From Ensifer canadensis (GTDB taxonomy: Bacteria; Pseudomonadota; Alphaproteobacteria; Rhizobiales; Rhizobiaceae), in the NCBI RefSeq assembly GCF_017488845.2, contig NZ_CP083370.1:2170001-2234000 (forward strand): a DNA stretch of 64,000 nt, written 5' to 3'. Below, piece by piece: positions 1-64,000 of the stretch (positions are counted from its first letter, which is position 1; each line of letters opens with the position of its first letter). Both the position numbers and the translations under genes were made by a program. Under the pieces are notes generated by a model that was given only the letters and a program-made list of their open reading frames with translations, did not search any database and was not told the DNA's origin.

Positions 1-1
1 G

Positions 2-112
2 GAAGACGGCGATCCCGAGATCGGGGAGCGGATCGTCAGAAACGGGCAACACATCATCGATCACTACTGGCGCGGAAAGAGCGCGCAGACGAGCGACGGC
101 GCTTCAAGGTGA
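2..112 (+). CDS. 3' end of an unidentified protein (5' part outside window)
   Basis: An open frame runs from the window edge to a TGA at 110-112 and gives 36 residues beginning EDGDPEIGERIV and ending SDGASR. It is acidic then basic and reads like a genuine protein C-terminus, but it is too short to assign to a family. The next gene is convergent and ends 14 bp downstream. Confidence 0.4.
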   Translation, partial: EDGDPEIGERIVRNGQHIIDHYWRGKSAQTSDGASR

Positions 113-126
113 CTGCGAAGTTCGCC

Positions 127-870
127 TCAGCCTTCAAGATCGCCGACCATTCCCTCGGATCGGTTCACCTTCGTCGAGCTTGGCGGCATGGAATGACCGA
201 TCGCCTTCCACATCCATCCATCCGAGTTATCTGGGATGTCCTGCATTCCTAACCGTTGCCTGTAGAGTTTCCGCATGGCCGTGAGACGTCGGGCAAACAT
301 AGGTTCGTCCGCTACGGGGCGGCCATCTGCGGCCCCCTCCCATTCGAGCGGGAATGCCTTGAGCACCATCGTTCCTCCTCTACGTTTGAAGGCTTTGTCG
401 ATGGCAGCCGTCAGCGCGGGCCAAATCCCCGTATACGGGATCGCAATCACGAGACGGTCGAAGATGATCAACGGCTCGCCGCTCTCGAGCGGATGACCAT
501 CTTCCACCCAGTGGTCCATGATCATCTCGGCGCATTCATAATCGGCTTGCGTTCTCTCGTCCGCCGACATGACGAAGCTCTGACCGTCGGAGAAATAACC
601 TCCGCAGGTATCCCATTCTCGGAACTTCGCGATGGCCAAGATTTCCTTCCCGCGCCTGCAAATGATCTCGATGTCTCGGGTCTTGAATTCTTCATCCGAG
701 GAATAAAACGTGGATCGACGGCAGGTCGTGATCAGGTCTTCGGTTTCGATCACGAAAGTCTTCCGTAGCTCTGAGAAAGCGCCGTCCTCGACAGTGCCAA
801 CGAGAGCCGCCGCTCTCCTTTCGAGTAACCATTCCCGTGATCGCATCCTTGCCTCCAGCATCACGGGCAT
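127..870 (-). CDS. hypothetical protein, 247 aa
   Basis: I do not recognise this family. The protein is soluble, with no signal peptide or membrane segment, and moderately acidic. It has a Trp-rich C-terminal third (DNSDGWMWKAIGH) and a central stretch rich in Asp/Glu. The ATG at 870 overlaps the end of a truncated serine-hydrolase fragment upstream on the same strand; internal Met codons near residue 9 are alternative starts. The coherent hydrophobic/charged pattern through the whole frame favours a real gene. Confidence 0.55.
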   Translation of the reverse strand: MPVMLEARMRSREWLLERRAAALVGTVEDGAFSELRKTFVIETEDLITTCRRSTFYSSDEEFKTRDIEIICRRGKEILAIAKFREWDTCGGYFSDGQSFVMSADERTQADYECAEMIMDHWVEDGHPLESGEPLIIFDRLVIAIPYTGIWPALTAAIDKAFKRRGGTMVLKAFPLEWEGAADGRPVADEPMFARRLTAMRKLYRQRLGMQDIPDNSDGWMWKAIGHSMPPSSTKVNRSEGMVGDLEG

Positions 871-1052
871 TGGAAGGCGACGCGGCCAGCTTCAACGATC
901 ATGAGTGCTGTCGAGCGACCGTCCGCCAAAACTTGGGCAAGGCTGGCCAAGTGCGATGACGACCAGCCAACGTCGCCCGGCACCAACTCGTCCCACTGAG
1001 CACCAGGAACGATCCTGTCCTTTTCAGCGAAAGATAGTTGGGTGCCAGACAT
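861..1052 (-). pseudogene. N-terminal remnant of a beta-lactamase-family serine hydrolase
   Basis: Sixty-three residues with the usual N-terminus of class C beta-lactamase-like serine hydrolases: a W-D-E-L-V-P segment, then GWSSSHLASLAQVLADG, then TALMIVEAGRVAFQ, where the family normally continues with a W-G-D motif and some 250 more residues including the S-x-x-K catalytic motif. Here the frame ends at once (Cys-Pro-stop), so the catalytic domain is missing. The 5' end is intact: a GGAGAAG ribosome site lies 3-9 bp before the ATG at 1052. A deletion or recombination has fused it to the unrelated gene downstream. Confidence 0.6.
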
Positions 1053-1256
1053 GACTTCTCCAATCGAATCGCGACAACCGAGGCTGTGTTGATGATCGGA
1101 TCAAAAGAATTGGTGCGCAACTGTGCGTTGACCCTTGCTTGCAGATAATGGCGATCAGCCATATTCCGGCATGAAACAGGCTGACGAGATTTTGCTGTTC
1201 TCAAGTGCCTAAAGTCGACGAACAATGTTGGTGACGATATTTGAGAGGAATCAGAC

Positions 1257-2093
1257 GTGAAGATAGCCGCCGCCCAAACTGCTGTAACAAAGGACCTCTC
1301 CGAAAACGCTGCGGTCATCAAACAACTGCTCTGCGACGCCGCATCGAAAGGGGTACGGCTGGTCAGCTTTTGCGAAGGAGCTCTTTCTGGGTATTCCAAG
1401 GCTCAGATAGCCGATCCCGATGCGTGGCTGTCTTTTGATTGGCGGACGCACGAAGAAGAGCTAAGGCGCATTGGCGAACTTTGCGGCAAGCTCGGCATCT
1501 ACGCCGTCGTCGGTGGGGCACACATGCTGTCGACGACGTCGCGCCCCCACAACAGCCTGTATGTTCTCTCGGCGGCTGGCGAATTACTCACCAGATATGA
1601 CAAGCGGTTTCTGTCGAACAGCGAGGTGAATGACTGGTACACCCCCGGCACTGATCCAATAATCTTTGAGGCCGACGGATATCGTTTCGGTTGTGCGATT
1701 TGTATAGAATCCCAGTTCCCCGAGGTGTTCAGCGAATACGAACGTCTTGCCGCCGATGTCGTGCTCTTCTCCTCCTATGGAATCCCTGAACACTTTCAGG
1801 TCGCGTTGCGAGCGCATGCAGGCTTGAATTGCTTGTGGATCAGCGCGTCAACGCCTGCGCAAAAGGCCGCCAAGGGGCCAGCTGGTATTATCGGGCCCGA
1901 CGGCAAATGGTCGGCAACTTGCGCTGCCTCGGCAACCTCCTGCTACACGGTAGCGGTGCTGGATCGAGATGATCCCGCATACGACGTACCGCTACAAAAG
2001 GCACGCCCATGGCGAAAGAGGGCAAGATCGGGCGATATCTATAGAGAGAGGATTGTTAACGACCCTCGGAGCATGAACCGAAAGGAATATTGA
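1257..2093 (+). CDS. carbon-nitrogen hydrolase (nitrilase superfamily), 278 aa
   Basis: Hydrolyses a carbon-nitrogen bond in an amide, nitrile or carbamoyl substrate; the substrate cannot be told from sequence. The Glu-Lys-Cys triad is visible: Glu40 (FCEGALSGY), Lys116 (RYDKRF) and Cys149 (CAICIES). The length fits the family and there is no signal peptide, so it is cytosolic. The GTG start is supported by TTGAGAGG 8 bp upstream. It is divergent from the truncated hydrolase, and a paralogue with the same fold lies at 6092-6832; the two flank an IS66 element, a nucleotidyltransferase and a broken HIT gene. Confidence 0.85.
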   Translation: MKIAAAQTAVTKDLSENAAVIKQLLCDAASKGVRLVSFCEGALSGYSKAQIADPDAWLSFDWRTHEEELRRIGELCGKLGIYAVVGGAHMLSTTSRPHNSLYVLSAAGELLTRYDKRFLSNSEVNDWYTPGTDPIIFEADGYRFGCAICIESQFPEVFSEYERLAADVVLFSSYGIPEHFQVALRAHAGLNCLWISASTPAQKAAKGPAGIIGPDGKWSATCAASATSCYTVAVLDRDDPAYDVPLQKARPWRKRARSGDIYRERIVNDPRSMNRKEY

Positions 2094-2147
2094 GCGCCGG
2101 AGGCGCTGTCGCTGATCGTCGTCGGGTTTGTCCGCCTATGTCCTGCA

Positions 2148-2155
2148 TATCGAAC
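2148..2155. repeat. target-site duplication, left copy (TATCGAAC)
   Basis: The 8 bp immediately outside the left end of the IS66-family element are TATCGAAC; the same 8 bp follow the right end at 4739-4746. Eight-bp duplications are characteristic of IS66-family transposition. The exact match indicates a single, fairly recent insertion. Confidence 0.93.
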
Positions 2156-2177
2156 GTAAGCGCGATTTTCCCCGCAC
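2156..2177. repeat. IS66 terminal inverted repeat (tnpC side)
   Basis: Starts GTAAGCGCGATTTTCCCC and matches the reverse complement of 4717-4738 over 22 bp with one mismatch. GTAAGCG is the usual terminal motif of IS66-family ends. Confidence 0.93.
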
Positions 2178-2234
2178 GTTGACGCCTGCGACACCCATGG
2201 ATCGCCTTCGGATTGGTAACGGTATCCGGCTTGG

Positions 2235-3821
2235 TTATGCGTTGGACGTTTTGGGGAAGTTGAACGGGAACAGGTCGTCGAGTTCAGCATCGACAGCGCG
2301 TTGAGGTAATTCCGTAAGAGCGTTGCGCAACCAGGCTAATGGGTCGATGCCACAGGCCCGGCAAGTCAGCATCAGGCTATAGATAACGGCGCTTGCCTTG
2401 GCTCCGTCGACGCTATCGCTGAACAACCACGATTTCCGGCCGGTGGCAAAAACTCTGATGTCACGTTCGAGAATGTTGTTGTCGATCGGCATTCTGCCAT
2501 CGCTGGTGTAGCGCGTCAGATAATCCCATTGGTTCAGGGTGTAGGACACGGCGTCGCCGAGTTTGGTATCCGGCGCGACTTTCGGCGCGATGTCGTCGAG
2601 CCACGACTTTAGGGCATTCAGGACAGGCAAGCTGTGATGTTGGCGGAAGCGGCGAATGCAGTCGGCCTGCGTTTCACCGGCGTCAGGCTTCTTGTCTCGC
2701 GCCTGCCTCTCGATCCGGTAGAGCTGTTCGAAGAACCTGAGCGCCTGTTCCGGCGGTCCGCCACCTTTCTTTCTGGTTTTGAGGGCTTCGACGAAGCGTC
2801 GCCTTGAGTGGGCCATGCATCCAACATGGGTCGCGCCATCCAATGTGCGCCAGGCGGTGTAGCCATCACTCATCAGTATGCCGCGGTAGTTACCGAGGAA
2901 AGCCTGCGGGTGTATCTGGCCGCGGCCCGGCTGATAATCGAGCAGCACGATTGGCTGGTCACTGTCCTCGCCGCTGCGATAAGCCCACATATACGATGTG
3001 CTGGTGGCTTCCTTGTCCTTTTCCTTCAGGACCTGAACCGTCGTCTCATCACCATGAATGAGAGGCTGCGATCGAAGCCGCAGTTTCAGCGCATCATAGA
3101 TGCGATGCAAATGCCTCTCGCTCGAACCGATCACCCAGTGAGCGAGAGCGCCCCGGCTGATCGGAACACCGGCACGCTCGAATGTCTGCGCCACACGGTA
3201 GAGCGGTGTGCCGTCGACGTATTTATGAACGAGCGCGAAGGCTAGCGTCGAGGCCGTGGCGATGCTGCCCGGCAGGGGTTGCGTCGGCATCGGTGCAATT
3301 ACGACAGGCGTGTTGATCCCGGTGCGGTCGCAATGGCGGCAAGCATACTTGAACCGCACATTTTGCAAGACCTTCGCCTTGACCTCGATATGAAGCTGCT
3401 CGGTAACGGTCTCGCCCATGCGATGCATTGCGCCATGGCAGCAAGGACAGGCCTTCTGATCGTCGGGAAGGTCATATTCGACACGCTCGCGCGGCAAGTC
3501 TTCCGGCAGAGGTTTGCGGCCGCGCTTTTTTCCCGTCGTGCCTTCGACCGGCGGCAAGCCTGTGTCCGGAAGATCGACGACATCGCCTTCCTCATTGTCG
3601 TCCTCGTCCGCAGCCTCTTCGGCTTCGTTGAAGATGCGATCAATGTGCTTTTCGCTGCGTGGGGCAAAGCGATGGAGCCTTGCGAGTGCCAGCTCCTCTT
3701 CCAGCTTGACGACCCGTCGCGAGAGCGCTTCCTTTTCGGCTTTGAGCGCGGCGATTTCGGCAGCATTGGCCGCCAATTGCGCCATCAGCTCTGCAACATC
3801 AGGTTCGCCGGTTCGAGTCAT
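2235..3821 (-). CDS. tnpC: IS66-family transposase TnpC, 528 aa
   Basis: The DDE transposase of the IS66 family. In order: an N-terminal coiled-coil/leucine-zipper segment (about residues 5-50), an acidic linker, a zinc-binding region (C-P-C-C near 125 and a later C-R-H-C), and the catalytic core with the conserved HGDETTVQV segment and a C-terminal DNNILERDIR motif typical of the family. Length is normal. It is the last gene of the tnpA-tnpB-tnpC set; the gap to tnpB is 53 bp. Confidence 0.95.
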   Translation of the reverse strand: MTRTGEPDVAELMAQLAANAAEIAALKAEKEALSRRVVKLEEELALARLHRFAPRSEKHIDRIFNEAEEAADEDDNEEGDVVDLPDTGLPPVEGTTGKKRGRKPLPEDLPRERVEYDLPDDQKACPCCHGAMHRMGETVTEQLHIEVKAKVLQNVRFKYACRHCDRTGINTPVVIAPMPTQPLPGSIATASTLAFALVHKYVDGTPLYRVAQTFERAGVPISRGALAHWVIGSSERHLHRIYDALKLRLRSQPLIHGDETTVQVLKEKDKEATSTSYMWAYRSGEDSDQPIVLLDYQPGRGQIHPQAFLGNYRGILMSDGYTAWRTLDGATHVGCMAHSRRRFVEALKTRKKGGGPPEQALRFFEQLYRIERQARDKKPDAGETQADCIRRFRQHHSLPVLNALKSWLDDIAPKVAPDTKLGDAVSYTLNQWDYLTRYTSDGRMPIDNNILERDIRVFATGRKSWLFSDSVDGAKASAVIYSLMLTCRACGIDPLAWLRNALTELPQRAVDAELDDLFPFNFPKTSNA

Positions 3822-3874
3822 CTTAGTTTTGAATCTGAACCGCTTCGCCGCGTCAACAGCTCAATTCGCCATCT

Positions 3875-4228
3875 TCAGCCGGCGATCTGATATTGCCGCA
3901 CGGGATGTCGGATCATCGCATCGATATCGATGCCGTCGAGTATCCAATGCAGTTGCTCAGTCGTCAGCAAAACCACCGGCACCTCGCGGCGGGGCCATCT
4001 GAACTTGTCCTCGGTCAACCGCTTCAGGATAAGGACAAAGCCCGACCGATCGAAGAACAGCAGCTTCATCCGGTCTCGACGGCGATTGCAGAAGGCAAAA
4101 ACCGCTGGAGCAAACGGATCGAGCGCCATCGTCTCTTGGACCAGAACCGCAAGGCTGTTGATGCCGGCCCGGAAGTCGATCGGTTCGCGATGCAGGTAGA
4201 CTTGAAGATCAGCGCCCAGTCTGAACAT
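3875..4228 (-). CDS. tnpB: IS66-family accessory protein TnpB, 117 aa
   Basis: IS66 ORF2-type protein required for transposition of this family. The signature segments HREPIDFRAGINSLAVLV and FAFCNRRRDRMKLLFFDRSGFVL are present and the length (117) is typical. The start overlaps the end of tnpA by 20 bp, consistent with translational coupling. Confidence 0.95.
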   Translation of the reverse strand: MFRLGADLQVYLHREPIDFRAGINSLAVLVQETMALDPFAPAVFAFCNRRRDRMKLLFFDRSGFVLILKRLTEDKFRWPRREVPVVLLTTEQLHWILDGIDIDAMIRHPVRQYQIAG

Positions 4229-4655
4229 GACCCAGTGCTCCGATTAGTGCAGCCAACACGTCCACATCACCGCATTCCAGCGTCAACCTCACACCGTTCG
4301 GCAGTGACGCGCTCACTTTCGCTGGGGAAGACAGAGGGCCGATCCTCTCTGCCTTCGGCGGCAGCTCTTCACCATAGGTGGCAGGCATCTCCAAGGAGAA
4401 CTTGCTGCTCGCCGCAGTGACCTGAACCGGAATAAACGCCGATGTCGAAGACAGCGGGAATGGAGCGGCTTGGGTGTGTTTCCTTATCCATTTCCAAACG
4501 AGGTTCGCGTTGACGCCGTGTTCGAGCGCAAGTTTCGATACTGATGCGCCAGGCTTAAGGCAGGCCGCAATAAGACGGTCCTTCGATGCTGGATCGAACC
4601 GGCGTCGTCCATTCCTACCAACCAGCCGCACGACAAGTTTTTGAACTTCTTCCAT
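4209..4655 (-). CDS. tnpA: IS66-family accessory protein TnpA, about 149 aa
   Basis: Carries an N-terminal helix-turn-helix (RRRFDPASKDRLIAACL, then SVSKLALEHGVNANLVWKW) of the transposase-8/OrfA type, followed by a variable linker and a C-terminal segment (LPNGVRLTLECGDVDVLAALI) typical of IS66 TnpA. I chose the ATG at 4655 (MEEVQKLVV); an upstream in-frame ATG at 4703 would put the start inside the leader hairpin and is less likely. Confidence 0.9.
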   Translation of the reverse strand: MEEVQKLVVRLVGRNGRRRFDPASKDRLIAACLKPGASVSKLALEHGVNANLVWKWIRKHTQAAPFPLSSTSAFIPVQVTAASSKFSLEMPATYGEELPPKAERIGPLSSPAKVSASLPNGVRLTLECGDVDVLAALIGALGHVQTGR

Positions 4656-4660
4656 CACTT

Positions 4661-4687
4661 GGTGTCCACCTTTTTTAGGTGGACACC
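4661..4687 (-). promoter_or_regulatory. perfect 10-bp stem in the tnpA leader
   Basis: GGTGTCCACC and its complement GGTGGACACC (4661-4670 and 4678-4687) enclose a 7-nt A/T-only loop, ending 5 bp before the tnpA start. In the transcript the stem would sit directly at the translation initiation region; a role in damping expression by read-through transcription is inference. Confidence 0.55.
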
Positions 4688-4716
4688 TCATGCCAAAGCT
4701 CACTCAATCACAGAAG

Positions 4717-4738
4717 GTGCGGGGAAATTCGCGCTTAC
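4717..4738. repeat. IS66 terminal inverted repeat (tnpA side)
   Basis: Read on the minus strand it begins GTAAGCGCGAATTTCCCC and pairs with 2156-2177 (one mismatch). It is followed directly by the target duplication. Confidence 0.93.
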
Positions 4739-4746
4739 TATCGAAC
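4739..4746. repeat. target-site duplication, right copy (TATCGAAC)
   Basis: Identical to 2148-2155; see the left copy. Removing the element and one copy rejoins 2155 to 4747. Confidence 0.93.
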
Positions 4747-4794
4747 CGAGGCAAATGTCCACGCTGTGGCGGGACAGGCTCGATCAGGACTGGA

Positions 4795-5550
4795 TTAGCA
4801 GTAACCGAGTATAGGAAGAATGGATTTGGGCGACTCCACTGTGAAGTGCAGCGTGTTGCGGCAATGAGGGCAGATGGCATCTGCATCCGTGGAATAGGAT
4901 TGTTTTTCGAGCTTTCCGGTGCGCCGTTCCAAGGCGTCGGTAATCTGAACGGTCGCTCCAGCATAAGTTAAAGGGTCAATCGGACGACGGTGATCCTCCC
5001 AAGCCTTTTCTACGAGATCGATATCAACGATCTGTTTCGCCCGTTCATGGTCGTCAGCGCATTTGGGCGGAACTGTATCTCCCCTGCTAAAGCACATCAT
5101 TTCCGAAGCGATACGACATGCAATGTCCTGTAAGGCTACGGTCTTGACCGGAAGATCGTCGACCAGCGCGGTTCTTGCTCGCTCAAGTGTTCCGCCGTAC
5201 GCGCCAAAGATGTCGATGCGTACGCGTTCTGACGGATCTACGAGTTGAAGGATTAGCTTGCCGACGGGCCGATGCGGATGTGCATGACTGATGAGGAATT
5301 CGCGCCCGAGAATAGCTGGCAATCCCTCGAATCCTGAGATAACGACGTCTATATCGTTGAGGGCGCGACGGCGTCCAAGGTTAGTGCCGAGCGCCGCTTC
5401 CAGGGCGATACCTCCAGTGACAGCGTAATCTATCCCACAGGCAGTCAACTTTCGGAGCACTCTGTAGACGCGTCTTGCGTCGTCGATTGTCAAGAAAGGT
5501 TCAAGGCGGATAGGAGCTATCACGTCAAAGATTCTCCCTGAAGTTGACAA
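4795..5550 (-). CDS. nucleotidyltransferase-fold protein with C-terminal Cys/His motif, 251 aa
   Basis: The N-terminal half shows the minimal nucleotidyltransferase pattern: GG-I-A-L-E at residues 46-51 and Asp66-x-Asp68 (ALNDIDVVIS), the metal-binding pair of the fold also used in AbiEii-like and MNT-type enzymes. A later RVRIDIFG (residues around 110) could supply the third acidic residue. Near the C-terminus CPHCRNTLHF (about 227-236) resembles a small zinc knuckle. The substrate is unknown; it could modify a small molecule, RNA or protein. It stands alone, divergent from the broken HIT gene, with no obvious antitoxin partner. Confidence 0.65.
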   Translation of the reverse strand: MSTSGRIFDVIAPIRLEPFLTIDDARRVYRVLRKLTACGIDYAVTGGIALEAALGTNLGRRRALNDIDVVISGFEGLPAILGREFLISHAHPHRPVGKLILQLVDPSERVRIDIFGAYGGTLERARTALVDDLPVKTVALQDIACRIASEMMCFSRGDTVPPKCADDHERAKQIVDIDLVEKAWEDHRRPIDPLTYAGATVQITDALERRTGKLEKQSYSTDADAICPHCRNTLHFTVESPKSILPILGYC

Positions 5551-5610
5551 TCGGATCGGTCACCACGATCTTGAATTACGGGTAAGAACAGACCTCGAAC
5601 GACTCTCGAT

Positions 5611-6056
5611 ATGGCCCACCACCAGGTTACAAGTGTGTGTTTAAGTTGTGAACTGACGTCGGGGCGCAAGCCGATTCCCGGCGGGACAATTTTTGAGACA
5701 CAGTATTTTCATGCTCACCAGGACGTCGCTTATCCAGTGCCGGGACAGGTTATCGTAGCTGCGAAGCGACACTTCAAGCTTCTGACCGACATGACCCCGG
5801 ATGAGACATCCGAATTTCTACCGCTTGTTCAAAAGCTCAGAAGGCAACAGACGAGCCAACTTGGTATCGAGTACGTCTACTATTTTTATAACGAGGATAC
5901 GTCGCACCACTCGAATGGATGGCGCGGTTCGGAAAGTCTATTGACGCGGTACGTCCCGCGCTACTCCATGCCCGAGATAGCATGAACTCGGAAGCGGAAC
6001 TCGCTTTTGTCGCAGAGGCTGCGAAGAAGCTGCGACGAGGGATGCAGGGCATATAG
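5611..6056 (+). pseudogene. HIT-family (histidine triad) protein, broken at the active site
   Basis: The first 95 residues read as a HIT-like hydrolase: PGGTIFETQYFHAHQDVAYPVPGQVIVAAKRHF and the core strand YVYYFYNEDTSHH. The H-x-H-x-H triad should follow, but after two His the frame turns to nonsense and stops at 5985. The expected C-terminus (EWMARFGKSIDAVRPALL through AAKKLRRGMQGI) continues in another frame to a TAG at 6054-6056. The break is therefore a short deletion/frameshift at about 5911-5918 that removes the nucleotide-binding triad. Confidence 0.7.
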
Positions 6057-6091
6057 GGCATCAAAGCGCTGAAAACCCTTGATGGATTTGG

Positions 6092-6832
6092 TCAAGGCCA
6101 GACGGGGATATCCGCCACTAGCAGACCTGGCTTCTCCAAAGGTAGCTGCTTCACGACGGCTCCATCTGGATCAAGCACCGCTGTCGGCCCCCATGATACG
6201 CCGCCATCGCGTTCGCCAGTAACATCCGCCGATACAAGCCAAAGGCCAGTCTCTCGACATCGGTCACCGCGTACAGAGTTGTGGGCATTTCGGAAGATTT
6301 CAGCCCTATCTCTTCGCATCATATTGTTTGCGGGACATACGATGAGTGTTGCGCCACTATCAGCAACACGCTGCGCCGCTACAGGGAAGTTGGTGTCGTA
6401 GCAAATATTTATTCCGAACTTCAGGCCGCCCGCGTTGAAAACCGGAGTTTCTGTCCCTGCGGAGAAGGAGCGCTCCCCATCCAAGAGATGTCTTTTGCGA
6501 TAGCATCCGACTGCAGTCGCGCCATCTATGACCACGGCGCTGTTGAATAACCTCCCCATCGACACCTCGATGAAGCCCATGACAATCGTGGGCCCGACCT
6601 TGGGGAAGCGTTCCATCAGGTCGTTGAACTGGCTGGAGGAGACATCCAACGCGACTCGACGTGCCGAAGCTTCGTCGGTCATATACCCTTGGAGGTATCC
6701 CTCGGGAAAACAAAGTGGCCTCGCACCTTCGGCTTCCGCCTGTTGCGAAAGCTTGACCGCAGCGGATAGAGCGCCCTCTGTATCCTCCCTGTATTCGGCA
6801 GTCTGAGCGGCCGCGACCCGGATGGTTCTCAT
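6092..6832 (-). CDS. carbon-nitrogen hydrolase (nitrilase superfamily), 246 aa
   Basis: Second nitrilase-fold hydrolase of the window. Counted from the chosen ATG at 6832 the triad is Glu44 (CFPEGYLQGY), Lys113 (YRKRHL) and Cys144 (INICYDTNF). Cytosolic; amidase-like substrates are most likely, but the specificity is not readable. An upstream ATG at 6895 would add 21 residues unlike the family start, so I prefer MRTIRVAAAQTA. It is convergent with the broken HIT gene and transcribed away from the Rrf2 gene. Confidence 0.85.
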   Translation of the reverse strand: MRTIRVAAAQTAEYREDTEGALSAAVKLSQQAEAEGARPLCFPEGYLQGYMTDEASARRVALDVSSSQFNDLMERFPKVGPTIVMGFIEVSMGRLFNSAVVIDGATAVGCYRKRHLLDGERSFSAGTETPVFNAGGLKFGINICYDTNFPVAAQRVADSGATLIVCPANNMMRRDRAEIFRNAHNSVRGDRCRETGLWLVSADVTGERDGGVSWGPTAVLDPDGAVVKQLPLEKPGLLVADIPVWP

Positions 6833-7259
6833 GTCATGCTCTCTGATGGCAACGCTACGATGACCGATGATCGGGTCAAAACGAGCTATGTGCAACGAGT
6901 AAGAGACGACTGCACAGCGTCTGTAAGAGCTAACTCATATTTCTGCTTTCGGCCCAAACCGGACATCGTTATTGCGTCCACACGAATTTCATGGCCCTTC
7001 ACTCATTTGATCGTGGAACGAACTATCGCCGCGTGTGATGTCGCCGTGATGTCGGAAAAACGACCGGAAACCTGACGGTGAATCTTGTTAGGAAACTCTA
7101 TTCAACCACCGCAATATGTCTCCTCAGCCGGGCGATGCCGTCCCGTATTATTCAAGCTCAAACCCGTTAGTGTGGGCTGGCGCAAGCGGCGTGGACAACA
7201 GCGTGCTACATAAGCTCACGTAGAAAAGCCTTGCCGTCGCGCGGCTCTTGCATTATATG
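6833..7259. other. intergenic region upstream of the Rrf2-family gene
   Basis: About 430 bp between a minus-strand hydrolase and a plus-strand regulator. No frame looks coding and no RNA gene is recognisable. Base composition is more AT-rich than its neighbours near the right end, where the Rrf2 operator lies. Confidence 0.5.
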
Positions 7260-7276
7260 GATACTAATATAGTATC
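7260..7276. promoter_or_regulatory. operator of the Rrf2-family regulator (perfect 7-bp inverted repeat)
   Basis: GATACTA-ATA-TAGTATC: two perfect 7-bp arms with a 3-bp spacer, ending 5 bp before the ATG of the Rrf2-family gene. A related copy with the same spacing lies upstream of the next gene (7738-7754). Position and repetition make it the likely binding site of the regulator, which would then repress itself. Confidence 0.7.
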
Positions 7277-7281
7277 TATAA

Positions 7282-7707
7282 ATGGCTTCAGTAAACACTC
7301 AATTTTCGATTGCCGTCCACGTGATGGCGGCAATCGCACATCACGACGGGGTTTTCGCATCGGAAGTTCTCGCGCGCAGCGTGAATGCGAATCCGGTTTT
7401 CGTTAAAAGAGTCCTCGTTAAACTCTCGAAGGCGAAGCTGGCGAAGACGACGGTTGGTAAGTCGGGCGGATATGGCTTGGCACGAAGCCCCAATAGGATT
7501 TCGCTCTTAGACATCTACGCTGCGGTAAACCCTCCAGATGCTTTTGCCATCCATGCTTATCCCGTGAACAACGAGTGTATTATCAGCTCCAACATCAAGG
7601 AAGTCATGGGCGACGTGCTGGTTGGCACCGAGGAGGCCGTCCATGGGCATCTGAGACAGACGACTTTGGCAGATGTGGTTTCCAAAATCAGGGCCAGGTC
7701 CGGGTAG
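7282..7707 (+). CDS. Rrf2-family transcriptional regulator, 141 aa
   Basis: Winged helix-turn-helix DNA-binding protein. FSIAVHVMAAIAHHDG, SVNANPVFVKRVLVKLSKAKL and GKSGGYGLARSP are the standard Rrf2 wHTH with its glycine-rich wing (residues 1-75). Only one Cys (NNEC, about residue 97) occurs where IscR/NsrR carry three, so an Fe-S cluster of the classic kind is unlikely; a thiol or redox response is possible. It is followed after 72 bp by an SDR gene on the same strand, and both are preceded by the same operator motif. Confidence 0.88.
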   Translation: MASVNTQFSIAVHVMAAIAHHDGVFASEVLARSVNANPVFVKRVLVKLSKAKLAKTTVGKSGGYGLARSPNRISLLDIYAAVNPPDAFAIHAYPVNNECIISSNIKEVMGDVLVGTEEAVHGHLRQTTLADVVSKIRARSG

Positions 7708-7737
7708 CTGCTTTGGCGAATTTTTTTGCCCAAAATA

Positions 7738-7754
7738 GATACTATTATCGTAAC
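7738..7754. promoter_or_regulatory. second, degenerate Rrf2-type operator
   Basis: GATACTA-TTA-TCGTAAC: the left arm is identical to the operator at 7260, the spacer is again 3 bp, and the right arm matches at 5 of 7 positions. It lies 25 bp before the start of the SDR gene, so the Rrf2 protein probably controls that gene as well. Confidence 0.5.
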
Positions 7755-7779
7755 CGATCAACATCAGAAGGAACACGAA

Positions 7780-8643
7780 ATGACGCAAATGAACGAAAAG
7801 ACCGCTGTGATTAGCGGTACCGGAACCGGACCCGCCGCTACAAAGCAAGCCAAGGACGCACCCACCGCCGTTCTCATCGGAGTGACCGGAGGACTTGGTC
7901 ACGCGCTGGCCAGGCTTCTCGCGGCCGAGGGCTTCCGATTGGTGCTCGCGGCCCGGAGCGAGAACGACGCCGCTAAGCTGACCGGCCGGAACGACGGTTC
8001 GGCGATTTACCAGCGCGCGGACGTCACCGATCCGGCGAGCATGGAGAAGCTGGCGGCAGCGGCCTTCGAGCACCTCGGCCGGGTCGATGCGGTGGTGAAC
8101 CTTGCGGGCATCTCGCCGCGCAAAGCCATTGAGGAATACACTCTGGCCGACATCGACGATCTGTTCGCGATCAACGTCAAGGGGCCCATGTTCGTGACCC
8201 GGGCCTTCCTGCCTGGACTGCGCAAGCAAGCCGGTAACGCAGTGGTTGTCCACGTCGGCGGTGCCATGGACGGCCGGGTGGCGCTGCCGTTTATGAGCTC
8301 CTATGCCGCGAGCCGCGGCGCGTTGGCGAGCTATGTGCAAAGCGCCAACCGCGAGCTTGCCGGGACCAACGTAATGCTTTCCTTCTTCGGGCCTGTTCCC
8401 TCCAACACCGAGGCCGAGTCGCCTTTCTTCGACATGTGGAGCAAGCTGGGCGTCGACCTCTGCGAACCCGACCAGGTCGCGCGCGAGATTCTCGCCACCA
8501 TCCGCAAACGTCGTCAAGTCCACGTCATGGGCGGCGGGACGCTTAAAATGCTTACGATCGCGAACGCCATATCGCCGTCCATTGCCGACGCGATGGGTCT
8601 GCGGAAATTTGGCAAGCTCATGCAGCAGTATCGCCCACGCTGA
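7780..8643 (+). CDS. SDR-family oxidoreductase, 287 aa
   Basis: Short-chain dehydrogenase/reductase. After a 30-residue N-terminal extension come the nucleotide-binding motif GVTGGLG, DVTD, and NLAGIS (an N-A-G variant). The catalytic segment is S-S-Y-A-A-S-R, so the usual Tyr-x-x-x-Lys is Tyr-x-x-x-Arg; activity may be altered. The ATG at 7780 is preceded by AGAAGGAA; a longer frame from 7726 would start inside the operator. It probably forms a two-gene regulon with the Rrf2 gene. A 7-bp stem at 8675-8697 follows the stop. Confidence 0.8.
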   Translation: MTQMNEKTAVISGTGTGPAATKQAKDAPTAVLIGVTGGLGHALARLLAAEGFRLVLAARSENDAAKLTGRNDGSAIYQRADVTDPASMEKLAAAAFEHLGRVDAVVNLAGISPRKAIEEYTLADIDDLFAINVKGPMFVTRAFLPGLRKQAGNAVVVHVGGAMDGRVALPFMSSYAASRGALASYVQSANRELAGTNVMLSFFGPVPSNTEAESPFFDMWSKLGVDLCEPDQVAREILATIRKRRQVHVMGGGTLKMLTIANAISPSIADAMGLRKFGKLMQQYRPR

Positions 8644-8742
8644 TCGGGCGTGAGCATTGCGATCAACGCGTGGCCTGTCAGCCCATAGGACTGACAGTAC
8701 CTTATAAGCTGTGGCTACAGCACAGCCAAATGAAAGCATCTG

Positions 8743-9906
8743 ATGTTCCACCTCATTTTCGGAATTCCCTGGCTGGTCGTCCTCATACGCTTCATCCAGC
8801 CACTGCCATGGAACTGGTCGGCGAAGGCATCCCTGGCAATCCTGTTGTTGGTAACCTCGCAATTTCATCTGGTTAGTCGCCTCTCTTCCGGCTCGGTCTT
8901 CGATCCTGAGTTTTCGCGCCCTTTGGTCATTGCTTTCAATGTTCTCTTCGGCGCGATCGTTTTGCTGGCGGTGTTTCAGATCGCGCTGGATGTGGTCTCA
9001 CTCGCGATCATCCCATTCAAGGGAGGCTTCCCCTCTGCGCCGGCAGGCCTGCGATATGCCATCGGAGTCTTGGCCATTGGCCTTTCCGCGTACGGCGTCA
9101 GCCAGGCAATCAGGGTGCCGCCGCTCAACGACATAGAAATTCCAGTCGCTGGACTGCCGCCCGAATTTGACGGCTATCGGATGATTCAGCTGACCGACCT
9201 TCACATCAGCCGTCTGTTCCCAGCCGCATGGACCAAAGAGGTCGTATCGAGGACCAATGCGCTCGGTGCCGACCTGATCGTCATCACCGGGGACTTCATC
9301 GACGGTGGCGTGGCCCACCGCAGAAACGATGTCGCGCCGCTTGCGGGATTGAAAGCGCCCGACGGCGTCTACGCAATTCCAGGAAACCACGAGTATTTCT
9401 TCGATTTTCAAGAATGGATGCGCCATCTTGATATGTTGGGAATGCGGATGCTCTCCAACAGCCACGTCATCCTCAAGAGAGGCAACGCTGAGGTCGTACT
9501 GGCGGGTGTGACAGACTTCTCCGCCCGCGGGCACGGCGCTCCCCCGACGGACCTCGTCGCAGCGATCAAGAGAGCTCCTGCGAACACTCCCATCTTATTG
9601 CTCGATCACCAGCCGATGATGGCAGAAAAAGCGGCCGCCTCTGGTGTGGCACTTCAGCTGTCGGGGCACACACACGGTGGCATGGTTCCCGGCCTCGACC
9701 GCTTGATCGCGCGCGCTAACGGAGGCTTTGTTTCCGGTCGATACCAAGTCGGAGCCATGACATTGTATGTAAACAACGGAACGGCCATATGGCCTGGGTT
9801 CGCGTTAAGGCTTGGTGTGCCATCGGAACTGACCAGAATAACCCTGCGCGCGAAAACAAGTGATTTGCATGCACGAGGGCCAGCTCATTCAACAGCGTCG
9901 GCATGA
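8743..9906 (+). CDS. membrane-anchored metallophosphoesterase, 387 aa
   Basis: YaeI/LpxG-like architecture: about four hydrophobic segments in the first 120 residues, then a calcineurin-type phosphoesterase domain with D-x-H (LTDLHIS, D152/H154), GDFIDG (about 183), GNHEY (about 214) and HTHGG. Such enzymes often act on lipid-linked pyrophosphates, but the substrate is not defined here. The last residues (ARGPAHSTASA) are read from DNA that belongs in another frame to a LysR remnant, so the natural C-terminus has probably been replaced at a recombination joint. Confidence 0.82.
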   Translation: MFHLIFGIPWLVVLIRFIQPLPWNWSAKASLAILLLVTSQFHLVSRLSSGSVFDPEFSRPLVIAFNVLFGAIVLLAVFQIALDVVSLAIIPFKGGFPSAPAGLRYAIGVLAIGLSAYGVSQAIRVPPLNDIEIPVAGLPPEFDGYRMIQLTDLHISRLFPAAWTKEVVSRTNALGADLIVITGDFIDGGVAHRRNDVAPLAGLKAPDGVYAIPGNHEYFFDFQEWMRHLDMLGMRMLSNSHVILKRGNAEVVLAGVTDFSARGHGAPPTDLVAAIKRAPANTPILLLDHQPMMAEKAAASGVALQLSGHTHGGMVPGLDRLIARANGGFVSGRYQVGAMTLYVNNGTAIWPGFALRLGVPSELTRITLRAKTSDLHARGPAHSTASA

Positions 9907-10115
9907 TCATCACGGCGGCGCTGGCCGGCCACGGCCTTGCCTACGTGCCGGAGAACCGGGTCAGAGCCCACCTCGAGGTAGGTAGATTGACGGTGCTGCT
10001 CAACGACTATTGCCAGCCTTTCATAGGCTACCACCTGCACTACCCGAGCCGCCGTCAGCCAACGCCCGCATTCTCGGCGGTCGTCAATGCACTCCGTTAC
10101 CGCCACTCGCAGTAG
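9882..10115 (+). pseudogene. C-terminal remnant of a LysR-family regulator
   Basis: The frame FNSVGMIITAALAGHGLAY-VPENRV followed by GRLTVLLNDYCQPFIGYHLHYPSRRQ and FSAVVNALRYR is the end of a LysR substrate-binding domain of the common rhizobial type. The N-terminal HTH and most of the effector domain are missing. The fragment overlaps the metallophosphoesterase gene by about 25 bp in another frame, which places the joint at about 9880. Confidence 0.75.
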
Positions 10116-10321
10116 GGCGGCCGTGGCGAGAGGGTTCTTATCTCAGATATCGGCACTCAGGTGATGACTGCTATTGGCGCTTTCCGGACGAAGCCCGACG
10201 ACGGCTCACGCGCAAGGCTGCCACTAGCGCGATCAACATCAGGCGGCATTCCCGGAGTTTGGCTGGAATTTCTCTTCTAATTAAGATGCGTAAGCCGCTT
10301 TTGGCGGAATTAGGTAGATCC
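10116..10321. other. non-coding spacer between LysR remnant and IS110-type element
   Basis: About 200 bp with no convincing frame; it contains short runs of degraded sequence (for example GGTGATGACTGCTATTGGCG) but nothing I can assign. It is probably debris left of the insertion sequence. Confidence 0.4.
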
Positions 10322-11872
10322 TATGAGGAGGGTGGATAGCGACCGGCACTGTGGCAGGGTGAGGTTGCTAACCACAAACACCCTACCTTGGAGGCAAGCA
10401 TGCCCGTTGCAGCTCACCGATCCGAAGCGCCGACCGCTATCCGGACTGATCTTGGCGCAATCTTCGTCTCGTTGGAACTCAGCCAATCGAAATGGCTCAT
10501 CACCTCGCTGTCGCCGGGTGGTGGCGAGAAGATGTCTAAGCATGCGGTGGCGGCCGGCGACGTCGACGGCATGCTGGGGCGTTTTGCCGAACTCAAGAGG
10601 AAGGCGCGGGCGCGAACCGGGCGGTGCTTTCCGATCATTGTCGTCCAGGAGGCGGGGCTCGACGGCTTCTGGATCCATCGCGTGTTGGAGGCCGAGGGGA
10701 TCGAAAGCCACGTTGTCGATCCGGCCTCGATTGCAACCTCGCGCCGGCGGCGGGCCAAGACCGACAGGATCGACGGTGAAGCGCTGGTCCGGGCGTTGCT
10801 CGCCTATCAGCGGGGCGAGCCGCGGGTGTGCGCGATGGTCCGGGTGCCGACGCCCGAGGAAGAGGACCGGCGCCGCCTTTCGCGTGAGCGCCAAGCGTTG
10901 ACTAACGAGCGCGTACGACACGTCAACCGTATCAAGGGCCTGCTGTTCAGTCAGGGCGTATCTGGCTACGAGCCGCTGCGCCGCGATCGACGCGTGCGAC
11001 TGGAGGAATGCAAGACCGGCGACGGCCGTATGCTGCCGGCACATTTGAAGGCACAGATCGGTCGCGAACTCGATCGGCTGGAGCTGCTGCTCGAGCAGAT
11101 CAAGGCTGTCGAGGCCGCCCGCGACGCCATGCTCGCTGCCACACAGGCCGTCTCGCCAGCACCGGCGATGTTGCTCACCTTGAAAGGCATCGGCCCGGAG
11201 TTTACCGCCGTGCTTTGGTCGGAGGGGCTGTCGCGTCACTTCGACAACCGACGACAGGTTGCCGCCTATGCCGGCCTTGCGCCGACACCCTGGCAGAGTG
11301 GCTCGGTCGATCATGACCAGGGGGTCTCAAAATCCGGCAATCCAAGGTTACGAACGACGATGATCCAGATGGCCTGGCTGTGGGTGCGCCATCAACCGCA
11401 CGCGGCGCTCACCTTGTGGTTTAGGGACCGGGTCAAGCAGAACGGCGGCCGTCTCAAGAAGACTGCGATTGTCGCGCTCGCCCGCAAGCTGCTCGTCGCG
11501 CTGTGGAAATACGTCAATGCCGGCGTCGTTATCGAGGGCGCGGTTATAAAGGCGGCCTGATCGGTTACCCGAACTGAATTCTGCAATCTTCCAGGATCCG
11601 ATTGGTCCTGGCGGATCCAGGTTGGACGAACCGAGTCTTTGCATGGCTCCTGAAAATGGGCCGCTCGTGTAGAAGGGTATCGTCCTCCTGAGCCTTGTCC
11701 GCCCGCAAGCGGGATGTTGGTGCCGCTGTTTCGAACAGCGACCGTATATAAGTTGGATTTGGCTTGGCAACGAGCCGCGTCGCGCAATCGGGCTCAGACC
11801 GTGGATGCCGCAATAACCGACGGAGTGCAAAAATGTCACCCTGACGACAGTTCCGTATTGACCCTCCTCATA
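10322..11872 (+). mobile_element. IS110-family (IS1111-like) insertion sequence, about 1.55 kb
   Basis: Holds one transposase gene and is framed by a perfect 12-bp inverted repeat, TATGAGGAGGGT at 10322-10333 and ACCCTCCTCATA at 11861-11872. Short, often subterminal repeats and no clear target duplication suit the IS1111 subgroup. The true tips may lie a few bases outside the repeats. The 300 bp after the transposase are non-coding element DNA; in IS110 relatives a non-coding end supplies a guide-like RNA. Confidence 0.75.
10400..11560 (+). CDS. IS110-family transposase, 386 aa
   Basis: DEDD-type transposase/recombinase. The N-terminal RuvC-like part has FVSLELSQSKWLI, VQEAGLDGFWIHRVLEAEGI, and RRRRAKTDRIDGEAL (the D-x-x-D acidic motif). 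The C-terminal transposase-20 part reads LLTLKGIGPEFTAVLWSEGL, YAGLAPTPWQSG and SKSGNPRLRTTMIQMAW with its conserved catalytic Ser region. The ATG at 10400 has GGAGG 6 bp upstream. Full length and open. Confidence 0.95.
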   Translation: MPVAAHRSEAPTAIRTDLGAIFVSLELSQSKWLITSLSPGGGEKMSKHAVAAGDVDGMLGRFAELKRKARARTGRCFPIIVVQEAGLDGFWIHRVLEAEGIESHVVDPASIATSRRRRAKTDRIDGEALVRALLAYQRGEPRVCAMVRVPTPEEEDRRRLSRERQALTNERVRHVNRIKGLLFSQGVSGYEPLRRDRRVRLEECKTGDGRMLPAHLKAQIGRELDRLELLLEQIKAVEAARDAMLAATQAVSPAPAMLLTLKGIGPEFTAVLWSEGLSRHFDNRRQVAAYAGLAPTPWQSGSVDHDQGVSKSGNPRLRTTMIQMAWLWVRHQPHAALTLWFRDRVKQNGGRLKKTAIVALARKLLVALWKYVNAGVVIEGAVIKAA

Positions 11873-12037
11873 TAAGCAAAGACCACCGAACGGACCTTAA
11901 CCTGCTGATATAATGCACAATTAGAGAATCGCTTTGGACGCATGAACCGTCCGGATCGTGGATGACTTCAGAGGGTCATGCTGGCCACGATACTTCGACG
12001 GGTATAGACTCATCCACCTATCTTTGAGGGGCGCGAG
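11873..12037. other. leader region of the cyclase-TPR gene
   Basis: Between the right inverted repeat of the IS110-type element and the ATG at 12038 no gene is seen. A weak AT-rich stretch (CTGATATAATGCAC, 11911-11924) resembles a -10 region. Confidence 0.35.
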
Positions 12038-13966
12038 ATGGAGGTTCCCCTGTTCGAACGGAAGCTGTTGGCGATCCTGGCAGCAGATATTGTTGGCTAT
12101 TCGAGTGCAATGGAGGCCGATGAGGCCGGCACCATTGTCCGACTAAGAACCCTGCGCGCCGATTTGATCGATCCCGCCATCGCCGGGCATCACGGTCGCA
12201 CCGTCAAGCTGATGGGCGACGGCACGCTTGTAGTCTTCGACAGTGTCGTTGACGCGGTCGCCTGCGCCGCGGAAACCCAGAAAACCTTGGCCTCGCGAAA
12301 TGCCGGATTGACCGAATCTGAGCGTTTGGTGCTCCGCATCGGGATCAACCTCGGCGATGTGGCGCTGCTGGAGGGCGATGTGTATGGCGACGGCGTCAAT
12401 GTGGCCGCGCGGCTGGAACAGTTGTGTGAGCCTGGCGGCGTGATGATATCGGGCACAGCCTTCGACCATCTTCAAGGCAAGGTCGATTGCACCTTCGATT
12501 TTGTCGGCGAGCAGCATGTGAAAAATATCCTCCGGCCAGTTCGCGTCTATCGCATGAGACTTGATGGAAGGAAAGCGCGCTACGTTCGCATCAAGATGCT
12601 CCCCCGTCGGGCGATGTTGGGTGCCTTGGCCGTCATCGTTGTCTTGCTGCTCGCGGCAGGCGCTTGGCAATTTTGGCCGACTGCTGTCGTCAGCGCAAAG
12701 CCGTCGATCGCGGTGCTGCCTTTCGACGACTACGGCGGCGATGCCGCGACCGCACGGCTTGCTGACGGTCTGACCGAAGACGTCATCACTGATCTTTCCC
12801 GCATACGCGAGTTCGATGTTATCGCGCGCAATTCGACTGAACTCTATAAGGGCAAATCGGCGGACGTGCGGCAGATCGGACGCGATCTGAACGTCCGGTA
12901 TGTGCTTGAAGGCTCAATCCAGCGCCAGGGCGACCGAATCCGTGCTACGGCACAGCTCATCGACACGGCTTCCGGATCGCACGTTTGGTCGGAGAAATGG
13001 GACAGGCACGTGCAAGACTTCTTCGCAATTCAAAGCGAAATCGCCAATCATATCGTCGGCCAGCTCGAAATGACCACGGGTCCGATCAAAAGTGTCGATC
13101 TCGGTGTTGCGAGGCGAAAGCAACCACAGAACCTAACAGCGTACGAACTCACACTTCTGGGTATCGAGAAGCAGCTTAGCCCGACGCGCGAAAGCATTGC
13201 GGAGTCGACGGAAATTCTCAAGAAGGCGGTCGCCATCGATCCGGGTTACGCCCGGGCTTGGTCCAGTCTCGCTGAGTCGTACAGTATGGCAGCAAATTTT
13301 GGTGCCGACTGGGACCAATCTTACGAGGCTGCCATGGAGGCCGCCGAACGTGGCGTGTCGCTTGATCCGAATGATGACGCCACGCATTCGGCACTGGGCG
13401 AGATACTCGCCCAAAACGGGGAGTTTGGACGAGCCAAGACCGAACTCGACATCGCGCTGCGGCTCAATCCCGGTTCTTTTACCGTGCTCACATACTATCT
13501 TAGCTGGGCGAGCGCTTTCGGTGAGCCTGCGCTCGGGGCGGAACTGGCTGATCGCGCGGTTCGGCTCAATCCCAACTACAAACCATGGGCAAGCGGCGGA
13601 CTGCGCTATGCATATTTCATGGCCGGCCGCTACGAGGACGCGCTGAAGGTGATGGAACGCCAGACCCCCGACAACTACAGCAAATATGCGTGGGTCGAAC
13701 GCGCGGGCAGCCTTGCCGTTCTCGGCCGAAAGGCTGAGGCGGAGGCAACGGTCAAGGAAGCACTCCGGCGTCACCCGGACCTCACCATCGAGACTATCGC
13801 CAATGATAAGGCCTTCAGTGCTGCCGAGACTCAGAGGCATATCGAGACCATGCGGCTCGCGGGATTCCCGCCCTGCGCCACGCCCGAGGCGCTGGCGAAA
13901 CTCGACAAGCCTTTGCGGCTGGATGAATGCAGCGCGGACCAGCATAAACCGTCGGAGAGACCGTAG
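12038..13966 (+). CDS. class III adenylate/guanylate cyclase with TolB-like and TPR domains, 642 aa
   Basis: Makes a cyclic nucleotide. The N-terminal cyclase homology domain (residues 5-180) has both metal-binding Asp residues, Asp17 (LAADIVGYS) and Asp61 (MGDG), and the NVAARL segment of the catalytic loop. One membrane segment follows (about 197-220), then a TolB/FlgO-like domain starting SIAVLPFDDY and holding GRDLNVRYVLEGSIQR (about 230-360), then TPR repeats to about 600. The arrangement suggests that a periplasmic or membrane-proximal binding event controls a cytosolic cyclase. Such proteins are numerous in rhizobia. It stands alone. Confidence 0.88.
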   Translation: MEVPLFERKLLAILAADIVGYSSAMEADEAGTIVRLRTLRADLIDPAIAGHHGRTVKLMGDGTLVVFDSVVDAVACAAETQKTLASRNAGLTESERLVLRIGINLGDVALLEGDVYGDGVNVAARLEQLCEPGGVMISGTAFDHLQGKVDCTFDFVGEQHVKNILRPVRVYRMRLDGRKARYVRIKMLPRRAMLGALAVIVVLLLAAGAWQFWPTAVVSAKPSIAVLPFDDYGGDAATARLADGLTEDVITDLSRIREFDVIARNSTELYKGKSADVRQIGRDLNVRYVLEGSIQRQGDRIRATAQLIDTASGSHVWSEKWDRHVQDFFAIQSEIANHIVGQLEMTTGPIKSVDLGVARRKQPQNLTAYELTLLGIEKQLSPTRESIAESTEILKKAVAIDPGYARAWSSLAESYSMAANFGADWDQSYEAAMEAAERGVSLDPNDDATHSALGEILAQNGEFGRAKTELDIALRLNPGSFTVLTYYLSWASAFGEPALGAELADRAVRLNPNYKPWASGGLRYAYFMAGRYEDALKVMERQTPDNYSKYAWVERAGSLAVLGRKAEAEATVKEALRRHPDLTIETIANDKAFSAAETQRHIETMRLAGFPPCATPEALAKLDKPLRLDECSADQHKPSERP

Positions 13967-14531
13967 ATGAGGTCGGTGACGGCGTACCGCTACGCTGCCG
14001 CCCGTTTGGGATAACTCTTGTTAACATTCAAATCTGGTGGATTTTGCTACCTAATTTCGGATTTTTGGTGGTCTTTGCTACCTTACCATTCGCGGGTGGG
14101 TGCCCCGCCTGCGGGGATAGAAACGGTGTGCTAGTGTCAACGCTGGAGAGGAGCGGCCGTCGGCATTTTGGTGGTCTTTAACCCCGTTACCGAACGCGGT
14201 CCATGGGCTGCTGCGCACTTGTGAGTGGTGACGCCGTTGTCGGCGATCCCGGTTAGGAATTTGATCCCTTGGCACAGCCCAGCCTTGCATTCGACAATCG
14301 GAAGGAGAGCCTGCCATGTCTGGAACGAAGAAATCTCGCTGCAAGCGGGATGAAAGATCAGGTCGGCTCCGGCTAGCATGCGCGCGTGGCGCTGCGCTTG
14401 ATGACCCCATACGGTATGTTATGTTCTTGCTCGTATCCCCAAGGAACAAGTCATCTAGCTGATCGAGGATCGGCTGCTCGTGGCGACGTTCCTCTGGGCG
14501 GCGTCGGGAAGAAGAAGAAGAAGGACGCACC
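13967..14531. other. 565-bp non-coding region with short repeats
   Basis: No credible gene. It contains three imperfect copies of a T/G-rich motif: GGTGGATTTTGCTACC (14036-14051), TTTTTGGTGGTCTTTGCTACC-like (from about 14061) and ATTTTGGTGGTCTTTAACCC (from about 14165), plus a small CCCCGC/GCGGGG hairpin at 14103-14117. The motifs look like debris of a repeat family or insertion-sequence end, but I cannot identify it. Confidence 0.4.
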
Positions 14532-15047
14532 ATGCCTGCCGCTATTTTGATCGGCGCTTCTGGCTCGGGCAAGACCACGATTGCTCAGGCCATCGCGGAG
14601 CGCTTTTTAGACAACGTCGAAGTTCTCTTCTTCGACCGGATAGGTGTGCCGAGCTTCGAGGACATGGTGAGACAATATGGGTCAAGCGAGGCGTGGCAGC
14701 GGGCCAAGACTATCGAATGGATGAGCACGCTGGCACAGATTGCCGAGACGGGACGGAAGGTCGTCTTCGAAGGTCAAACGCGCCTTTCATTTTTAGCTGA
14801 AGGGGCAGCGGCTGCGGGTTGGTTCGATTATATCCCAATCCTCGTTGATTGCGATGATAAGACAAGAGCGATGCGGCTGATTATGGACCGTCAGCAGCCC
14901 GAACTCGCTAATCCCGAGATGATGAGCTGGGCGAATTATCTGAGAATTGAGGCAAAAGCGAATGGGTGCGATATCCTTGACACCTCCTCCGTGCCGCTGG
15001 ATCAAGCCGTCTCTTACGTTGTGGGGCGGGCCTCCACACCCTTATGA
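14532..15047 (+). CDS. P-loop kinase-like protein, 171 aa
   Basis: Small AAA/shikimate-kinase-like NTPase. Walker A is GASGSGKTT at residues 8-16; the acidic FEG motif (VVFEGQTRLSF) and a lid-like arginine segment (RAMRLIMDRQQPELANPE) fit nucleoside- or metabolite-kinase folds. The substrate is unknown. It precedes the DnaB-like ATPase gene by 281 bp on the same strand, too far to call an operon. No signal peptide. Confidence 0.7.
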   Translation: MPAAILIGASGSGKTTIAQAIAERFLDNVEVLFFDRIGVPSFEDMVRQYGSSEAWQRAKTIEWMSTLAQIAETGRKVVFEGQTRLSFLAEGAAAAGWFDYIPILVDCDDKTRAMRLIMDRQQPELANPEMMSWANYLRIEAKANGCDILDTSSVPLDQAVSYVVGRASTPL

Positions 15048-15328
15048 CTGCTGCTGGGCCGAAAACAGAAATATGAGCTAGTCCTTACAGACGCGAGGGA
15101 GCCGACTCTTACTCTACAACGACGCTTCTTCCGCTATCTGCCCTTAGCGGTCGTGATCGCTTGCCGCGAATCACGCAACTCGCTAGCTTCTAACCGCAGG
15201 CTCGACCCAAGCCTCCCCCCTCCTTTTGGGAAAGCATCGCACATGTAGGGTGAGGCTAAATCATCGAACCATCTGTTCGAGCATCGCATTAGGAGGGGTT
15301 GCGTTTCGGCTCGCAATGGAGGTCTTTG

Positions 15329-16042
15329 ATGAAGCTTTCTGCACCGATATTTCAACTTAAACGTCGCGCCAAGTTGATGGCACGCAATAACAATGTTGCC
15401 CTGAACGAAGCATTAGACCAGATCGCCCGAGAAGAGGGGTTTGCAAGGTGGAGCCTGCTGTCGTCTCGGATGTCTTCCGGGACGCTTTCCGAAACGATAC
15501 TGTCGCGCCTGGATAACGGCGACCTGCTGCTACTCGCGGGTCGTCCTGGGCATGGAAAGACCACGCTCGGGCTTCAGCTTCTGATTGATGCAGCCCGAGA
15601 TGATCGCAGGGCGTCGTTGTCCACATTAGAATTCACAGAGCAACAGGCCAGGAGGCACCTCAGAACACTAGAAGGGGATGGTGGCAGTGTTGCCGATGGA
15701 GTGCAGGTTGTTACCGCTGATGAAATCAGTGCGGACTACATCATCCAGTGCATGTCGGGATCGGAGCCGGGAACAGTCGCTGTAATCGACTATCTTCAGT
15801 TACTCGATCAGCAGCGGAGCAAGCCGGTTCTTTCCGAACAGGTACAGACCCTCGGAGATTTCGCGCGACGATCCGGTGTTGTTCTGGCGTTCATTTCGCA
15901 AATCGACAGGTCGTTTGATACCGAAAGCAAACGCCTTCCCGACATTCGCGATATTCGTCTTCCAAACTTTGTCGATCTAGGCCTTTTCAACAAGGCATGC
16001 TTCCTTCACAACGGCGAAGCGCAGCTACAAGACGTCGCCTGA
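15329..16042 (+). CDS. DnaB-like RecA-fold ATPase, 237 aa
   Basis: A short protein related to the C-terminal ATPase of replicative helicase DnaB. N-terminal KLSAPIFQLKRRAKLMARN and LNEALDQIAREEGFARWSLL form a helical adaptor of about 40 residues. The core then has Walker A GRPGHGKTT, the STLEFTEQQ segment, Walker B (VAVIDYLQLLDQQ) and a downstream FISQIDRSF. The N-terminal DnaG-interacting domain of DnaB is absent, so it is not a replicative helicase. The ATG at 15329 has TGGAGG upstream; a perfect hairpin ends the unit. Confidence 0.8.
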   Translation: MKLSAPIFQLKRRAKLMARNNNVALNEALDQIAREEGFARWSLLSSRMSSGTLSETILSRLDNGDLLLLAGRPGHGKTTLGLQLLIDAARDDRRASLSTLEFTEQQARRHLRTLEGDGGSVADGVQVVTADEISADYIIQCMSGSEPGTVAVIDYLQLLDQQRSKPVLSEQVQTLGDFARRSGVVLAFISQIDRSFDTESKRLPDIRDIRLPNFVDLGLFNKACFLHNGEAQLQDVA

Positions 16043-16044
16043 TT

Positions 16045-16076
16045 ACCTGCCGCGACCAGATAAGGTCGCGGCAGGT
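16045..16076 (+). terminator. 13-bp perfect stem-loop after the DnaB-like gene
   Basis: ACCTGCCGCGACC pairs with GGTCGCGGCAGGT around the 6-nt loop AGATAA, starting 2 bp after the stop codon. The T-run is poor (CTCCTCTAAA), so it could act as a terminator or as a 3' mRNA stabiliser. Confidence 0.7.
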
Positions 16077-16292
16077 CTCCTCTAAAGCCCGCTCATTCAG
16101 CAGACGGAAGCTTGCGCCGCTACTCCGAATTCGCCGCTATCGGGAGACCATCACTGCACCGAGATGGCTATATTCGAAAACGGCGCGACGGTTGTGGGCG
16201 CGCCGTAGCTCGAACCAGTCCAGGGACTCCGTGACCTTGACTCATCTAGGAATATATTCCTATTTTCTTCCTATCACAGGCAGAGCAGAACG

Positions 16293-16550
16293 ATGAGACT
16301 CAAAGCCCCTTTTCCGCCGTCCACTTACATCGAACATGACCCTGCGATGTACAACACGATTAAGGGCCTACGGGAGTGGGAGGTGTTGGGTGCACGTTGC
16401 TCCGCGTGTGGTCGCATAGGCTGGCTCAACAAGGACGAAGTGCTGGAGCGTTTGGGTGACCAATACCTGATGAACCTACGCAGCCGGTTCCGCTGCGATT
16501 GCGGCAACCGCACCGATAACGTCGTGCTAATAGGACGATTGCCACGCTAG
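16293..16550 (+). CDS. small zinc-ribbon-like protein, 85 aa
   Basis: Hypothetical protein with C-x-x-C (ARCSACGRIGW, about residues 36-46) and C-x-C (RFRCDCGNRTDNV, about 67-79) spaced as in a compact zinc ribbon. The C-terminal VVLIGRLPR is basic. No function is known to me; the fold suggests nucleic-acid or protein binding. The ribosome site is weak. It stands between the DnaB-like gene and the convergent nuclease operon. Confidence 0.6.
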   Translation: MRLKAPFPPSTYIEHDPAMYNTIKGLREWEVLGARCSACGRIGWLNKDEVLERLGDQYLMNLRSRFRCDCGNRTDNVVLIGRLPR

Positions 16551-16669
16551 GGAAAAGCAGGCTGACCAAGGCTTCCATGAGGAAGATTGGAAAGCATGAC
16601 TTGCTTCCGGCTTGCTCAAGCGAAAGCGCGGGTCGGTGATTTCCGGGCAAGGCGATGGCATTAAGACTA

Positions 16670-17170
16670 TTAGCATGCGGACGTTTGCTTCGAACGCTGC
16701 GCCCGCGCTTCGCATGGCAACTGAAACGCACCCTGCCAGATACCTACCGCCTGCCCCCGCGCTTTGTCTTGAGCGTCGGCATAGGCTCCACCACTGTATC
16801 GCGACCAGTCCACTGCCAGACCGCTTTCGACGAGCCAGCGATTGACCTCTACGCCATCAGCGCGAAAGCAGACACCCACGAAACGCCCGTATCGATCACG
16901 CTCGACGGTCTCGCATCGCGTCGGCCGGAACTCCTGGAGAAAACGATCGAGCGTCATGGCGGCCTCTTGGCCGCATCGATATCGGAGCCCATCGCCATCT
17001 TCGCATACCTGCCAGGACTCCGGCGCGTCGACGCCAAGGAGCCGAATCCGCTCACCGGCGATTTCGATTGTGTCTCCGTCGACGACGGCCGCGCGGCCGA
17101 CGATTGCGTCTTCAGCGAACGCCGGACACACAGAGATCAAGCCGGCGAGGACGACCATGAACCATTTCAT
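16670..17170 (-). CDS. secreted thermonuclease-like (SNase) protein, 166 aa
   Basis: Staphylococcal-nuclease fold protein. An N-terminal signal peptide (MKWFMVVLAGLISVCPAFA) is followed by VVDGDTIEIAGERIRLLGVDAPE, which holds the calcium-binding and catalytic residues of the family (Asp31/33, Arg43, Asp48, Glu51), then a second Arg in VERDRYGRFVG. It is probably periplasmic and cleaves nucleic acid phosphodiesters. It is the third gene of a minus-strand set after the SRAP protein and the membrane protein, 13 bp from the latter. Confidence 0.85.
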   Translation of the reverse strand: MKWFMVVLAGLISVCPAFAEDAIVGRAAVVDGDTIEIAGERIRLLGVDAPESWQVCEDGDGLRYRCGQEAAMTLDRFLQEFRPTRCETVERDRYGRFVGVCFRADGVEVNRWLVESGLAVDWSRYSGGAYADAQDKARGQAVGIWQGAFQLPCEARAQRSKQTSAC

Positions 17171-17183
17171 CGTGCGGAAAACC

Positions 17184-17468
17184 TCAAGGGCCCCAGAAGA
17201 AGTAGACCGACATCCCGAAAATGTAGGCGCAGATCAACACAGTGACTGGATAACCCCAGAGAACCTTCTCGCGAGGCTGCATTTCGTTCCCGGATGTTGG
17301 GAACTCGTCGCCCCAGGCCATCGGCGGGCCGAAATCGACGGAGAAATCCCAGCCGTTCCGCCAATAGAACAACAGCGACCTGAGATACCAAAAGAGGAGC
17401 CAGGCCAACACCGCACCGGAGAAGCCGGTGAATAGATATGGTAGCGTCTCCTTGAAGAAGTTGGACAT
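17184..17468 (-). CDS. small two-pass membrane protein, 94 aa
   Basis: Unrecognised. Two hydrophobic segments, about residues 9-33 (LPYLFTGFSGAVLAWLLFWYL) and 72-92 (GYPVTVLICAYIFGMSVYFFW), flank a polar Trp/Asp-rich stretch. Its ATG overlaps the stop codon of the SRAP gene as TAATG, so it is translationally coupled to it, and the SNase gene follows 13 bp later. Confidence 0.65.
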   Translation of the reverse strand: MSNFFKETLPYLFTGFSGAVLAWLLFWYLRSLLFYWRNGWDFSVDFGPPMAWGDEFPTSGNEMQPREKVLWGYPVTVLICAYIFGMSVYFFWGP

Positions 17469-18145
17469 TACTTGGCACCCGCGAATGCCACGTTGATGCC
17501 GGGATCGCCTTCAAACTTCGACGAGTTGATGTCGCGCGAAACGCGATGGAACCGCAGATCACCATCCGGGTAGCGCTGGAGTAGCGACTTGGCATCCGGC
17601 GTGCTCGTATCCGGCGACAGCCAGGCGTCGTAGGCTTCGGGTGCCAGTATTACAGGCTGACGGTCGTGGAGCTGTCTCATGGGGTCGCCAGCCGCCATCG
17701 TCAGGATCGTGCAACTGATGACGTCGAGCGTCTTGTTGTAGGCCCAGAGACCGGCGAACGAGAATGGCTTTCGGTCGGGAAGATGAATGAACCAGGGGTC
17801 CTTCCCGCCGTCCTCGCCCTTGGTCCATTCGTAGAAACCGTCGGCGGGCACTAGGCATCGCTTCGCTTTGAACGAGTCCTTGAAGGACGACTTCACGTCA
17901 GCCTCCTCCGAGCGAGCGTTGAACGTCGGGTGCTTGGGCATTTCCTTCGCCCAGAAAGGGACGAGCCACCAGCGCCCCTCGCTGAGCTCCTGCTCTCCGT
18001 CGCCGCCCTGATGAACGAAGGGCACGGTCTGCGTCGGCGCAACGTTGTAACGCGCCGGGGTGTTGCGGCCGTACCATTTGTCGGCGAGCCGATAGAGCCG
18101 TACCAACTCGGCCCACTCCATCATCTGGGTGAAACGCCCACACAT
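17468..18145 (-). CDS. yedK: SOS response-associated peptidase (SRAP/YedK/HMCES), 225 aa
   Basis: Binds abasic sites in single-stranded DNA by a thiazolidine cross-link through its N-terminal Cys. The key residues are all present when translation starts at the ATG at 18145: Cys2 (MCGRF), Asn76 (FNARSE), Glu106 (DGFYEW) and His160 (QLHDRQPVI). This fixes the start, because Cys2 must become the N-terminus; a TTG two codons upstream would spoil it. It heads a three-gene unit with a membrane protein and a secreted nuclease. Confidence 0.93.
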   Translation of the reverse strand: MCGRFTQMMEWAELVRLYRLADKWYGRNTPARYNVAPTQTVPFVHQGGDGEQELSEGRWWLVPFWAKEMPKHPTFNARSEEADVKSSFKDSFKAKRCLVPADGFYEWTKGEDGGKDPWFIHLPDRKPFSFAGLWAYNKTLDVISCTILTMAAGDPMRQLHDRQPVILAPEAYDAWLSPDTSTPDAKSLLQRYPDGDLRFHRVSRDINSSKFEGDPGINVAFAGAK

Positions 18146-18509
18146 GCGCAAGTCCCCTCTTTGATCGCTTGGTCGATCCAGCCGCCTACCCGCAGGCTTC
18201 CGAAAACAACCGGACGGCAGTTTTTGACGTTGTCAACATACAGCCATGTTGGTTCGATCTCGACCAGCTTGCCTTCATGCCGGACGACCTGCTCTCTTCA
18301 TAAAGCAGAAAAGCTAGGCCGCCTCCCTTAGCGCCATCAGACAATCGCTGCAATTCGCTTACCCATTGTCAGGTGGAGCGCGTGCCCGGCTCATGGTTTA
18401 TTAATTTAAGGATTTTCCCGACAGGCGCAAAACACTTTCCCCTTCTTCGGTCTTTTTCCCATATTTCGCAAATGGCATAAATGCATTGCGGAAAACGGAG
18501 GAGGAAACC
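18146..18509. other. intergenic region between SRAP gene and ABC importer 1; possible frame remnant
   Basis: No normal gene. On the minus strand a stop-to-stop frame at 18121-18297 reads like protein (HEGKLVEIEPTWLYVDNV and FGSLRVGGWIDQAIKEG) but has no usable start codon and overlaps the SRAP start, so it may be a decayed gene. The right end must hold the promoter of the importer operon; GGAGGAGGA at 18498-18506 is the ribosome site of its first gene. Confidence 0.4.
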
Positions 18510-19520
18510 GTGCTCAAATCGCTTAAACTGACTCTCGCGACCACAATCTGCGTGTCGGCTCTCGCCGCCAGCAATCCGAGCTATGCAGAGACAATGAAAC
18601 TCGGTCTCTCGATGCCGACGCTGAACACCCCATTCTTTACCGTTCTGGTGAATGCCGCCACCGACCAGGCCAAATCTACCGGCGGTTCCGTTGTGCAGAC
18701 GACCAACGCGAACCGCGATGCCAGCCAGCAGGTCACTGACTTCCGCAACCTGATCAATGCGGGTGCGAATGTCATCCTCGCCGGCGTCGTCGACCGGGCG
18801 GCGATCAAGCCGTCTCTCGACTACGCGAAGAGCAAGAATGTGCCGGTCGTTATCGTGGACGACAAACCGGCTGCGGGTGACGTCTACGCCGTGGTACGTG
18901 CCGACAACCTCGCGATGGGTGCACGTGCAGCAGAAGCACTCGCCGCCGCGATGCCGGACAAGAATGCCACGGTGCTCCATGTTACCGGCGGCTTGACGAC
19001 GACGAACGGGCGCGATCGCAAGAACGGGTTCGACGAGGCATTCAAAAACGTGTCCAGCGGCAAGGTCATCGAGCAGACAGCGAACTGGGAAGGGCCGCAA
19101 GCTGCGAACGTCGCATCGACCGTGATGAGCGGCAACTCTGATATCGCCGGCATCCACCTTGCAACTGACACTCTCTATTACGATCCGGTCGCCGCTGCGC
19201 TGAAATCGCGAGGCCGCCTGGTGCCCGTTGACCAGCCCGGCCACATTGCGATCGTCGCCATTGACGGCGGTGCAAGCGCATTGAAGGCCATCCGAAACGG
19301 CAATCTGGACGCCACGGTTTCTCAGCCGGTCACCGACTACGCCAAGTACGGCGTCATCTACCTGCAGGCCGCGCTCGACGGTAAGGAGATGAAGGAGGGG
19401 CCGACCGATCACAACAGCATTGTTGTCAAGGACGGCAAATACTTCGTCGATAATCTGCAGTCGCCGATTGTGACTAAGCAGAACGTCGATGACACCAGCC
19501 TCTGGGGCAACGCGGAATAG
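18510..19520 (+). CDS. sugar-type ABC transporter substrate-binding protein, 336 aa
   Basis: Periplasmic binding protein of the ribose/inositol (CUT2) kind. A signal peptide (about 25 residues, ending near NPSYA) is followed by the two-lobe fold: MKLGLSMPTLNTPFFTVLVNAATDQA, DFRNLINAGANVILAGVVDRAA, PVVIVDDKPAAG, VTGGLTTTNGRDRKNGFDEAF, IAIVAIDGGASALKAIRNGNLDATVSQP. I prefer the GTG at 18510 behind GGAGGAGGA. First gene of an operon with ATPase, permease and a TIM-barrel enzyme; the ligand is probably a sugar, polyol or cyclitol. Confidence 0.9.
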   Translation: MLKSLKLTLATTICVSALAASNPSYAETMKLGLSMPTLNTPFFTVLVNAATDQAKSTGGSVVQTTNANRDASQQVTDFRNLINAGANVILAGVVDRAAIKPSLDYAKSKNVPVVIVDDKPAAGDVYAVVRADNLAMGARAAEALAAAMPDKNATVLHVTGGLTTTNGRDRKNGFDEAFKNVSSGKVIEQTANWEGPQAANVASTVMSGNSDIAGIHLATDTLYYDPVAAALKSRGRLVPVDQPGHIAIVAIDGGASALKAIRNGNLDATVSQPVTDYAKYGVIYLQAALDGKEMKEGPTDHNSIVVKDGKYFVDNLQSPIVTKQNVDDTSLWGNAE

Positions 19521-19522
19521 CC

Positions 19523-21079
19523 ATGAGTATTCGCCCCGAAATACCGCAGGGCCTCGAGAGCCCTTCCGACCAGCTCGTCACCATTCAAGGTGCCGTAAAA
19601 CGCTTCGGAGGTACGGTCGCTTTGAACGGGCTGTCCATTGCGATCAAGCGAGGCGAGTCACACGCCTTGATCGGGCGCAATGGCGCAGGAAAGTCCACGC
19701 TCGTATCGGTCCTCACGGGGCTCCGGTCGATCGATTCAGGGACGTTCCTTCTGAACGGCCAAGCGCCGCCTGCTCTGAGCGATCGAAACGCTTGGGGCAA
19801 AGCTGTGGCTTGCGTCTACCAGCATAGGACGCTCGTGCCCGACTTGACGGTGGCCGAGAACCTGTATCTGGGGCGATACCAGGGCAAACAAATGATCTCG
19901 TGGCGCGGCCTGAACCAACAGGCATCGGCCGCGCTCGAGAGCTGGAACATCCCGATTCTCCCGACGACCCCGGTCCGGGACCTCGGCGTCGGCGAGGCAC
20001 AGATGGTCGAGATCGCACGCGCCCTGAGCCAGGGATCGCGGTTCGTTATCCTGGACGAGCCGACGGCCCAACTTATCTCGAGCGAGATCGATCAGCTGAT
20101 CTCAAGAGTCAACGAGCTGAGGGAAAAGGGTGTTACCTTCCTTTTCATCTCTCATCACCTCGATGAAGTGCCGCGAGTGTGTGACGCCGTGACGGTGTTG
20201 CGGAACGGTCGAGACGTTATGCGCGGTGACGCCCACAAACTGACCACGGCAGAGATTGTCTCCGCAATGGTTGGAGATGAGGTGACTGGCAAGGCTTTGA
20301 CCGCAAGCGAAAGGGTTTCCCGGCCCGCGATCAGCCCAGGGACCCCCGTCGTCCTGAAGGCGAATCTAAAGCTCGATGCCTGCGAGGACAGCTTCGTTCT
20401 GTCTCTACGAAACGGCGAGGTTGTCGGATTCGCTGGCCACAATGGTTCCGGAACGCGTCAGATCGCCCTCGCCCTGGCCGGCCACTATTCGAAATGGTCA
20501 GGTGAGTATGAGGTGAATGGGAAGAAGATCGAGAAGCCCTGGACGCCGCCGAAGGCGGTGAGGAGCGGCGTCGCCCTTCTCCCCGAAGACCGCATTAAGA
20601 CAGGGCTGGTTGGCGGCATGTCCATCGAGGACAATATGACGTTGCCCAGTCTCAGGGCCTTCACGAAGGGCCTCCTGATAGACGGCCGAGCACGCCGGAG
20701 GTTCGCGGAAAACAACCGGAGCGACCTGGGAGTGGTCTGCCATTCGGTAAAACAGAACGTAGGCGAACTCAGCGGTGGAAATCAGCAGAAGGTGCTTCTG
20801 GGTTCGGCGCTGAGCACTAACCCGAGCGTCCTCATTCTTCTGCACCCAACGGCCGGGGTCGATATCGCGTCCAAGGCGACGATCCTCGACATAGTGGAAC
20901 AACGCCGCCGCCAGGGCTTGGCGGTTCTGCTGGTCAGCGATGAGCCGGAAGAGCTTGCGTTCTGTGACCGTGTCCAAGTCTGGGTACGAGGAAAAAAAGT
21001 CGTCGAGAAGAGCGGCATGAACGAAGAGGAACTCGTGTCAGCCATGGAAGGCTTTCATACATCTCCGGAGGAAACATGA
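19523..21079 (+). CDS. CUT2-type ABC transporter ATPase with two nucleotide-binding domains, 518 aa
   Basis: Energises import. NBD1 is canonical: Walker A GRNGAGKS at residues 51-58 and Walker B FVILDEPTA. NBD2 is strongly degenerate: the Walker A position reads GHNGSGTRQ without Lys, and Walker B plus the catalytic Glu read ILLHPTAGVD instead of LDEPT. Degenerate NBD2 Walker A is usual in this subfamily, but loss of both Asp and Glu is not. It starts 2 bp after the binding-protein gene and overlaps the permease gene by 4 bp. Confidence 0.92.
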   Translation: MSIRPEIPQGLESPSDQLVTIQGAVKRFGGTVALNGLSIAIKRGESHALIGRNGAGKSTLVSVLTGLRSIDSGTFLLNGQAPPALSDRNAWGKAVACVYQHRTLVPDLTVAENLYLGRYQGKQMISWRGLNQQASAALESWNIPILPTTPVRDLGVGEAQMVEIARALSQGSRFVILDEPTAQLISSEIDQLISRVNELREKGVTFLFISHHLDEVPRVCDAVTVLRNGRDVMRGDAHKLTTAEIVSAMVGDEVTGKALTASERVSRPAISPGTPVVLKANLKLDACEDSFVLSLRNGEVVGFAGHNGSGTRQIALALAGHYSKWSGEYEVNGKKIEKPWTPPKAVRSGVALLPEDRIKTGLVGGMSIEDNMTLPSLRAFTKGLLIDGRARRRFAENNRSDLGVVCHSVKQNVGELSGGNQQKVLLGSALSTNPSVLILLHPTAGVDIASKATILDIVEQRRRQGLAVLLVSDEPEELAFCDRVQVWVRGKKVVEKSGMNEEELVSAMEGFHTSPEET

Positions 21080-22092
21080 CCCACACTCAAACCACGAGCG
21101 CCAGCGGACCGGTCGGCCGTTCACGTCGCCTGCTCAGCGACCTCTTCCAACCGGAATGGGCGATCCTGCCCGTTCTCGTTGTCGTTCTAGTCGTGGGAAC
21201 GTTGCTGAATAGCGCGTTCCTGTCCTACGACAACTTCTACGGGGTCGTGCAGCAGGCCAGCGAGCTTGGCGTTCTAACGATGGGCCTGACGCTGGTCCTG
21301 ATCGCCGGGAAGTTCGACCTTTCACTTGAATCCACGTTTGGCCTCGCGCCGATGATCGGTGTTTATTGCCTTCTTGAAGCGGGCGGCTCCGGCCTAAACT
21401 TCGCGAATTCGCCGATCCTGGCGCTCACCGCTATATTCGCGATCGGCGCACTGATCGGCGCGTTTAACGGGATGCTCGTGGTCTATCTTCGGTTTAACGC
21501 CTTCATCGCGACACTGGCGACGTTGATCCTCCTGCGTGGCATCAGCCTTGGTCTGACTCGGGGGGAAACGCTTTCCGACCTTCCGGTGCTCCTCACTTTC
21601 CCGGGAGATTCGACGGTCTTGGGTGTGCCGGTGTCCTTCCTGATCGCGCTCAGCCTGCTGGCTGTCCTGACTGTCTTCATGTCCAGACATCGGATCGGGA
21701 GGATGCTTTATGCCGTCGGCGGAAATCAGCAAGCCGCCCGTGTGGCCGGCATCCCGGTTGAACGAGTGTTGATGGGCGTATTCATTGTCGCCGGCATGCT
21801 TGCCGCGCTCGCGGGGCTGCTGCAGGCAGGCCGAATTGCCTCCATCCCGTCATCCCTCGGACAAAACCTGATCTTCAACGCGTTCGCGGCTGCGGTACTC
21901 GGCGGCGTCAGCCTGAACGGCGGGCGCGGGACTATCGCCGGTGCCTGTGGTGGGGTGCTGCTTCTGGTCCTTATCCAGGACATCCTGGTGTTGTCGCAGG
22001 TCCCCGCATATTGGATCAATGCGACCACCGGAGGCATCATCCTGATTGCGCTGTACATCAGCAAGATCAGCGGAGCCGACAAAGCCAACTGA
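21076..22092 (+). CDS. CUT2-type ABC transporter permease, 338 aa
   Basis: Inner-membrane permease of the BPD_transp_2 (ribose RbsC) family with about ten hydrophobic segments; hallmark segments are LTLVLIAGKFDLSLESTFGLAPM, FNGMLVVYLRFNAFIATLATL, and AVGGNQQAARVAGIPVERVL. It overlaps the ATPase gene (ATGA). Only one permease gene is present, so a homodimer is expected. Confidence 0.92.
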   Translation: MTHTQTTSASGPVGRSRRLLSDLFQPEWAILPVLVVVLVVGTLLNSAFLSYDNFYGVVQQASELGVLTMGLTLVLIAGKFDLSLESTFGLAPMIGVYCLLEAGGSGLNFANSPILALTAIFAIGALIGAFNGMLVVYLRFNAFIATLATLILLRGISLGLTRGETLSDLPVLLTFPGDSTVLGVPVSFLIALSLLAVLTVFMSRHRIGRMLYAVGGNQQAARVAGIPVERVLMGVFIVAGMLAALAGLLQAGRIASIPSSLGQNLIFNAFAAAVLGGVSLNGGRGTIAGACGGVLLLVLIQDILVLSQVPAYWINATTGGIILIALYISKISGADKAN

Positions 22093-22106
22093 AGTTTGGG
22101 CTTTCG

Positions 22107-22129
22107 ATGGCGGCGTTTCGAGCCGCCAT
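22107..22129 (+). promoter_or_regulatory. intercistronic hairpin after the importer-1 permease gene
   Basis: ATGGCGGC-GTTTCGA-GCCGCCAT, a perfect 8-bp stem 14 bp after the permease stop and 102 bp before the isomerase gene. A similar stem (ATGGCGGTCGG) lies after the binding-protein gene of importer 2. It probably sets the ratio or stability of transporter versus enzyme mRNA. Confidence 0.55.
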
Positions 22130-22231
22130 TTCCTTACGAGTCCTCGCCGGCGGCCCGATGACCACCTCCCCGCTCGCACGCGGCCGGAGCGGCCACGGGC
22201 CGATGACGACCCCTATTCAATGGAGAAGAGT

Positions 22232-23086
22232 ATGAAATTCGGTAGCGATCAGAGAGTCCTTTGGTTGTCGCAAGTCCGTTCGGTCCCGTACCGGGAACGC
22301 GTGGAACTGGCGGCTCGCCACGGATACGGCACCATCAGCACCTCGCCGGCCGACTACGACCGGACGCTTGCGAGCGGTCTTTCTCTGACCGACATACGCA
22401 ACATCGCGTCGGATCACGGAGTTCGCCTTAGTTATCTTGACCCGATGGTTTTCTGGGTCCCGCAAGGTCTTCCGAGCGAAGGTGACGAGGGCCTGATCAC
22501 CTACCTCGATCGCTCGCCCGATGATTTCTTTCGCATTGCCGAAGAACTTCAGGTCGACCGCATCCACTTGATTGGGGCCTTCCCCGAAGGCCGCTACTCG
22601 ATCGCGGAGCTTACTGAATACTATGCTCGGACGTGCCAGCGCGCGGCGACATACGGTCTGAAATGCTTGATTGAAGCAATGCCGCTGTGGGGCTTGCGAA
22701 AGGTGGAAGAAGTCCACCAGATCGTCCGGGACGCCGCGCAGCCTAACAGCGGCATCATCTTCGATACGTGGCACTACACGCGTGCCGGTCGTAACGACAA
22801 GATCATCGCCGAAATACCCGCAGGTATGATCGACACCGTCCAGATAGCCGATGGCACCAAAGTGGCTCCAGCAGGCCGTTCCAATGTCATTGACTGCCTC
22901 TCGTACAGGGTTCCGATCGGCGACGGCGAATTGGCGAACAAGGATATCCTTGAACTCCTAAGGGATGCCGGCCATCTCACGAGCGTCGGTCCGGAGATTT
23001 TCTCGGCCGCTCTCGATAAGCTTCCCGGCGAGGAGATCATGGCTCTCATCCAACCGGGCTTCGACTCCCTACTGGAATCCCTCTAG
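22232..23086 (+). CDS. xylose-isomerase-like TIM-barrel enzyme, 284 aa
   Basis: Sugar phosphate isomerase/epimerase-fold protein (AP-endonuclease-2 superfamily), a group that includes IolE, IolI and 3-dehydroshikimate dehydratases. Metal-site segments seen: KCLIEAMPLWG (Glu), IIFDTWHYTRAG (Asp, His), VQIADGT and PEIFSA (final Glu). The ATG at 22232 follows GGAGAAG; upstream frame sequence is not protein-like. It is the fourth gene of the importer-1 operon, so it probably acts on the imported compound as isomerase or dehydratase. Confidence 0.85.
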   Translation: MKFGSDQRVLWLSQVRSVPYRERVELAARHGYGTISTSPADYDRTLASGLSLTDIRNIASDHGVRLSYLDPMVFWVPQGLPSEGDEGLITYLDRSPDDFFRIAEELQVDRIHLIGAFPEGRYSIAELTEYYARTCQRAATYGLKCLIEAMPLWGLRKVEEVHQIVRDAAQPNSGIIFDTWHYTRAGRNDKIIAEIPAGMIDTVQIADGTKVAPAGRSNVIDCLSYRVPIGDGELANKDILELLRDAGHLTSVGPEIFSAALDKLPGEEIMALIQPGFDSLLESL

Positions 23087-23381
23087 CGTTAGGCTCGGGG
23101 GCGGATAGTTTCCGGCCCTCGCTGCTGCGACGGATGCATGCCGGTCATACGAAGAAGCAGTCGATCTTGGCCCTTCCAAGGCTGAAATCCTCGAAGCACT
23201 CCTTTTCGCTCCTAACGCTGAAGAAGCGCTGATCATCCCCCGGCGTTTTCGGTGCTTGGACGCCCCTTCGATTCAATTGATGCACCAATGAAGAGTGCGA
23301 GACGGAAGTCACGCACTCGCAATCCTTCGCAGCTTCATGCCCGCTTGTGGCCGCGAAATTGCTCTTGTTTTCGATCCGATA
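23087..23381. other. spacer with a possible AhpD/CMD-like coding remnant
   Basis: No complete gene. In one plus-strand frame 23109-23291 reads FPALAAATDACRSYEEAVDL then GPSKAEILEALLFAPNAEEA and stops, a pattern like a fragment of a carboxymuconolactone decarboxylase/AhpD protein, without a start or the catalytic C-x-x-C. Weak evidence only. Confidence 0.3.
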
Positions 23382-24386
23382 TCACAGCTTGACGAGCTGC
23401 TTCCCGAAGTTCTCACCCTTCAGCATCCGAATGAAGGCGTGGGGTACGGCCTCGATGCCTTCTGCCACATCCTCCCGCGTCTGAAGCAGCCCTTGCTTAT
23501 ACCACAACAGCAGGTCGCCTAACGCGGTTGCGTATTCACTGTCATGGTCGTCTAGCAGGAAGCCGCTTATGCGTGCCCGGGTAATGAGCGTCCTCCTTAA
23601 ATGCCTCAGGCCGATATCAGGTTGCTCGAGTCGGTCGGCCAAGGCCATGGTTCCGACAACCACTACTCTGCCGAAGGTGTTTAGATTCAACATTGCCGCG
23701 TCGTGGATGGGCCCAGCGGTGTTGTCAATGAAGACATCCACGCCTTTGGGACAAGCGCCGGCAACATCCGCAACGAGATTGGTAGAGGCCCTGTGATTGA
23801 CGCCTGTTCGGTATCCCAACTCCTTGCACCACGCCAGCTTCTCATCGGAACCGGCGACAGCGACGGGGTCAAATCCTTTGATCCGCGCGATTTGTCCCGC
23901 GATCTGCCCCACCGCCCCGGAGGCGGCAGAGATCAACACTGTTTCACCTGGTTTAGGATGCCCCGTCTTCAGTAGTGCGAAATACGCAGTGAGACCCGGC
24001 ATGCCGAGATAGCTGAGCGCCGACTGCATCGGAGCGTCAGTAGTCGTCACCAGCTTTGCTGAGGTGGCGTCGATAACGCTGTATGGCTGCCAACCGAAGT
24101 AGTCGCTCATCACGAGGTCGCCGGGCATAAATTCCGCGGATTCCGACGTCACAACCTCGCCGATTCCGCCGCCTCGCATCATGTCGCCGACTTGGAAACC
24201 AGCGGCGTAGTTCTTTGCCGGGCTGATGCGGCCGCGCATATAGGGGTCCACCGAGAGCCACAACGTTTTCACCAAAAGCGCTCCCCCCGCCGCCGAAGGA
24301 ATGGGGCGGTCTTCCAGAATCCAATTCTCTGCCCTCGGCATTCCGGAAGGGTAGCTCCGAAGTATCCAGCTCGGGTTGGTGGCCAT
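23382..24386 (-). CDS. NADP-dependent MDR oxidoreductase (CurA/leukotriene B4 dehydrogenase-like), 334 aa
   Basis: Zinc-free medium-chain reductase that usually reduces activated double bonds of alpha,beta-unsaturated ketones. Motifs: LWLSVDPYMRGR near residue 45, YLGMPGLTAYFALL, and the nucleotide-binding ISAASGAVGQIAGQIARI. AAGGAGAACG precedes the ATG. It is divergent from a LysR gene (107 bp between starts), which probably controls it. Confidence 0.9.
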   Translation of the reverse strand: MATNPSWILRSYPSGMPRAENWILEDRPIPSAAGGALLVKTLWLSVDPYMRGRISPAKNYAAGFQVGDMMRGGGIGEVVTSESAEFMPGDLVMSDYFGWQPYSVIDATSAKLVTTTDAPMQSALSYLGMPGLTAYFALLKTGHPKPGETVLISAASGAVGQIAGQIARIKGFDPVAVAGSDEKLAWCKELGYRTGVNHRASTNLVADVAGACPKGVDVFIDNTAGPIHDAAMLNLNTFGRVVVVGTMALADRLEQPDIGLRHLRRTLITRARISGFLLDDHDSEYATALGDLLLWYKQGLLQTREDVAEGIEAVPHAFIRMLKGENFGKQLVKL

Positions 24387-24493
24387 TACGTTCTCCTTAT
24401 ATCATCCGGTGCTGTAACAGATGCATAAATTCGCACCGCATGATAATTAGGTCCGCGTAAGAAACATTGTTTTGAAATTCGGAAGAATGCCAA

Positions 24494-25399
24494 ATGGACT
24501 TGGTTGAAGCCATGAGGGTCGCCGTCTCAGTTGCGCAGCGCAAGAGCTTCATTTCTGCGAGCCGTGATTTGGACCTTTCCGCCCCATCAGTGAGCCGGAT
24601 CGTTGCTGACCTGGAGGCTGACCTGGGCGTCCGGCTTTTTAACCGCACGACCAGGCAGCTTAGTTTGACCGATGCGGGGATGGAGTTCGTACAGAAGAGT
24701 GCGGGGCTTCTGGAGGAACTCGATCACATGCGGGGTGCGATCCGAGACCGCAACGCAGCCCCACGCGGTCAACTCCGCATCTCTTGCGTGACGGCGTTTG
24801 GCAATGAGTGCCTTGCACCTGCAATGCCAGAATTCTCCCGTCGGTACCCAGAACTCGACATTTCGATCGACATCGGCAATCGGTTCGTCGATCTCATCCG
24901 CGATCACTTCGACGTCGCAGTCAGGGTCGGACCTCTGAGGGATTCATCGTTAATTGCCCAAAAGATATCTGCGCAGCGGATCGTGTTTGTTGCAGCACCT
25001 TCCTTCTGCCAGAGGTACGGAACCCCAAAGACAGTCGATGAGCTCGGCTCCTTACCATCGGTCACTCAAGTCAGCGGCGAGTGGGGGCGTACGCATCGGT
25101 TCTCTCATCACGGAAAGATCGTTGACTTCGAGGTGCCGCAGCATGTGTCGATGAACTCGGCGAGAGCGGTAAGGAATGCCTGCATCACAGGCTGGGGCTA
25201 TTCTTTGCTGCCCGACTTCATGGTCGCCAACGATATCGAGGAACACCGTCTGGTGCACCTTCTACCGGATCATGAACCTGTCGAGCAGCCGATCCTCGCC
25301 TTCTACGCCCAGCGGCAATACACCCCTGAGAAGGTCAGAGTGTTCGTCGACTATTTAATCGAGGCGTTCAATCCGAAAAATGCGCTGGCACTCGGATGA
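24494..25399 (+). CDS. LysR-family transcriptional regulator, 301 aa
   Basis: N-terminal HTH (MRVAVSVAQRKSFISASRDL, SVSRIVADLEADLGVRLFNR, TTRQLSLTDAG) and a LysR effector domain (LRISCVTAFGNECLAPAMPEF, FDVAVRVGPLRDSSLI). It is of the CrgA-like group common in proteobacteria. Divergent from the MDR reductase gene, which is the most likely target; the ligand is unknown. Confidence 0.92.
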   Translation: MDLVEAMRVAVSVAQRKSFISASRDLDLSAPSVSRIVADLEADLGVRLFNRTTRQLSLTDAGMEFVQKSAGLLEELDHMRGAIRDRNAAPRGQLRISCVTAFGNECLAPAMPEFSRRYPELDISIDIGNRFVDLIRDHFDVAVRVGPLRDSSLIAQKISAQRIVFVAAPSFCQRYGTPKTVDELGSLPSVTQVSGEWGRTHRFSHHGKIVDFEVPQHVSMNSARAVRNACITGWGYSLLPDFMVANDIEEHRLVHLLPDHEPVEQPILAFYAQRQYTPEKVRVFVDYLIEAFNPKNALALG

Positions 25400-25651
25400 T
25401 CTCTCCCAGTAGCGCGATCCTGCCAAGGCGGGTGTCGCGCTAAGCGGTCATTCGGCGGCGAGGATTATTTGTGTCTTTGTTGGCACCCGATCATAGGCCC
25501 AAAACGAACATCCGACACTTGTAGCGACCGGCCGACCGCGTGTGGCTCAAAGCGTACTTCTATGCACGCCTTCTGCCGCAAAGCCGTCGGAAAGGCACTC
25601 TTCTGACTTGGTCCAGGCCCCCACGCTCCTTGGGACGCGGGGGTATCGGAC

Positions 25652-26536
25652 TCATTTCGAAAATTGGGCGGCGGTTGCTTCAAAGGTACGCTTGGCCATC
25701 TCTTGGACCGGAAGCTTGCGAAGCTTCTCACTGAGAATTTCGACGCCCCATGGGCCCTGATACCCGATTTTTTTCACGGCATCGATGAATGCCGGGGGAT
25801 TCAGAACGCCTTCTCCTGGAAGCTTGCGGTGGTAGATCGTGTCTTCCCAAAGCAGACCGACGACCTCCTGATCGGCATCGTCGAGCTCGATAGAGCTGAC
25901 ATGACGAAGCGGAATCTTGGCAACTTCACCATACGAGATGCCCCCGCGCGCCATATGCCAGATATCCAGCAAGAGGCCGCAATTTGGCTGGTCGGCCTGC
26001 TTCACGATCTCCAAGGCAACATCCAACGTCCGTACGTTGCTGAACGGCATGACTTCCAGAGCAATACCTGTCCCGTGCTCGGCGGCCTCTCGACTGACCT
26101 GCGCGAAGGCTTCAGCCATGCGCGGTACGTCGGGCGTCATCTCTTCCCTGGTCGGATTGTAAAGGTCGGCCCCGAGGCCGGGAGCAATCTTGATGTCGCG
26201 GATTTTGAGTTCTTCCGCCATTTGAAACAGTTCGCGACGCATCTTGTCCGATGCAACGCGACGTTCGCCGTCTTTGTACCAGTCGCCGAGGAACTCGATT
26301 TCGAGATGCTTGATTCCGGCTCCCTCGACAATCTTCCTCATCTCTGAATAGCCGATCTTTTCGGCCGTGGCCTTAACGTCCGCATGGATGAGGCCAACGC
26401 CTTTCCAACCCGCATTCGCGGCAGCTTCGACGCGCTCGCGAAACGGAATGGGGCTGATTTCGGTGGGCCCGAAGGGATAAATGTCTCCTGCGAGGGTAAA
26501 ATAGGACGCCAGTAGGTCCGGCACTTCTTTGCTCAT
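25652..26536 (-). CDS. xylose-isomerase-like TIM-barrel enzyme (second), 294 aa
   Basis: Sugar phosphate isomerase/epimerase-fold protein with clear metal ligands: HLEIEFLGDW (Glu), IALEVMPFSNVRT (Glu), LLLDIWHMARGG (Asp, His), VSSIELDDAD and WGVEILSEK (Glu). It resembles IolE/IolI and C-glycoside-cleaving relatives in fold only. The ATG at 26536 follows GAAGGAGAAGAG. It is divergent from a LysR gene and next to the hydroxyquinol operon, so it may feed a dehydration or isomerisation product into that pathway. Confidence 0.85.
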   Translation of the reverse strand: MSKEVPDLLASYFTLAGDIYPFGPTEISPIPFRERVEAAANAGWKGVGLIHADVKATAEKIGYSEMRKIVEGAGIKHLEIEFLGDWYKDGERRVASDKMRRELFQMAEELKIRDIKIAPGLGADLYNPTREEMTPDVPRMAEAFAQVSREAAEHGTGIALEVMPFSNVRTLDVALEIVKQADQPNCGLLLDIWHMARGGISYGEVAKIPLRHVSSIELDDADQEVVGLLWEDTIYHRKLPGEGVLNPPAFIDAVKKIGYQGPWGVEILSEKLRKLPVQEMAKRTFEATAAQFSK

Positions 26537-26696
26537 TCTCTTCTCCTTCATTCGGCCATCGCAATTTTCCGACGGTCTTGTGGTCGCGCCATAGCGCTCA
26601 GCTCAAAGGTACTGTATTTTTTCGAGCGATAAAGGTAGTCTTCTGGCGAGGACCGTTTCCTGCAAGTCTACAATCATCTCCGTGAGAGACGTGCGA

Positions 26697-27605
26697 ATGA
26701 ATGAGTTCGACCACCTGGGCAGTGTTGCCGCCTTCGTCACCGCAGCTCGAGCCGGAAGCTTCACCGCTGCCGCGGAAAAGCTCGGCGTCTCGAAATCCGC
26801 CATCGGGAAGAGCATCGCCCGTCTCGAGGATCGCCTCGGCATGCAACTGTTCAATCGGACCACTCGGAAAATGGTGTTGACCGACGACGGCCAGGCCTAC
26901 TTCGAAACATGCGCAAGTTCGCTGGACAACATCCTTGGCGTCGAGGCAGCTCTCACGACAAGCAGGCACAACCTCACCGGTCGGCTGCGGATTGACATGC
27001 CTGTATCGTTCGGACGCCGCATCATGCTGCCGATCCTGTTGGACATCACCCGCCCCTATCCGCGTCTCCAACTCACGTTGACCTTCACCGACCACGTGGT
27101 TGATCCGATCGCTGAGGGCATCGATCTTGTCATCCGCTTCGGCGACCTGGACGATTGCGACGGGCTGATCGCCCGGAAGCTTTCGTCGCAGCGTCTGGTG
27201 ACCTGCGCGTCTCCCGGCTACCTCGAAAAACACGGCACGCCGCAAACCGTTGACGATCTCGGAGACCACGCCTGCATCGTTGGATATCGACGTGGACGGC
27301 CGTTGACTTGGTGGATGGACCTTTATGGCGCAAAGCGCCGATTCCAGCCGCCCGCAACATTCGAGTTCGGCGACGGGGACGCGATAATCGACGCTGCCAC
27401 GGGTGGGTTTGGCATCTGCCAGTTTCCCCTGTCGCTGGTGCGGAGCCAAATCCAACATGGCGCGCTCGTTCCTGTCCTCGAAAAGTTCTCGACATGCGAC
27501 GTGGACATCCATGCCGTCTGGCCACGGACCTCGCATCTCAGCCCAAAGATCAGACATGTGGTGGATCGCTTGGTGGAAATTGCCTCCACCGGTGGTCTGG
27601 ACTAA
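26697..27605 (+). CDS. LysR-family transcriptional regulator, 302 aa
   Basis: HTH: FVTAARAGSFTAAAEKLGVS then KSAIGKSIARLEDRLGMQLF; effector domain: LRIDMPVSFGRRIMLPILLD and IDLVIRFGDLDD. I use the ATG at 26697 (MNEFDHLGS); a GTG at 26682 is possible. It sits between the divergent TIM-barrel gene and the convergent hydroxyquinol operon and probably regulates one or both. Confidence 0.9.
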   Translation: MNEFDHLGSVAAFVTAARAGSFTAAAEKLGVSKSAIGKSIARLEDRLGMQLFNRTTRKMVLTDDGQAYFETCASSLDNILGVEAALTTSRHNLTGRLRIDMPVSFGRRIMLPILLDITRPYPRLQLTLTFTDHVVDPIAEGIDLVIRFGDLDDCDGLIARKLSSQRLVTCASPGYLEKHGTPQTVDDLGDHACIVGYRRGRPLTWWMDLYGAKRRFQPPATFEFGDGDAIIDAATGGFGICQFPLSLVRSQIQHGALVPVLEKFSTCDVDIHAVWPRTSHLSPKIRHVVDRLVEIASTGGLD

Positions 27606-27647
27606 GCACGCCCGGGGCCGGCCGGGTGTGCTTCGGTTCAAAGTCGG

Positions 27648-28445
27648 TCAAATGGCCCTGATGCTGCCGCCGTCGACGCCCCAAACAGCAGACGTAACGA
27701 ACGAAGCCAGGTCGGATGCCAGGAAAACAATCACGTTGGCGACTTCTTCCGGGGTACCGAGACGAGCAAGCGGGAGTTGTCGGAGCTTCATTTCATGCTC
27801 AACGGCCGCCTGCGGCTCCATGTTGTAGTGCTTACCCATGGTTTCAGCGAAGCCACCGGGCTTCGTCCAAAACGGCGTCCAAATCGGGCCGGGTGCGACA
27901 GCGTTCACGCGAACGTTCGCCCCTTCGGCACGTGCGAGCCCCTTGGTTAGTGCCAACACTGCGGCCTTGGATGCCGAATAGTCGATCGGAACCGGTTCCG
28001 GCTGGCGAGCTAGGTCCGAGCCGTTGTTGACGATGCACCCCTTGCGCTCGCGGAGAATGGGGAGAAGATGCCGGGTGGCGCGCACGTAGCTCATGAAATT
28101 GAGCTGGAACGTCTTGTCCCAATCGTCGTCCGATAGTTGTTCGAATGTGCGGATCGCGCCGGAACCGACGTTGTTCACCAAGACATCGACGATGCCGCCG
28201 GTGGAGTCGAGCAACTGCTCCAGGCCCGACTTCACGCCTTCTCCCGTCATCAGGTCGGCTTTGACCGTGATCGCCTTTCCGCCGGTTGAGGAAATTTCCG
28301 TTGCGACTTCGCGAAGTTGCGACTCGTTGATATCGAGCAGGCCAACGGTTGCCCCCTCCTTCGCAAAAGCCACAGCGGTGGCCCTGCCGATGCCCTCCGC
28401 AGCACCGGTGATGAAGACGACCTTACCTTTCAAACCGCTTTCCAT
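27648..28445 (-). CDS. SDR-family dehydrogenase, 265 aa
   Basis: Classical short-chain dehydrogenase: cofactor motif TGAAEGIG (about residues 13-20), Asp for adenine (LLDINES, NAD preference), NNVG, the catalytic Ser/Tyr/Lys in NNGSDLA and DYSASKAAV, and the C-terminal VDGGS. The ATG at 28445 follows GGAGG. It is the last gene of the ten-gene importer/hydroxyquinol operon, 31 bp after the preceding SDR gene. It probably oxidises a ring hydroxyl of the imported substrate. Confidence 0.9.
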   Translation of the reverse strand: MESGLKGKVVFITGAAEGIGRATAVAFAKEGATVGLLDINESQLREVATEISSTGGKAITVKADLMTGEGVKSGLEQLLDSTGGIVDVLVNNVGSGAIRTFEQLSDDDWDKTFQLNFMSYVRATRHLLPILRERKGCIVNNGSDLARQPEPVPIDYSASKAAVLALTKGLARAEGANVRVNAVAPGPIWTPFWTKPGGFAETMGKHYNMEPQAAVEHEMKLRQLPLARLGTPEEVANVIVFLASDLASFVTSAVWGVDGGSIRAI

Positions 28446-28476
28446 GTGTTCCTCCACTTTTGTCTGTGTTTTATGG

Positions 28477-29274
28477 TTAGACCGACGCGCCTTCGGCACC
28501 GGTCCGATAATCGAAACTCGTGGTCAGGCCGCCGTCAGCGACGATTTCCGCACCCCGGAGCGCGGTTGCGCCACTGGAGAGCAGGAACATCGCCGATTGG
28601 GCGACCTCGGCCGCTTCGAGGATTCGACCTTCCGGCTGACGAGCAGACCGTGTTGCCAGGAACTGCTTGCTGTCGGTTGCCGATTCCAGATGACGCTTGA
28701 AGAGGCCAGCAAGCATCGGGCCAGGGCTTAGGACGTTGGTGCGCACGCCATCCCGGGCATGATCGACGGCGACGGTCCGTGCGAGCTGACGAACCGCCGC
28801 CTTTGTCGCATTGTAGATGGCAAGCTGTTGTTCAGCGAGGGTCGCGTTGACGCTGGCGACGGCCACGATCGCACCGTTTTTCTTTTCAACCATAAGCGGG
28901 ACCAATGACTTCATGGCCAACACCGTGCCGGTGATATTCACGTGCATTGCGCGCGCCAGGATGTCCGCGGTCACCTCAGTCACATCGCAGACGTCGAGAA
29001 TGGCGGCCGATGTCACCAGGCCCAGCGACGATGCGTTTTCGGTTCGCAAATGATCGACGACCTTGTCCCAGGTTGCCTGTGCGCCGACGTCGCCTGCGAT
29101 GTGGGTGTAGGCCGCGTGCGATGAGAGGTTTTCCTGGGCACCGGCGACATCCACGCCGACTGTGGCGACCCCATTCTGAAGCAGGAGGCGGCACAGCTCA
29201 TGTCCGAGACCGGACGACGCGCCGGTCACGACGACCGTCTGGGGAAGTGAAAACTGAACGACTGGAGAGGTCAC
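28477..29274 (-). CDS. SDR-family dehydrogenase, 265 aa
   Basis: Short-chain dehydrogenase with TGASSGLG (about 18-25), VGVDVAG, and catalytic NATKAAV preceded by Tyr (AIYNATK); the usual NNAG is TSAA (LVTSAAILD). GTG start at 29274 with AAGGAGCC upstream. It lies 12 bp after the dioxygenase gene. With its neighbour it gives two successive oxidations in the operon. Confidence 0.88.
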   Translation of the reverse strand: MTSPVVQFSLPQTVVVTGASSGLGHELCRLLLQNGVATVGVDVAGAQENLSSHAAYTHIAGDVGAQATWDKVVDHLRTENASSLGLVTSAAILDVCDVTEVTADILARAMHVNITGTVLAMKSLVPLMVEKKNGAIVAVASVNATLAEQQLAIYNATKAAVRQLARTVAVDHARDGVRTNVLSPGPMLAGLFKRHLESATDSKQFLATRSARQPEGRILEAAEVAQSAMFLLSSGATALRGAEIVADGGLTTSFDYRTGAEGASV

Positions 29275-29286
29275 GAGCTTGGCTCC

Positions 29287-30201
29287 TTACTTGGTGTCTT
29301 TTTTACTGGCGAGAACGAATTCCCAGTTCACCGACCAGAACGGTTCATCGAACTCGAGCGCTTGGGCTCGGTCCGCGTCCGTGACCCGCTCGAATTTGGC
29401 GATCAGCGAATCCTTCACGCCGAACACGGCGTCCTGGTCGAGATACTCGCAATCCGGCGAGAAGATGTGGGTGATGACCGGGTCGTATCCTTCGGCGCTG
29501 ACGATGAAATGGATATGCGCCGCGCGATTTGGGTGCCGGCCGAGCGCACCCAAGAGCTTCCCGACAGGGCCGTCATCCGGGATCGGATAGAACCGGGGCT
29601 TCGAGGATCGGTACCAGTATTCGCCGGCCTCATTTGTCGTGAACACGCCGCGAAGGTTCCAGTCCGGCTGAACGCCCTTTTGCTGGACGTCATAGAAACC
29701 GTCGTCGTTGGTCTGCCAAACGTCGACCAGCGCCCCGGCAATTGGCTTCCCATCCGTGTCGAGGACCCTGCCCGTTACGACAAGAGGTTCGCCTTTTCCA
29801 TCAAGGCAGATGTTTGTGCCGTGATCGTAGCGAGGAGCTTCGGGAACATAGAACGGCCCGAGAATGGTGTTCTCGGTGGCTCCGCTCGGACGGCGGTGGT
29901 TGATCGAATCGACCAGCATTGAAACGCCAAGGACATCGGACAGCAAGATGTATTCCTGTCGCCAGTCCGTGCACATCTGCCCTACTGCGGTAAGGAACTT
30001 GATCGCTGTGAGCCACTCTTCATGCGTCGGCTCGATTTCTTTTACAGCAGCGTGAAGGTGTTTGACGATTGTTCCCATGACCTCGCGCAGGCGTGGGTCA
30101 GCTTCCTGCCCCATCCGCGCGTTAACCACCTCCGCCGAGGCCTCCTCCGTGAAGTACGGGTATTGGGGGGCTTTCGCCTTGACGTGTCCTTCTCCCGACA
30201 T
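29287..30201 (-). CDS. hydroxyquinol 1,2-dioxygenase (intradiol ring-cleavage), 304 aa
   Basis: Opens 1,2,4-trihydroxybenzene (hydroxyquinol) to maleylacetate/3-hydroxymuconate with a non-haem Fe(III). The catechol-dioxygenase N-terminal helical domain (about 30-100) precedes the beta-sandwich with GPFYVPEAP. By alignment with catechol 1,2-dioxygenases the iron ligands are Tyr170 (DDGFYDV), Tyr205 (PRFYPIP), His229 and His231 (AHIHF). Assignment to hydroxyquinol rather than catechol rests on the adjacent maleylacetate reductase gene. Part of the ten-gene operon. Confidence 0.9.
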   Translation of the reverse strand: MSGEGHVKAKAPQYPYFTEEASAEVVNARMGQEADPRLREVMGTIVKHLHAAVKEIEPTHEEWLTAIKFLTAVGQMCTDWRQEYILLSDVLGVSMLVDSINHRRPSGATENTILGPFYVPEAPRYDHGTNICLDGKGEPLVVTGRVLDTDGKPIAGALVDVWQTNDDGFYDVQQKGVQPDWNLRGVFTTNEAGEYWYRSSKPRFYPIPDDGPVGKLLGALGRHPNRAAHIHFIVSAEGYDPVITHIFSPDCEYLDQDAVFGVKDSLIAKFERVTDADRAQALEFDEPFWSVNWEFVLASKKDTK

Positions 30202-30222
30202 TTCGTTCCTCCTGATGTCTGC

Positions 30223-31293
30223 TTAGCTGCGGTCCGTGGCAGGGGCGTCACCTGCATAGGCCCGGCTGATCAGCCCGCGCAGGGCGGCCTGCTCCAAAGG
30301 CTGGGGATTCCAATAGGGGTTGGTAAGTGCCCGGTCGGTAGCGGTATCGATCCCGGATTCCGGCATGCCGAGGTCAGCGAGGGCGCGCTTCGCGCCGATA
30401 CGTCCAGCCAAATCGTAGAGCGCACGAGCGGGGTCGTCGGTCTTGAGACGATCCGACAAGCTCTTCATGACGTCAGGGATCGCCGGCGCATTGTAGGCAA
30501 GTGCATGCGGCAACACGATTGTATGGGTCTCGGCGTGCGGCAGATCAAAGGTTCCGCCAATCGTGTGGCACAGCTTGTGGTGCAACGCCATGCCGACCGA
30601 CCCAAGGCAAATACCGCAGAGCCATGCGCCATAGAGCGCCTTTGCCCGCGCATCCGAATTCTTTGGGTCGTCCGCGATGATCGGCAGCGCCTCATAGAGA
30701 GCCCCGATGGCCTCCAAAGCCATCATCGAGATGATGGGATTGGTTTCCCTCGCGTAGAGTGCCTCAACCGCATGGGCGATAGCATTCATGCCGCTCGTCC
30801 CTGACAGACCCGCGGGCAGCGTCAGCGTCAGATCGACGTCGTAGATCACCACCTCCGGGAGGATTTTCGGGCTGCTCTGCGTGACCTTGTTGCCGTCTTT
30901 CGTTTCGCCGAGGATCGGGGTCATCTCCGATCCTGCGTAGGTGGTAGGCGCGACGATCTGAGGAAGGTCGGTTCGAAGGGCCAGAGCCTTGGCCAGCCCC
31001 GTCGTTGATCCACCGCCAACTGCGACCAGTCCATCGATGCCTTTGTCTTTCACGACCTGCAAAGCGGTTTCGGTCACCGAAACGGGTGTGTGCATTACCG
31101 CGCCTGCGAAGATTCCGGCGCAGCGATCGCCGATGAGCTCAGCCAGCCTCTTTGCGTCTTCTTCCTGCGGAGGAGTTGCCAGAACGAGAACGTTGTTGAG
31201 TCCGAGCCGTTCAACTTCCGCCGGAAGCTGCGCGAGTGTGCCTGATCCGAATATCACCCGAGCCGGTTGTCCGTTGTATGTAAAAGACAGCAT
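30223..31293 (-). CDS. maleylacetate reductase (iron-ADH family), 356 aa
   Basis: Reduces maleylacetate to 3-oxoadipate with NAD(P)H. Typical segments: VIFGSGTLAQLPAEVERLG, VAVGGGSTTGLAKALAL, PTTYAGSEMTPI, GTSGMNAIAHAVEALYA, and the His-rich region HHKLCHTIGG and LPHAETHTIVLPH. The ATG at 31293 fits the family start (MLSFTYNGQ). It lies 21 bp upstream of the dioxygenase gene, the classic pairing of hydroxyquinol pathways. Confidence 0.92.
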   Translation of the reverse strand: MLSFTYNGQPARVIFGSGTLAQLPAEVERLGLNNVLVLATPPQEEDAKRLAELIGDRCAGIFAGAVMHTPVSVTETALQVVKDKGIDGLVAVGGGSTTGLAKALALRTDLPQIVAPTTYAGSEMTPILGETKDGNKVTQSSPKILPEVVIYDVDLTLTLPAGLSGTSGMNAIAHAVEALYARETNPIISMMALEAIGALYEALPIIADDPKNSDARAKALYGAWLCGICLGSVGMALHHKLCHTIGGTFDLPHAETHTIVLPHALAYNAPAIPDVMKSLSDRLKTDDPARALYDLAGRIGAKRALADLGMPESGIDTATDRALTNPYWNPQPLEQAALRGLISRAYAGDAPATDRS

Positions 31294-31337
31294 TTCCAAA
31301 TCCGTTGGTTGCGATGTTGCCGAGCGATGAACGCCCC

Positions 31338-31628
31338 CTATGCGCGATTGTCCACGCGCATAAGGAAAGGGTGGATGCGGACTTCAGCCCAGACGTTCGC
31401 CTTGCTGAAAGGGTCGTTCGCGTTGAAGTCGACGACATCCTGCTTCGTGGCGGCCTCGAACACGAACATGGAGCCGATCATGGTCTCGCCGTCGTCCGCG
31501 ACCAAAGGGCCCGAGATCACCGTGCTCACCGCCCCCGGTGCACCGAGGTAGGCCTTATGCGCATCGTAATTCGCGAGCCTCATCGGCAGGCCGTCTTCGT
31601 GATCGATGCAGTGAACTACAAAACGCAT
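31338..31628 (-). CDS. YciI-family protein, 96 aa
   Basis: Small ferredoxin-like-fold protein: MRFVVHCIDHEDGLPMRLANYDAHKAYL with the conserved Asp-His, and the C-terminal DPFSKANVWAEVRIHPF. YciI relatives act as dehydrohalogenases, lactone or enol isomerases in aromatic routes. The ATG at 31628 follows GGGAGGG; the frame is open further upstream but not protein-like. It may process a ring or ring-opened intermediate. Confidence 0.85.
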   Translation of the reverse strand: MRFVVHCIDHEDGLPMRLANYDAHKAYLGAPGAVSTVISGPLVADDGETMIGSMFVFEAATKQDVVDFNANDPFSKANVWAEVRIHPFLMRVDNRA

Positions 31629-31649
31629 GAAAGCCCTCCCACGATGTCG

Positions 31650-31678
31650 ATGGCGGTCGGCGTTTGTCCGACCGCCAT
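31650..31678 (-). promoter_or_regulatory. intercistronic hairpin between importer-2 binding-protein and YciI genes
   Basis: Perfect 11-bp stem ATGGCGGTCGG / CCGACCGCCAT with loop CGTTTGT, in the 59-bp gap. No T-run, so it is more likely an mRNA processing or stability element that keeps binding-protein mRNA in excess. It resembles the stem at 22107. Confidence 0.6.
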
Positions 31679-31687
31679 TCAATAGAA

Positions 31688-32671
31688 TTACTTCTTGCCG
31701 GCCGCGGCGTAGCAATCCTTGACGTTTGCCTTCGTGATGACTTCATGAGGCAGATAGCGGGTCTTCTCACCCATCTTGCCGTCGAGAACGTCGGCGACAG
31801 CCTTGGCGGCGTACTGGCCATCGTCGATCGGCGACTGCAGAACGCTGGCGTACTGGGTGCCGGCTTCGATCGCCGTTATGCCTTCGATGCTGCAGTTGGA
31901 GCCGACGAGCACGAGTTTGGCGGGATCGATGTTCGCGCGCTGGGCGGCGACGATCACGCCAGCGAGCATGTTATCCGCCTGGGCGTAGACGCCCTTGATC
32001 TTGTCGCCATACTGCGTGAACAGCGACGAAGCCGCCTCCGTGGCCTTCGTCTGATCCCAGTTTCCGGGCTGTGAACCCGCGATCTTGATAGGCGACTTGT
32101 TCGCTTCGAGGGTCTTGGAGAAACCGTCGAGGCGCTGGATTTGTGGCGGCGTACCCGGCTGGCCTACGATGACAAAGACGTCACCGCTTTCGATGCCCCG
32201 TTCCTTGAAGCCCTGCTCCATGGCCTTGGCGGCGCTTTCCCCGTTGCCGGTGTCGTTGGGGCCGGTAAACACATCCCAGTACTTCTCGTACTTCTGGTCG
32301 GGCATCGAGTTGGTCAAAACCAGCGGAATGCCCGCGTTCTTGATCTTGCGAAGCGAAGGAACAATTGCGCTGGCGTCGGCCGCCCAGAGTACGATCGCGT
32401 CCGGCTTTTGTCCGATTGCCTGATCGACCTGCGATGCTTGTTCCGCCGGATCGAAGTTCGTGATCTTGACCTCAATGTCCAGGCCGAGCTTGGCGGCCTC
32501 TTCCTTGAACGCGGTCTGATGGATTGAGCAATAGGAGCATTCTTCCGAAACCGTCAGCAGGATTACCTTTGATCCCTTTGCCGCTGCGAAGCTCTCAACA
32601 GTTGGCAATATCGGGCTTGAAACCGTCGCCAAGAACGTTGCAGCCGCGCACATCTTTAGAAACTTGTGCAT
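31688..32671 (-). CDS. CUT2-type ABC transporter substrate-binding protein, 327 aa
   Basis: Periplasmic binding protein with signal peptide (MHKFLKMCAAATFLATVSSPIL). The fold is ribose-binding-protein-like: VDQAIGQKPDAIVLWAADAS, GIPLVLTNSMPDQ, DVFTGPNDTGNG. Unusually the first strand carries SEECSYCSIHQ, two Cys three residues apart, in place of the common aromatic/polar ligand contacts. GGGAGG precedes the ATG at 32671. Transcribed after two permease genes. Confidence 0.9.
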   Translation of the reverse strand: MHKFLKMCAAATFLATVSSPILPTVESFAAAKGSKVILLTVSEECSYCSIHQTAFKEEAAKLGLDIEVKITNFDPAEQASQVDQAIGQKPDAIVLWAADASAIVPSLRKIKNAGIPLVLTNSMPDQKYEKYWDVFTGPNDTGNGESAAKAMEQGFKERGIESGDVFVIVGQPGTPPQIQRLDGFSKTLEANKSPIKIAGSQPGNWDQTKATEAASSLFTQYGDKIKGVYAQADNMLAGVIVAAQRANIDPAKLVLVGSNCSIEGITAIEAGTQYASVLQSPIDDGQYAAKAVADVLDGKMGEKTRYLPHEVITKANVKDCYAAAGKK

Positions 32672-32744
32672 TTCCATTCCTCCCTGGGGTTGAAGCGTGC
32701 GGCCGATACTGGCCAGCGTGTCGCTGTGGTCTGCCCAGCACAGA

Positions 32745-33746
32745 TCACGAACCTGAAGCGTAAAGTTGACGAGCTCTCCGATCCTTCGCGTCGGCGAGAA
32801 GCCTCCGGACGAGATGACCGTCCGCAAGAACAACGGCGAGAAGCACCAACCCATTCGTTAGAAGGATCGCGGCGGCGTTCGCACCGAGGAGGCTCATGCC
32901 GTTGTTGAGAGTGGCGAGAATGAATACGCCCACAAGAACGCCTCCGGCTCCGCCGACACCCCCGGCCAAGGCAACTCCGCCGAGGATTGCGGCGGATGCC
33001 GCCTGGATCATGATATTGGCTCCCATCTGGGCTGACGCCGTCGCCAGGCTCAGCGAAAGCAGTGAGCCAGCCAACGCGGCGCAGATGCCCGAGAGGCAAA
33101 ACACGATGCCCAGAGAGAGCCCTACGCGTGCACCTGCCGCGACCGCGACGCGGCGTTTGCTGCCGGTCACGATGATGTCCCGCCCGCTGCGGGTGTAGCG
33201 TAACAGGGCAAAAACCAAAGCAAACGCGACAAAGGTAATGATACTGCGCACTGAGAGGATGGCGAAGACCGGGTCGTCAAGGAATTCGCCGGCATCGAAA
33301 TTATCCGAGCTAACCACTCGCCCATCGGCAAGCCAGTAGGCGAGACCGGAAAGGGCCATCATCGTGCCGACGGTGACGACGAGGGACGAAATATTCAGCC
33401 GCCAGAAGATCGCCGCATTGAGGAAACCGATGACCGCGCCAAAGGACACCGCAAAGAGCACCCCTGTCAGCGCACTGGATTCGCCCATTTTCAGAGTGAT
33501 CAATCCGCCCACCGCTACCATCGCCCCGACGCTTAGGTCGAACTCGCCTGAGATCATCGTGAGTGAAAGCCCCAGCGTTACCAGCCCGAGAAGAGCGAAT
33601 GTTTGGAACAGGGCGTAAATGTTGTTGCTGCTCGTGAAATTCGGAACGAATGCAATGAACGCCACTATAAGAGCGGCGAGCAGCAGCGCCCTTCCCGCAC
33701 CGGAAGCACCGCCGATAGAACGGATGAAGTTGCTAGAACCACTCAT
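32745..33746 (-). CDS. CUT2-type ABC transporter permease (second of pair), 333 aa
   Basis: Integral membrane permease with the family segments LGLSLTMISGEFDLSVGAMVAVGGL, GFLNAAIFWRLNISSLVVTVGTMMAL and ITGSKRR-like VTGSKRRVAVAAGA. Its start overlaps the previous permease stop by 4 bp. Together they form a heterodimeric pore for importer 2. Confidence 0.92.
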   Translation of the reverse strand: MSGSSNFIRSIGGASGAGRALLLAALIVAFIAFVPNFTSSNNIYALFQTFALLGLVTLGLSLTMISGEFDLSVGAMVAVGGLITLKMGESSALTGVLFAVSFGAVIGFLNAAIFWRLNISSLVVTVGTMMALSGLAYWLADGRVVSSDNFDAGEFLDDPVFAILSVRSIITFVAFALVFALLRYTRSGRDIIVTGSKRRVAVAAGARVGLSLGIVFCLSGICAALAGSLLSLSLATASAQMGANIMIQAASAAILGGVALAGGVGGAGGVLVGVFILATLNNGMSLLGANAAAILLTNGLVLLAVVLADGHLVRRLLADAKDRRARQLYASGS

Positions 33747-34753
33747 CGCTTTTTACCTCCGACGAGAGCGCCGAACACGACGGCGAGAATTACGACCATG
33801 CCTTTGACCGCAAGCTGGACCTCGATCGGGAGCCCCTCCACGAGCAGGATGTTGCCGACGACCGCAAGGAAGGCCGCGCCGAACGCCGCATCGAGGATTC
33901 TCCCATGGCCGCCGCGGATGGAGACGCCGCCCACCAGGACTGCCGCAATCGCATCGAAGTCGATTCCCGCGCCGAGCTTGAGGTTCCCCTGAGCGGCCTG
34001 CGATGCGAAAAGTGCACCGGATAGAGCTGCCAGCATGCCGGCTATCACGAAAGCGATGACCAGCGATCGAGCAATCCTCAGGCCGGCAACCATTGCCGCG
34101 TCCCTGTTCAGGCCGATGAGTCTGAGCTCGCGTCCAAATCTCGATCTTTGGACAATGAAGTCCGCGGCAAAAGCTATGAGGAAGAACAACACGACCTGAT
34201 TGGGCAGGAAGGAAAGAAACTTGCCGACAGCAAGCCAACTCGCGTCACCTTCGCCAACTATAGTCAGGCCACCCGAGTACCAAGCACCGAAGCCCATGAC
34301 GATCGAGGAAATAGCGATCGTCGCAATGATCGGGTTCGCCCCTGCGATACCGACCACCACACCTTGGACGAGGCCGATCCCCGCGCCAACGAGCATAACG
34401 ACAGGGACCGTCGCGGCCAAACCGATGTGAAGGATGGAGGCGAACAATACCGTCGAAATGGCGGCCGTTGCGCCCATGGACAACATGAAGAGGTTGCCGC
34501 TCAGGGTAATGAACGCCATGCCCACAGCGGCGATCCCTACCGCTGCCATCGAATACATGATGGCGTTGATGTTGGTCGCAGACAGGAAGTTGTCGATCGA
34601 CGCCCAACCCCAGATCAGCAAGCCAAGTGTGACCAGCTTGACAGCTGTCGCCTGAACCCTTTCGGGGCGGAAGGCGTCTTTTACAAGATCGCCTACGAAG
34701 GTGCTTCGCGCAGTTGCATCCTTCGAAGTTGTCGGAGAAGTGATCATGGTCAA
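33743..34753 (-). CDS. CUT2-type ABC transporter permease (first of pair), 336 aa
   Basis: About ten membrane segments; AVGMAFITLSGNLFMLSMGAT and GLNRDAAMVAGLRIARSLV match the BPD_transp_2 family. Overlaps both neighbours by 4 bp (ATPase upstream, second permease downstream), so the importer proteins are translated in coupled fashion. Confidence 0.92.
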   Translation of the reverse strand: MTMITSPTTSKDATARSTFVGDLVKDAFRPERVQATAVKLVTLGLLIWGWASIDNFLSATNINAIMYSMAAVGIAAVGMAFITLSGNLFMLSMGATAAISTVLFASILHIGLAATVPVVMLVGAGIGLVQGVVVGIAGANPIIATIAISSIVMGFGAWYSGGLTIVGEGDASWLAVGKFLSFLPNQVVLFFLIAFAADFIVQRSRFGRELRLIGLNRDAAMVAGLRIARSLVIAFVIAGMLAALSGALFASQAAQGNLKLGAGIDFDAIAAVLVGGVSIRGGHGRILDAAFGAAFLAVVGNILLVEGLPIEVQLAVKGMVVILAVVFGALVGGKKR

Positions 34754-36288
34754 GCCGCAACCTCCTGTGTGCTGGACTCCGGACCGTGCAGAATGTCGCG
34801 CAGGACATCGTCCATCGACACTTCCGCGGTAAGCCTGTCAGAGACGACTGAGCCTCGAAAAATCGTGATCACTCGATCGGCGAGCTCGTGAACCTCCTCG
34901 ATGTCGGTGGTGAAAAACACCAACGACATCCCCCTCCGGGCGAGTTCGCGAAGCTGTTTGTAGATTTCCGTTCTGGCACCGATATCGACGCCGCGGGTCG
35001 GTTCGTTAAGAATGAGAACCCGCGGTTCGAGAGCGACTGCCTTTGCGAGAGAGACCTTTTGCTGATTACCACCACTGAGGGTCGAAACGTCGTGGGGAAG
35101 ACGTCTGGCATCAATCTGGAACTGAGCCGCCAGGTTACGGGCACGCTCGCGGGCCTCCGAACGTCGAACGAGTCCAAAGTGGCTTACGCGGTCGAGGATC
35201 GACGAATAGATGTTTGTCTCGATCGGAGCTTCCAGGAAGACGCCTTTACCGGCCCGGTCTTCGGATACGTAAGCGATTGACGCCTTTATCGCATCCGCGA
35301 TCGAGCGGACTTCCACCACCGACCCATCCAGTTCGATCACGCCAGCGTAACCTGGCCTCAGACCAGCGATCGCTTCCACGACAGCATCTGCACCGGAACC
35401 GAGCTGTCCGACTACGGCCAGGACCTCCCCTTCACCAACTTCCACAGACAGTTTCTTGAAGCGGCCGGGGACTGCGAAGTCTCGAAGCTTCAGCCGCGAC
35501 TTACTCGCGGTAACTGACACGGCCTCGGCGAGTGCATGTCGGCTGCCCACTTCGCGACCGATCATGGCCTGTACCAACTGCTCTGTTGTGAATTCCGTCG
35601 TAGGTCTCGTCGTTACCCTTTCGCCGTTCCGGAACACGGTGATGCGGTCGGTAAGCTCGAATACCTCGGGCAACCGGTGACTGATGAAGACGATCGTTGA
35701 ACCTCGTTCCTTGAGCAAACGCACTGCCTTGAAAACCCGGCGGATTTCGCTGTCGGACAGCGTCGCGGTGGGCTCGTCCAGCATAAGAATTTTCGCCCCA
35801 CGAACTACGCCGCGTGCGATTTCGACAAGCTGTTGTTCCGCCAGGCTCAACTTCCGGGCAGGTGCGTTCAGGTCAACGTGTGCCAACCCGATTTCGTCCA
35901 GCTGGCGTCGAACCGCCTTGGCGTGGGCCGTTCGGCGCAGGAATTCGCCGGCTGCCGGATCGCCGATCAGCACATTGTCGAGAACCGTCAGGTCCGGAAT
36001 GATCGACAGTTCTTGGTGGACGATGGAAATCAGTCGGGGGTCGGTCCTCTTTCCGGCCTTGAGTTGGACCCCGCCGACGGTGATCTCGCCTTCGGTCGGA
36101 GCAACGAGGCCGCCGAGAGTCTTGACCAAGGTGCTCTTGCCAGCGCCGTTCTCGCCGCAGAGACCGTGTATTTCTCCGGCCTGAAGCTCGAAGTCGATGT
36201 TTTTGATGGCGACAACGCCACCGTACGTCTTCCGCAGACCACGAACATCAAGAATGGTGCTGTCATTGACGGATGTTTCAGCTGACAT
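34750..36288 (-). CDS. CUT2-type ABC transporter ATPase with two nucleotide-binding domains, 512 aa
   Basis: NBD1: Walker A GENGAGKS at 45-52, signature LSLAEQQLVEIARGV, Walker B ILMLDEPTATL. NBD2: degenerate Walker A GQLGSGADA, but intact LSGGNQQKVSLAKA and LILNEPTRGVD. This is the normal state of the family, in contrast to the more decayed NBD2 of importer 1. Second gene of the operon, 23 bp after the Dabb gene. Confidence 0.93.
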   Translation of the reverse strand: MSAETSVNDSTILDVRGLRKTYGGVVAIKNIDFELQAGEIHGLCGENGAGKSTLVKTLGGLVAPTEGEITVGGVQLKAGKRTDPRLISIVHQELSIIPDLTVLDNVLIGDPAAGEFLRRTAHAKAVRRQLDEIGLAHVDLNAPARKLSLAEQQLVEIARGVVRGAKILMLDEPTATLSDSEIRRVFKAVRLLKERGSTIVFISHRLPEVFELTDRITVFRNGERVTTRPTTEFTTEQLVQAMIGREVGSRHALAEAVSVTASKSRLKLRDFAVPGRFKKLSVEVGEGEVLAVVGQLGSGADAVVEAIAGLRPGYAGVIELDGSVVEVRSIADAIKASIAYVSEDRAGKGVFLEAPIETNIYSSILDRVSHFGLVRRSEARERARNLAAQFQIDARRLPHDVSTLSGGNQQKVSLAKAVALEPRVLILNEPTRGVDIGARTEIYKQLRELARRGMSLVFFTTDIEEVHELADRVITIFRGSVVSDRLTAEVSMDDVLRDILHGPESSTQEVAA

Positions 36289-36311
36289 GCGCTCCTCCCA
36301 AAGCTTGGTCC

Positions 36312-36611
36312 TTAGACCGTGTAGTCCACCTGGTACCGGGCCGTCCGTACACCCTCTAGCTGCCGGCGGACCTCGAGGTGCGCAGGATGCTCGGCATATG
36401 CTGCTAGCGCAGCCTCGTCCTCGAACTCAGTGTAGAGAACCACATCACATGCATAGGAAACGCGACTGACGTCGATACCGACCTCAAGGCTGCGAAGGCC
36501 GGGAACCCGCCCAATCAGCCCTTCGAACCGTGCTTTGACGTCGGCTGCTGCTGAGAGCTTCTGCTCGACATCTTCCCCCTGCACGTTCCACATCACAATG
36601 TGTTTGATCAT
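36312..36611 (-). CDS. Dabb-family (stress-responsive alpha/beta-barrel) protein, 99 aa
   Basis: MIKHIVMWNVQGE and the C-terminal half VVLYTEFEDEAALAAYAEHPAHLEVRR are typical of dimeric alpha/beta-barrel (Dabb) proteins, some of which are cyclases, decarboxylases or peroxidases of small ring compounds. AAAGGAATT precedes the ATG at 36611. As the first gene of the importer/hydroxyquinol operon it may catalyse or protect an early aromatic step. Confidence 0.85.
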   Translation of the reverse strand: MIKHIVMWNVQGEDVEQKLSAAADVKARFEGLIGRVPGLRSLEVGIDVSRVSYACDVVLYTEFEDEAALAAYAEHPAHLEVRRQLEGVRTARYQVDYTV

Positions 36612-36924
36612 GGATAATTCCTTTGAATAGGCTGCTATTATTTGAGGGGCGAAACGGCTCAGCGAAGAGGCACGCGGCGAACTAGGCCTTGCCTCTCGCC
36701 CTCGATCTGAACTGCTGTCTGAACCTCCACAACGTCGCGCCTCCACACGATTGAAACTAGAATACGAAATAGGGGACCGGGAAAAAGTGCCGCAGTCGGG
36801 AATGTCTTTCCCAATTGACGGGACAGTCGGCTGCGAACTGCGGCAAAATAAAAGGCGGCTGTCGATGAAACAGCCGCCTGATGGGATTGTCTTCAATCAA
36901 ATGGGGCCGAACTTCGCTCCCGGA
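36612..36924. other. intergenic region holding the operon promoter and an upstream terminator
   Basis: About 310 bp between the Zn-dehydrogenase gene and the Dabb gene, both on the minus strand. No gene is seen. It must contain the promoter of the ten-gene operon; the terminator of the upstream gene is at 36853-36879. An imperfect repeat (GCCGCAGTCGGGAATG / GACAGTCGGCTGCGAACTGCGGC, 36789-36844) could be a regulator site. Confidence 0.45.
36853..36879 (-). terminator. rho-independent terminator of the Zn-dehydrogenase gene
   Basis: A perfect 9-bp stem, AGGCGGCTG / CAGCCGCCT with a 9-nt loop, followed on the minus strand by TTTATTTTG. It lies 46 bp after the stop at 36925. Confidence 0.8.
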
Positions 36925-37998
36925 TCAGACCGACCGCGTTGAAACGAGGATTTTCATTTTTCCACCCGCAGGGTCGAGAAGCGGCTTGAAGCCACGCTCT
37001 ACGACCTCTTCCAGCGAAATCTCGTCATCAACAATCCGTTCTGCCGGAAACAAGCCAGACTTCATCATCTCGAACACGCGCGGCCAGATCGTAAGGGGGT
37101 AGTTCAGTGACCCGCGGAGCGTGATGTCCCGCATCGTCAGGTCGAAGGGGTCTATCTCTGCCTTGACGCCCATCAAGCCAACCTGAACAACGATCCCCTG
37201 TGCTCGTACCGCCGCTATGCACGACTGCAGCGCCCGTGGATTGCCCGCACATTCGACCGCAGCATCAACGCCAACTCCTTCTTCCGTGTTGGCTTTGATC
37301 TCGCCCATGAAGCCGGCGGCCGTGGGGTCCAGGAGTATCGCATCAGACGAAATCTTGGAGAGCCGCTTTCGACGATTTACATTGGGCTCACTAACGAATA
37401 TCCGACTTGCTCCAGCAGCCCGAGCCGCCAGAACCATGAGCGCTCCGATGGGACCCGCCCCGGTAATCAGAATACTACCCCCCGGCCCGATACCGGAACG
37501 GTCGATCGCGTGGACAGCAACCGCGGCGGGTTCAATGAGTGCGCCTTGTTGATCGGTGATGTAGTCCGGCATTTTGATCGCGTTATACTCATTAACGATG
37601 GCGCGCTCCGCCATGCCTCCCCAAGGCCAACTCAGACCGACGACAGACGCTTTAGGCCCAAGAAACGAAAGGTTTTGCCGACCGTAATAGTCATAACGAG
37701 GTCCTATCTGCGGCTGGATCGAGACACGGTCACCTGGCTTGACCGATTCCACGCCCTCGCCCACCGCGACGACTTTCGCGGCGAACTCGTGCCCCAGAAT
37801 CTGCGGCAGCACCGCACCGCTGTAAACGTTCGGCGTTTTCGGCGTGAAGATCGGACCGCTCTCGTACTCGTGCAAATCGGTGCCGCAGATACCGCAAAAG
37901 GTCGGGCCGACGAGGACCTGCCCATGCACTATTTCTGTCGGCTCTGGAATTCGTTCAACGCGAACGTCGTGCTTATCGTACAAGCGCGCGGCTTTCAT
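36925..37998 (-). CDS. zinc-dependent alcohol dehydrogenase (2,3-butanediol dehydrogenase-like), 357 aa
   Basis: Medium-chain dehydrogenase. Catalytic zinc ligands: Cys38 (GICGTDLHEY), His70-Glu71 (LGHEFAA); cofactor motif ITGAGPIGALMVLAARAAG. The lobe that normally holds the four structural-zinc Cys reads IQPQIGPRYDYYGRQ and lacks them, so the structural zinc is absent. It probably oxidises a secondary alcohol of a polyol. Divergent from the LysR gene (136 bp between starts). Confidence 0.9.
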   Translation of the reverse strand: MKAARLYDKHDVRVERIPEPTEIVHGQVLVGPTFCGICGTDLHEYESGPIFTPKTPNVYSGAVLPQILGHEFAAKVVAVGEGVESVKPGDRVSIQPQIGPRYDYYGRQNLSFLGPKASVVGLSWPWGGMAERAIVNEYNAIKMPDYITDQQGALIEPAAVAVHAIDRSGIGPGGSILITGAGPIGALMVLAARAAGASRIFVSEPNVNRRKRLSKISSDAILLDPTAAGFMGEIKANTEEGVGVDAAVECAGNPRALQSCIAAVRAQGIVVQVGLMGVKAEIDPFDLTMRDITLRGSLNYPLTIWPRVFEMMKSGLFPAERIVDDEISLEEVVERGFKPLLDPAGGKMKILVSTRSV

Positions 37999-38134
37999 TG
38001 GTCTCCTCCTGTGGCTGTGCCGTTACTCCGCACCACGTTTTGCGGCGAGCGTATCGCGACAATAGGCTTGAGCCCCACGGGAAAAAGATTGATAGTTGAG
38101 AAACACTTTCCCACTTGCCGCAAAAGTCATTCAC

Positions 38135-39049
38135 ATGGATAAATGGAACGAGATAGAAGTCTTCACGCACGTTGCTGAACTTGGCAGCGTCAGCAAGGCA
38201 GCGGAGGCTCTTGGAATGTCGGTGTCGGCCACTAGCCGCCACCTGATTTCTTTGGAGGAGCGCCTCAACGTCCGCCTCATCCAACGCACAACCCGCCAGC
38301 TCTACCTGACGGTAGAGGGCGAAAAATTCTACGGCAGAAGCAAAGACTTCTTACAGGGCATGAAAGAGGCCGAGCAGACCATCTCGGAGGTGGCCCTTAA
38401 TCCGACAGGATTGCTTCGCATTAGCGCCTCCCTGTCCTTCTGCTTGCTTCACCTGAACCCGATCATCGCCGAGTTCACCAAGCTCTATCCCAAAGTCACC
38501 TTCGACGTCGTCTCGTCGAACCGCTACTACGATATCATCGAAAATGGCGTGGACGTCGCTATTCGAACCCGCCGGGTCGAGGCTGATTCATCCATCACCA
38601 TCCGTCGACTTGCCGAAACCCGGCGTCTCTTGGCGGCGTCGCCTACATACCTCGAGCGCAGAGGTGTCCCCCAGGTACCAGACGATCTAAAGGCGCACGA
38701 CCTTATCCTTTACACCCTCGCCGACAATTGGAACGAACTGACCTTTAGGCAAGGGAATGAGACGGTGACCGTTCCGGTGACGGGTATGATCAATTCGAAC
38801 GACGGCCAGATCATCGTCAAAGCGGGTCTGGACGGTCTCGGGATCATGGCCCAGCCTACGTACATCATCCAAGAGCACCTAGAGGCTGGGCGTTTGGTGC
38901 GAGTTCTCGATGACTGGGACCTCCCTCGCCTCACGATGAACATTGCCTTCCCCACGCGCGCCCATCTGCCGGCTAGAACAAGGCTGTTTGTCGACTACCT
39001 CGTGAAAACCTTCCGGGAACGAGCCTACGAATCCATTTGGACTCAATGA
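38135..39049 (+). CDS. LysR-family transcriptional regulator, 304 aa
   Basis: HTH: FTHVAELGSVSKAAEALGMS and SATSRHLISLEERLNVRLIQ; effector domain LRISASLSFCLLHLNPIIAEF, VDVAIRTRRVEAD. The ATG at 38135 (MDKWNEIEVF) fits the family. It is divergent from the Zn-dehydrogenase gene and heads a row of same-strand genes (SDR, BKACE, FMN reductase), so it may control both directions. Confidence 0.92.
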   Translation: MDKWNEIEVFTHVAELGSVSKAAEALGMSVSATSRHLISLEERLNVRLIQRTTRQLYLTVEGEKFYGRSKDFLQGMKEAEQTISEVALNPTGLLRISASLSFCLLHLNPIIAEFTKLYPKVTFDVVSSNRYYDIIENGVDVAIRTRRVEADSSITIRRLAETRRLLAASPTYLERRGVPQVPDDLKAHDLILYTLADNWNELTFRQGNETVTVPVTGMINSNDGQIIVKAGLDGLGIMAQPTYIIQEHLEAGRLVRVLDDWDLPRLTMNIAFPTRAHLPARTRLFVDYLVKTFRERAYESIWTQ

Positions 39050-39174
39050 ATTATCCCGCTCAACGGGAAGATGTTTCTCATTGTGTGGGCTTTTTGCCGA
39101 TGCGGAGGTGTTAAATAGTTGCCAACGCGTAGTCGCAAGGAGGCGGCACGGCATCGAGCGCGTTGGAGGAGATC

Positions 39175-39897
39175 ATGCGTCTAAAAGACAAGGTTTGCAT
39201 CGTAACAGGTGGCGCACGCGGAATCGGACGCGCGACGGTCGAGCTCTTCGCAAAGGAAGGCGCAAAGGTCCATGCTTGCGACATTAGTTTTCGAGAGGAG
39301 TTCCAGGGCAGCGGTATCCAGAAGCATAAGCTCGATGTTACCGACTTCGCCAACTGGGAACAGGTAGTCAAAGACGTCCTCGCAATCGACGGTCGGATTG
39401 ATGTCCTCTTCAACAACGCTGGCACCGTCCACTCCTACGACGGTATCGCCGAGATTTCCATTGAGGATTGGAACAAAGTCATCGCTATCAACCAGACCGG
39501 CCCCTTCTACGGAATGAAGACTGTCATTCCGCACATGCGGGCGTTGGGCGGCGGATCGATAATCAACACGTCTTCAATCTGGGGCATAGCCGGTGCTGCG
39601 GGTGTTTCTGCATACACGGCCTCCAAGGCTGCCGTTCGCCACATGAGCAAGAATGCGGCGCTCACCTATGTCGGTGACAACATAAGGGTGAACTCTATCC
39701 ATCCCGGCATCATCGGTACACCGATGATTGAAGCCCAGGACGCGGGCATCACTCAGTCGATCGTTGACATCACGCCCATGAAGCGCCTGGGACGACCGGA
39801 AGAGATCGCGTTCGGAGCGCTATTCCTTGCCTCCGACGAGTCCAGCTACATGACCGGCGCGGAATTGGTCATCGACGGCGGGTACACGGCACCGTAG
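39175..39897 (+). CDS. SDR-family dehydrogenase, 240 aa
   Basis: Classical SDR: TGGARGIG at 11-18, CDIS (NAD-type Asp), FNNAGTV, Ser in INTSSIWG, YTASKAAV, C-terminal VIDGGYTAP. ATG at 39175 with GGAGGAG upstream. It resembles 3-oxoacyl-ACP reductase or cyclitol/sugar dehydrogenases. 22 bp before the BKACE gene, so the two are probably one unit. Confidence 0.92.
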   Translation: MRLKDKVCIVTGGARGIGRATVELFAKEGAKVHACDISFREEFQGSGIQKHKLDVTDFANWEQVVKDVLAIDGRIDVLFNNAGTVHSYDGIAEISIEDWNKVIAINQTGPFYGMKTVIPHMRALGGGSIINTSSIWGIAGAAGVSAYTASKAAVRHMSKNAALTYVGDNIRVNSIHPGIIGTPMIEAQDAGITQSIVDITPMKRLGRPEEIAFGALFLASDESSYMTGAELVIDGGYTAP

Positions 39898-39919
39898 TTT
39901 CCATCAAGGTCTTCGAAGA

Positions 39920-40804
39920 ATGTCTTATGTTCCTCAAGAACGCGTGATCATCACGTGCGCGGTGACCGGCAACTTGACCCGCCCGGACCAAACGCCGTTC
40001 CTGCCGATCACGCCGGAACAAATCGCTACAAGTGCATTGGAAGCCGGCGAAGCGGGAGCGGCAATCGTTCACATTCACGTCCGTGACCCAGAGACCGGCG
40101 CGCCGTCAATGTCGATCGATCTCTACCGCGATGTAATGCAACGAATAAGGAAGCATAGGCCCGACCTCCTGGTCAATCTCACCACCGGTCCCGGCGGACG
40201 CTTCGTCCCGTCCGAGGGCGACCCGAAGATCGCTGGACCCGGCACCACTCTGCTTCCTCCAGAACAACGGGTACGTCATATCGAGGAGCTACGCCCTGAC
40301 ATTTGCACGCTCGACCTCAATACGATGGTCTCTGGCGGTGAAGTCGTCATCAACCCGCCCCGAAACATTCGGATCATGGCGGAGCGCATCCGCAGAGCCG
40401 GCGTTGTGCCCGAGATCGAGCTTTTCGATTCAGGTGACTGCCATCTTGCGCGCGACCTTATTCGGGATCAGACGCTCGCTGGTCCCGGTCTTTTCTCGCT
40501 CGTGCTTGGCGTGAAGTACGGGTTCGAGGCGTCACCTGATGCCATGATGTATGCGCGCAGCCTGCTTCCTTCCGGTGCAATCTGGACCGGTTTTGGCATA
40601 GGTCGGCACGAATTCCCGATGGTCGCCCAGTCGTGGCTTCTCGGTGGGCACGTTCGCGTGGGAATGGAAGACAACATCTACCTGTCGAAGGGGGTTCTGG
40701 CCGAGCGGAACTCGCAGTTGGTAGAACGCGCAGTCGAACTGATCCGAAACCTCGGCGCGCGGCCAGCTACCACCGATGAAGCGCGGACGATGCTCTCGCT
40801 ATGA
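39920..40804 (+). CDS. beta-keto acid cleavage enzyme (BKACE, DUF849), 294 aa
   Basis: Condenses a beta-keto acid with acetyl-CoA to give acetoacetate and a shortened acyl-CoA. The zinc site His51/His53 lies in IVHIHVRDPETG; NLTTGPGGRF, DICTLDLNTM, PEIELFDSGD and GVKYGFEAS follow the family pattern. The substrate cannot be read directly. In this context 3-oxoadipate, the product of maleylacetate reductase, is attractive: cleavage would give acetoacetate and succinyl-CoA. Dehydrocarnitine or 3-keto-5-aminohexanoate are alternatives. Confidence 0.92.
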   Translation: MSYVPQERVIITCAVTGNLTRPDQTPFLPITPEQIATSALEAGEAGAAIVHIHVRDPETGAPSMSIDLYRDVMQRIRKHRPDLLVNLTTGPGGRFVPSEGDPKIAGPGTTLLPPEQRVRHIEELRPDICTLDLNTMVSGGEVVINPPRNIRIMAERIRRAGVVPEIELFDSGDCHLARDLIRDQTLAGPGLFSLVLGVKYGFEASPDAMMYARSLLPSGAIWTGFGIGRHEFPMVAQSWLLGGHVRVGMEDNIYLSKGVLAERNSQLVERAVELIRNLGARPATTDEARTMLSL

Positions 40805-40832
40805 ACGAATAGTTGCCTCCCAAGGCACCTCC

Positions 40833-40870
40833 GTGCTCCGCGTCCGCATTCCCTGCCGGACGCGGAGCAC
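40833..40870 (+). terminator. 14-bp perfect stem-loop after the BKACE gene
   Basis: GTGCTCCGCGTCCG pairs with CGGACGCGGAGCAC around a 10-nt loop, 28 bp after the stop. There is no T-run, so it may reduce rather than stop transcription into the FMN reductase gene. Confidence 0.65.
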
Positions 40871-40928
40871 ATCCTACGTCCCCGGCTCGCTCGGGCGCGC
40901 AATCCGGACTCCAAATTGAGGTATATGT

Positions 40929-41501
40929 ATGCACGACGCCCAAAAACTTCACCTAGTGGTCCTGGTTGGGAGCCTACGAAAACGATCTACCCATGCGGCG
41001 CTGGCGAGGTCCTTGGAAGGACTGGTCCCACCCGACACCCAAATCACGTTGCTCGGATCGGTCGGCGATATTCCTCACTATGACGCCGACCTTCAAGCGG
41101 AAGGGTTCCCGGCGGCCGTAACCGAAATGGCCCATGCGATCCGCTCAGCGGACGGAGTGATTGTGGTCACCCCCGAATACAACTACTCAGTCCCGGGCGT
41201 CCTCAAAAACGCACTCGATTGGCTGTCGCGGCTTCCAGAAGCGCCGTTCGGGGGCAAGCCAGTGTCACTGATGACCGGATCGCCAGGACCAATTGCCGGA
41301 GCCCGCGCTCAATATCACCTCCGCCAGATCATGGTCTTCCTCGACGCCCTCGTGTTCACGAAGCCAGAGGTGATGGTCGGGGGCATCAACACGAAGGTCG
41401 ACGTTGACGCCGGAGTGATAACGGACGAGGCGACCCGAACCTTTGTGGCCAATCACCTGAATGCCTTTGCCAGTTTCGTGAAGCGATTTTCTCGATTGTG
41501 A
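40929..41501 (+). CDS. NADPH-dependent FMN reductase / quinone reductase-like, 190 aa
   Basis: Flavodoxin-fold oxidoreductase: VVLVGSLRKRSTHAALA (phosphate-binding loop), TPEYNYSVPGVLKNALDWLSR (the FMN_red signature) and LMTGSPGPIAGARAQYHLRQ. Relatives reduce free FMN, quinones or azo dyes. Beside a hydroxyquinol pathway a quinone-reducing role would be useful, since hydroxyquinol autoxidises; that is inference. ATG at 40929. Confidence 0.9.
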   Translation: MHDAQKLHLVVLVGSLRKRSTHAALARSLEGLVPPDTQITLLGSVGDIPHYDADLQAEGFPAAVTEMAHAIRSADGVIVVTPEYNYSVPGVLKNALDWLSRLPEAPFGGKPVSLMTGSPGPIAGARAQYHLRQIMVFLDALVFTKPEVMVGGINTKVDVDAGVITDEATRTFVANHLNAFASFVKRFSRL

Positions 41502-41661
41502 TGCTCGATGGCTCCTACCGCCAGGATGCGGCTGTGGGAGCAAACGGCTTGCGCTTCATCGTTCTTCCTGAATGTGCGCTGGGCCCCGCGCTGCTACGTC
41601 GAAACGAAGACCATCGTCATTTTCCGGCTGCGGCAGCGGTGGGAGCGTGGGGCATTCTATA

Positions 41662-42036
41662 TTAGTCGCGAAACCTCCATCGCCGCAGCGCCGCATCGAC
41701 TTCCTTCTCAATCGCGTCTTTGTCCGCACCTGACAACGCATCTTCGGCTGCTTTTCGAACCCACGATGGATCGCGGGTATCGTACCCCAACGGGTCATCG
41801 GTCGCCCGCATGAAGGCGTCTTTCGAAGCCGACGGCTCCGTTTCGGCCTCCGACGCCGTTTTTGCCGGCTCACCGCCCGATCGTTTGGAGACCAAGATAC
41901 GTCGTCCGAGTGGACGAAATCCGATCTCGTCGAGACCAGACCCAAAAGAGCGGCCTTGGGGGCGTTGTTCCGCTCCTGGTTTTGACCCGCCTGGCCGAGA
42001 GCCCCGCCCCTTTCGGGAGCGACGTTTCTTTTTCAT
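41662..42036 (-). CDS. small basic protein encoded with the FtsH-like protease, 124 aa
   Basis: Unrecognised. The first 25 residues are Lys/Arg/Gly-rich (KKKRRSRKGRG), the middle is low-complexity and the C-terminus (WVRKAAEDALSGADKDAIEKEVDAALRRWRF) is an amphipathic helical segment. It starts 2 bp after the protease stop codon, so it is almost certainly co-translated. A partner, adaptor or substrate of the protease is a reasonable guess. Confidence 0.65.
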   Translation of the reverse strand: MKKKRRSRKGRGSRPGGSKPGAEQRPQGRSFGSGLDEIGFRPLGRRILVSKRSGGEPAKTASEAETEPSASKDAFMRATDDPLGYDTRDPSWVRKAAEDALSGADKDAIEKEVDAALRRWRFRD

Positions 42037-42038
42037 GT

Positions 42039-43970
42039 CTACGCTCCCATGCTGCGCGGAAGCTTTGCAAGGCTGACCGTCGGCCGACGGTGTCTTTCGA
42101 CGATCTCCCGGACCTCGTCGCCGGACAGCGATCTCGCTTCGATCAAGCGTCCGGCGATCTCATCCAGCGCGGAGCGTCGGCCCCGAATAATCTCCTTGGC
42201 TCGCTCGAACTCGTTGGCGATGACGTCGTGCACACGTTTCCGCAATCCGGGGTCGCTGGCGCGGAGTGCCTCGAGGCGGCTCGGCGCATTGTCCGCGACC
42301 ACCAACGTGTGTCCCATTCCCAGAGCGGCCTCCAGTAGGGTCGCGGTTCTGGTCACCGAATTCAGATCGGCATTATGGGAACCTGCCGCGCCGTCGAAGA
42401 ATGCCTCGAACACCACGGTTTCGGCAGCGATGCCTCCCAAAGTCACGGCGATATCGTCGAGGTACGCAGCTCTGGTCCTGCGCATGTGCGGCGGCATCGC
42501 GTAGGTCGCACCGCCGACCTGATTGCCGTTCCCAGGGATGGCGTACCTGGCAATTTTGACGCTCACCAGTTCACCGAACCCGAGCTCAACGGCGACAATG
42601 GCGTGTCCGGCCTCGTGGACCGCGACGGAATGAAGGTAATCGGCCGGAAGCTCGGGTGCCGGCGGCAATTCTCCGACAATGTGCGCGCCGCCGAAGCTTG
42701 CCTTTCGTCGTCGCGCCGTTCGTTTTGCAAACCGCACGAGCTGCCCGATATCGGCTCCGGAATAGCCCTCGGTCGCAAGGGTGAACTGCTCGGCCTGGTT
42801 CGGATCGAGGTCGATGCCGATGTGATACTTCAGAATTGAACGTCGGGCATTTTCATCAGGCAGCGTCACTTCAAAATGCTGTCCAAGCCTGCCTGACCGG
42901 CGGATTGCCGGGTCGAGGTGATCCGGGTTGTTACACGCCGAGACGACGACAACCCCTTTGCGCCGTTTGAAGCCGTCCAGCAATTCAAGGAAACCGGCGA
43001 TTGCGCCGCGCATGTAGCCACGGTTGCGGTCAGTTGCGCTTCGGTCTCCGAAAGTGTCGACCTCATCGATGAACAGAATCGCCGGAGCCTGTGCTTTGGC
43101 TTCATCAAAAGAGGCACGCATGGCTTTCAAATGGTCATCGAGGGAACCCGCCATCTGCCAGGCGGAAACAGAGCCGTAGATCAAAGGAACGTCGCAGGTC
43201 TTGGCCAGAGCACCGGCGAACATGGTTTTTCCCGAACCAGGCGGCCCGGAAATCAACACCCCGGCGTCGACCTCCTCCCACTGGATACGTTCCGCCTTGT
43301 AATCTGCCAAGTCGATCGCGAGGTCGTGCCCCCACTTCAGAAGCGCTCCGAACCCGTGCATTTCGTCAAGCGACGGCCCTTCGGGGTCTTTATTTACGGC
43401 AATGGTCGAAGCACGGGGATACTGGCGTAGCCGCTCCATCGCGGAAGCCGGCTGGCGACGGGTTTGGAAAGCCTGATGCAGTCGTGACCATGTCTCGGAC
43501 AACAGAATTTCGACGTCCCTCTCGGACACAGGAATGCCGAAACGTCGCAGCGCCGCCTCTGCCTGCCTTCTCATCGGAGACATGACGCTCACCACGACAT
43601 CGGCGAGCAGCCACGCCTCGGTGTCGAGCTGTCGGTCGGGCCCTGCGAAGAAAATCGCCTGGTCCTTGTTCAGGGCCACGATTTGGTCCCTATGGCGGTG
43701 CTCATCCCAAGCGGCGATACAGGGATTGTAATCCCGCTCCTCCCAGAGCCCCATCAGGAATACTTCGGCGGCTTGGGAGTAAATCGGCAAGTAGCAGTCG
43801 CCTTGAACTTGCAGGATCGCAATGAACTTCGAGTTCTTCCGATTCCGGGAGCGAAGCGCCGCCGCGATCGTGCAATAGGCCATGTAAACTGGCAGGGTAA
43901 CAAACGGATCGTCGTTTGGTTTTGACAGCCTCCATGGGCAGCGAAACCGCTTGTCAGAACGTCTAGCCAA
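42039..43970 (-). CDS. soluble FtsH-like AAA+ / M41 metalloprotease, 643 aa
   Basis: ATP-dependent zinc protease. Residues 1-190 are a unique region without membrane segments; the AAA+ module follows with Walker A GPPGSGKT (242-249), Walker B ILFIDE (298-303) and the second region of homology RRSGRLGQ (357-364). The peptidase part has HEAGH (452-456) and the third zinc ligand Asp535 (HNADLNS). True FtsH has two N-terminal membrane helices, so this enzyme should be cytosolic. TTG start at 43970 with GGGAGA 8 bp upstream, overlapping the phosphoesterase stop; Met30 is an alternative. Confidence 0.88.
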   Translation of the reverse strand: MARRSDKRFRCPWRLSKPNDDPFVTLPVYMAYCTIAAALRSRNRKNSKFIAILQVQGDCYLPIYSQAAEVFLMGLWEERDYNPCIAAWDEHRHRDQIVALNKDQAIFFAGPDRQLDTEAWLLADVVVSVMSPMRRQAEAALRRFGIPVSERDVEILLSETWSRLHQAFQTRRQPASAMERLRQYPRASTIAVNKDPEGPSLDEMHGFGALLKWGHDLAIDLADYKAERIQWEEVDAGVLISGPPGSGKTMFAGALAKTCDVPLIYGSVSAWQMAGSLDDHLKAMRASFDEAKAQAPAILFIDEVDTFGDRSATDRNRGYMRGAIAGFLELLDGFKRRKGVVVVSACNNPDHLDPAIRRSGRLGQHFEVTLPDENARRSILKYHIGIDLDPNQAEQFTLATEGYSGADIGQLVRFAKRTARRRKASFGGAHIVGELPPAPELPADYLHSVAVHEAGHAIVAVELGFGELVSVKIARYAIPGNGNQVGGATYAMPPHMRRTRAAYLDDIAVTLGGIAAETVVFEAFFDGAAGSHNADLNSVTRTATLLEAALGMGHTLVVADNAPSRLEALRASDPGLRKRVHDVIANEFERAKEIIRGRRSALDEIAGRLIEARSLSGDEVREIVERHRRPTVSLAKLPRSMGA

Positions 43971-44751
43971 CTGTGTGATCTCCCAGGTCGATTACAAGCC
44001 TCGGGTCGAAATCCAGGACTGGTTCGTCGGGGTAGCCTCGTGGGTTGCAGATCACCCGGGTGTCGACGATGGTGTAGTCACTTCGATTGTGCAGATGACC
44101 ATGAACCCACGCGACCGGTTGGTATTTGGCGATGTCCGGCTCGAGATTTGAGACGAAGCTCGGTGTCAGCGGAGCGCCGACGAATTCCGGGGCAAGAGAA
44201 AGAACACTGGGTGCGTGGTGGGTCACGACGACCGTCGGGCCCACGTATTGCTCGTCAAGGGTGCATCGGATGAAGTGCTTGTCCATCTGATTGAAGCCGC
44301 TCGCATGGCCTGACGTGAACCGTCGAAATGGCTCCTTCGAAACCTTGATTTTGCGATAGTCGTTGAGCTCGGTCTGCGCACTGCGCATCGCCCACGTCAT
44401 GTTGCCGTAGAGGTTGAAGTCGCTCCACAGCGTCGCGCCGACGAACCGATAGCCGCCCAGAGTGACCGCACGGCGGCTCAACACGTGGACGTTCGGGTAG
44501 CGTTCTGAAGCCGTGTCCAGCGCCTCCTTTAAGCCCTCGATGATCGAACTGCGATAGTACTCGTGATTGCCGGGGACCAGAATTACCGGCATCGACCGCG
44601 AGACGTGTTCGCCGAGATAGCGGACCGTCCTCGCAGGTCCTCCATCGCAGATGTCGCCGGCGCAGATACAGACATCAGCCTCAGGCACTGTCAGGGGAGC
44701 GACCTTTTCGTCGAACTCGGTGTGGAGATCGGAGAAAACCCAAGCCTTCAT
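43963..44751 (-). CDS. calcineurin-type metallophosphoesterase, 262 aa
   Basis: Cytosolic phosphoesterase: D-x-H (FSDLHTEF, residues 8-10), GDICDGG (about 32), GNHEYYRSS (about 61), THHAPS and GHLHNRSDY. All seven metal-binding positions appear present. The target could be a nucleotide, protein phosphate or RNA end. Its ATG overlaps the upstream DUF6634-like gene (ATGA) and its stop overlaps the protease start, placing it in the middle of a four-gene operon. Confidence 0.9.
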   Translation of the reverse strand: MKAWVFSDLHTEFDEKVAPLTVPEADVCICAGDICDGGPARTVRYLGEHVSRSMPVILVPGNHEYYRSSIIEGLKEALDTASERYPNVHVLSRRAVTLGGYRFVGATLWSDFNLYGNMTWAMRSAQTELNDYRKIKVSKEPFRRFTSGHASGFNQMDKHFIRCTLDEQYVGPTVVVTHHAPSVLSLAPEFVGAPLTPSFVSNLEPDIAKYQPVAWVHGHLHNRSDYTIVDTRVICNPRGYPDEPVLDFDPRLVIDLGDHTVG

Positions 44752-45143
44752 GACCGACCCGCGAGGCGTTCGCTCCAGTAGTCAGGGTCGACCCTTGTCC
44801 CGAGACGATACCAACGGGACATGGTCCGCGCGATCCCGCGCTCGGGATCGAAATAGAAAAGTTCGCTCGAGCATGCTGGCTTGCCGTCCAGTATGGTGGG
44901 GTGACCGAGCGGACGTCCGATCAGGCAAGGCACAGACCGCCTTCCCAGCGCCCAGCTGTTCATCGACGCTCCCGGGGCCAGCGCCTCAACACATCGATCG
45001 ACGTTTTCGAGGTCGTCAGCGAGACGCCTAAGGCAGTCTACTAACGAGGCTTTTGGCATTCCATACCACTCCCGGAAAAGCGAATCACTGTTCTGCACTC
45101 GATGCCTCCAAGCCCATTGGCGCTTTTTTGACTCCATAGACAT
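44748..45143 (-). CDS. DUF6634-like small protein, about 131 aa
   Basis: First gene of the operon. Core features: CLRRLADDLENVDRC, WALGRRSVPCLIGRPLGHPT, SSELFYFDPERGIARTMSRWYRLG. From memory this matches a small rhizobial family (DUF6634) of unknown function; the family name is tentative. No signal peptide. The ATG at 45143 (or 45137) is chosen because upstream frame sequence is not protein-like; no strong ribosome site is seen. Confidence 0.65.
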   Translation of the reverse strand: MSMESKKRQWAWRHRVQNSDSLFREWYGMPKASLVDCLRRLADDLENVDRCVEALAPGASMNSWALGRRSVPCLIGRPLGHPTILDGKPACSSELFYFDPERGIARTMSRWYRLGTRVDPDYWSERLAGRS

Positions 45144-45226
45144 GCTTATAAACGATCTATGGGCAAAATAAAGACTCCAAAACACAGTTATTGACAACCA
45201 ATTTGTCGAGCCCGCTTTTCGCCGAC

Positions 45227-45781
45227 ATGAAGACACCAACCACATCCGATGCACTCCGGGTCGCGCGAGCGCTTTTCGGAATCTCGATTCGAGAACTCTC
45301 CCCGCGTGTAGGGATAATGCGGAAGGCAATTGCGGCCGCGGAGTCTGGGACGTCCAAGGTTCTGGAGCACAACGTGCAGCTCATTCAGTTCTACGAGGCT
45401 GAAGGCATCGAATTTGTGGGCGATCTTTCGTTTGGAAAAGACGTGGGGCGTTCTGGTGCCCGATGGAAGGCCCCCGGCGATCTGTTTGCCGACGCAAGCG
45501 ATCGAACGGGATTCCACAGCGAAAAGTTCGGCACTTCGTTCTCTGCCGCTAGAAGTTTGCTTGATCTAAAGCAAAGCGAAATTGCGGAACGAGCATCTCT
45601 TCCGCCAAGCACGGTTAGCGCCCTGGAAACCGGCACGCCGTGGCCAAGTTCCTCCGCGATCCTGCGCGACTTCTATGTGAACCAAGGCGTGGAGTTTCTT
45701 GGCTGGGGAGACGCAGGCTCGGGCTTGTTCTACGGTGTGGGCGTGCGGTGGTCACGAACTCCCGCAGAGAGCGCGAGCTAG
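45227..45781 (+). CDS. transcriptional regulator with two tandem XRE-type HTH repeats, 184 aa
   Basis: The protein is an internal duplication. Repeat 1: ALRVARALFGISIRELSPRV, then QLIQFYEAEGIEFVGD. Repeat 2: FSAARSLLDLKQSEIAERAS, then AILRDFYVNQGVEFLGWGD. Each is a lambda-repressor-like helix-turn-helix plus the C-terminal extension common in small rhizobial XRE proteins. The ATG at 45227 is preferred to a TTG at 45191. It is divergent from the protease operon (83 bp between starts) and is its likely regulator; GACAA-N5-TTGTC at 45193-45207 and the AT-rich segment around 45150 could be operators. Confidence 0.8.
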   Translation: MKTPTTSDALRVARALFGISIRELSPRVGIMRKAIAAAESGTSKVLEHNVQLIQFYEAEGIEFVGDLSFGKDVGRSGARWKAPGDLFADASDRTGFHSEKFGTSFSAARSLLDLKQSEIAERASLPPSTVSALETGTPWPSSSAILRDFYVNQGVEFLGWGDAGSGLFYGVGVRWSRTPAESAS

Positions 45782-45841
45782 GCGAACCGCATTGCTTCGT
45801 CGTGTACTCGTTTAATCACGGCCAGCCGACGAGCTAAAAGA

Positions 45842-46753
45842 TCAGACAGCGACCGGTGCCTCAATCGGGGGATAGGGATCGTATCCAGTCACTACGAAGT
45901 CTTCGATCCGATATCCATCGATCGATGCTGGCTTGCGGGCCAGCGTCAGCTTCGGGAAAGGCCGGGGCACCCGCGTCAACTGCTCCTTAGCCTGGTCCAC
46001 ATGGTTCAAGTAAAGATGGACGTCTCCTCCGGACCACACCAGCTCGCCCACAGGGATGTCCACTTGTTGCGCAATCATCGCCAGCAAGGCCGCCTGCTGG
46101 CAGATGTTAAACGGATTTCCCAGCATATGGTCGCTCGATCTTTGGGTGACCATAAGCGACAATCTAGGCTGACCACTGTCCAGACCAGATACGTAGAATT
46201 GATAGACCATGTGACACGGATGGAGCGCCATTTGGTCCAGTTCGCCCACATTCCAGGCGTGAAATATCATGCGCCTGCTACTTGGATTGTTTCGCAGGGT
46301 CTCAATGATCGTCGCGATCTGATCGTGTTCTCGCCCACTCTGATCGATCCAGCGTCGCCATTGCTTCCCGTATACTGGCCCCAGATCGCCCCACGCCTCA
46401 GCGAATTCCTCATCGGCCACAACCTGGGCCTCGAATTCCTGCTGAGTTATCTCTATGCCCGTTTCCTTGCGGTAGCGGGCTAATGGCCAATCCGACCAAA
46501 TTCGGACGTTCTCCCTGAGAAGAGATCGAATATTCGTCTGGCCGGTCAAAAACCATAACATCTCTTTGACGGCGGTTTTCCAATACACCCTTTTCGTGGT
46601 GTAGACGGGAAAGGTTCCATCTGAGAGATCGAAGCGCATCATAGCCCCGAACGTAGCGAGCGTTCCGACGCCAGTGCGGTCGATCCGTCGGTCTCCGTTT
46701 TCGAGAAGCCGCGTCATCAAATCCAGATATTGAAACTCGGGGTGTCTGGTCAT
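45842..46753 (-). CDS. thyA: thymidylate synthase, complete (replacement copy), 303 aa
   Basis: Methylates dUMP to dTMP with methylene-tetrahydrofolate. All functional motifs are present: Arg in DRTGVGT, catalytic Cys180 (LHPCHMVYQF), QRSSD (204-208), GNPFN (212-216) and D-V-H-L-Y (244-248). It carries an insertion of about 30 residues (RYRKETGIEITQQEFEAQVVADEEF) absent from the resident rhizobial enzyme and is clearly divergent from the fragment next to it. ATG at 46753 with TTTGGA upstream. It probably supplies the activity lost from the broken thyA. Confidence 0.93.
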   Translation of the reverse strand: MTRHPEFQYLDLMTRLLENGDRRIDRTGVGTLATFGAMMRFDLSDGTFPVYTTKRVYWKTAVKEMLWFLTGQTNIRSLLRENVRIWSDWPLARYRKETGIEITQQEFEAQVVADEEFAEAWGDLGPVYGKQWRRWIDQSGREHDQIATIIETLRNNPSSRRMIFHAWNVGELDQMALHPCHMVYQFYVSGLDSGQPRLSLMVTQRSSDHMLGNPFNICQQAALLAMIAQQVDIPVGELVWSGGDVHLYLNHVDQAKEQLTRVPRPFPKLTLARKPASIDGYRIEDFVVTGYDPYPPIEAPVAV

Positions 46754-46828
46754 GGCCATTCCAAATGTCATCGAATTCGTTTCGCAAAACACGGCACGTG
46801 AAGGTACCGGTACCATTTCGAGTATCAC

Positions 46829-47407
46829 TCAATGAAATCGCGTACTTAACATCGAAGGTACCATAGTGATGTCGGAAAACAATTGCACGCCGAGGAAGAT
46901 GTCGGCCGAACGCTGATAGAGCTGGCAGGAAAGCTTGCCGTCGGCGACATAGAACTGGAACAGGCAATGGCACGGCGGCAGGGCCATCTCGTCGACCAGC
47001 GCCGGGTTCCAGGCGGAAACGATATGACGGCGCGAGTTCGGATTGGTCTTCAGGCTTTCGACAAGACCGGCGATCTGGTCGATATGCCGCCCGTCCGGCG
47101 CCGGCCAGGAGCGCCACTGGTAGCCGTAGACGGGCCCGAGATCGCCGTTTTCGTCCGCCCATTCGTCCCAAATGCTGACGCCGTTTTCCTTGAGATAGGC
47201 GATATTGGTCTCGCCCTTCAGGAACCACAGCAGTTCGTGGATGATCGAGCGCAGGTGCAGCTTCTTGGTGGTCAGCACCGGGAAGCCTTGCGAAAGATCG
47301 AAACGCATCTGGTAGCCGAAGACCGAGCGCGTCCCCGTTCCCGTCCGGTCACCCCGGTCGGTTCCGCTGGTCATCACATGGTCGAGGAAGTCGAGATATT
47401 GCTGCAT
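46829..47407 (-). pseudogene. thyA: resident thyA, truncated at codon 174
   Basis: Residues 1-174 are a normal 264-residue-type thymidylate synthase ([20 protein letters not shown], Cys146 in [20 protein letters not shown]). After Gly173-Val174 the expected PFNI segment is replaced by 18 unrelated residues and a stop. Missing are the dUMP-binding Asn and the H-x-Y motif (Asn177, His207, Tyr209 by E. coli numbering), so the product should be inactive. The breakpoint at about 46885 is the edge of the accessory region. Confidence 0.9.
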
Positions 47408-47508
47408 GGTCTGGCGCCGCCGATTCGTGTTGTCCCAAATTTAGGGTGAAGCCGGCGGCAAACCAATGTCCCGGGGGTGTTTATCCCGCATATTCAGCCG
47501 CGCTCAAA

Positions 47509-47552
47509 GCGGGATCAAGGAAAGTGCGCGCGGTTTTCCGCCTGCATCCCGC
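47509..47552. repeat. RIME-like hairpin downstream of the DUF2853 gene
   Basis: Outer arms GCGGGAT / ATCCCGC and inner arms GGAAA / TTTCC enclose GTGCGCGCGG. The inner part (GGAAAgtgcg..cGGTTTTCCG) is shared with the longer copies at 51821 and 63746. It lies after the minus-strand DUF2853 gene and before thyA and may act as a terminator. Confidence 0.55.
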
Positions 47553-47570
47553 CTTCACAATGAACGTGAT

Positions 47571-47879
47571 CTACAGCGTTTGCAGCTTACCGAGGTTCTT
47601 GGCCACCAGATAATAGAAGGTCACGCGTGACTTGGATCGATCTGCCGACATCGCCTTCGTCGTCGCCGAAATGGCCGCATCCGCTTCCGCACCCACGACG
47701 CCGAGCTTCTTCTCGCACCATTTTTCCCTAACGCGATCGAGTTCCTTGGGGTCCGTGGCCGACACGAGCGAGGAATCCTTGTTGCGCAGTGCAATGCCGA
47801 GATGGCGCACGATCTTGTTCACAACAGCTTCGTCGGCGCCGCTGTCATACTTCTGCACATCTGCGAGATAGTCAGTCAT
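47571..47879 (-). CDS. DUF2853-family protein, 102 aa
   Basis: Small soluble protein of unknown function. ADVQKYDSGADEAVVNKIVR, HLGIALRNKDSSLVSATDPK, VREKWCEKKLG and ADRSKSRVTFYYLVAKNLGKL match the DUF2853 pattern. ATG at 47879 with CTGGAGGC upstream. First intact core gene to the right of the thyA break. Confidence 0.88.
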   Translation of the reverse strand: MTDYLADVQKYDSGADEAVVNKIVRHLGIALRNKDSSLVSATDPKELDRVREKWCEKKLGVVGAEADAAISATTKAMSADRSKSRVTFYYLVAKNLGKLQTL

Positions 47880-48062
47880 GATGCCTCCAGATTGATCTTG
47901 CTCGATAAACCGCAGCGCCCTTGCAGGCCGCGTGCAGCAGCCGGAGTTTTTCACGGCTGCCATTCATGTCAAGGCGTTTGGCATGTCAGGGGTTTTGGAA
48001 AAGCTGCGATATATCCGTGCTTTCCCCTTTTCTTCAGCGCCGGAAAGACCTATATGACAGAT

Positions 48063-48393
48063 GCCGTCTTCGGGCGGCTATGGCAATAAACGGGCGGTGA
48101 AATAAACCCATTGGACCCGGGGGCGGTACCCGGCGCCTCCACCAAAAACCGGTCGAGATTTCGATGACCGGCTTTTGATGGGGGCGAAATAGGATCGACA
48201 AGGGCGTAAAGATCGACTTTTTGCTCGGCATTGTACCACCGTTATCGGGCTAAACTTATAGTTGCAAACGACAACTATGCTGAAGCACGTCTCGCTGCCT
48301 AACGGCGGTGCGACACTTCAAATCAAGTCCTTCCGGGTAGCACCGTAAGGCGGGGTCCGAAGGCACCTGGCAACAGAAGCCTTCACCTTCTCC
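48063..48393 (+). ncRNA. ssrA: two-piece (circularly permuted) tmRNA gene
   Basis: Rescues stalled ribosomes. The acceptor piece ends CGCCTCC-A-CCA at 48134-48144; its T-arm is CCGGG-GGCGGTA-CCCGG. A short intervening segment follows, then the coding piece starts at 48180 with GGGGGCG, which pairs with CGCCTCC over 7 bp and gives the G-U wobble at the third pair that alanyl-tRNA synthetase requires. The tag frame 48264-48302 encodes ANDNYAEARLAA-stop, the rhizobial tag. The outer limits (about 48063 and 48393) are approximate. Confidence 0.95.
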
Positions 48394-48498
48394 CCCGCTT
48401 CGAAATGGTCTATAGATGCTTGAATAATTGACTCGTCATATCGAGACGGGCAATGGAAAGCCGACAGTAGAATTGAGTTCGAGAAAGACGGGAATCTC

Positions 48499-49014
48499 AT
48501 GGGCCAGGACCACATTCGCTACGACATTCTGGCGCAGGACGCGCTTCGCGGCGTCATCCGCAAGGTGCTGACCGAGGTTGCGGCCACCGGCCACCTGCCC
48601 GGCGAGCACCATTTCTTCATCACCTTCCTGACCGGCGCGCCGGGTGTTCGCATCTCGCAGCACCTGAAATCCAAGTATCCCGAGCAGATGACCATCGTCG
48701 TGCAGCACCAGTTCTGGGAACTCAAGGTTTCCGAGGCCGGCTTCGAAATCGGCCTGTCCTTCTCCGATACGCCGGAGCGGCTGGTCATTCCGTTCAATGC
48801 CATTCGCGGCTTCTACGACCCCTCGGTCAATTTCGAACTCGAATTCGACGTGGCGACGGCCGAAGAGGAAGAGGCCGAATCGGCGGAGATCACCGCCTAT
48901 CCCGTTCCTGAAACCGATGGCGAAGTGCCGCCCAAGGACCCGGAAAAATCCGGCGACGCCAAGAACGGCGGCGGCTCGGTGGTTTCGCTCGACTCCTTCC
49001 GCAAGAAGAACTGA
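48499..49014 (+). CDS. sspB: SspB-family ClpXP adaptor, 171 aa
   Basis: Delivers ssrA-tagged proteins to ClpXP. The SspB fold is visible in YDILAQDALRGVIRKVLTEV, HHFFITFLTGAPGVRIS, MTIVVQHQFWELKV, FEIGLSFSDTPERLVIPFNAI and FYDPSVNFELEF; an acidic linker and a C-terminal ClpX-binding tail (GGGSVVSLDSFRKKN) follow. Located about 105 bp after the tmRNA gene, so the tag-encoding RNA and the tag adaptor are neighbours. Confidence 0.93.
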   Translation: MGQDHIRYDILAQDALRGVIRKVLTEVAATGHLPGEHHFFITFLTGAPGVRISQHLKSKYPEQMTIVVQHQFWELKVSEAGFEIGLSFSDTPERLVIPFNAIRGFYDPSVNFELEFDVATAEEEEAESAEITAYPVPETDGEVPPKDPEKSGDAKNGGGSVVSLDSFRKKN

Positions 49015-49034
49015 GGCAAGCGAAAGGACGCGGC

Positions 49035-49244
49035 ATGAGTGGTGACGTCGTCAATCTACGCCAGTTCCGCAAGCGCAATGCCCGCGCCGAAAAAGAAAAG
49101 CAGGCCGAACAGAACCGCATCTCGTTCGGCCGCACCAAGGCCGAGAAATCGCTGACCGACGCCTTGAATGCGAAGGCGGCAAAGGCCCTCGACCAGGGGC
49201 GCCGCGAACCTTCCGGCGATCGACCTGACGAGGCCGAGGACTGA
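49035..49244 (+). CDS. DUF4169-family small protein, 69 aa
   Basis: Highly charged, helical protein: VVNLRQFRKRNARAEKEKQA, then NRISFGRTKAEKSLTDALN. This matches DUF4169, of unknown function. It starts 20 bp after sspB, so is probably co-transcribed. Confidence 0.85.
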   Translation: MSGDVVNLRQFRKRNARAEKEKQAEQNRISFGRTKAEKSLTDALNAKAAKALDQGRREPSGDRPDEAED

Positions 49245-49284
49245 AGCGCCGCGCGCACGAACGGCTGCGGAACGTTTAAAGCGT

Positions 49285-49326
49285 TACAGCGACCTTTGCG
49301 CGTCTAATAAGACGCGCGGCGCTGTA
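49285..49326. repeat. palindromic intergenic repeat (copy 1)
   Basis: TACAGCGacctttGCGCGTCTaataaGACGCGCggCGCTGTA: outer and inner stems with a small central loop. Its left half is shared with the palindrome at 51989 (TACAGCGACCTTTGCGCGTCT). Lies after the DUF4169 gene and could act as its terminator. Confidence 0.65.
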
Positions 49327-49456
49327 GAGATCGCGACGCGCTTTAGAACGTCGAACCCGGCGCACGACCTGCAAAAAAGCGATTCCGCTTCAATGACTTG
49401 CAGCAACGTCCCGAATCAAACCGCCAACGACTTGAATCAATTTGCGAGCTCCGGCG

Positions 49457-49693
49457 ATGATCCGAAAACACTCCGCCACCTTGCACGGCCACCGCACCAG
49501 CTTCTCGCTGGAAGATCCGTTCTGGTTGGAGCTGAAGACGATCGCGGCCGCCCGCGCCATGCCGATCGCCCAACTGATCGTCGAGATCGACGATGCGCGT
49601 GGCGCCGACAGCAACCTGTCTTCGGCGCTCCGCGTCTACGTTCTCGACTGGATCAAGGCGAATATAGAGCTGTCAGCGGCCAGCGACACTTGA
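49457..49693 (+). CDS. ribbon-helix-helix domain protein, 78 aa
   Basis: RHH_4-type protein: RKHSATLHGHRTSFSLEDPF, then WLELKTIAAARAMPIAQLIV, then SSALRVYVLDWIK. Probably a small DNA-binding regulator. ATG at 49457. Its 3' end overlaps the convergent diguanylate cyclase gene by 21 bp. Confidence 0.85.
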   Translation: MIRKHSATLHGHRTSFSLEDPFWLELKTIAAARAMPIAQLIVEIDDARGADSNLSSALRVYVLDWIKANIELSAASDT

Positions 49694-50557
49694 CGGCTCT
49701 TCGCCTGGCTCATCGCGGCCGCTTCCGAATGTCTCGGTGAAGACGCCTGCAAGCCCCTCGCGCAGCTGGTTTGCCATCGCCCTGATGCCGCCCGGCCGAC
49801 GCAAATACTCGACCAGGCAAACCCGGTTGCGCCCGGTATTCTTGGCGAGATAGAGCTGGTCGTCGGCGATCTTGAAGACATCCTCATAGTGGGCGGGATA
49901 GCTGAACAGCGCCACACCGACGCTGACAGTGACTGGCTCTGCGCCCGGCGCGATCGCCTGCCCGCGCTCGGCCACCGCCAACCGAATTCGCTCCGCCATC
50001 GCCCCTATCGTTTCGGGACGGGCATAGGGAACGAAAACGCCGAATTCCTCTCCGCCGAGGCGCCCCGTCAGGCCGCTACCGTCCACTGCCTGGCGCATCT
50101 CGGTTGCTATCGCCACCAATGCCTGATCGCCGGCCAGATGGCCGTGGCAATCGTTGATGCGTTTGAAGTGGTCGGCGTCCAGCACCATCAGCGCCGACGT
50201 CGGCGGAAACGGCTCGAGGTCCTGATCGGCAAAGAATGCGGTGACATCCGATGTGAAGGCGGCACGGTTGAGACAGCCCGTCAGGCCGTCATAGCGACTG
50301 GCCAGCGTCAGAAGATCGTTGGCAAGTGCCAACTGTTGGAGCTTGATGCCGATGAAGGCGAAAAGCGGGATGGCCAGCAGCAGCGGAATGAACAGCGCAA
50401 GGCGCATTGAGGTCGCCATCAGCTCGCCGCCGAACGGGACGATGTAGTAATAAGTGATGAGAAGGGCAACGGCCGTGCAGCCGGCAGTGCCTGAAAACGT
50501 CCAGTTCATGATCCAGATGATCGCGCGGCGATCAAGGCCCTGCTCCAGCGACTTCAT
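49673..50557 (-). CDS. diguanylate cyclase (GGDEF), membrane-anchored, 294 aa
   Basis: Makes cyclic di-GMP. Two hydrophobic segments in residues 15-75 (IIWIMNWTFSGTAGCTAVALL; LALFIPLLLAIPLFAFIGI), then a GGDEF domain starting RYDGLTGCLNRAAF and with active-site GGEEF. The R-x-x-D inhibitory site is not seen five residues before it. I use the ATG at 50557 (MKSLEQGLD). It probably acts at the inner membrane. Confidence 0.9.
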   Translation of the reverse strand: MKSLEQGLDRRAIIWIMNWTFSGTAGCTAVALLITYYYIVPFGGELMATSMRLALFIPLLLAIPLFAFIGIKLQQLALANDLLTLASRYDGLTGCLNRAAFTSDVTAFFADQDLEPFPPTSALMVLDADHFKRINDCHGHLAGDQALVAIATEMRQAVDGSGLTGRLGGEEFGVFVPYARPETIGAMAERIRLAVAERGQAIAPGAEPVTVSVGVALFSYPAHYEDVFKIADDQLYLAKNTGRNRVCLVEYLRRPGGIRAMANQLREGLAGVFTETFGSGRDEPGEEPSSVAGR

Positions 50558-50958
50558 GCCACCCCCCGTTGCAGGCCTCACTGTGAAGGCAGGATGCTAA
50601 CTCCTGCTCAATCAATCCATTAGGATTTTAGGGGTCTCCCCATTTCAGCGCGCAAAAGCAGGCATTCGGCGCAGGAGCGGGATTGCCTTCACAAACCAGA
50701 TGCATGCCTCAGCACCCGTCCCTGAACACACCAATCCGGGAAAATTTGAAGCACACGCCGACAGAAACATAGACTTGAGATTGCAACTGTGGCCCATCCC
50801 ACCGGTTTCTGTGTGCTTGGCGCCACAGCTCGGGCATTTCGGTAACGCTTGATCCGGCAATAAACGCGAATGGGCTTGTTTAGACTGCACTAATTTCAAA
50901 CAATCATACAGTTGCCAGCGCATGAGAGTCGCTGGCTGGACAGGAGAGGGAGGAACCC
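50558..50958. other. intergenic region, 400 bp
   Basis: Between the divergent diguanylate cyclase and outer-membrane protein genes. A minus-strand frame (50645-50923) contains CPSCGAKHTETGG and could encode a 92-residue zinc-binding-like protein, but its start would fall in the promoter region of the barrel gene and the rest is not convincing, so I leave it as unproven. GGAGAGGGAGG at 50942-50952 is the ribosome site of the next gene. Confidence 0.4.
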
Positions 50959-51750
50959 ATGAAGCTCTATGCTCGTATCGGTCTGGCCACGTGTTTGACT
51001 TTGTCATCGGCCGCCATCGCCAGCGCCGCCGATATCGCACCCCTTCTTGCACCCACAGCCCAACAGCAGGAGACGGAGAGCGGCTGGAAGTTCACCGTTG
51101 CACCCTACTTCTGGATGGCGGGCCTGACGGGCGACACCGCCCAGTTCGGTCTCCCTGAGGTGCACATCGATTCAAGCTTCGGAGATATCTGGGACCATCT
51201 CGATTTCGCTTTCATGGCGACGGGCGAAGCCCGCAACGGGCCCTACAGCATCTTCGGCGACGTGATCTATACCGACCTTTCCGCCGACGGCCACACGCCG
51301 AACGGCATTCTTGCCAATAGCGTCGATGTGAAATCGAAGACCTTTGCCGGATTGCTTGGCGTCGGTTATGCGATCTACGAAGATCAATCGTCCAACCTGG
51401 ATTTCGTCGGCGGCCTGAAAGTCTGGTCGGTTGATTCGACGCTTTCGTTCTCAGGCGGCCTGCTCAACGGTAGGAAACGCGAAGACAGTGCGACATGGGT
51501 CGATGCGGTCGCGGGCTTGCGCGGCGCCTATTACTTCACGCCCGAGTTCTATATGACCGGCTGGGGGCTGGTCGGTGCGGGCGGCGCGGATCTCGACTGG
51601 GATGCAGCGCTCGGTCTCGGCTACAAGTTCACGGATACGATCTCAGTCGTCGCCGGCTACCGCGCACTCGGCGTCGACTACAGCGACGACGGCTTCAAGT
51701 TCGACGCCGTGCAACACGGACCGATCCTCGGCGTTGCCATCCACTTCTGA
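50959..51750 (+). CDS. outer-membrane beta-barrel protein, 263 aa
   Basis: A signal peptide (ending near IASAAD) is followed by alternating strands rich in Gly and aromatics (WKFTVAPYFWMAGLTGD, YSIFGDVIYTDL, YYFTPEFYMTGWGLVGAGG) and a C-terminal Phe (GVAIHF), as expected for a barrel assembled by BAM. Function is not specified; similar proteins are common in rhizobia. Confidence 0.85.
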   Translation: MKLYARIGLATCLTLSSAAIASAADIAPLLAPTAQQQETESGWKFTVAPYFWMAGLTGDTAQFGLPEVHIDSSFGDIWDHLDFAFMATGEARNGPYSIFGDVIYTDLSADGHTPNGILANSVDVKSKTFAGLLGVGYAIYEDQSSNLDFVGGLKVWSVDSTLSFSGGLLNGRKREDSATWVDAVAGLRGAYYFTPEFYMTGWGLVGAGGADLDWDAALGLGYKFTDTISVVAGYRALGVDYSDDGFKFDAVQHGPILGVAIHF

Positions 51751-51820
51751 ACCGGGACGCGGCGACGCTTCGCAATCCTGGCCGAAAGATTCTATGCTCC
51801 AATGCGAGCTGGAGACCCAA

Positions 51821-51895
51821 GCATTTCCAGGAAAAGTGCGAGGCGGTTTTCCGTCAGGAAATGCGTAAGAACAAAGAGACAGAGCATTTCTGCGA
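51821..51895. repeat. RIME-like intergenic element (copy 2)
   Basis: Nested palindrome: GCATTTCC...GGAAATGC (51821-51864) with inner GGAAAA/TTTTCC, followed by GTAAGAACAAAGAGACAGAGC. The sequence is shared with 63746 and is typical of the rhizobial intergenic mosaic element. Confidence 0.7.
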
Positions 51896-51988
51896 CTCCG
51901 CTTAAACTGGAAACGATCCAAGCGTGATCGTCCGGTGTGAGCACGCGGGCGACAAACCGCACAGCTGCACGCCCGACGGCACGCACAG

Positions 51989-52036
51989 CTACAGCGACCT
52001 TTGCGCGTCTTATTAGACGGGCAAAGGTCGCTGTAG
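51989..52036. repeat. palindromic intergenic repeat (copy 2), likely bidirectional terminator
   Basis: CTACAGCGACCTTTGC pairs perfectly with GCAAAGGTCGCTGTAG (51989-52004 and 52021-52036) around GCGTCTTATTAGACGG. It sits between two convergent genes (barrel protein and AsmA protein), where a two-way terminator is expected. Confidence 0.7.
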
Positions 52037-52139
52037 CACTTTGAATTGCTGCCTGTTGTTATCCTTAAATCGAATAGGATTTAAGGAACCATGCAGTAGG
52101 CCAACGCCTATGCGGCGCGCAACCGCGATGCCGGCAAGA

Positions 52140-55100
52140 CTATTGCACGGTAATGTCGGGCAAGACGTCGAAATTCAGCCCCTGGCCGCCCGGTTTCTGC
52201 GGGCCTTCGACGGTACCTGTATTCGGCTGCGCCTGCGCTGGCGCGCCCAGCTGCTGTTGCTGCTGGCGTTCGCGTTCGGCCTGAGCAGCCTCTTCCGCCG
52301 CCTTGCGGGCCGCCTCGGCGCGGGCGGCGAGATCCGCCTTCACCCGCTCCGCCTCGACTGCCGCAGCGGCGCGGCGCCGTTCTTCGGCGATCGCCCGCAG
52401 GCGCTCGACTTCACGCTGCTGCGCCTTTGCCTTGTAGAGCTGCACCTCGCGGCGCAGCCGCTGCTTCTCAAGCACGTTGGCCTGCAGCGTCTCGACGCGC
52501 CGGCGCTCGCGCTCGAAGGCCCGAAGCGAGAGGAAATTCGAGAGATCGGCAACATCGAGGCTGACGCCTGGCGATGCCAGCAGTCCCGCGAAGCCGAGCC
52601 GCACGCGCGGCTCAGCGCCAGCAAGCGCCTCGTCACCCGGACGGAAAGTCATGTCGATGCCGGCATCGATGCGTTCTGCCGCAAGGTCGAGCGACGCCTC
52701 GCCGGCAAAAGCTGCGTTGCCGTCGGCGGCCGTCACGTTCTGTGCCCGCAGCACGCCGCCGGCGATGCTGAAGGGCACCTTGACCACACCGACGACCGAC
52801 TGGCCCGAAAACACCGTCGCCTCCGCCGCCTGGCGGATCGCGTCAGCTGAAATCTCCATCTTCAGCGCATCGGCAGTCGCCATCAACTGCGGCAGGGCGG
52901 CGCTGTTGATGCCGTTGAGTGTCACGCCGTTGAAGGTCGCAGTGCCCGAGCCGCTTGCCGAATGCGCCATGGCTTGCGCGTTCGCGCCCGATGCCTCCAG
53001 CGCCACGGACAGGTCGAAGGTGCCGGTGGCAACCGGCGCGCCTGCCCGCATCCAGCCCGCCTGCGCCAGATCGCCGCCCTTGACGTCGAGACGCGAGCGC
53101 AGGAAGCCGGAACCGTTGGCATTGCCGATCTGCACCCGGCCCTCAAGTTTGCCGCCGAGCCAGTCGCCGGTCGCGTCGGTGAAGGCGATCTCGTCGCCCT
53201 TCCATTCCATCTTGCCGACAAAATTTCCAACGGCGCCGTAGAAGCCCGGCCAGAAATTGGCCGCCTGCACATCCAGGGCCACGTTGAGGCCGGTCCAGGC
53301 CGCCTGGGCGACCGGCGTTTTCGACAGCGCGCCGGTCGACATGTCCTGAACCTGGCCGAGGATGCCCTCGGCGAGCCAGGCGAGATCGAGCGTTGCAAGG
53401 TTGATCTGGCCCTCCGCCTTGCCCGGCACCTTGCGGTCGATCGTCAGCGCGCCTGCAAAGCCGTTGTTATCCGCCTTGCCTTCGACCGTTGTAAGGGCGA
53501 TCGCCTCCGGTGTCGTCGCCACGTCGGCCGAAACAGAGATCGGCAGGCCACTGCCCGTCTGTGGCAGGGCGATGCCCTGCTGCAGCAGATAAGGTTCGAG
53601 GTCTTCCGTCTGCAGCGTCAGCTTGGCCTGGCCCTCGAGGAAATGGTCGCGCGAAAGATCGAAGCTGCCCTTGGCGGCAAGCGCCGTCTTCTCAGTGGTA
53701 AAGGTCACCGTGCCATTGGCGTTGGAGCCATCGGTGCTCTGCAGCTTGACCGAGAGGATGCCGTTGGCGTCCGCATCGAATGGCAGCGGATCGAACCCGG
53801 CCTGGCCGAGCAGCAACAGCGTCTGCGGGTTTTCGAGCGTCGCTTCGAGCAGCATGCCCTTGCCGGCAAGCGCCTGGGCCATGTCGGGCGCCTGATAGCT
53901 GGCGGCGATCTTGGTGCCGTTGGCCGTGCCGAAGATGCCGAAGGTCGCGGGCGCGTTGCCTTCCTTGTTGCCGGCGGTCAGCGTCACGTCGAAGGCGGCG
54001 TCCGTGTAGTACGGGCCAGCCTTGGTCAGCCGACGAAGGGCCGGATGATCGACGGCGTGCCGGCCGATCATTTCCAGGAACGGCGTCAGATCGTTGGCCG
54101 CGAGCTTCATCTTGGCCGAAATGACGGGCTTTGCGAGATCGCCGCTGGCGCGGCCGGAAAAGGCAAGCTGCGCGCCGGCAAGCGAGCCGATCGCCACGCG
54201 CTCGGCCTGTAGCTGGCCGTTCTTGAGCGTCACCACCGCCTGAACGTCGCGGGCATCTTCGCCGAAGGCGGAGAACTCGTCGGCCGAAAGGTCGGCAGCG
54301 ATCGCGTGCTGCATCAATGTCGAGGTCGAGGCATCGCCGGCGACGAGGCCAGCCAGCGCCTGCAAGGCTTCGAGATCGATGCGGTTGCCGTTTAGCTGCA
54401 GCGAAAGGTTCGGCTGCTGCTCGGCGAAGGACTGGCGCTCGAGCCGCCCCTTGAGGCTGGCATCGCCGGCCGCGACTTCAAGGTTTTCGAACTGCTGCAG
54501 CGTGTCGGTCAGGTTGACGGTTGCCGAAAAACCCGCGGTCTTCAGCTTGCGGATGGCCGGGTCGACAGAGCCGGCCAGCCAGCTCGCCAGCCCCGACGGC
54601 TGGTTGGACGCGAGCAGCAGGTCGCCGCGGAAGGAGCGCTGACCCTTGAGGTTGAGCCGTCCCTTGGCCTCGAGCTGGGTGCGACCGGGCAGAAGCGCCA
54701 CGACATTGTCGATTACCCATCCGGCGCCATCAGGCTGTACGTCGATGCGCACGTCGCGCACCGTCGTATCGCCGATGACGATCGCCGGCAGCTTCAAACT
54801 GGCCCTGCCCGGCACCTGCGGAATGGGAATGTCGGCAGCGATCGCCAGCATCGCTTCCAGCCGCTGGCGCATGGAGATCGCCGGGTCGCGCCCGGTCTTG
54901 CCGTTGCTGCCGGAATTGCCGATGCGGCTGACGTCGATCTGCTGGCCGTCGGCAATTAGCAGGAACTTCTGCTCCTTGCCGGTGTCGAGCGTCGCCTCGC
55001 CGGTCACCACGTAAGGATCATCCGAAGGACCGACCTCGAAGCGATACTCCGGCACACGGATGCTCTCATTGGTCAGCTGGAAATCGCCGTTGATGCGCAG

Positions 55101-55877
55101 CGGCGCATGGTCGTCGACTTCTTTGGCCTCGCCCTGCGGGCGGTTTTCGGTCAGCGTGAAGCGGCCGCCGTAAAGCGGCTTGAAGTCGACGATCTTCAGC
55201 GCGCCATCGAGCTCGACGCCGAATGGACGCTTGTCCGGCGTCACCCGCGCCTTGAGGCTGAGCGCGCCCGCCTCGTCCACCTTGTTACTGGCAAAGGCAA
55301 AACTGCCGGCCTCGCCGTCCAATGCCGCACGACCTTCGACCTTCCAGGGGCCGGCCAGCGACCGGGCCGAAAGATCGGCGGCAAGGTCGGTCACGCGCCG
55401 GGTGCGGCCGGTCTGCTCGTCGATGAATTCGATCTCGCCCTGGGTGATCTCTACGTTTTCAAGCACCACCGTCTTGGCGGGGATCGCCGTGCGCGTACCA
55501 CGCGCCCAGTCGAGCGTACCGTCGGAAAGCAGCCGGACCTTGGCCTTGGGCCGGTCGAGGCGCATGTCGAAGATTAGCGCTTCGCCACTCAGGAACGGCG
55601 CAAGCTCCGCGCTCATCGAGAATTGTTCGACCTGGATCAGCGGTTCGCGCGCATCGCTGCCGCCGACACGCACGTCGTTGAGCGTCACGGTCGGGAACGG
55701 GATCAGGCGTGCGTCGACGCGGCCGTGCACGACGACGGGTTTGCCCATGATGCGGCTAGCCTCGCGCTCGAATTCCTTGCGGAAACCCGTCCAGTCGATG
55801 AACCACGGGGCGATCAGCGCCGCAAAGAGCGCAACAACCACAAGACCGCCGATGGCAACCAGAATTCGCGAAAGCAC
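52140..55877 (-). CDS. AsmA-family protein, 1245 aa
   Basis: Large inner-membrane-anchored periplasmic protein of the AsmA/TamB-like bridge family, linked to phospholipid or outer-membrane transport. One N-terminal membrane segment (ILVAIGGLVVVALFAALIAPWF), the AsmA start motif DWTGFRKEFEREASRIMGKPV, then long beta-strand repeats; AsmA_2-like region with GSGTATFNGVTLNGINSAAL near the C-terminus and a final Arg/Ala/Gln-rich coiled-coil tail (about 1150-1220). Start at ATG 55877. Confidence 0.9.
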   Translation of the reverse strand: MLSRILVAIGGLVVVALFAALIAPWFIDWTGFRKEFEREASRIMGKPVVVHGRVDARLIPFPTVTLNDVRVGGSDAREPLIQVEQFSMSAELAPFLSGEALIFDMRLDRPKAKVRLLSDGTLDWARGTRTAIPAKTVVLENVEITQGEIEFIDEQTGRTRRVTDLAADLSARSLAGPWKVEGRAALDGEAGSFAFASNKVDEAGALSLKARVTPDKRPFGVELDGALKIVDFKPLYGGRFTLTENRPQGEAKEVDDHAPLRINGDFQLTNESIRVPEYRFEVGPSDDPYVVTGEATLDTGKEQKFLLIADGQQIDVSRIGNSGSNGKTGRDPAISMRQRLEAMLAIAADIPIPQVPGRASLKLPAIVIGDTTVRDVRIDVQPDGAGWVIDNVVALLPGRTQLEAKGRLNLKGQRSFRGDLLLASNQPSGLASWLAGSVDPAIRKLKTAGFSATVNLTDTLQQFENLEVAAGDASLKGRLERQSFAEQQPNLSLQLNGNRIDLEALQALAGLVAGDASTSTLMQHAIAADLSADEFSAFGEDARDVQAVVTLKNGQLQAERVAIGSLAGAQLAFSGRASGDLAKPVISAKMKLAANDLTPFLEMIGRHAVDHPALRRLTKAGPYYTDAAFDVTLTAGNKEGNAPATFGIFGTANGTKIAASYQAPDMAQALAGKGMLLEATLENPQTLLLLGQAGFDPLPFDADANGILSVKLQSTDGSNANGTVTFTTEKTALAAKGSFDLSRDHFLEGQAKLTLQTEDLEPYLLQQGIALPQTGSGLPISVSADVATTPEAIALTTVEGKADNNGFAGALTIDRKVPGKAEGQINLATLDLAWLAEGILGQVQDMSTGALSKTPVAQAAWTGLNVALDVQAANFWPGFYGAVGNFVGKMEWKGDEIAFTDATGDWLGGKLEGRVQIGNANGSGFLRSRLDVKGGDLAQAGWMRAGAPVATGTFDLSVALEASGANAQAMAHSASGSGTATFNGVTLNGINSAALPQLMATADALKMEISADAIRQAAEATVFSGQSVVGVVKVPFSIAGGVLRAQNVTAADGNAAFAGEASLDLAAERIDAGIDMTFRPGDEALAGAEPRVRLGFAGLLASPGVSLDVADLSNFLSLRAFERERRRVETLQANVLEKQRLRREVQLYKAKAQQREVERLRAIAEERRRAAAAVEAERVKADLAARAEAARKAAEEAAQAERERQQQQQLGAPAQAQPNTGTVEGPQKPGGQGLNFDVLPDITVQ

Positions 55878-56044
55878 CGTGCCTACATTCCCATCAAGTT
55901 CTCGGGGCGCCTGTCGACGCCGTCTGCGTCCATATGAACGCCAAAGGGACGTTTCCGTCCATTACAATTGCGCGGGCGCGCCCGCCTTTGCCCCAAAGGG
56001 GTAGTGGCCGCGCGGCCGCGTGTCCCCTCGCCCGTCGTCTCGCG

Positions 56045-57490
56045 TCAGGCGAAGATCTTGCCGGGGTTGAAGATATTCTGCGGGTCGAGAGAACGCTTGA
56101 CCTGCCGCATCAGATCCAGCGCGTCGCCGAGTTCGGCTTCGAGGAACGGCATCTTGCCCTGACCGATGCCGTGTTCGCCGGTGCAGGTCCCGTCCATCGA
56201 CAGCGCCCGCGCATTCAGCCGCTCGACGAAGGCCTCGGCCCGCGCCACGTCGGCGGCGTCCTTGTCGTCAAACAGCAGGCCGACGTGGAAGTTGCCGTCG
56301 CCCGCGTGGCCGACGATCGGTGCCGTCAGACCGTGCTGGGCGATGTCGTCATGGGTCGCCGCAACGCAATCGGCCAGCCGCGAGATCGGCACACAGACAT
56401 CGGTGGAGAGAATTGCAGCCCCGGGGATCAGGCTCTTCTGGGCCCAGTAGGCGTTGTGCCGCGCCTTCCACAGCCGCGCCCGCTCTTCCGGGTTGGTCGT
56501 CCAGATGAAGCCGCTAGAGCCGAATTCCGACGCAATTTCGGCAAAGTGCCGCGATTGCATCTCGACGCTCTCGCTGTTCCCATGGAATTCGACAAAAAGC
56601 GTCGGCGTTTCCTCATAGGAAAGGCCGGAGTAGCCGTTGCACGCCTTCATCTGCAAAGCGTCCAACAGCTCGATGCGGGCGACCGGAATGCCGGACTGGA
56701 TCGTCAGGATCACCGCGTTGCAGGCATCGGCAATCGTCGGGAACGGGCAGACGCCGCCGGAGATGACCTCGGGAATGCCCTGCAGCCGGAGCGTGATCGA
56801 GGTGATGACGCCGAGCGTGCCCTCGGCCCCGACGAAGAGCCGGGTCAGGTCATAGCCGGCAGACGACTTGCGTGCCCGATGCGCGGTGCGCACCTCGCGC
56901 CCGTCTGATGTCACCACCGTCAGCGCCAGCACATTGTCCTTCATCGTGCCGTAGCGCACCGCGTTGGTGCCGGACGCCCGCGTCGAGGCCATGCCGCCGA
57001 TCGAGGCGTTGGCGCCGGGATCGATCGGGAAGAACAGGCCGGTGTCGCGCAGATAGGTGTTCAGCTCCTCGCGGGTGATGCCGGGCTCGACCCGGCAATC
57101 CAAGTCTTCCGCGTTGACCTCGAGCACCCGGTTCATCCGCATCATGTCGACGGAAATGCCACCGTTCGGCGCGTTGACGTGGCCCTCGAGCGAGGATCCG
57201 GTGCCAAAGGGAATGAGCGGCACGGCATTTGCGGCTGCGATCGCAACGATCTCGCGCACCTCGTCGGCACTCTCGGGGAAGACGACGCCATCGGGAAGCT
57301 GCGCCGGGATGTAGGTGGTGGTGTGGGCATGCTGGGCACGGATCGCTTCGCCCGTCTGGAACCGATCGCCGAATCGGGCAGCAAGCTGCCCCTTTGCGGT
57401 TTCGATCCCGGTTTCGTTTCTCGAGCCAGCTCTGATCGCCTTCAATGCCACGGAAAACGTCCCTTCTTCATGCCATTCGCGCTGCCCCAT
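56045..57490 (-). CDS. FAD-linked oxidase, D-lactate dehydrogenase (cytochrome)-like, 481 aa
   Basis: Oxidises a 2-hydroxy acid and passes electrons to the respiratory chain. FAD-binding domain: PFGTGSSLEGHVNAPNGGIS, VDPGITREELN-like VEPGITREELNTYL, ASTRASGTNAVRYG. C-terminal FAD-oxidase domain: GHAGDGNFHVGLL (metal-binding His) and CTGEHGIGQGKM. D-lactate is the most likely substrate; glycolate (GlcD) or D-2-hydroxyglutarate are alternatives. No partner subunits are adjacent. Confidence 0.9.
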   Translation of the reverse strand: MGQREWHEEGTFSVALKAIRAGSRNETGIETAKGQLAARFGDRFQTGEAIRAQHAHTTTYIPAQLPDGVVFPESADEVREIVAIAAANAVPLIPFGTGSSLEGHVNAPNGGISVDMMRMNRVLEVNAEDLDCRVEPGITREELNTYLRDTGLFFPIDPGANASIGGMASTRASGTNAVRYGTMKDNVLALTVVTSDGREVRTAHRARKSSAGYDLTRLFVGAEGTLGVITSITLRLQGIPEVISGGVCPFPTIADACNAVILTIQSGIPVARIELLDALQMKACNGYSGLSYEETPTLFVEFHGNSESVEMQSRHFAEIASEFGSSGFIWTTNPEERARLWKARHNAYWAQKSLIPGAAILSTDVCVPISRLADCVAATHDDIAQHGLTAPIVGHAGDGNFHVGLLFDDKDAADVARAEAFVERLNARALSMDGTCTGEHGIGQGKMPFLEAELGDALDLMRQVKRSLDPQNIFNPGKIFA

Positions 57491-57762
57491 TCCGACATAG
57501 GGGAAGCGCTTTCATTTCAAGGCGCTACTGTGCAAATCGGAATCACTTTGTCCAGACGTTCACGCAGTCTCCGGCAGACTATCGCGTGAAAACGCCGCTG
57601 GTGAGACCTGAGTGTCACAAAGCTTTCGCATTGCGACGGATAACGTCGATCAGAATTCCCTCCCGGATCTGCCCTTGAGCCGGCAGCTCTGCGCCCAACG
57701 ACGACACCTATCGTTGTGCAGCCCCTGACGGTATATACTGAAGGGAGAGAGGAGAAGGTCAA

Positions 57763-58208
57763 ATGCTCGGTCTGCTCGGTCTGCTCGCTTTGTTTACCGC
57801 AGCGGTATTCTTCGGCGCCGCCGTCTACATCAACGTCGCCGAACACCCGGCAAGGCTTCACCTCGATGAGCGGCCCTCGCCCAATGGGTGCCGGCCTACC
57901 GGCGAGGTTTCGAGATGCAAGCCTCGCTCGCAATCATCTCGGGCCTGCTCGGCGCTGCCGCATGGTGGCAGAGTGACAATGCACTTTGGGGCCTAGGGGC
58001 AGCAATCATCATTCTGAACTGGCCCTACACGATCCTCGTCATCATGCCGATCAACCGACGCCTCGAGGCAACGCGGCCGGATGAGGCGAGCGAGGAAACC
58101 CGCGCGCTTCTCCGCCGCTGGGCGAGGCTCCACGCCGGCAGGAGTGCGCTGGGCGCGATCGCAGCGGTGGTCTTTCTGATCGCCGCCTGGCTTGAACTTC
58201 AGGGTTAG
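57763..58208 (+). pseudogene. DUF1772-family membrane protein, frameshifted
   Basis: The first frame (from 57763) gives [33 protein letters not shown]; the remainder ([60 protein letters not shown]) continues in another frame to 58208. Restoring one base near 57874 (CGGCCCTCGC, where a further C is expected) would give a normal four-helix DUF1772 protein of about 148 residues. Either a young pseudogene or a sequencing error. Confidence 0.8.
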
Positions 58209-58284
58209 CGCTTTTTAGAGCCAGGGAGCAGCGCGACAGGCGGTCAGCGTTGACATCTTCGCTGCCGACGCTGAGAGCCCGCCG

Positions 58285-61200
58285 CTATTTCGTTTCGAGC
58301 GCGGCCGCCGCTTCCATTTCCTCGTGCAGCTTGCGCTCCTCGTCCGCATGCGGCTTCGTGAGCCCAGCAATGACGAGATAGGCGACCGGCGTGAGATAGA
58401 GCGTCACGACCACGGCAAGGCCGAGCCCGCCGACCAGCACCCAGCCGAGCGCAATGCGCGCCTCGGCACCGGCACCGCTTGCCAGCACCAGCGGCACCGC
58501 GCCGACGATGGTGGCGATCATCGTCATCATCACCGGCCTGAGGCGAATGTTGGCGGCGTTCTCGATCGCCGTGCGCACATCCTGGCCGCGATCACGCAGC
58601 TGGTTGGCGAATTCGACGATCAGGATGCCGTTCTTCGCCATGATGCCGACAAGCATGACCAGGCCGATCTGGCTGTAGATGTTAAGCGTGTTGCCGGTCA
58701 TGATCATCGCAAAGATCGCGCAGGCAAGCCCGAGCGGCACCGTCGCCATGATGATGAAGCCGCTGATGAAGCTTTCGAACTGCGCCGCCAGCACCAGGAA
58801 GATGATGACGAGGGCAAAGCCGAAGGTGATGACGAGGCCGTTGGCGTTCTCGTTGAGGGTGGCAGCCTCGGCCAGCGGCATGATGCGCGAGCCCGGCGGC
58901 AGCAGCGGCTCGGCCATCTGCTCGACCATGGTCAGCGCCTCACCGAGCGCCAGGTCGGACTTGAGCCCGGCCGACAGCGACACGGCGCGAAGCTGCGATT
59001 CGCGCGAGAGCTGCGGCGCCACGGCGGTTTCCTCGACGCTGGCGATCGTCGACATCGGCACGATCTTGCCGTCGCCGGCTTTCAGAAAGATGTTCTGCAG
59101 GTCGGTCGGGTCGTTGACCGGATTGGTCGAGGACAGGAGCTTGACCGGGTAGGATTCGCCGTCGACATAGACATCGACGACGCTGTTGCCGTCGAGCATC
59201 GCCTGCAGCGCCCAGGCAAGGCCGCCGATATCGACGCCCATGTCGGATGCCCGCTCGCGGTCGATGGTGATCGAAAGCTGCGCCTGGTTGGCCTCATAGT
59301 TCAGCCGCACATTCTCGAAGCGCCCGGTGTCTTCCATCTGGCGCACCAGCTTTGCCGCGGCATCGCCGAGCTTGGTGTAGTCGTTACCAACAAGCGCCAC
59401 CTGCAGGCCGCTGCCGGCGCCGCGAATGCCGAGGCTGTTGGGCTGCATCGCAAACACCCGCACCGAGGGGATGCGCGCCGTCACCTTGTTGATGTCGGAG
59501 ACGATCTGCTGCTGGCTGCGGTCGCGCTTGTCCCAGGGGGCAAGCGTCAGCACCATGAAGCCGCTATTGGCCGAACCACCCTGGCCGGAGATCGAGAAGA
59601 TGTTGTCGATCTCGCCGGATTTGACCAGCGGCTGCAGCCCGTCCTCGATCCGGCGCATCTGCGCCTGCGCATATTCCAGCGACACGCCCTGCGGCGCGTT
59701 GATGCGCATCATCACCTGCGAGCGGTCCTCGCTCGGTGTCAGTTCCGATTTCAGCGTCATGAAGCCGATGCCGCCCATGGCGGTGAAGAAGGCGGCAACG
59801 ACGAAGACGATCAGCGGCGCATTGAGGCAACCGCGCAACGTGACCCGGTAGAATTCCGAAGCCCGTGCCCCGAACCGGCGCATCGGCCCCGGCTTCTCGT
59901 TGTGGGCCTCCTTTGTCAGCATGCGCGATGCCAGCATCGGGCAGAGCGTCAGCGACACGAAGGACGAAAGCAGGATCGAGAAGGCGAGCACGAAGCCGAA
60001 CTCGCGGAAGAGCCCGCCTGTCTGGCCCGGCAGGAAGGACAGCGGCACGAACACGGCCGCAAGCGTCGCGGTCGTCGCCAGCACCGCGAAGAACACTTCG
60101 AGCGTGCCGTGCACGGCCGCGGCCCTTGGGCCCAGCCCTTCGGCCCGCCGTCGCACGATGTTTTCCAGAACCACGATCGCATCATCGACCACGAGCCCCG
60201 TGGCGAGCACGATCGCCAGCAGCGTCAGGATGTTGATCGAGAAGCCGGCCATGTAGATCGCCGCCACCGTCCCGATCAGCGCGATCGGCATGGTGATGGT
60301 CGGGATCAGCGTTGCGCGCCAGTCGAGCAGGAACATGTAGATGACGAGCGTGACGATGAAGATCGCCACGCCCAGCGCAATCTCGACCTCGTGGATGGCG
60401 CCGTTGATGAAGACGGCGTCGTCGCTGGTGATCCTGAGCTGCGTGCCCTCGGGAAGAATCTGCGTCTGGATCGTCTCGACGACCTTGCGCACGCCCTCGG
60501 AAATATCGACGGTATTGGATTGCGCCTGGCGGATGATGCCGAGGCCGATGCCCTGGCGGCCGTTGGAGCGCAGCGCCGTGGTGCCTGAATCGGGTCCGAG
60601 CGTCACCGTGCCGATGTCGCGCAGCCGCACATTGTTGACGAGGATGAGGTTTTCGAATTGCTCCGGCGTCTGCAGGTCGGCGGTGGCGCGCACCGAAATG
60701 TCCTGGCTGGCGCTCGTGAGCTTGCCGGCCGGCACGTCATAGGAGGCGTTGGCAAGGGCCGTCCTGAGGTCTGCCACCGTCACGCCGCGCCCGGCAAGCT
60801 TGGCTTGGTCGAGGTCGATGCGAAAGATTTTTTCCTGGTCGCCATAGACGGCAACGTCGGCGACGCCCTCGACGGCGGCCAGCCGGTCGCTGATCTCGTT
60901 TTCGACGAGCAGCGTCATGTCTTCCATCGACATGGTATCGGAGGTCAGCGCCAGGCGCATGATCGGTTGGCTGTCGGCGTCCGCCTTGACGATGCTCGGC
61001 TCGTCCGCCTGGTCGGGCAGCTGGTTGCGAACGCGCCCCAGCGCATCGCGGATATCGTTGGCCGCCTGGCCGATGTCGGTGGTGTCGGAGAATTGCAGCG
61101 TCACGCGGCTGCGGCCGAAGGACGAGGTCGAGGAGATGTCGCGGATGCCCTGCACGCGCGAGACCGCACCTTCGACGACCGATGTCACCTCGCGGTCCAT

Positions 61201-61425
61201 GGTCTCGGGTGCTGCACCGTCGAGCGTCGTCGTCACGGAGACGACCGGCTGGTCGACCTGCGGCAGTTCGCGGATCTCGATGCCGTTCCAGGCCGCAAGG
61301 CCGGCGACGACGATCAGCGTGTTGACGACCAGGGCGAAGATCGGCCGGCGGATGAAAAGCGCGGTGAAGCCGGTCTTGCCGGCCTCGCGCGCGGTCTGGT
61401 GGCCGGGTTCCTTCGCGCCGCTCAC
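58285..61425 (-). CDS. RND-family multidrug efflux permease (HAE1 type), 1046 aa
   Basis: Proton-driven inner-membrane pump. Twelve membrane helices and two large periplasmic loops are evident; helix 4 has the proton-relay pair in TGLVVDDAIVVLENI, and the N-terminus has FIRRPIFALVVNTLIVVAG. Length is normal for AcrB-like proteins. It overlaps the adaptor gene by 4 bp. No outer-membrane channel gene is adjacent. Confidence 0.95.
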   Translation of the reverse strand: MSGAKEPGHQTAREAGKTGFTALFIRRPIFALVVNTLIVVAGLAAWNGIEIRELPQVDQPVVSVTTTLDGAAPETMDREVTSVVEGAVSRVQGIRDISSTSSFGRSRVTLQFSDTTDIGQAANDIRDALGRVRNQLPDQADEPSIVKADADSQPIMRLALTSDTMSMEDMTLLVENEISDRLAAVEGVADVAVYGDQEKIFRIDLDQAKLAGRGVTVADLRTALANASYDVPAGKLTSASQDISVRATADLQTPEQFENLILVNNVRLRDIGTVTLGPDSGTTALRSNGRQGIGLGIIRQAQSNTVDISEGVRKVVETIQTQILPEGTQLRITSDDAVFINGAIHEVEIALGVAIFIVTLVIYMFLLDWRATLIPTITMPIALIGTVAAIYMAGFSINILTLLAIVLATGLVVDDAIVVLENIVRRRAEGLGPRAAAVHGTLEVFFAVLATTATLAAVFVPLSFLPGQTGGLFREFGFVLAFSILLSSFVSLTLCPMLASRMLTKEAHNEKPGPMRRFGARASEFYRVTLRGCLNAPLIVFVVAAFFTAMGGIGFMTLKSELTPSEDRSQVMMRINAPQGVSLEYAQAQMRRIEDGLQPLVKSGEIDNIFSISGQGGSANSGFMVLTLAPWDKRDRSQQQIVSDINKVTARIPSVRVFAMQPNSLGIRGAGSGLQVALVGNDYTKLGDAAAKLVRQMEDTGRFENVRLNYEANQAQLSITIDRERASDMGVDIGGLAWALQAMLDGNSVVDVYVDGESYPVKLLSSTNPVNDPTDLQNIFLKAGDGKIVPMSTIASVEETAVAPQLSRESQLRAVSLSAGLKSDLALGEALTMVEQMAEPLLPPGSRIMPLAEAATLNENANGLVITFGFALVIIFLVLAAQFESFISGFIIMATVPLGLACAIFAMIMTGNTLNIYSQIGLVMLVGIMAKNGILIVEFANQLRDRGQDVRTAIENAANIRLRPVMMTMIATIVGAVPLVLASGAGAEARIALGWVLVGGLGLAVVVTLYLTPVAYLVIAGLTKPHADEERKLHEEMEAAAALETK

Positions 61426-62606
61426 TTCCCGTCCTCCGCGACCTTCTGCGCGGCATCGCGGCGCTCGCGCCCGGCAATGCGCACGTCGCCGCCGTCGCGC
61501 AGCCGCTGCACACCTTCGGTGACGACTTCGTCGCCTTCGCTCAAGGCCGCATCAACCAGCACCTTGTCGGGGTTGCGCTGGATGATCTTGACCGGAACCC
61601 GCTCGCTCTTGTCGGCGCTGACACGCCAGACATAGGAGCCTTCGGAGCTCCACTGGATCGCGAGCGGATCGACGGTCGGATAGGTGTCGCCATCGAATGC
61701 CATGGTCACCGAGAAGGACATGCCCGCCCGCAACGTGTCGTCAGGATTTTCCAGCCGCGCCCGCACGCGCAGCGTCCGGCTTGCCTGGTCCAGGCGGTTG
61801 TCGATGGCGTGAATGACGCCCTCGAGTTGGCTGCCCGGCTGGGCAATGGCGTGCGCTGTCACCGGCTGGCCGACGACGATCTTGCTCGCAAAACGCTCCG
61901 GCACCCAGAAGTCGACGAGGATTTCCGAGCGGTCGTCGACCACGGCGATCGGCGTCGTCGTGGTGACGTAGTCGCCGACATTGACGGTGATGATGCCGAC
62001 AACGCCCTGCGACGGCGCAACGATATCGCGGCGCTTGAGGTCGAGCTCGGCGGTCTTGAGCGCAAGCTCCGCGGCCTGCATGGCGATTTCGGCGTCGCGC
62101 ACGTCGACGGCGGTCACCGCGCGCGCTGTGCTGAGGTTGCGATAGCGCTCCAGTTTTTCGCGGGCACTGTCGCGCGTCAGCCGCGCCTGGTCGGCAGCAA
62201 TCTTCTGGTCGTCGCTATCGAGCTTGGCGATCACCTGCCCCTGCGCCACCTTTTCGCCGGAGCGCACGAGAATTTCGGTGAGGTTGCCGGTGGCCGTCGG
62301 CGTCACGGTGACGGAGTGGATCGCCTCGCCGTTGCCGATCGCGTTCAGCCGGTCATTGACGACAGACGTTGCCGAAGGGCGAACCATGACGAGGATGGCG
62401 TCGTTGCCGCCCTGCCTGCGTCCGCCGCTGCCTTGGCCGCCCTCGCCCCCAGCGGCACCGCTCTGCTTGGAGATGGCATCGATCAGCGGATGCGAGACAC
62501 CGATCGCGGCCAGCGTTTCGCCTGCTCCGGGCACGAACCGCACCCAGACGCCGGCACCCACCAAAAGCACAACGGCGCTCACCGCCAGCTGTTTCCAAAC
62601 CCGCAT
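61422..62606 (-). CDS. RND efflux periplasmic adaptor (membrane fusion protein), 394 aa
   Basis: HlyD/MdtA-type adaptor: an N-terminal anchor (LAVSAVVLLVGAGVWVRFVP), lipoyl halves (GNLTEILVRSGEKVAQGQVI and VVGIITVNVGDYVTTTTPIAV), an alpha-hairpin between them, and a beta-barrel (GQPVTAHAIAQPGSQLEGVI). A low-complexity segment GGEGGQGSGGRRQGG lies at about 53-67. First gene of the pump operon. Confidence 0.95.
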   Translation of the reverse strand: MRVWKQLAVSAVVLLVGAGVWVRFVPGAGETLAAIGVSHPLIDAISKQSGAAGGEGGQGSGGRRQGGNDAILVMVRPSATSVVNDRLNAIGNGEAIHSVTVTPTATGNLTEILVRSGEKVAQGQVIAKLDSDDQKIAADQARLTRDSAREKLERYRNLSTARAVTAVDVRDAEIAMQAAELALKTAELDLKRRDIVAPSQGVVGIITVNVGDYVTTTTPIAVVDDRSEILVDFWVPERFASKIVVGQPVTAHAIAQPGSQLEGVIHAIDNRLDQASRTLRVRARLENPDDTLRAGMSFSVTMAFDGDTYPTVDPLAIQWSSEGSYVWRVSADKSERVPVKIIQRNPDKVLVDAALSEGDEVVTEGVQRLRDGGDVRIAGRERRDAAQKVAEDGK

Positions 62607-62922
62607 TCATGTCTCCAAATATGCAAAACGCGCTCCTGCGCGGCACGCGCCGGCGGAACGTTCCGATTTGCCCAGAGTATCGTTGTTCGCACCTTTGTGG
62701 GCAACGGCGGAATGCCATCATTACGCAATTGTAATAAAAGCGTATTTGTTGGCGGCATGATGACATCAGCGCCATCGTGCGCCGGCAATCGCGATCGCCG
62801 TGTCATTCCATCAAAACGCACGGGACAAAGACCGTTTACAGCGATTTCCTCTGAGGTATCCTGCAACCGCTGGCAGCCATTGCCATCAGGTTTCGACCGC
62901 TTCTTGAGAGGGAAGCAAAGAC
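62607..62922. other. divergent intergenic region between efflux pump and cyclase-family gene
   Basis: 316 bp with no gene. It must carry both promoters. Two inverted repeats stand out: the 12-bp palindrome at 62654 and TTGCCCA (62668-62674) with TGGGCAA (62698-62704). Confidence 0.5.
62654..62665. promoter_or_regulatory. 12-bp perfect palindrome upstream of the efflux operon
   Basis: CGGAACGTTCCG, 48 bp before the adaptor start codon. Efflux operons are usually controlled by TetR- or MarR-type repressors; none is encoded in the window, so the binding protein is unknown. Confidence 0.4.
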
Positions 62923-63744
62923 ATGTGCGATGCGTGCGTCGTGGAATCCGTAAAGCAGAAAATGTTGTCCCGCCGCAGCTTCTTCAAGGCAGCAGCCGTC
63001 GGCACAGCGGGCATCGCCGCCGCGAGCGCCGGTATCGCCCCGCCGGCGCTCGCCCAGGGACACACCGGCGTCACCGACCTCACCCACGAACTCTACGAGG
63101 AGTTCCCGACCTTCTTCGGCCAGCAGCAGTTCTTCCGCGAGCAAAAGTTCAGCTACGCCAAGGACAAGTTCAACCTGTTCGAGCTCCGGGTGAACGAACA
63201 CACCGGCACCCATGTCGACGCGCCGCTGCATTTCTCCGCCGATGGTCTGTCGGTCGCCGAGCTGCCGGTTGAAAAGCTCGTCGTGCCACTCTGCGTCGTC
63301 GACATCCGCGAGAAGGCGTCCGCCGATGCCGATGCGCAAATAACACCCGACGACATCAAGGCCTGGGTCGCCGCCAATGGCGACATTCCGGAAAACGCCT
63401 GCGTCGCCATGCTTTCCGGTTGGGGAGCGCACCTTGGCACTGACAAGTTCCGCAATGCCGATGCAAACGGCAAGATGCACTTTCCCGGTTTCCACGCCGA
63501 GGCGGCGAAATACCTGCTCGACGAGACCAAGGCGGCCGGCATCGCCGTCGACACGCTTTCGCTCGACCATGGCCCCTCGCCTGATTTCGCCACCCACTAT
63601 GCCTGGCTGCCGGAAGGCCGCTGGGGACTGGAGGCGGCCGCCAACCTCGACAAGGTGCCCGTCAAGGGCGCGACCCTCGTGCTTGGCGCGCCCAAACACC
63701 GCGGCGGCACCGGCGGTCCGGCGCGCGTGTTTGCGCTCGTCTAG
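62923..63744 (+). CDS. Tat-exported cyclase-family (kynurenine formamidase-like) hydrolase, 273 aa
   Basis: Metal-dependent hydrolase of the cyclase family (PF04199 type). N-terminal Tat signal SRRSFFKAAAVG with hydrophobic core and cleavage near ALAQG; metal-binding motif HTGTHVDAPLHF at 93-104; later DTLSLDHGPSPDF. Acts in the periplasm on an amide or lactone of unknown identity. Confidence 0.9.
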   Translation: MCDACVVESVKQKMLSRRSFFKAAAVGTAGIAAASAGIAPPALAQGHTGVTDLTHELYEEFPTFFGQQQFFREQKFSYAKDKFNLFELRVNEHTGTHVDAPLHFSADGLSVAELPVEKLVVPLCVVDIREKASADADAQITPDDIKAWVAANGDIPENACVAMLSGWGAHLGTDKFRNADANGKMHFPGFHAEAAKYLLDETKAAGIAVDTLSLDHGPSPDFATHYAWLPEGRWGLEAAANLDKVPVKGATLVLGAPKHRGGTGGPARVFALV

Positions 63745-63745
63745 A

Positions 63746-63809
63746 GCATACCCAGGAAAAATGCGAAGCGGTTTTCCGTGAGGAAATGCGTACAAGCAAA
63801 GAGGGATAC
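63746..63809. repeat. RIME-like intergenic element (copy 3)
   Basis: Begins 2 bp after the cyclase-family stop. GCAT-ACCCAGGAAAAATGCGAAGCGGTTTTCCGTGAGGAAATGC-like nested palindrome (63748-63789), then GTACAAGCAAAGAGGG; matches the copy at 51821 along its length. Confidence 0.7.
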
Positions 63810-63877
63810 CAACCTGCCGATCCGGCGGCGTCCGCCGCCGGACGCCCCCCCGATTGACCCTATGACCAGGAGACGTC

Positions 63878-64000
63878 ATGAGCACCATCGCCCCGCCTGC
63901 CGATCCGGAATCCGACGCGCGCGTAAAAGCCGTGTTCGACGACATTCGCGCCACCCGCAAATCGGATTTCATCAACAATATGTGGCTGTGGCTCGCCTTC
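63878..64000 (+). CDS. carboxymuconolactone decarboxylase/AhpD-like protein, 5' part only
   Basis: ATG at 63878 with CCAGGAGACG upstream. The first 41 residues end in RVKAVFDDIRATRKSDFINN then MWLWLAF, the usual N-terminus of small CMD-family peroxidase-related proteins. The gene runs off the window. The assignment relies on the N-terminus alone. Confidence 0.6.
   Translation, partial: MSTIAPPADPESDARVKAVFDDIRATRKSDFINNMWLWLAF

Follow-up and report, generated by a model that had tools for sequence, protein, structure and literature searches.

A genomic island that splits thyA in Ensifer canadensis and carries a complete second thymidylate synthase

Introduction

The thymidylate synthase (TS) gene thyA of Ensifer canadensis breaks off within its reading frame, and a second, complete TS gene (here thyR) lies next to it. 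What interrupted the resident gene, and does thyR belong to whatever did so? The locus occupies positions 45842-47407 of the stretch of DNA analyzed (the window; 64,000 bp, C1:2170001-2234000; positions without a prefix refer to it), in a genome of 8.09 Mb and six contigs. An earlier note, made from the window alone, read the locus as an integrative element that inserts into thyA and brings its own replacement copy. We found support for this reading in a 3′ remnant of thyA, empty sites in relatives, and a recombinase. Beyond what the note described, the analysis revealed a recombination module of several proteins, a 6-bp footprint at ends that are inverted repeats, and further islands of the same family, some of them reduced to relics.

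The interrupted thyA and its neighbor thyR

The truncated thyA frame (46829-47407, minus strand) encodes 192 aa and matches PF00303 with high significance (Pfam, E = 7.2e-86), but only over profile positions 1-177 of 266. Comparison with 12 orthologs from the same genus indicated that codons 1-174 are native (46886-47407, the 5′ part of the target gene) and that the remainder, including the stop codon, is a foreign tail (46829-46885, minus strand; open reading frame and junction reading). The resident gene is therefore normal for 174 codons and then broken off, as first described.

On the same strand, thyR encodes 309 aa from an ATG at 46771 (45842-46771; frame open to 46828) and covers profile positions 2-266 of 266 (E = 3.8e-106). 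Over 205 aligned columns, it shares 45% identity with the resident part. The positions with catalytic roles in E. coli TS are conserved in it. The description of the second TS as complete, divergent, and on the same strand is thus correct, whereas a 30-residue insertion that had seemed odd is unremarkable, because TIGR03284 (296 positions) spans thyR residues 33 to 328 and the solved TS structures matched by thyR include chains of 315-316 residues.

In a whole-genome profile search, three PF00303 pieces were above the cut-off, namely, the resident 5′ part, thyR, and a piece at C1:2112682-2112984; a fourth match, on C5, was under it. Since thyR is the sole full-length match and no ThyX match was found in the genome, thyR is the sole full-length thymidylate synthase detected. 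A consensus scan found no sigma-70-like promoter near thyR, with a result at the level of shuffled sequence. One weak terminator-like hairpin, also at shuffle level, is located downstream of the thyA stop and upstream of thyR on their coding strand. Genes for tmRNA are common island targets. One such gene was called near thyA (marked tmRNA*; 48050-48393) and is not the target of this island.

Extent and ends of the island

The third PF00303 piece spans profile positions 164-266 and reads from PFNIASY to the thyA stop. This is the 3′ part that the resident gene lacks; it is 104 kb to the left of the 5′ part in the same genome, with folA after it and a tyrosine recombinase adjoining it. The second edge, which the earlier note had placed to the left of position 1, is thus an island end with the features that were to be looked for there. 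The genes beside the remnant encode a GST-like protein, FolA (DHFR), HflK, and HflC; these neighbor names, as well as DegP and SspB, come from reading translations by eye without a family scan.

Read along the thyA strand, the sequence at the right junction is GGCGTG-CAATTG-TTTTCCGACATC and that at the left junction is GATGTCGGAAAA-CCGTTC-AACATC. From these two sequences, the island termini are inverted repeats of 12 bp with a 6-bp spacer between them, which puts the island at C1:2112952-2216879 (103,928 bp). Its right 46.9 kb fill window positions 1-46879, and the remainder lies to the left of the window (loci L005-L008). The right terminal inverted repeat (TTTTCCGACATC; 46868-46879, minus strand) has its partner at C1:2112952-2112963, beyond the window. 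The spacer or footprint at the thyA 5′ junction (CAATTG; 46880-46885, minus strand) differs from the native Pro-Phe codons. A sub-terminal GGTACC box (46857-46862, minus strand) is present inside the other end too, and in several related islands. A direct repeat at the junctions had been expected; no exact direct word of at least 12 bases is common to the two junction regions, and the inverted repeat with its 6-bp spacer was found instead.

An internal copy of the end motif, GTGATGTCGGAAAA (7046-7059, plus strand; 14 bases, with the 12-base core exact at 7048-7059), possibly marks the border of two fused islands or arose by chance. Together with the several IS families in the island (IS3-like, IS21, IS66, and IS110), it suggests island rearrangement or fusion.

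Compared with 12 full-length orthologs of the same genus, pN is 0.0025-0.0286 for the 5′ half of thyA (ortholog-pair mean 0.0181) and 0.0097-0.0582 for the 3′ half (mean 0.0390). Because both halves are without excess amino-acid change, the insertion looks recent.

Related islands at the same thyA site

Relatives of the recombinase INT552 were sought in a collection of genome contigs with two peptide patterns from an INT552 alignment; thyA was not part of the query. The patterns matched 23 stretches, 10 of which encode a relative. At eight of these 10 loci, thyA codons 1-174, thyR, REC1018, REC679, and INT lie in one run of ~10 kb, and a coiled-coil ORF was detected in six of the eight (not in L013 and L014). 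As for other loci, L016 begins inside thyR at a contig end, and L017 (G009, a MAG contig) is cut inside REC679, with neither thyA nor thyR visible. The thyR products of nine loci are 65-73% identical (best segments) to that of the E. canadensis island (G000). A REC679 search among 398 genomes of the phylum returned G000 and one new locus, G1067, which has a split thyA, thyR (64%), and the module. Among the 11 related recombinase loci outside G000, thyR is present in 10 and thyA is cut at the same codon in nine.

All eight split-locus genomes have a 3′ thyA remnant (on the same contig in five, at a distance of 25 to 129 kb, and on other contigs in three). In nine split relatives the order is thyA 5′ part, thyR, and module, and no match to the remnant occurs in the DNA fetched past INT; in the E. 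canadensis island, about 95 kb separate thyR at one end from the module at the other. The MAG bins G008 and G009 have a full-length TS on another contig. The bin of L016 has a full-length thyA on another contig, and that of L017 (G009) has one full-length resident-type TS, for which another target or mis-binning are possible reasons. The related islands are mostly in Alphaproteobacteria. One of them (L018, L085, and L086; G010) is in a genome of the Brucella/Ochrobactrum group, and its thyR and recombinase frames are interrupted by sequencing error or decay.

For the junction survey, 13 rows were collected for the 5′ side, and one (G170) was dropped as a thyR self-hit. In all 12 rows used, the thyA match stops at residue 174 or 175. 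The next 6 bp, counted from the end of codon 174, read CCCTTC in four rows and differ in eight (CAATTG, TGTTTC twice, AAGGAC, GCATTC, CAGATG, GGCAAT, and CGGACA). The end motif that follows starts with TTTTCC in 10 of the 12, with TATGCC in G005, and with TTTTCA in G065. On the 3′ side, 11 of 12 rows have the native CCNTTC, including that of G010, which was counted as native though one base out of register; the row of G024 is degraded. Among the 11 islands readable on both sides, CCNTTC is present on the 3′ side of all, and the 5′ side is CCCTTC in four and non-CCNTTC in seven. In these islands, the 3′ side is native throughout and the 5′ side often foreign, which indicates that the 6 bp of the target stay 3′ and those brought by the element lie 5′. 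Target bases at one end and foreign bases at the other are also described in the available passages on strand-biased circularizing integrative elements (SE) and Tn554-type elements (PMC10214605; PMC12486829).

Association of thyR with the recombinases

Among seven islands (G000-G006), thyR protein distances track those of INT552, REC679, and REC1018 (r = 0.76, 0.80, and 0.77; permutation p = 0.0014, 0.0012, and 0.0016, respectively). The corresponding values against the resident thyA 5′ half are r = -0.12 and p = 0.67. This co-variation with the recombinases, and not with host thyA, suggests that thyR belongs to the element. When the distant G007 was added (eight islands), the correlation with host thyA was 0.64 (p = 0.068), vs. 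0.72-0.83 with the recombinases. A quick tree of 69 sequences places the 51 thyR-type rows in a single supported group, separate from the residents; the TS of G009 groups with the residents.

In the islands read, thyR lies 0.1-0.45 kb inside the 5′ junction and is collinear with the broken thyA. Across 30 resident genes, the 27-bp attachment site differs at 0-7 positions. In thyR, it has 9-15 mismatches (nine genes readable by pattern of 10 tried), and these mismatches may shield thyR from insertion.

Empty sites, relics, and genomes with thyR alone

A full-length resident-type thyA, defined as a match over at least profile positions 2-265 and above 400 bits, is present in 54 of 61 genomes (own and 60 relatives). 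One of the 54 (G054) carries an in-frame stop. Within the genus, 13 of 16 genomes have the full-length gene. Empty sites are thus found in relatives, as predicted, and the opposite pattern, an ancestral truncated pair with neither empty site nor remnant, was not seen.

A thyR-type TS occurs in 44 of 394 genomes of the family and an INT552 relative in only four of the 394; among 385 genomes of the class, six have a thyR-type match (own included). Seven of the 44 retain resident fragments (G000, G039, G249, G393, G377, G427, and G170). In 37 of the 44, thyR is the only full-length ThyA (G307 has an additional weak TS-family match). In 37 of 37, thyR has at least one native thyA neighbor (sspB, a 130-aa gene, folA, or hflKC) next to it, with the side and strand as expected, and in 27 of 37 native neighbors are present on both sides (mostly 6-9 kb inspected per side).

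These distributions raise the possibility that the thyR-type TS is an old chromosomal gene of the rhizobial thyA locus that was later acquired by islands, with the thyR-alone genomes as sources. Several patterns favor this scenario: 37 of the 44 family genomes with thyR are without a resident fragment, some genera carry thyR in several species, and inspection by eye of 38 thyR-alone loci, against two controls, revealed no clear att scars. We nevertheless consider it rather unlikely, because there are relics of islands. The relic in G377 (L199, C34:147000-165000) is 1.7 kb long and adjoins folA; within it are thyR, a REC1018 fragment, the two thyA parts, and the end motif of either side. The 4.4-kb relic of G065 has thyR, the two parts of thyA, and end motifs that have become degenerate, in addition to an IS element and a REC1018-like piece read by eye from translations. 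G024 retains a 29-codon thyA stub and the 3′ remnant, whereas its near twin G022 has neither; 13 of the 16 genomes of their genus have a full-length resident-type thyA. The split islands are, moreover, scattered in the thyR clade of the quick tree, with eight label changes of which at least four are forced by starred branches. Insertion of an element that carries thyR, followed by decay of the rest, is the reading that we prefer, and some of the thyR-alone loci may still be sources of thyR.

Recombination module and cargo

The module that adjoins the 3′ remnant comprises INT552, two large tyrosine-recombinase-like proteins (REC679 and REC1018), and the coiled-coil ORF, in the gene order REC1018 (Tfp-like) - REC679 (IntB-like) - coiled coil - INT552. 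The role names Tfp-like, IntB-like, and Srap-like are our presumptive assignments. Judged by the canonical recombinase boxes, REC1018 is predicted to be catalytically degenerate. The module has three integrase-like proteins, one without the first catalytic Arg, and a small fourth protein.

In the right part of the island, the cargo includes ABC transporters with a sugar-type binding protein, dehydrogenases, and an isomerase-like gene (18486-37998), with an inferred function that is probably carbohydrate use. An AAA and peptidase M41 protein (42039-43970, minus strand) has a partial match to IetA (PADLOC, E = 6.5e-23). The left-part cargo includes a reverse transcriptase-trypsin fusion (PADLOC RT-Protease_XI), a DUF4011/MTES helicase-nuclease (PDC-S37/Hhe match), an Mrr-type endonuclease, and a NACHT protein, all of which are probably anti-phage genes. 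Candidate anti-phage cargo genes lie at L008:868-2478 (-), L008:6756-12383 (-), L008:5043-6068 (-), and L007:11995-14106 (+). A row of genes for a trypsin-like peptidase, a subtilase, and a DNA/RNA non-specific endonuclease (L007:5975-9644, minus strand) looks like a protease-activated nuclease system.

A large island with an integrase, IS elements, and cargo could also be an ICE (conjugative element) or a prophage with an integrase that by chance targets thyA. This is improbable, because a Pfam scan of 40 of the 90 ORFs in the overlap-filtered island list (cargo and module proteins, REC1018 included; thyR, INT552, a piece of REC679, and the coiled-coil ORF were also run) gave no family of relaxases, T4SS, or phage structural proteins, and because the multi-protein module and the 6-bp footprint better fit SE, GInt, and Tn554 elements. 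Least credible is the idea that the thyA halves still cooperate as a split enzyme with thyR as mere cargo: both halves are open and without excess amino-acid change, but a recent insertion predicts the same intact halves, they are decayed or lost in G170, G024, G022, and the 37 thyR-alone genomes, none of the split genomes seen lacks thyR (its frame is interrupted in the G010 assembly), and the authors of the tmk-island study conclude, in the passages available, that the two tmk segments form no working enzyme (PMC10653934).

Comparison with known elements

With a split target, its remnant at the other end, empty sites, and a full replacement inside, the thyA island fits the target-replacing integrative elements. 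No thyA island appeared among the titles and abstract openings listed for thyA with islands, attachment sites, or replacement, within a coverage mostly outside subscription journals. The closest precedent in the literature covered is the tmk island of Pseudomonas putida KT2440, which, in the passages available, splits a conserved gene of the dTMP pathway and carries an enzyme that takes over (PMC10653934). There, recombinase genes are conserved beside the tmk replacement, and in some strains the native locus has the replacement alone (PMC10653934). The two differ in that the tmk island targets tmk, has a dNMPK as replacement, and is described from named genera of Gammaproteobacteria (PMC10653934), whereas the thyA island targets thyA and carries a homologous ThyA.

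SE have four proteins in the gene order intA-tfp-intB-srap (PMC10214605). According to the passages available, they and the thyA island are alike in having four proteins, end motifs with a 6-bp spacer, and a foreign 6-bp footprint at one end, but the module orders differ, with the proteins compared by description. A replacement target gene, which the thyA island carries, is absent from the SE passages; the words thyA and thymidyl are absent from that paper's main text. The passages also report no SE, ginC-ginD blocks, or Tfp/Srap homologs in Alphaproteobacteria, nor Tfp/Srap homologs in Betaproteobacteria (PMC10214605).

GInt elements (ginABCD) encode three integrase-like proteins and a small one, and GinC is without the first catalytic Arg (PMC5385486). 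They are described in the passages available as site-specific, with large cargo and 6-nt staggered cuts inferred by the authors (PMC5385486). By description, the thyA-island module matches this make-up, with the small protein undetected in two of eight split relatives. GInt elements have other targets and flanking imperfect direct repeats of 10-17 nt; the two ends of the thyA island share no exact direct word of 12 or more bases. The words thyA, thymidyl, and tmk are absent from the main text of the GInt paper (PMC5385486). Since that paper mentions putative homologues of gin genes in Alphaproteobacteria, the thyA-island module may be a diverged GInt.

The Tn554-type element Tn552-II brings 7 bp of the donor site and carries tgl, a target-gene-like gene that its authors, in the passages available, suggest may rescue function (PMC12486829). 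It is otherwise unlike the thyA island, being a 9-kb tnpABC element of Staphylococcus with a yolD-like target (PMC12486829).

Proposed mechanism and implications

We are confident that a site-specific, multi-recombinase integrative element splits thyA, that thyR would take over dTMP synthesis, and that the host would then depend on thyR. The sequences display both ends, the split thyA, an intact thyR, the module, empty sites, recurrence at the same base, and co-variation of thyR with the recombinases; from these we infer recombinase action, thyR expression and activity, and a dependence that drives retention. Several observations speak against this reading: the separation of thyR and module in the E. 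canadensis island, the undetected coiled-coil ORF in L013 and L014, the full-length TS in the bins of L016 and L017, the higher thyR-host correlation with G007, the lack of clear att scars at thyR-alone loci, and the promoter and hairpin results upstream of thyR. In the proposed model, a circular element would be inserted at an attB within thyA, its ends being joined to cuts that lie 6 bp apart behind codon 174 (LGV|PFN). INT552, REC679, the degenerate REC1018, and, probably, the coiled-coil protein would carry out this step, which would split the gene. Because the orientation is fixed, thyR would land just inside the 5′ junction, collinear with the interrupted gene, so that the host keeps dTMP synthesis, with thyR driven by the thyA promoter or by one in the short leader. 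Once the island is inserted, the host would be dependent on its thyR, and the rest of the island could therefore decay while thyR stays. Loss of thyR would not be tolerated, loss of the rest would be, and thyR may end as the sole synthase at the native locus.

A broader proposal, which we regard as evenly balanced, is that an element lineage, maybe apart from SE and GInt as these are described, hits thyA at one base and, wherever its context is readable, brings a site-less thyR. The element would thereby become hard to lose, and it would have replaced the dTMP synthase of rhizobia repeatedly. The site-less thyR may also shield the thyA locus from further insertion. If true, this would be a mobile-element engine of in-place essential-gene replacement, parallel to the tmk islands of pseudomonads.

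The thyA islands would show, as a natural and recurring example, how a mobile island can disrupt and replace a gene for DNA precursors in a single step; they would also offer a concrete route to in-place xenologous gene replacement and a testable addiction mechanism. Their 12 natural 5′ junctions are usable for studying the recombination chemistry of a little-studied group. Together with tmk in KT2440, they suggest that nucleotide-synthesis genes are recurrent landing sites for self-supplying multi-recombinase elements.
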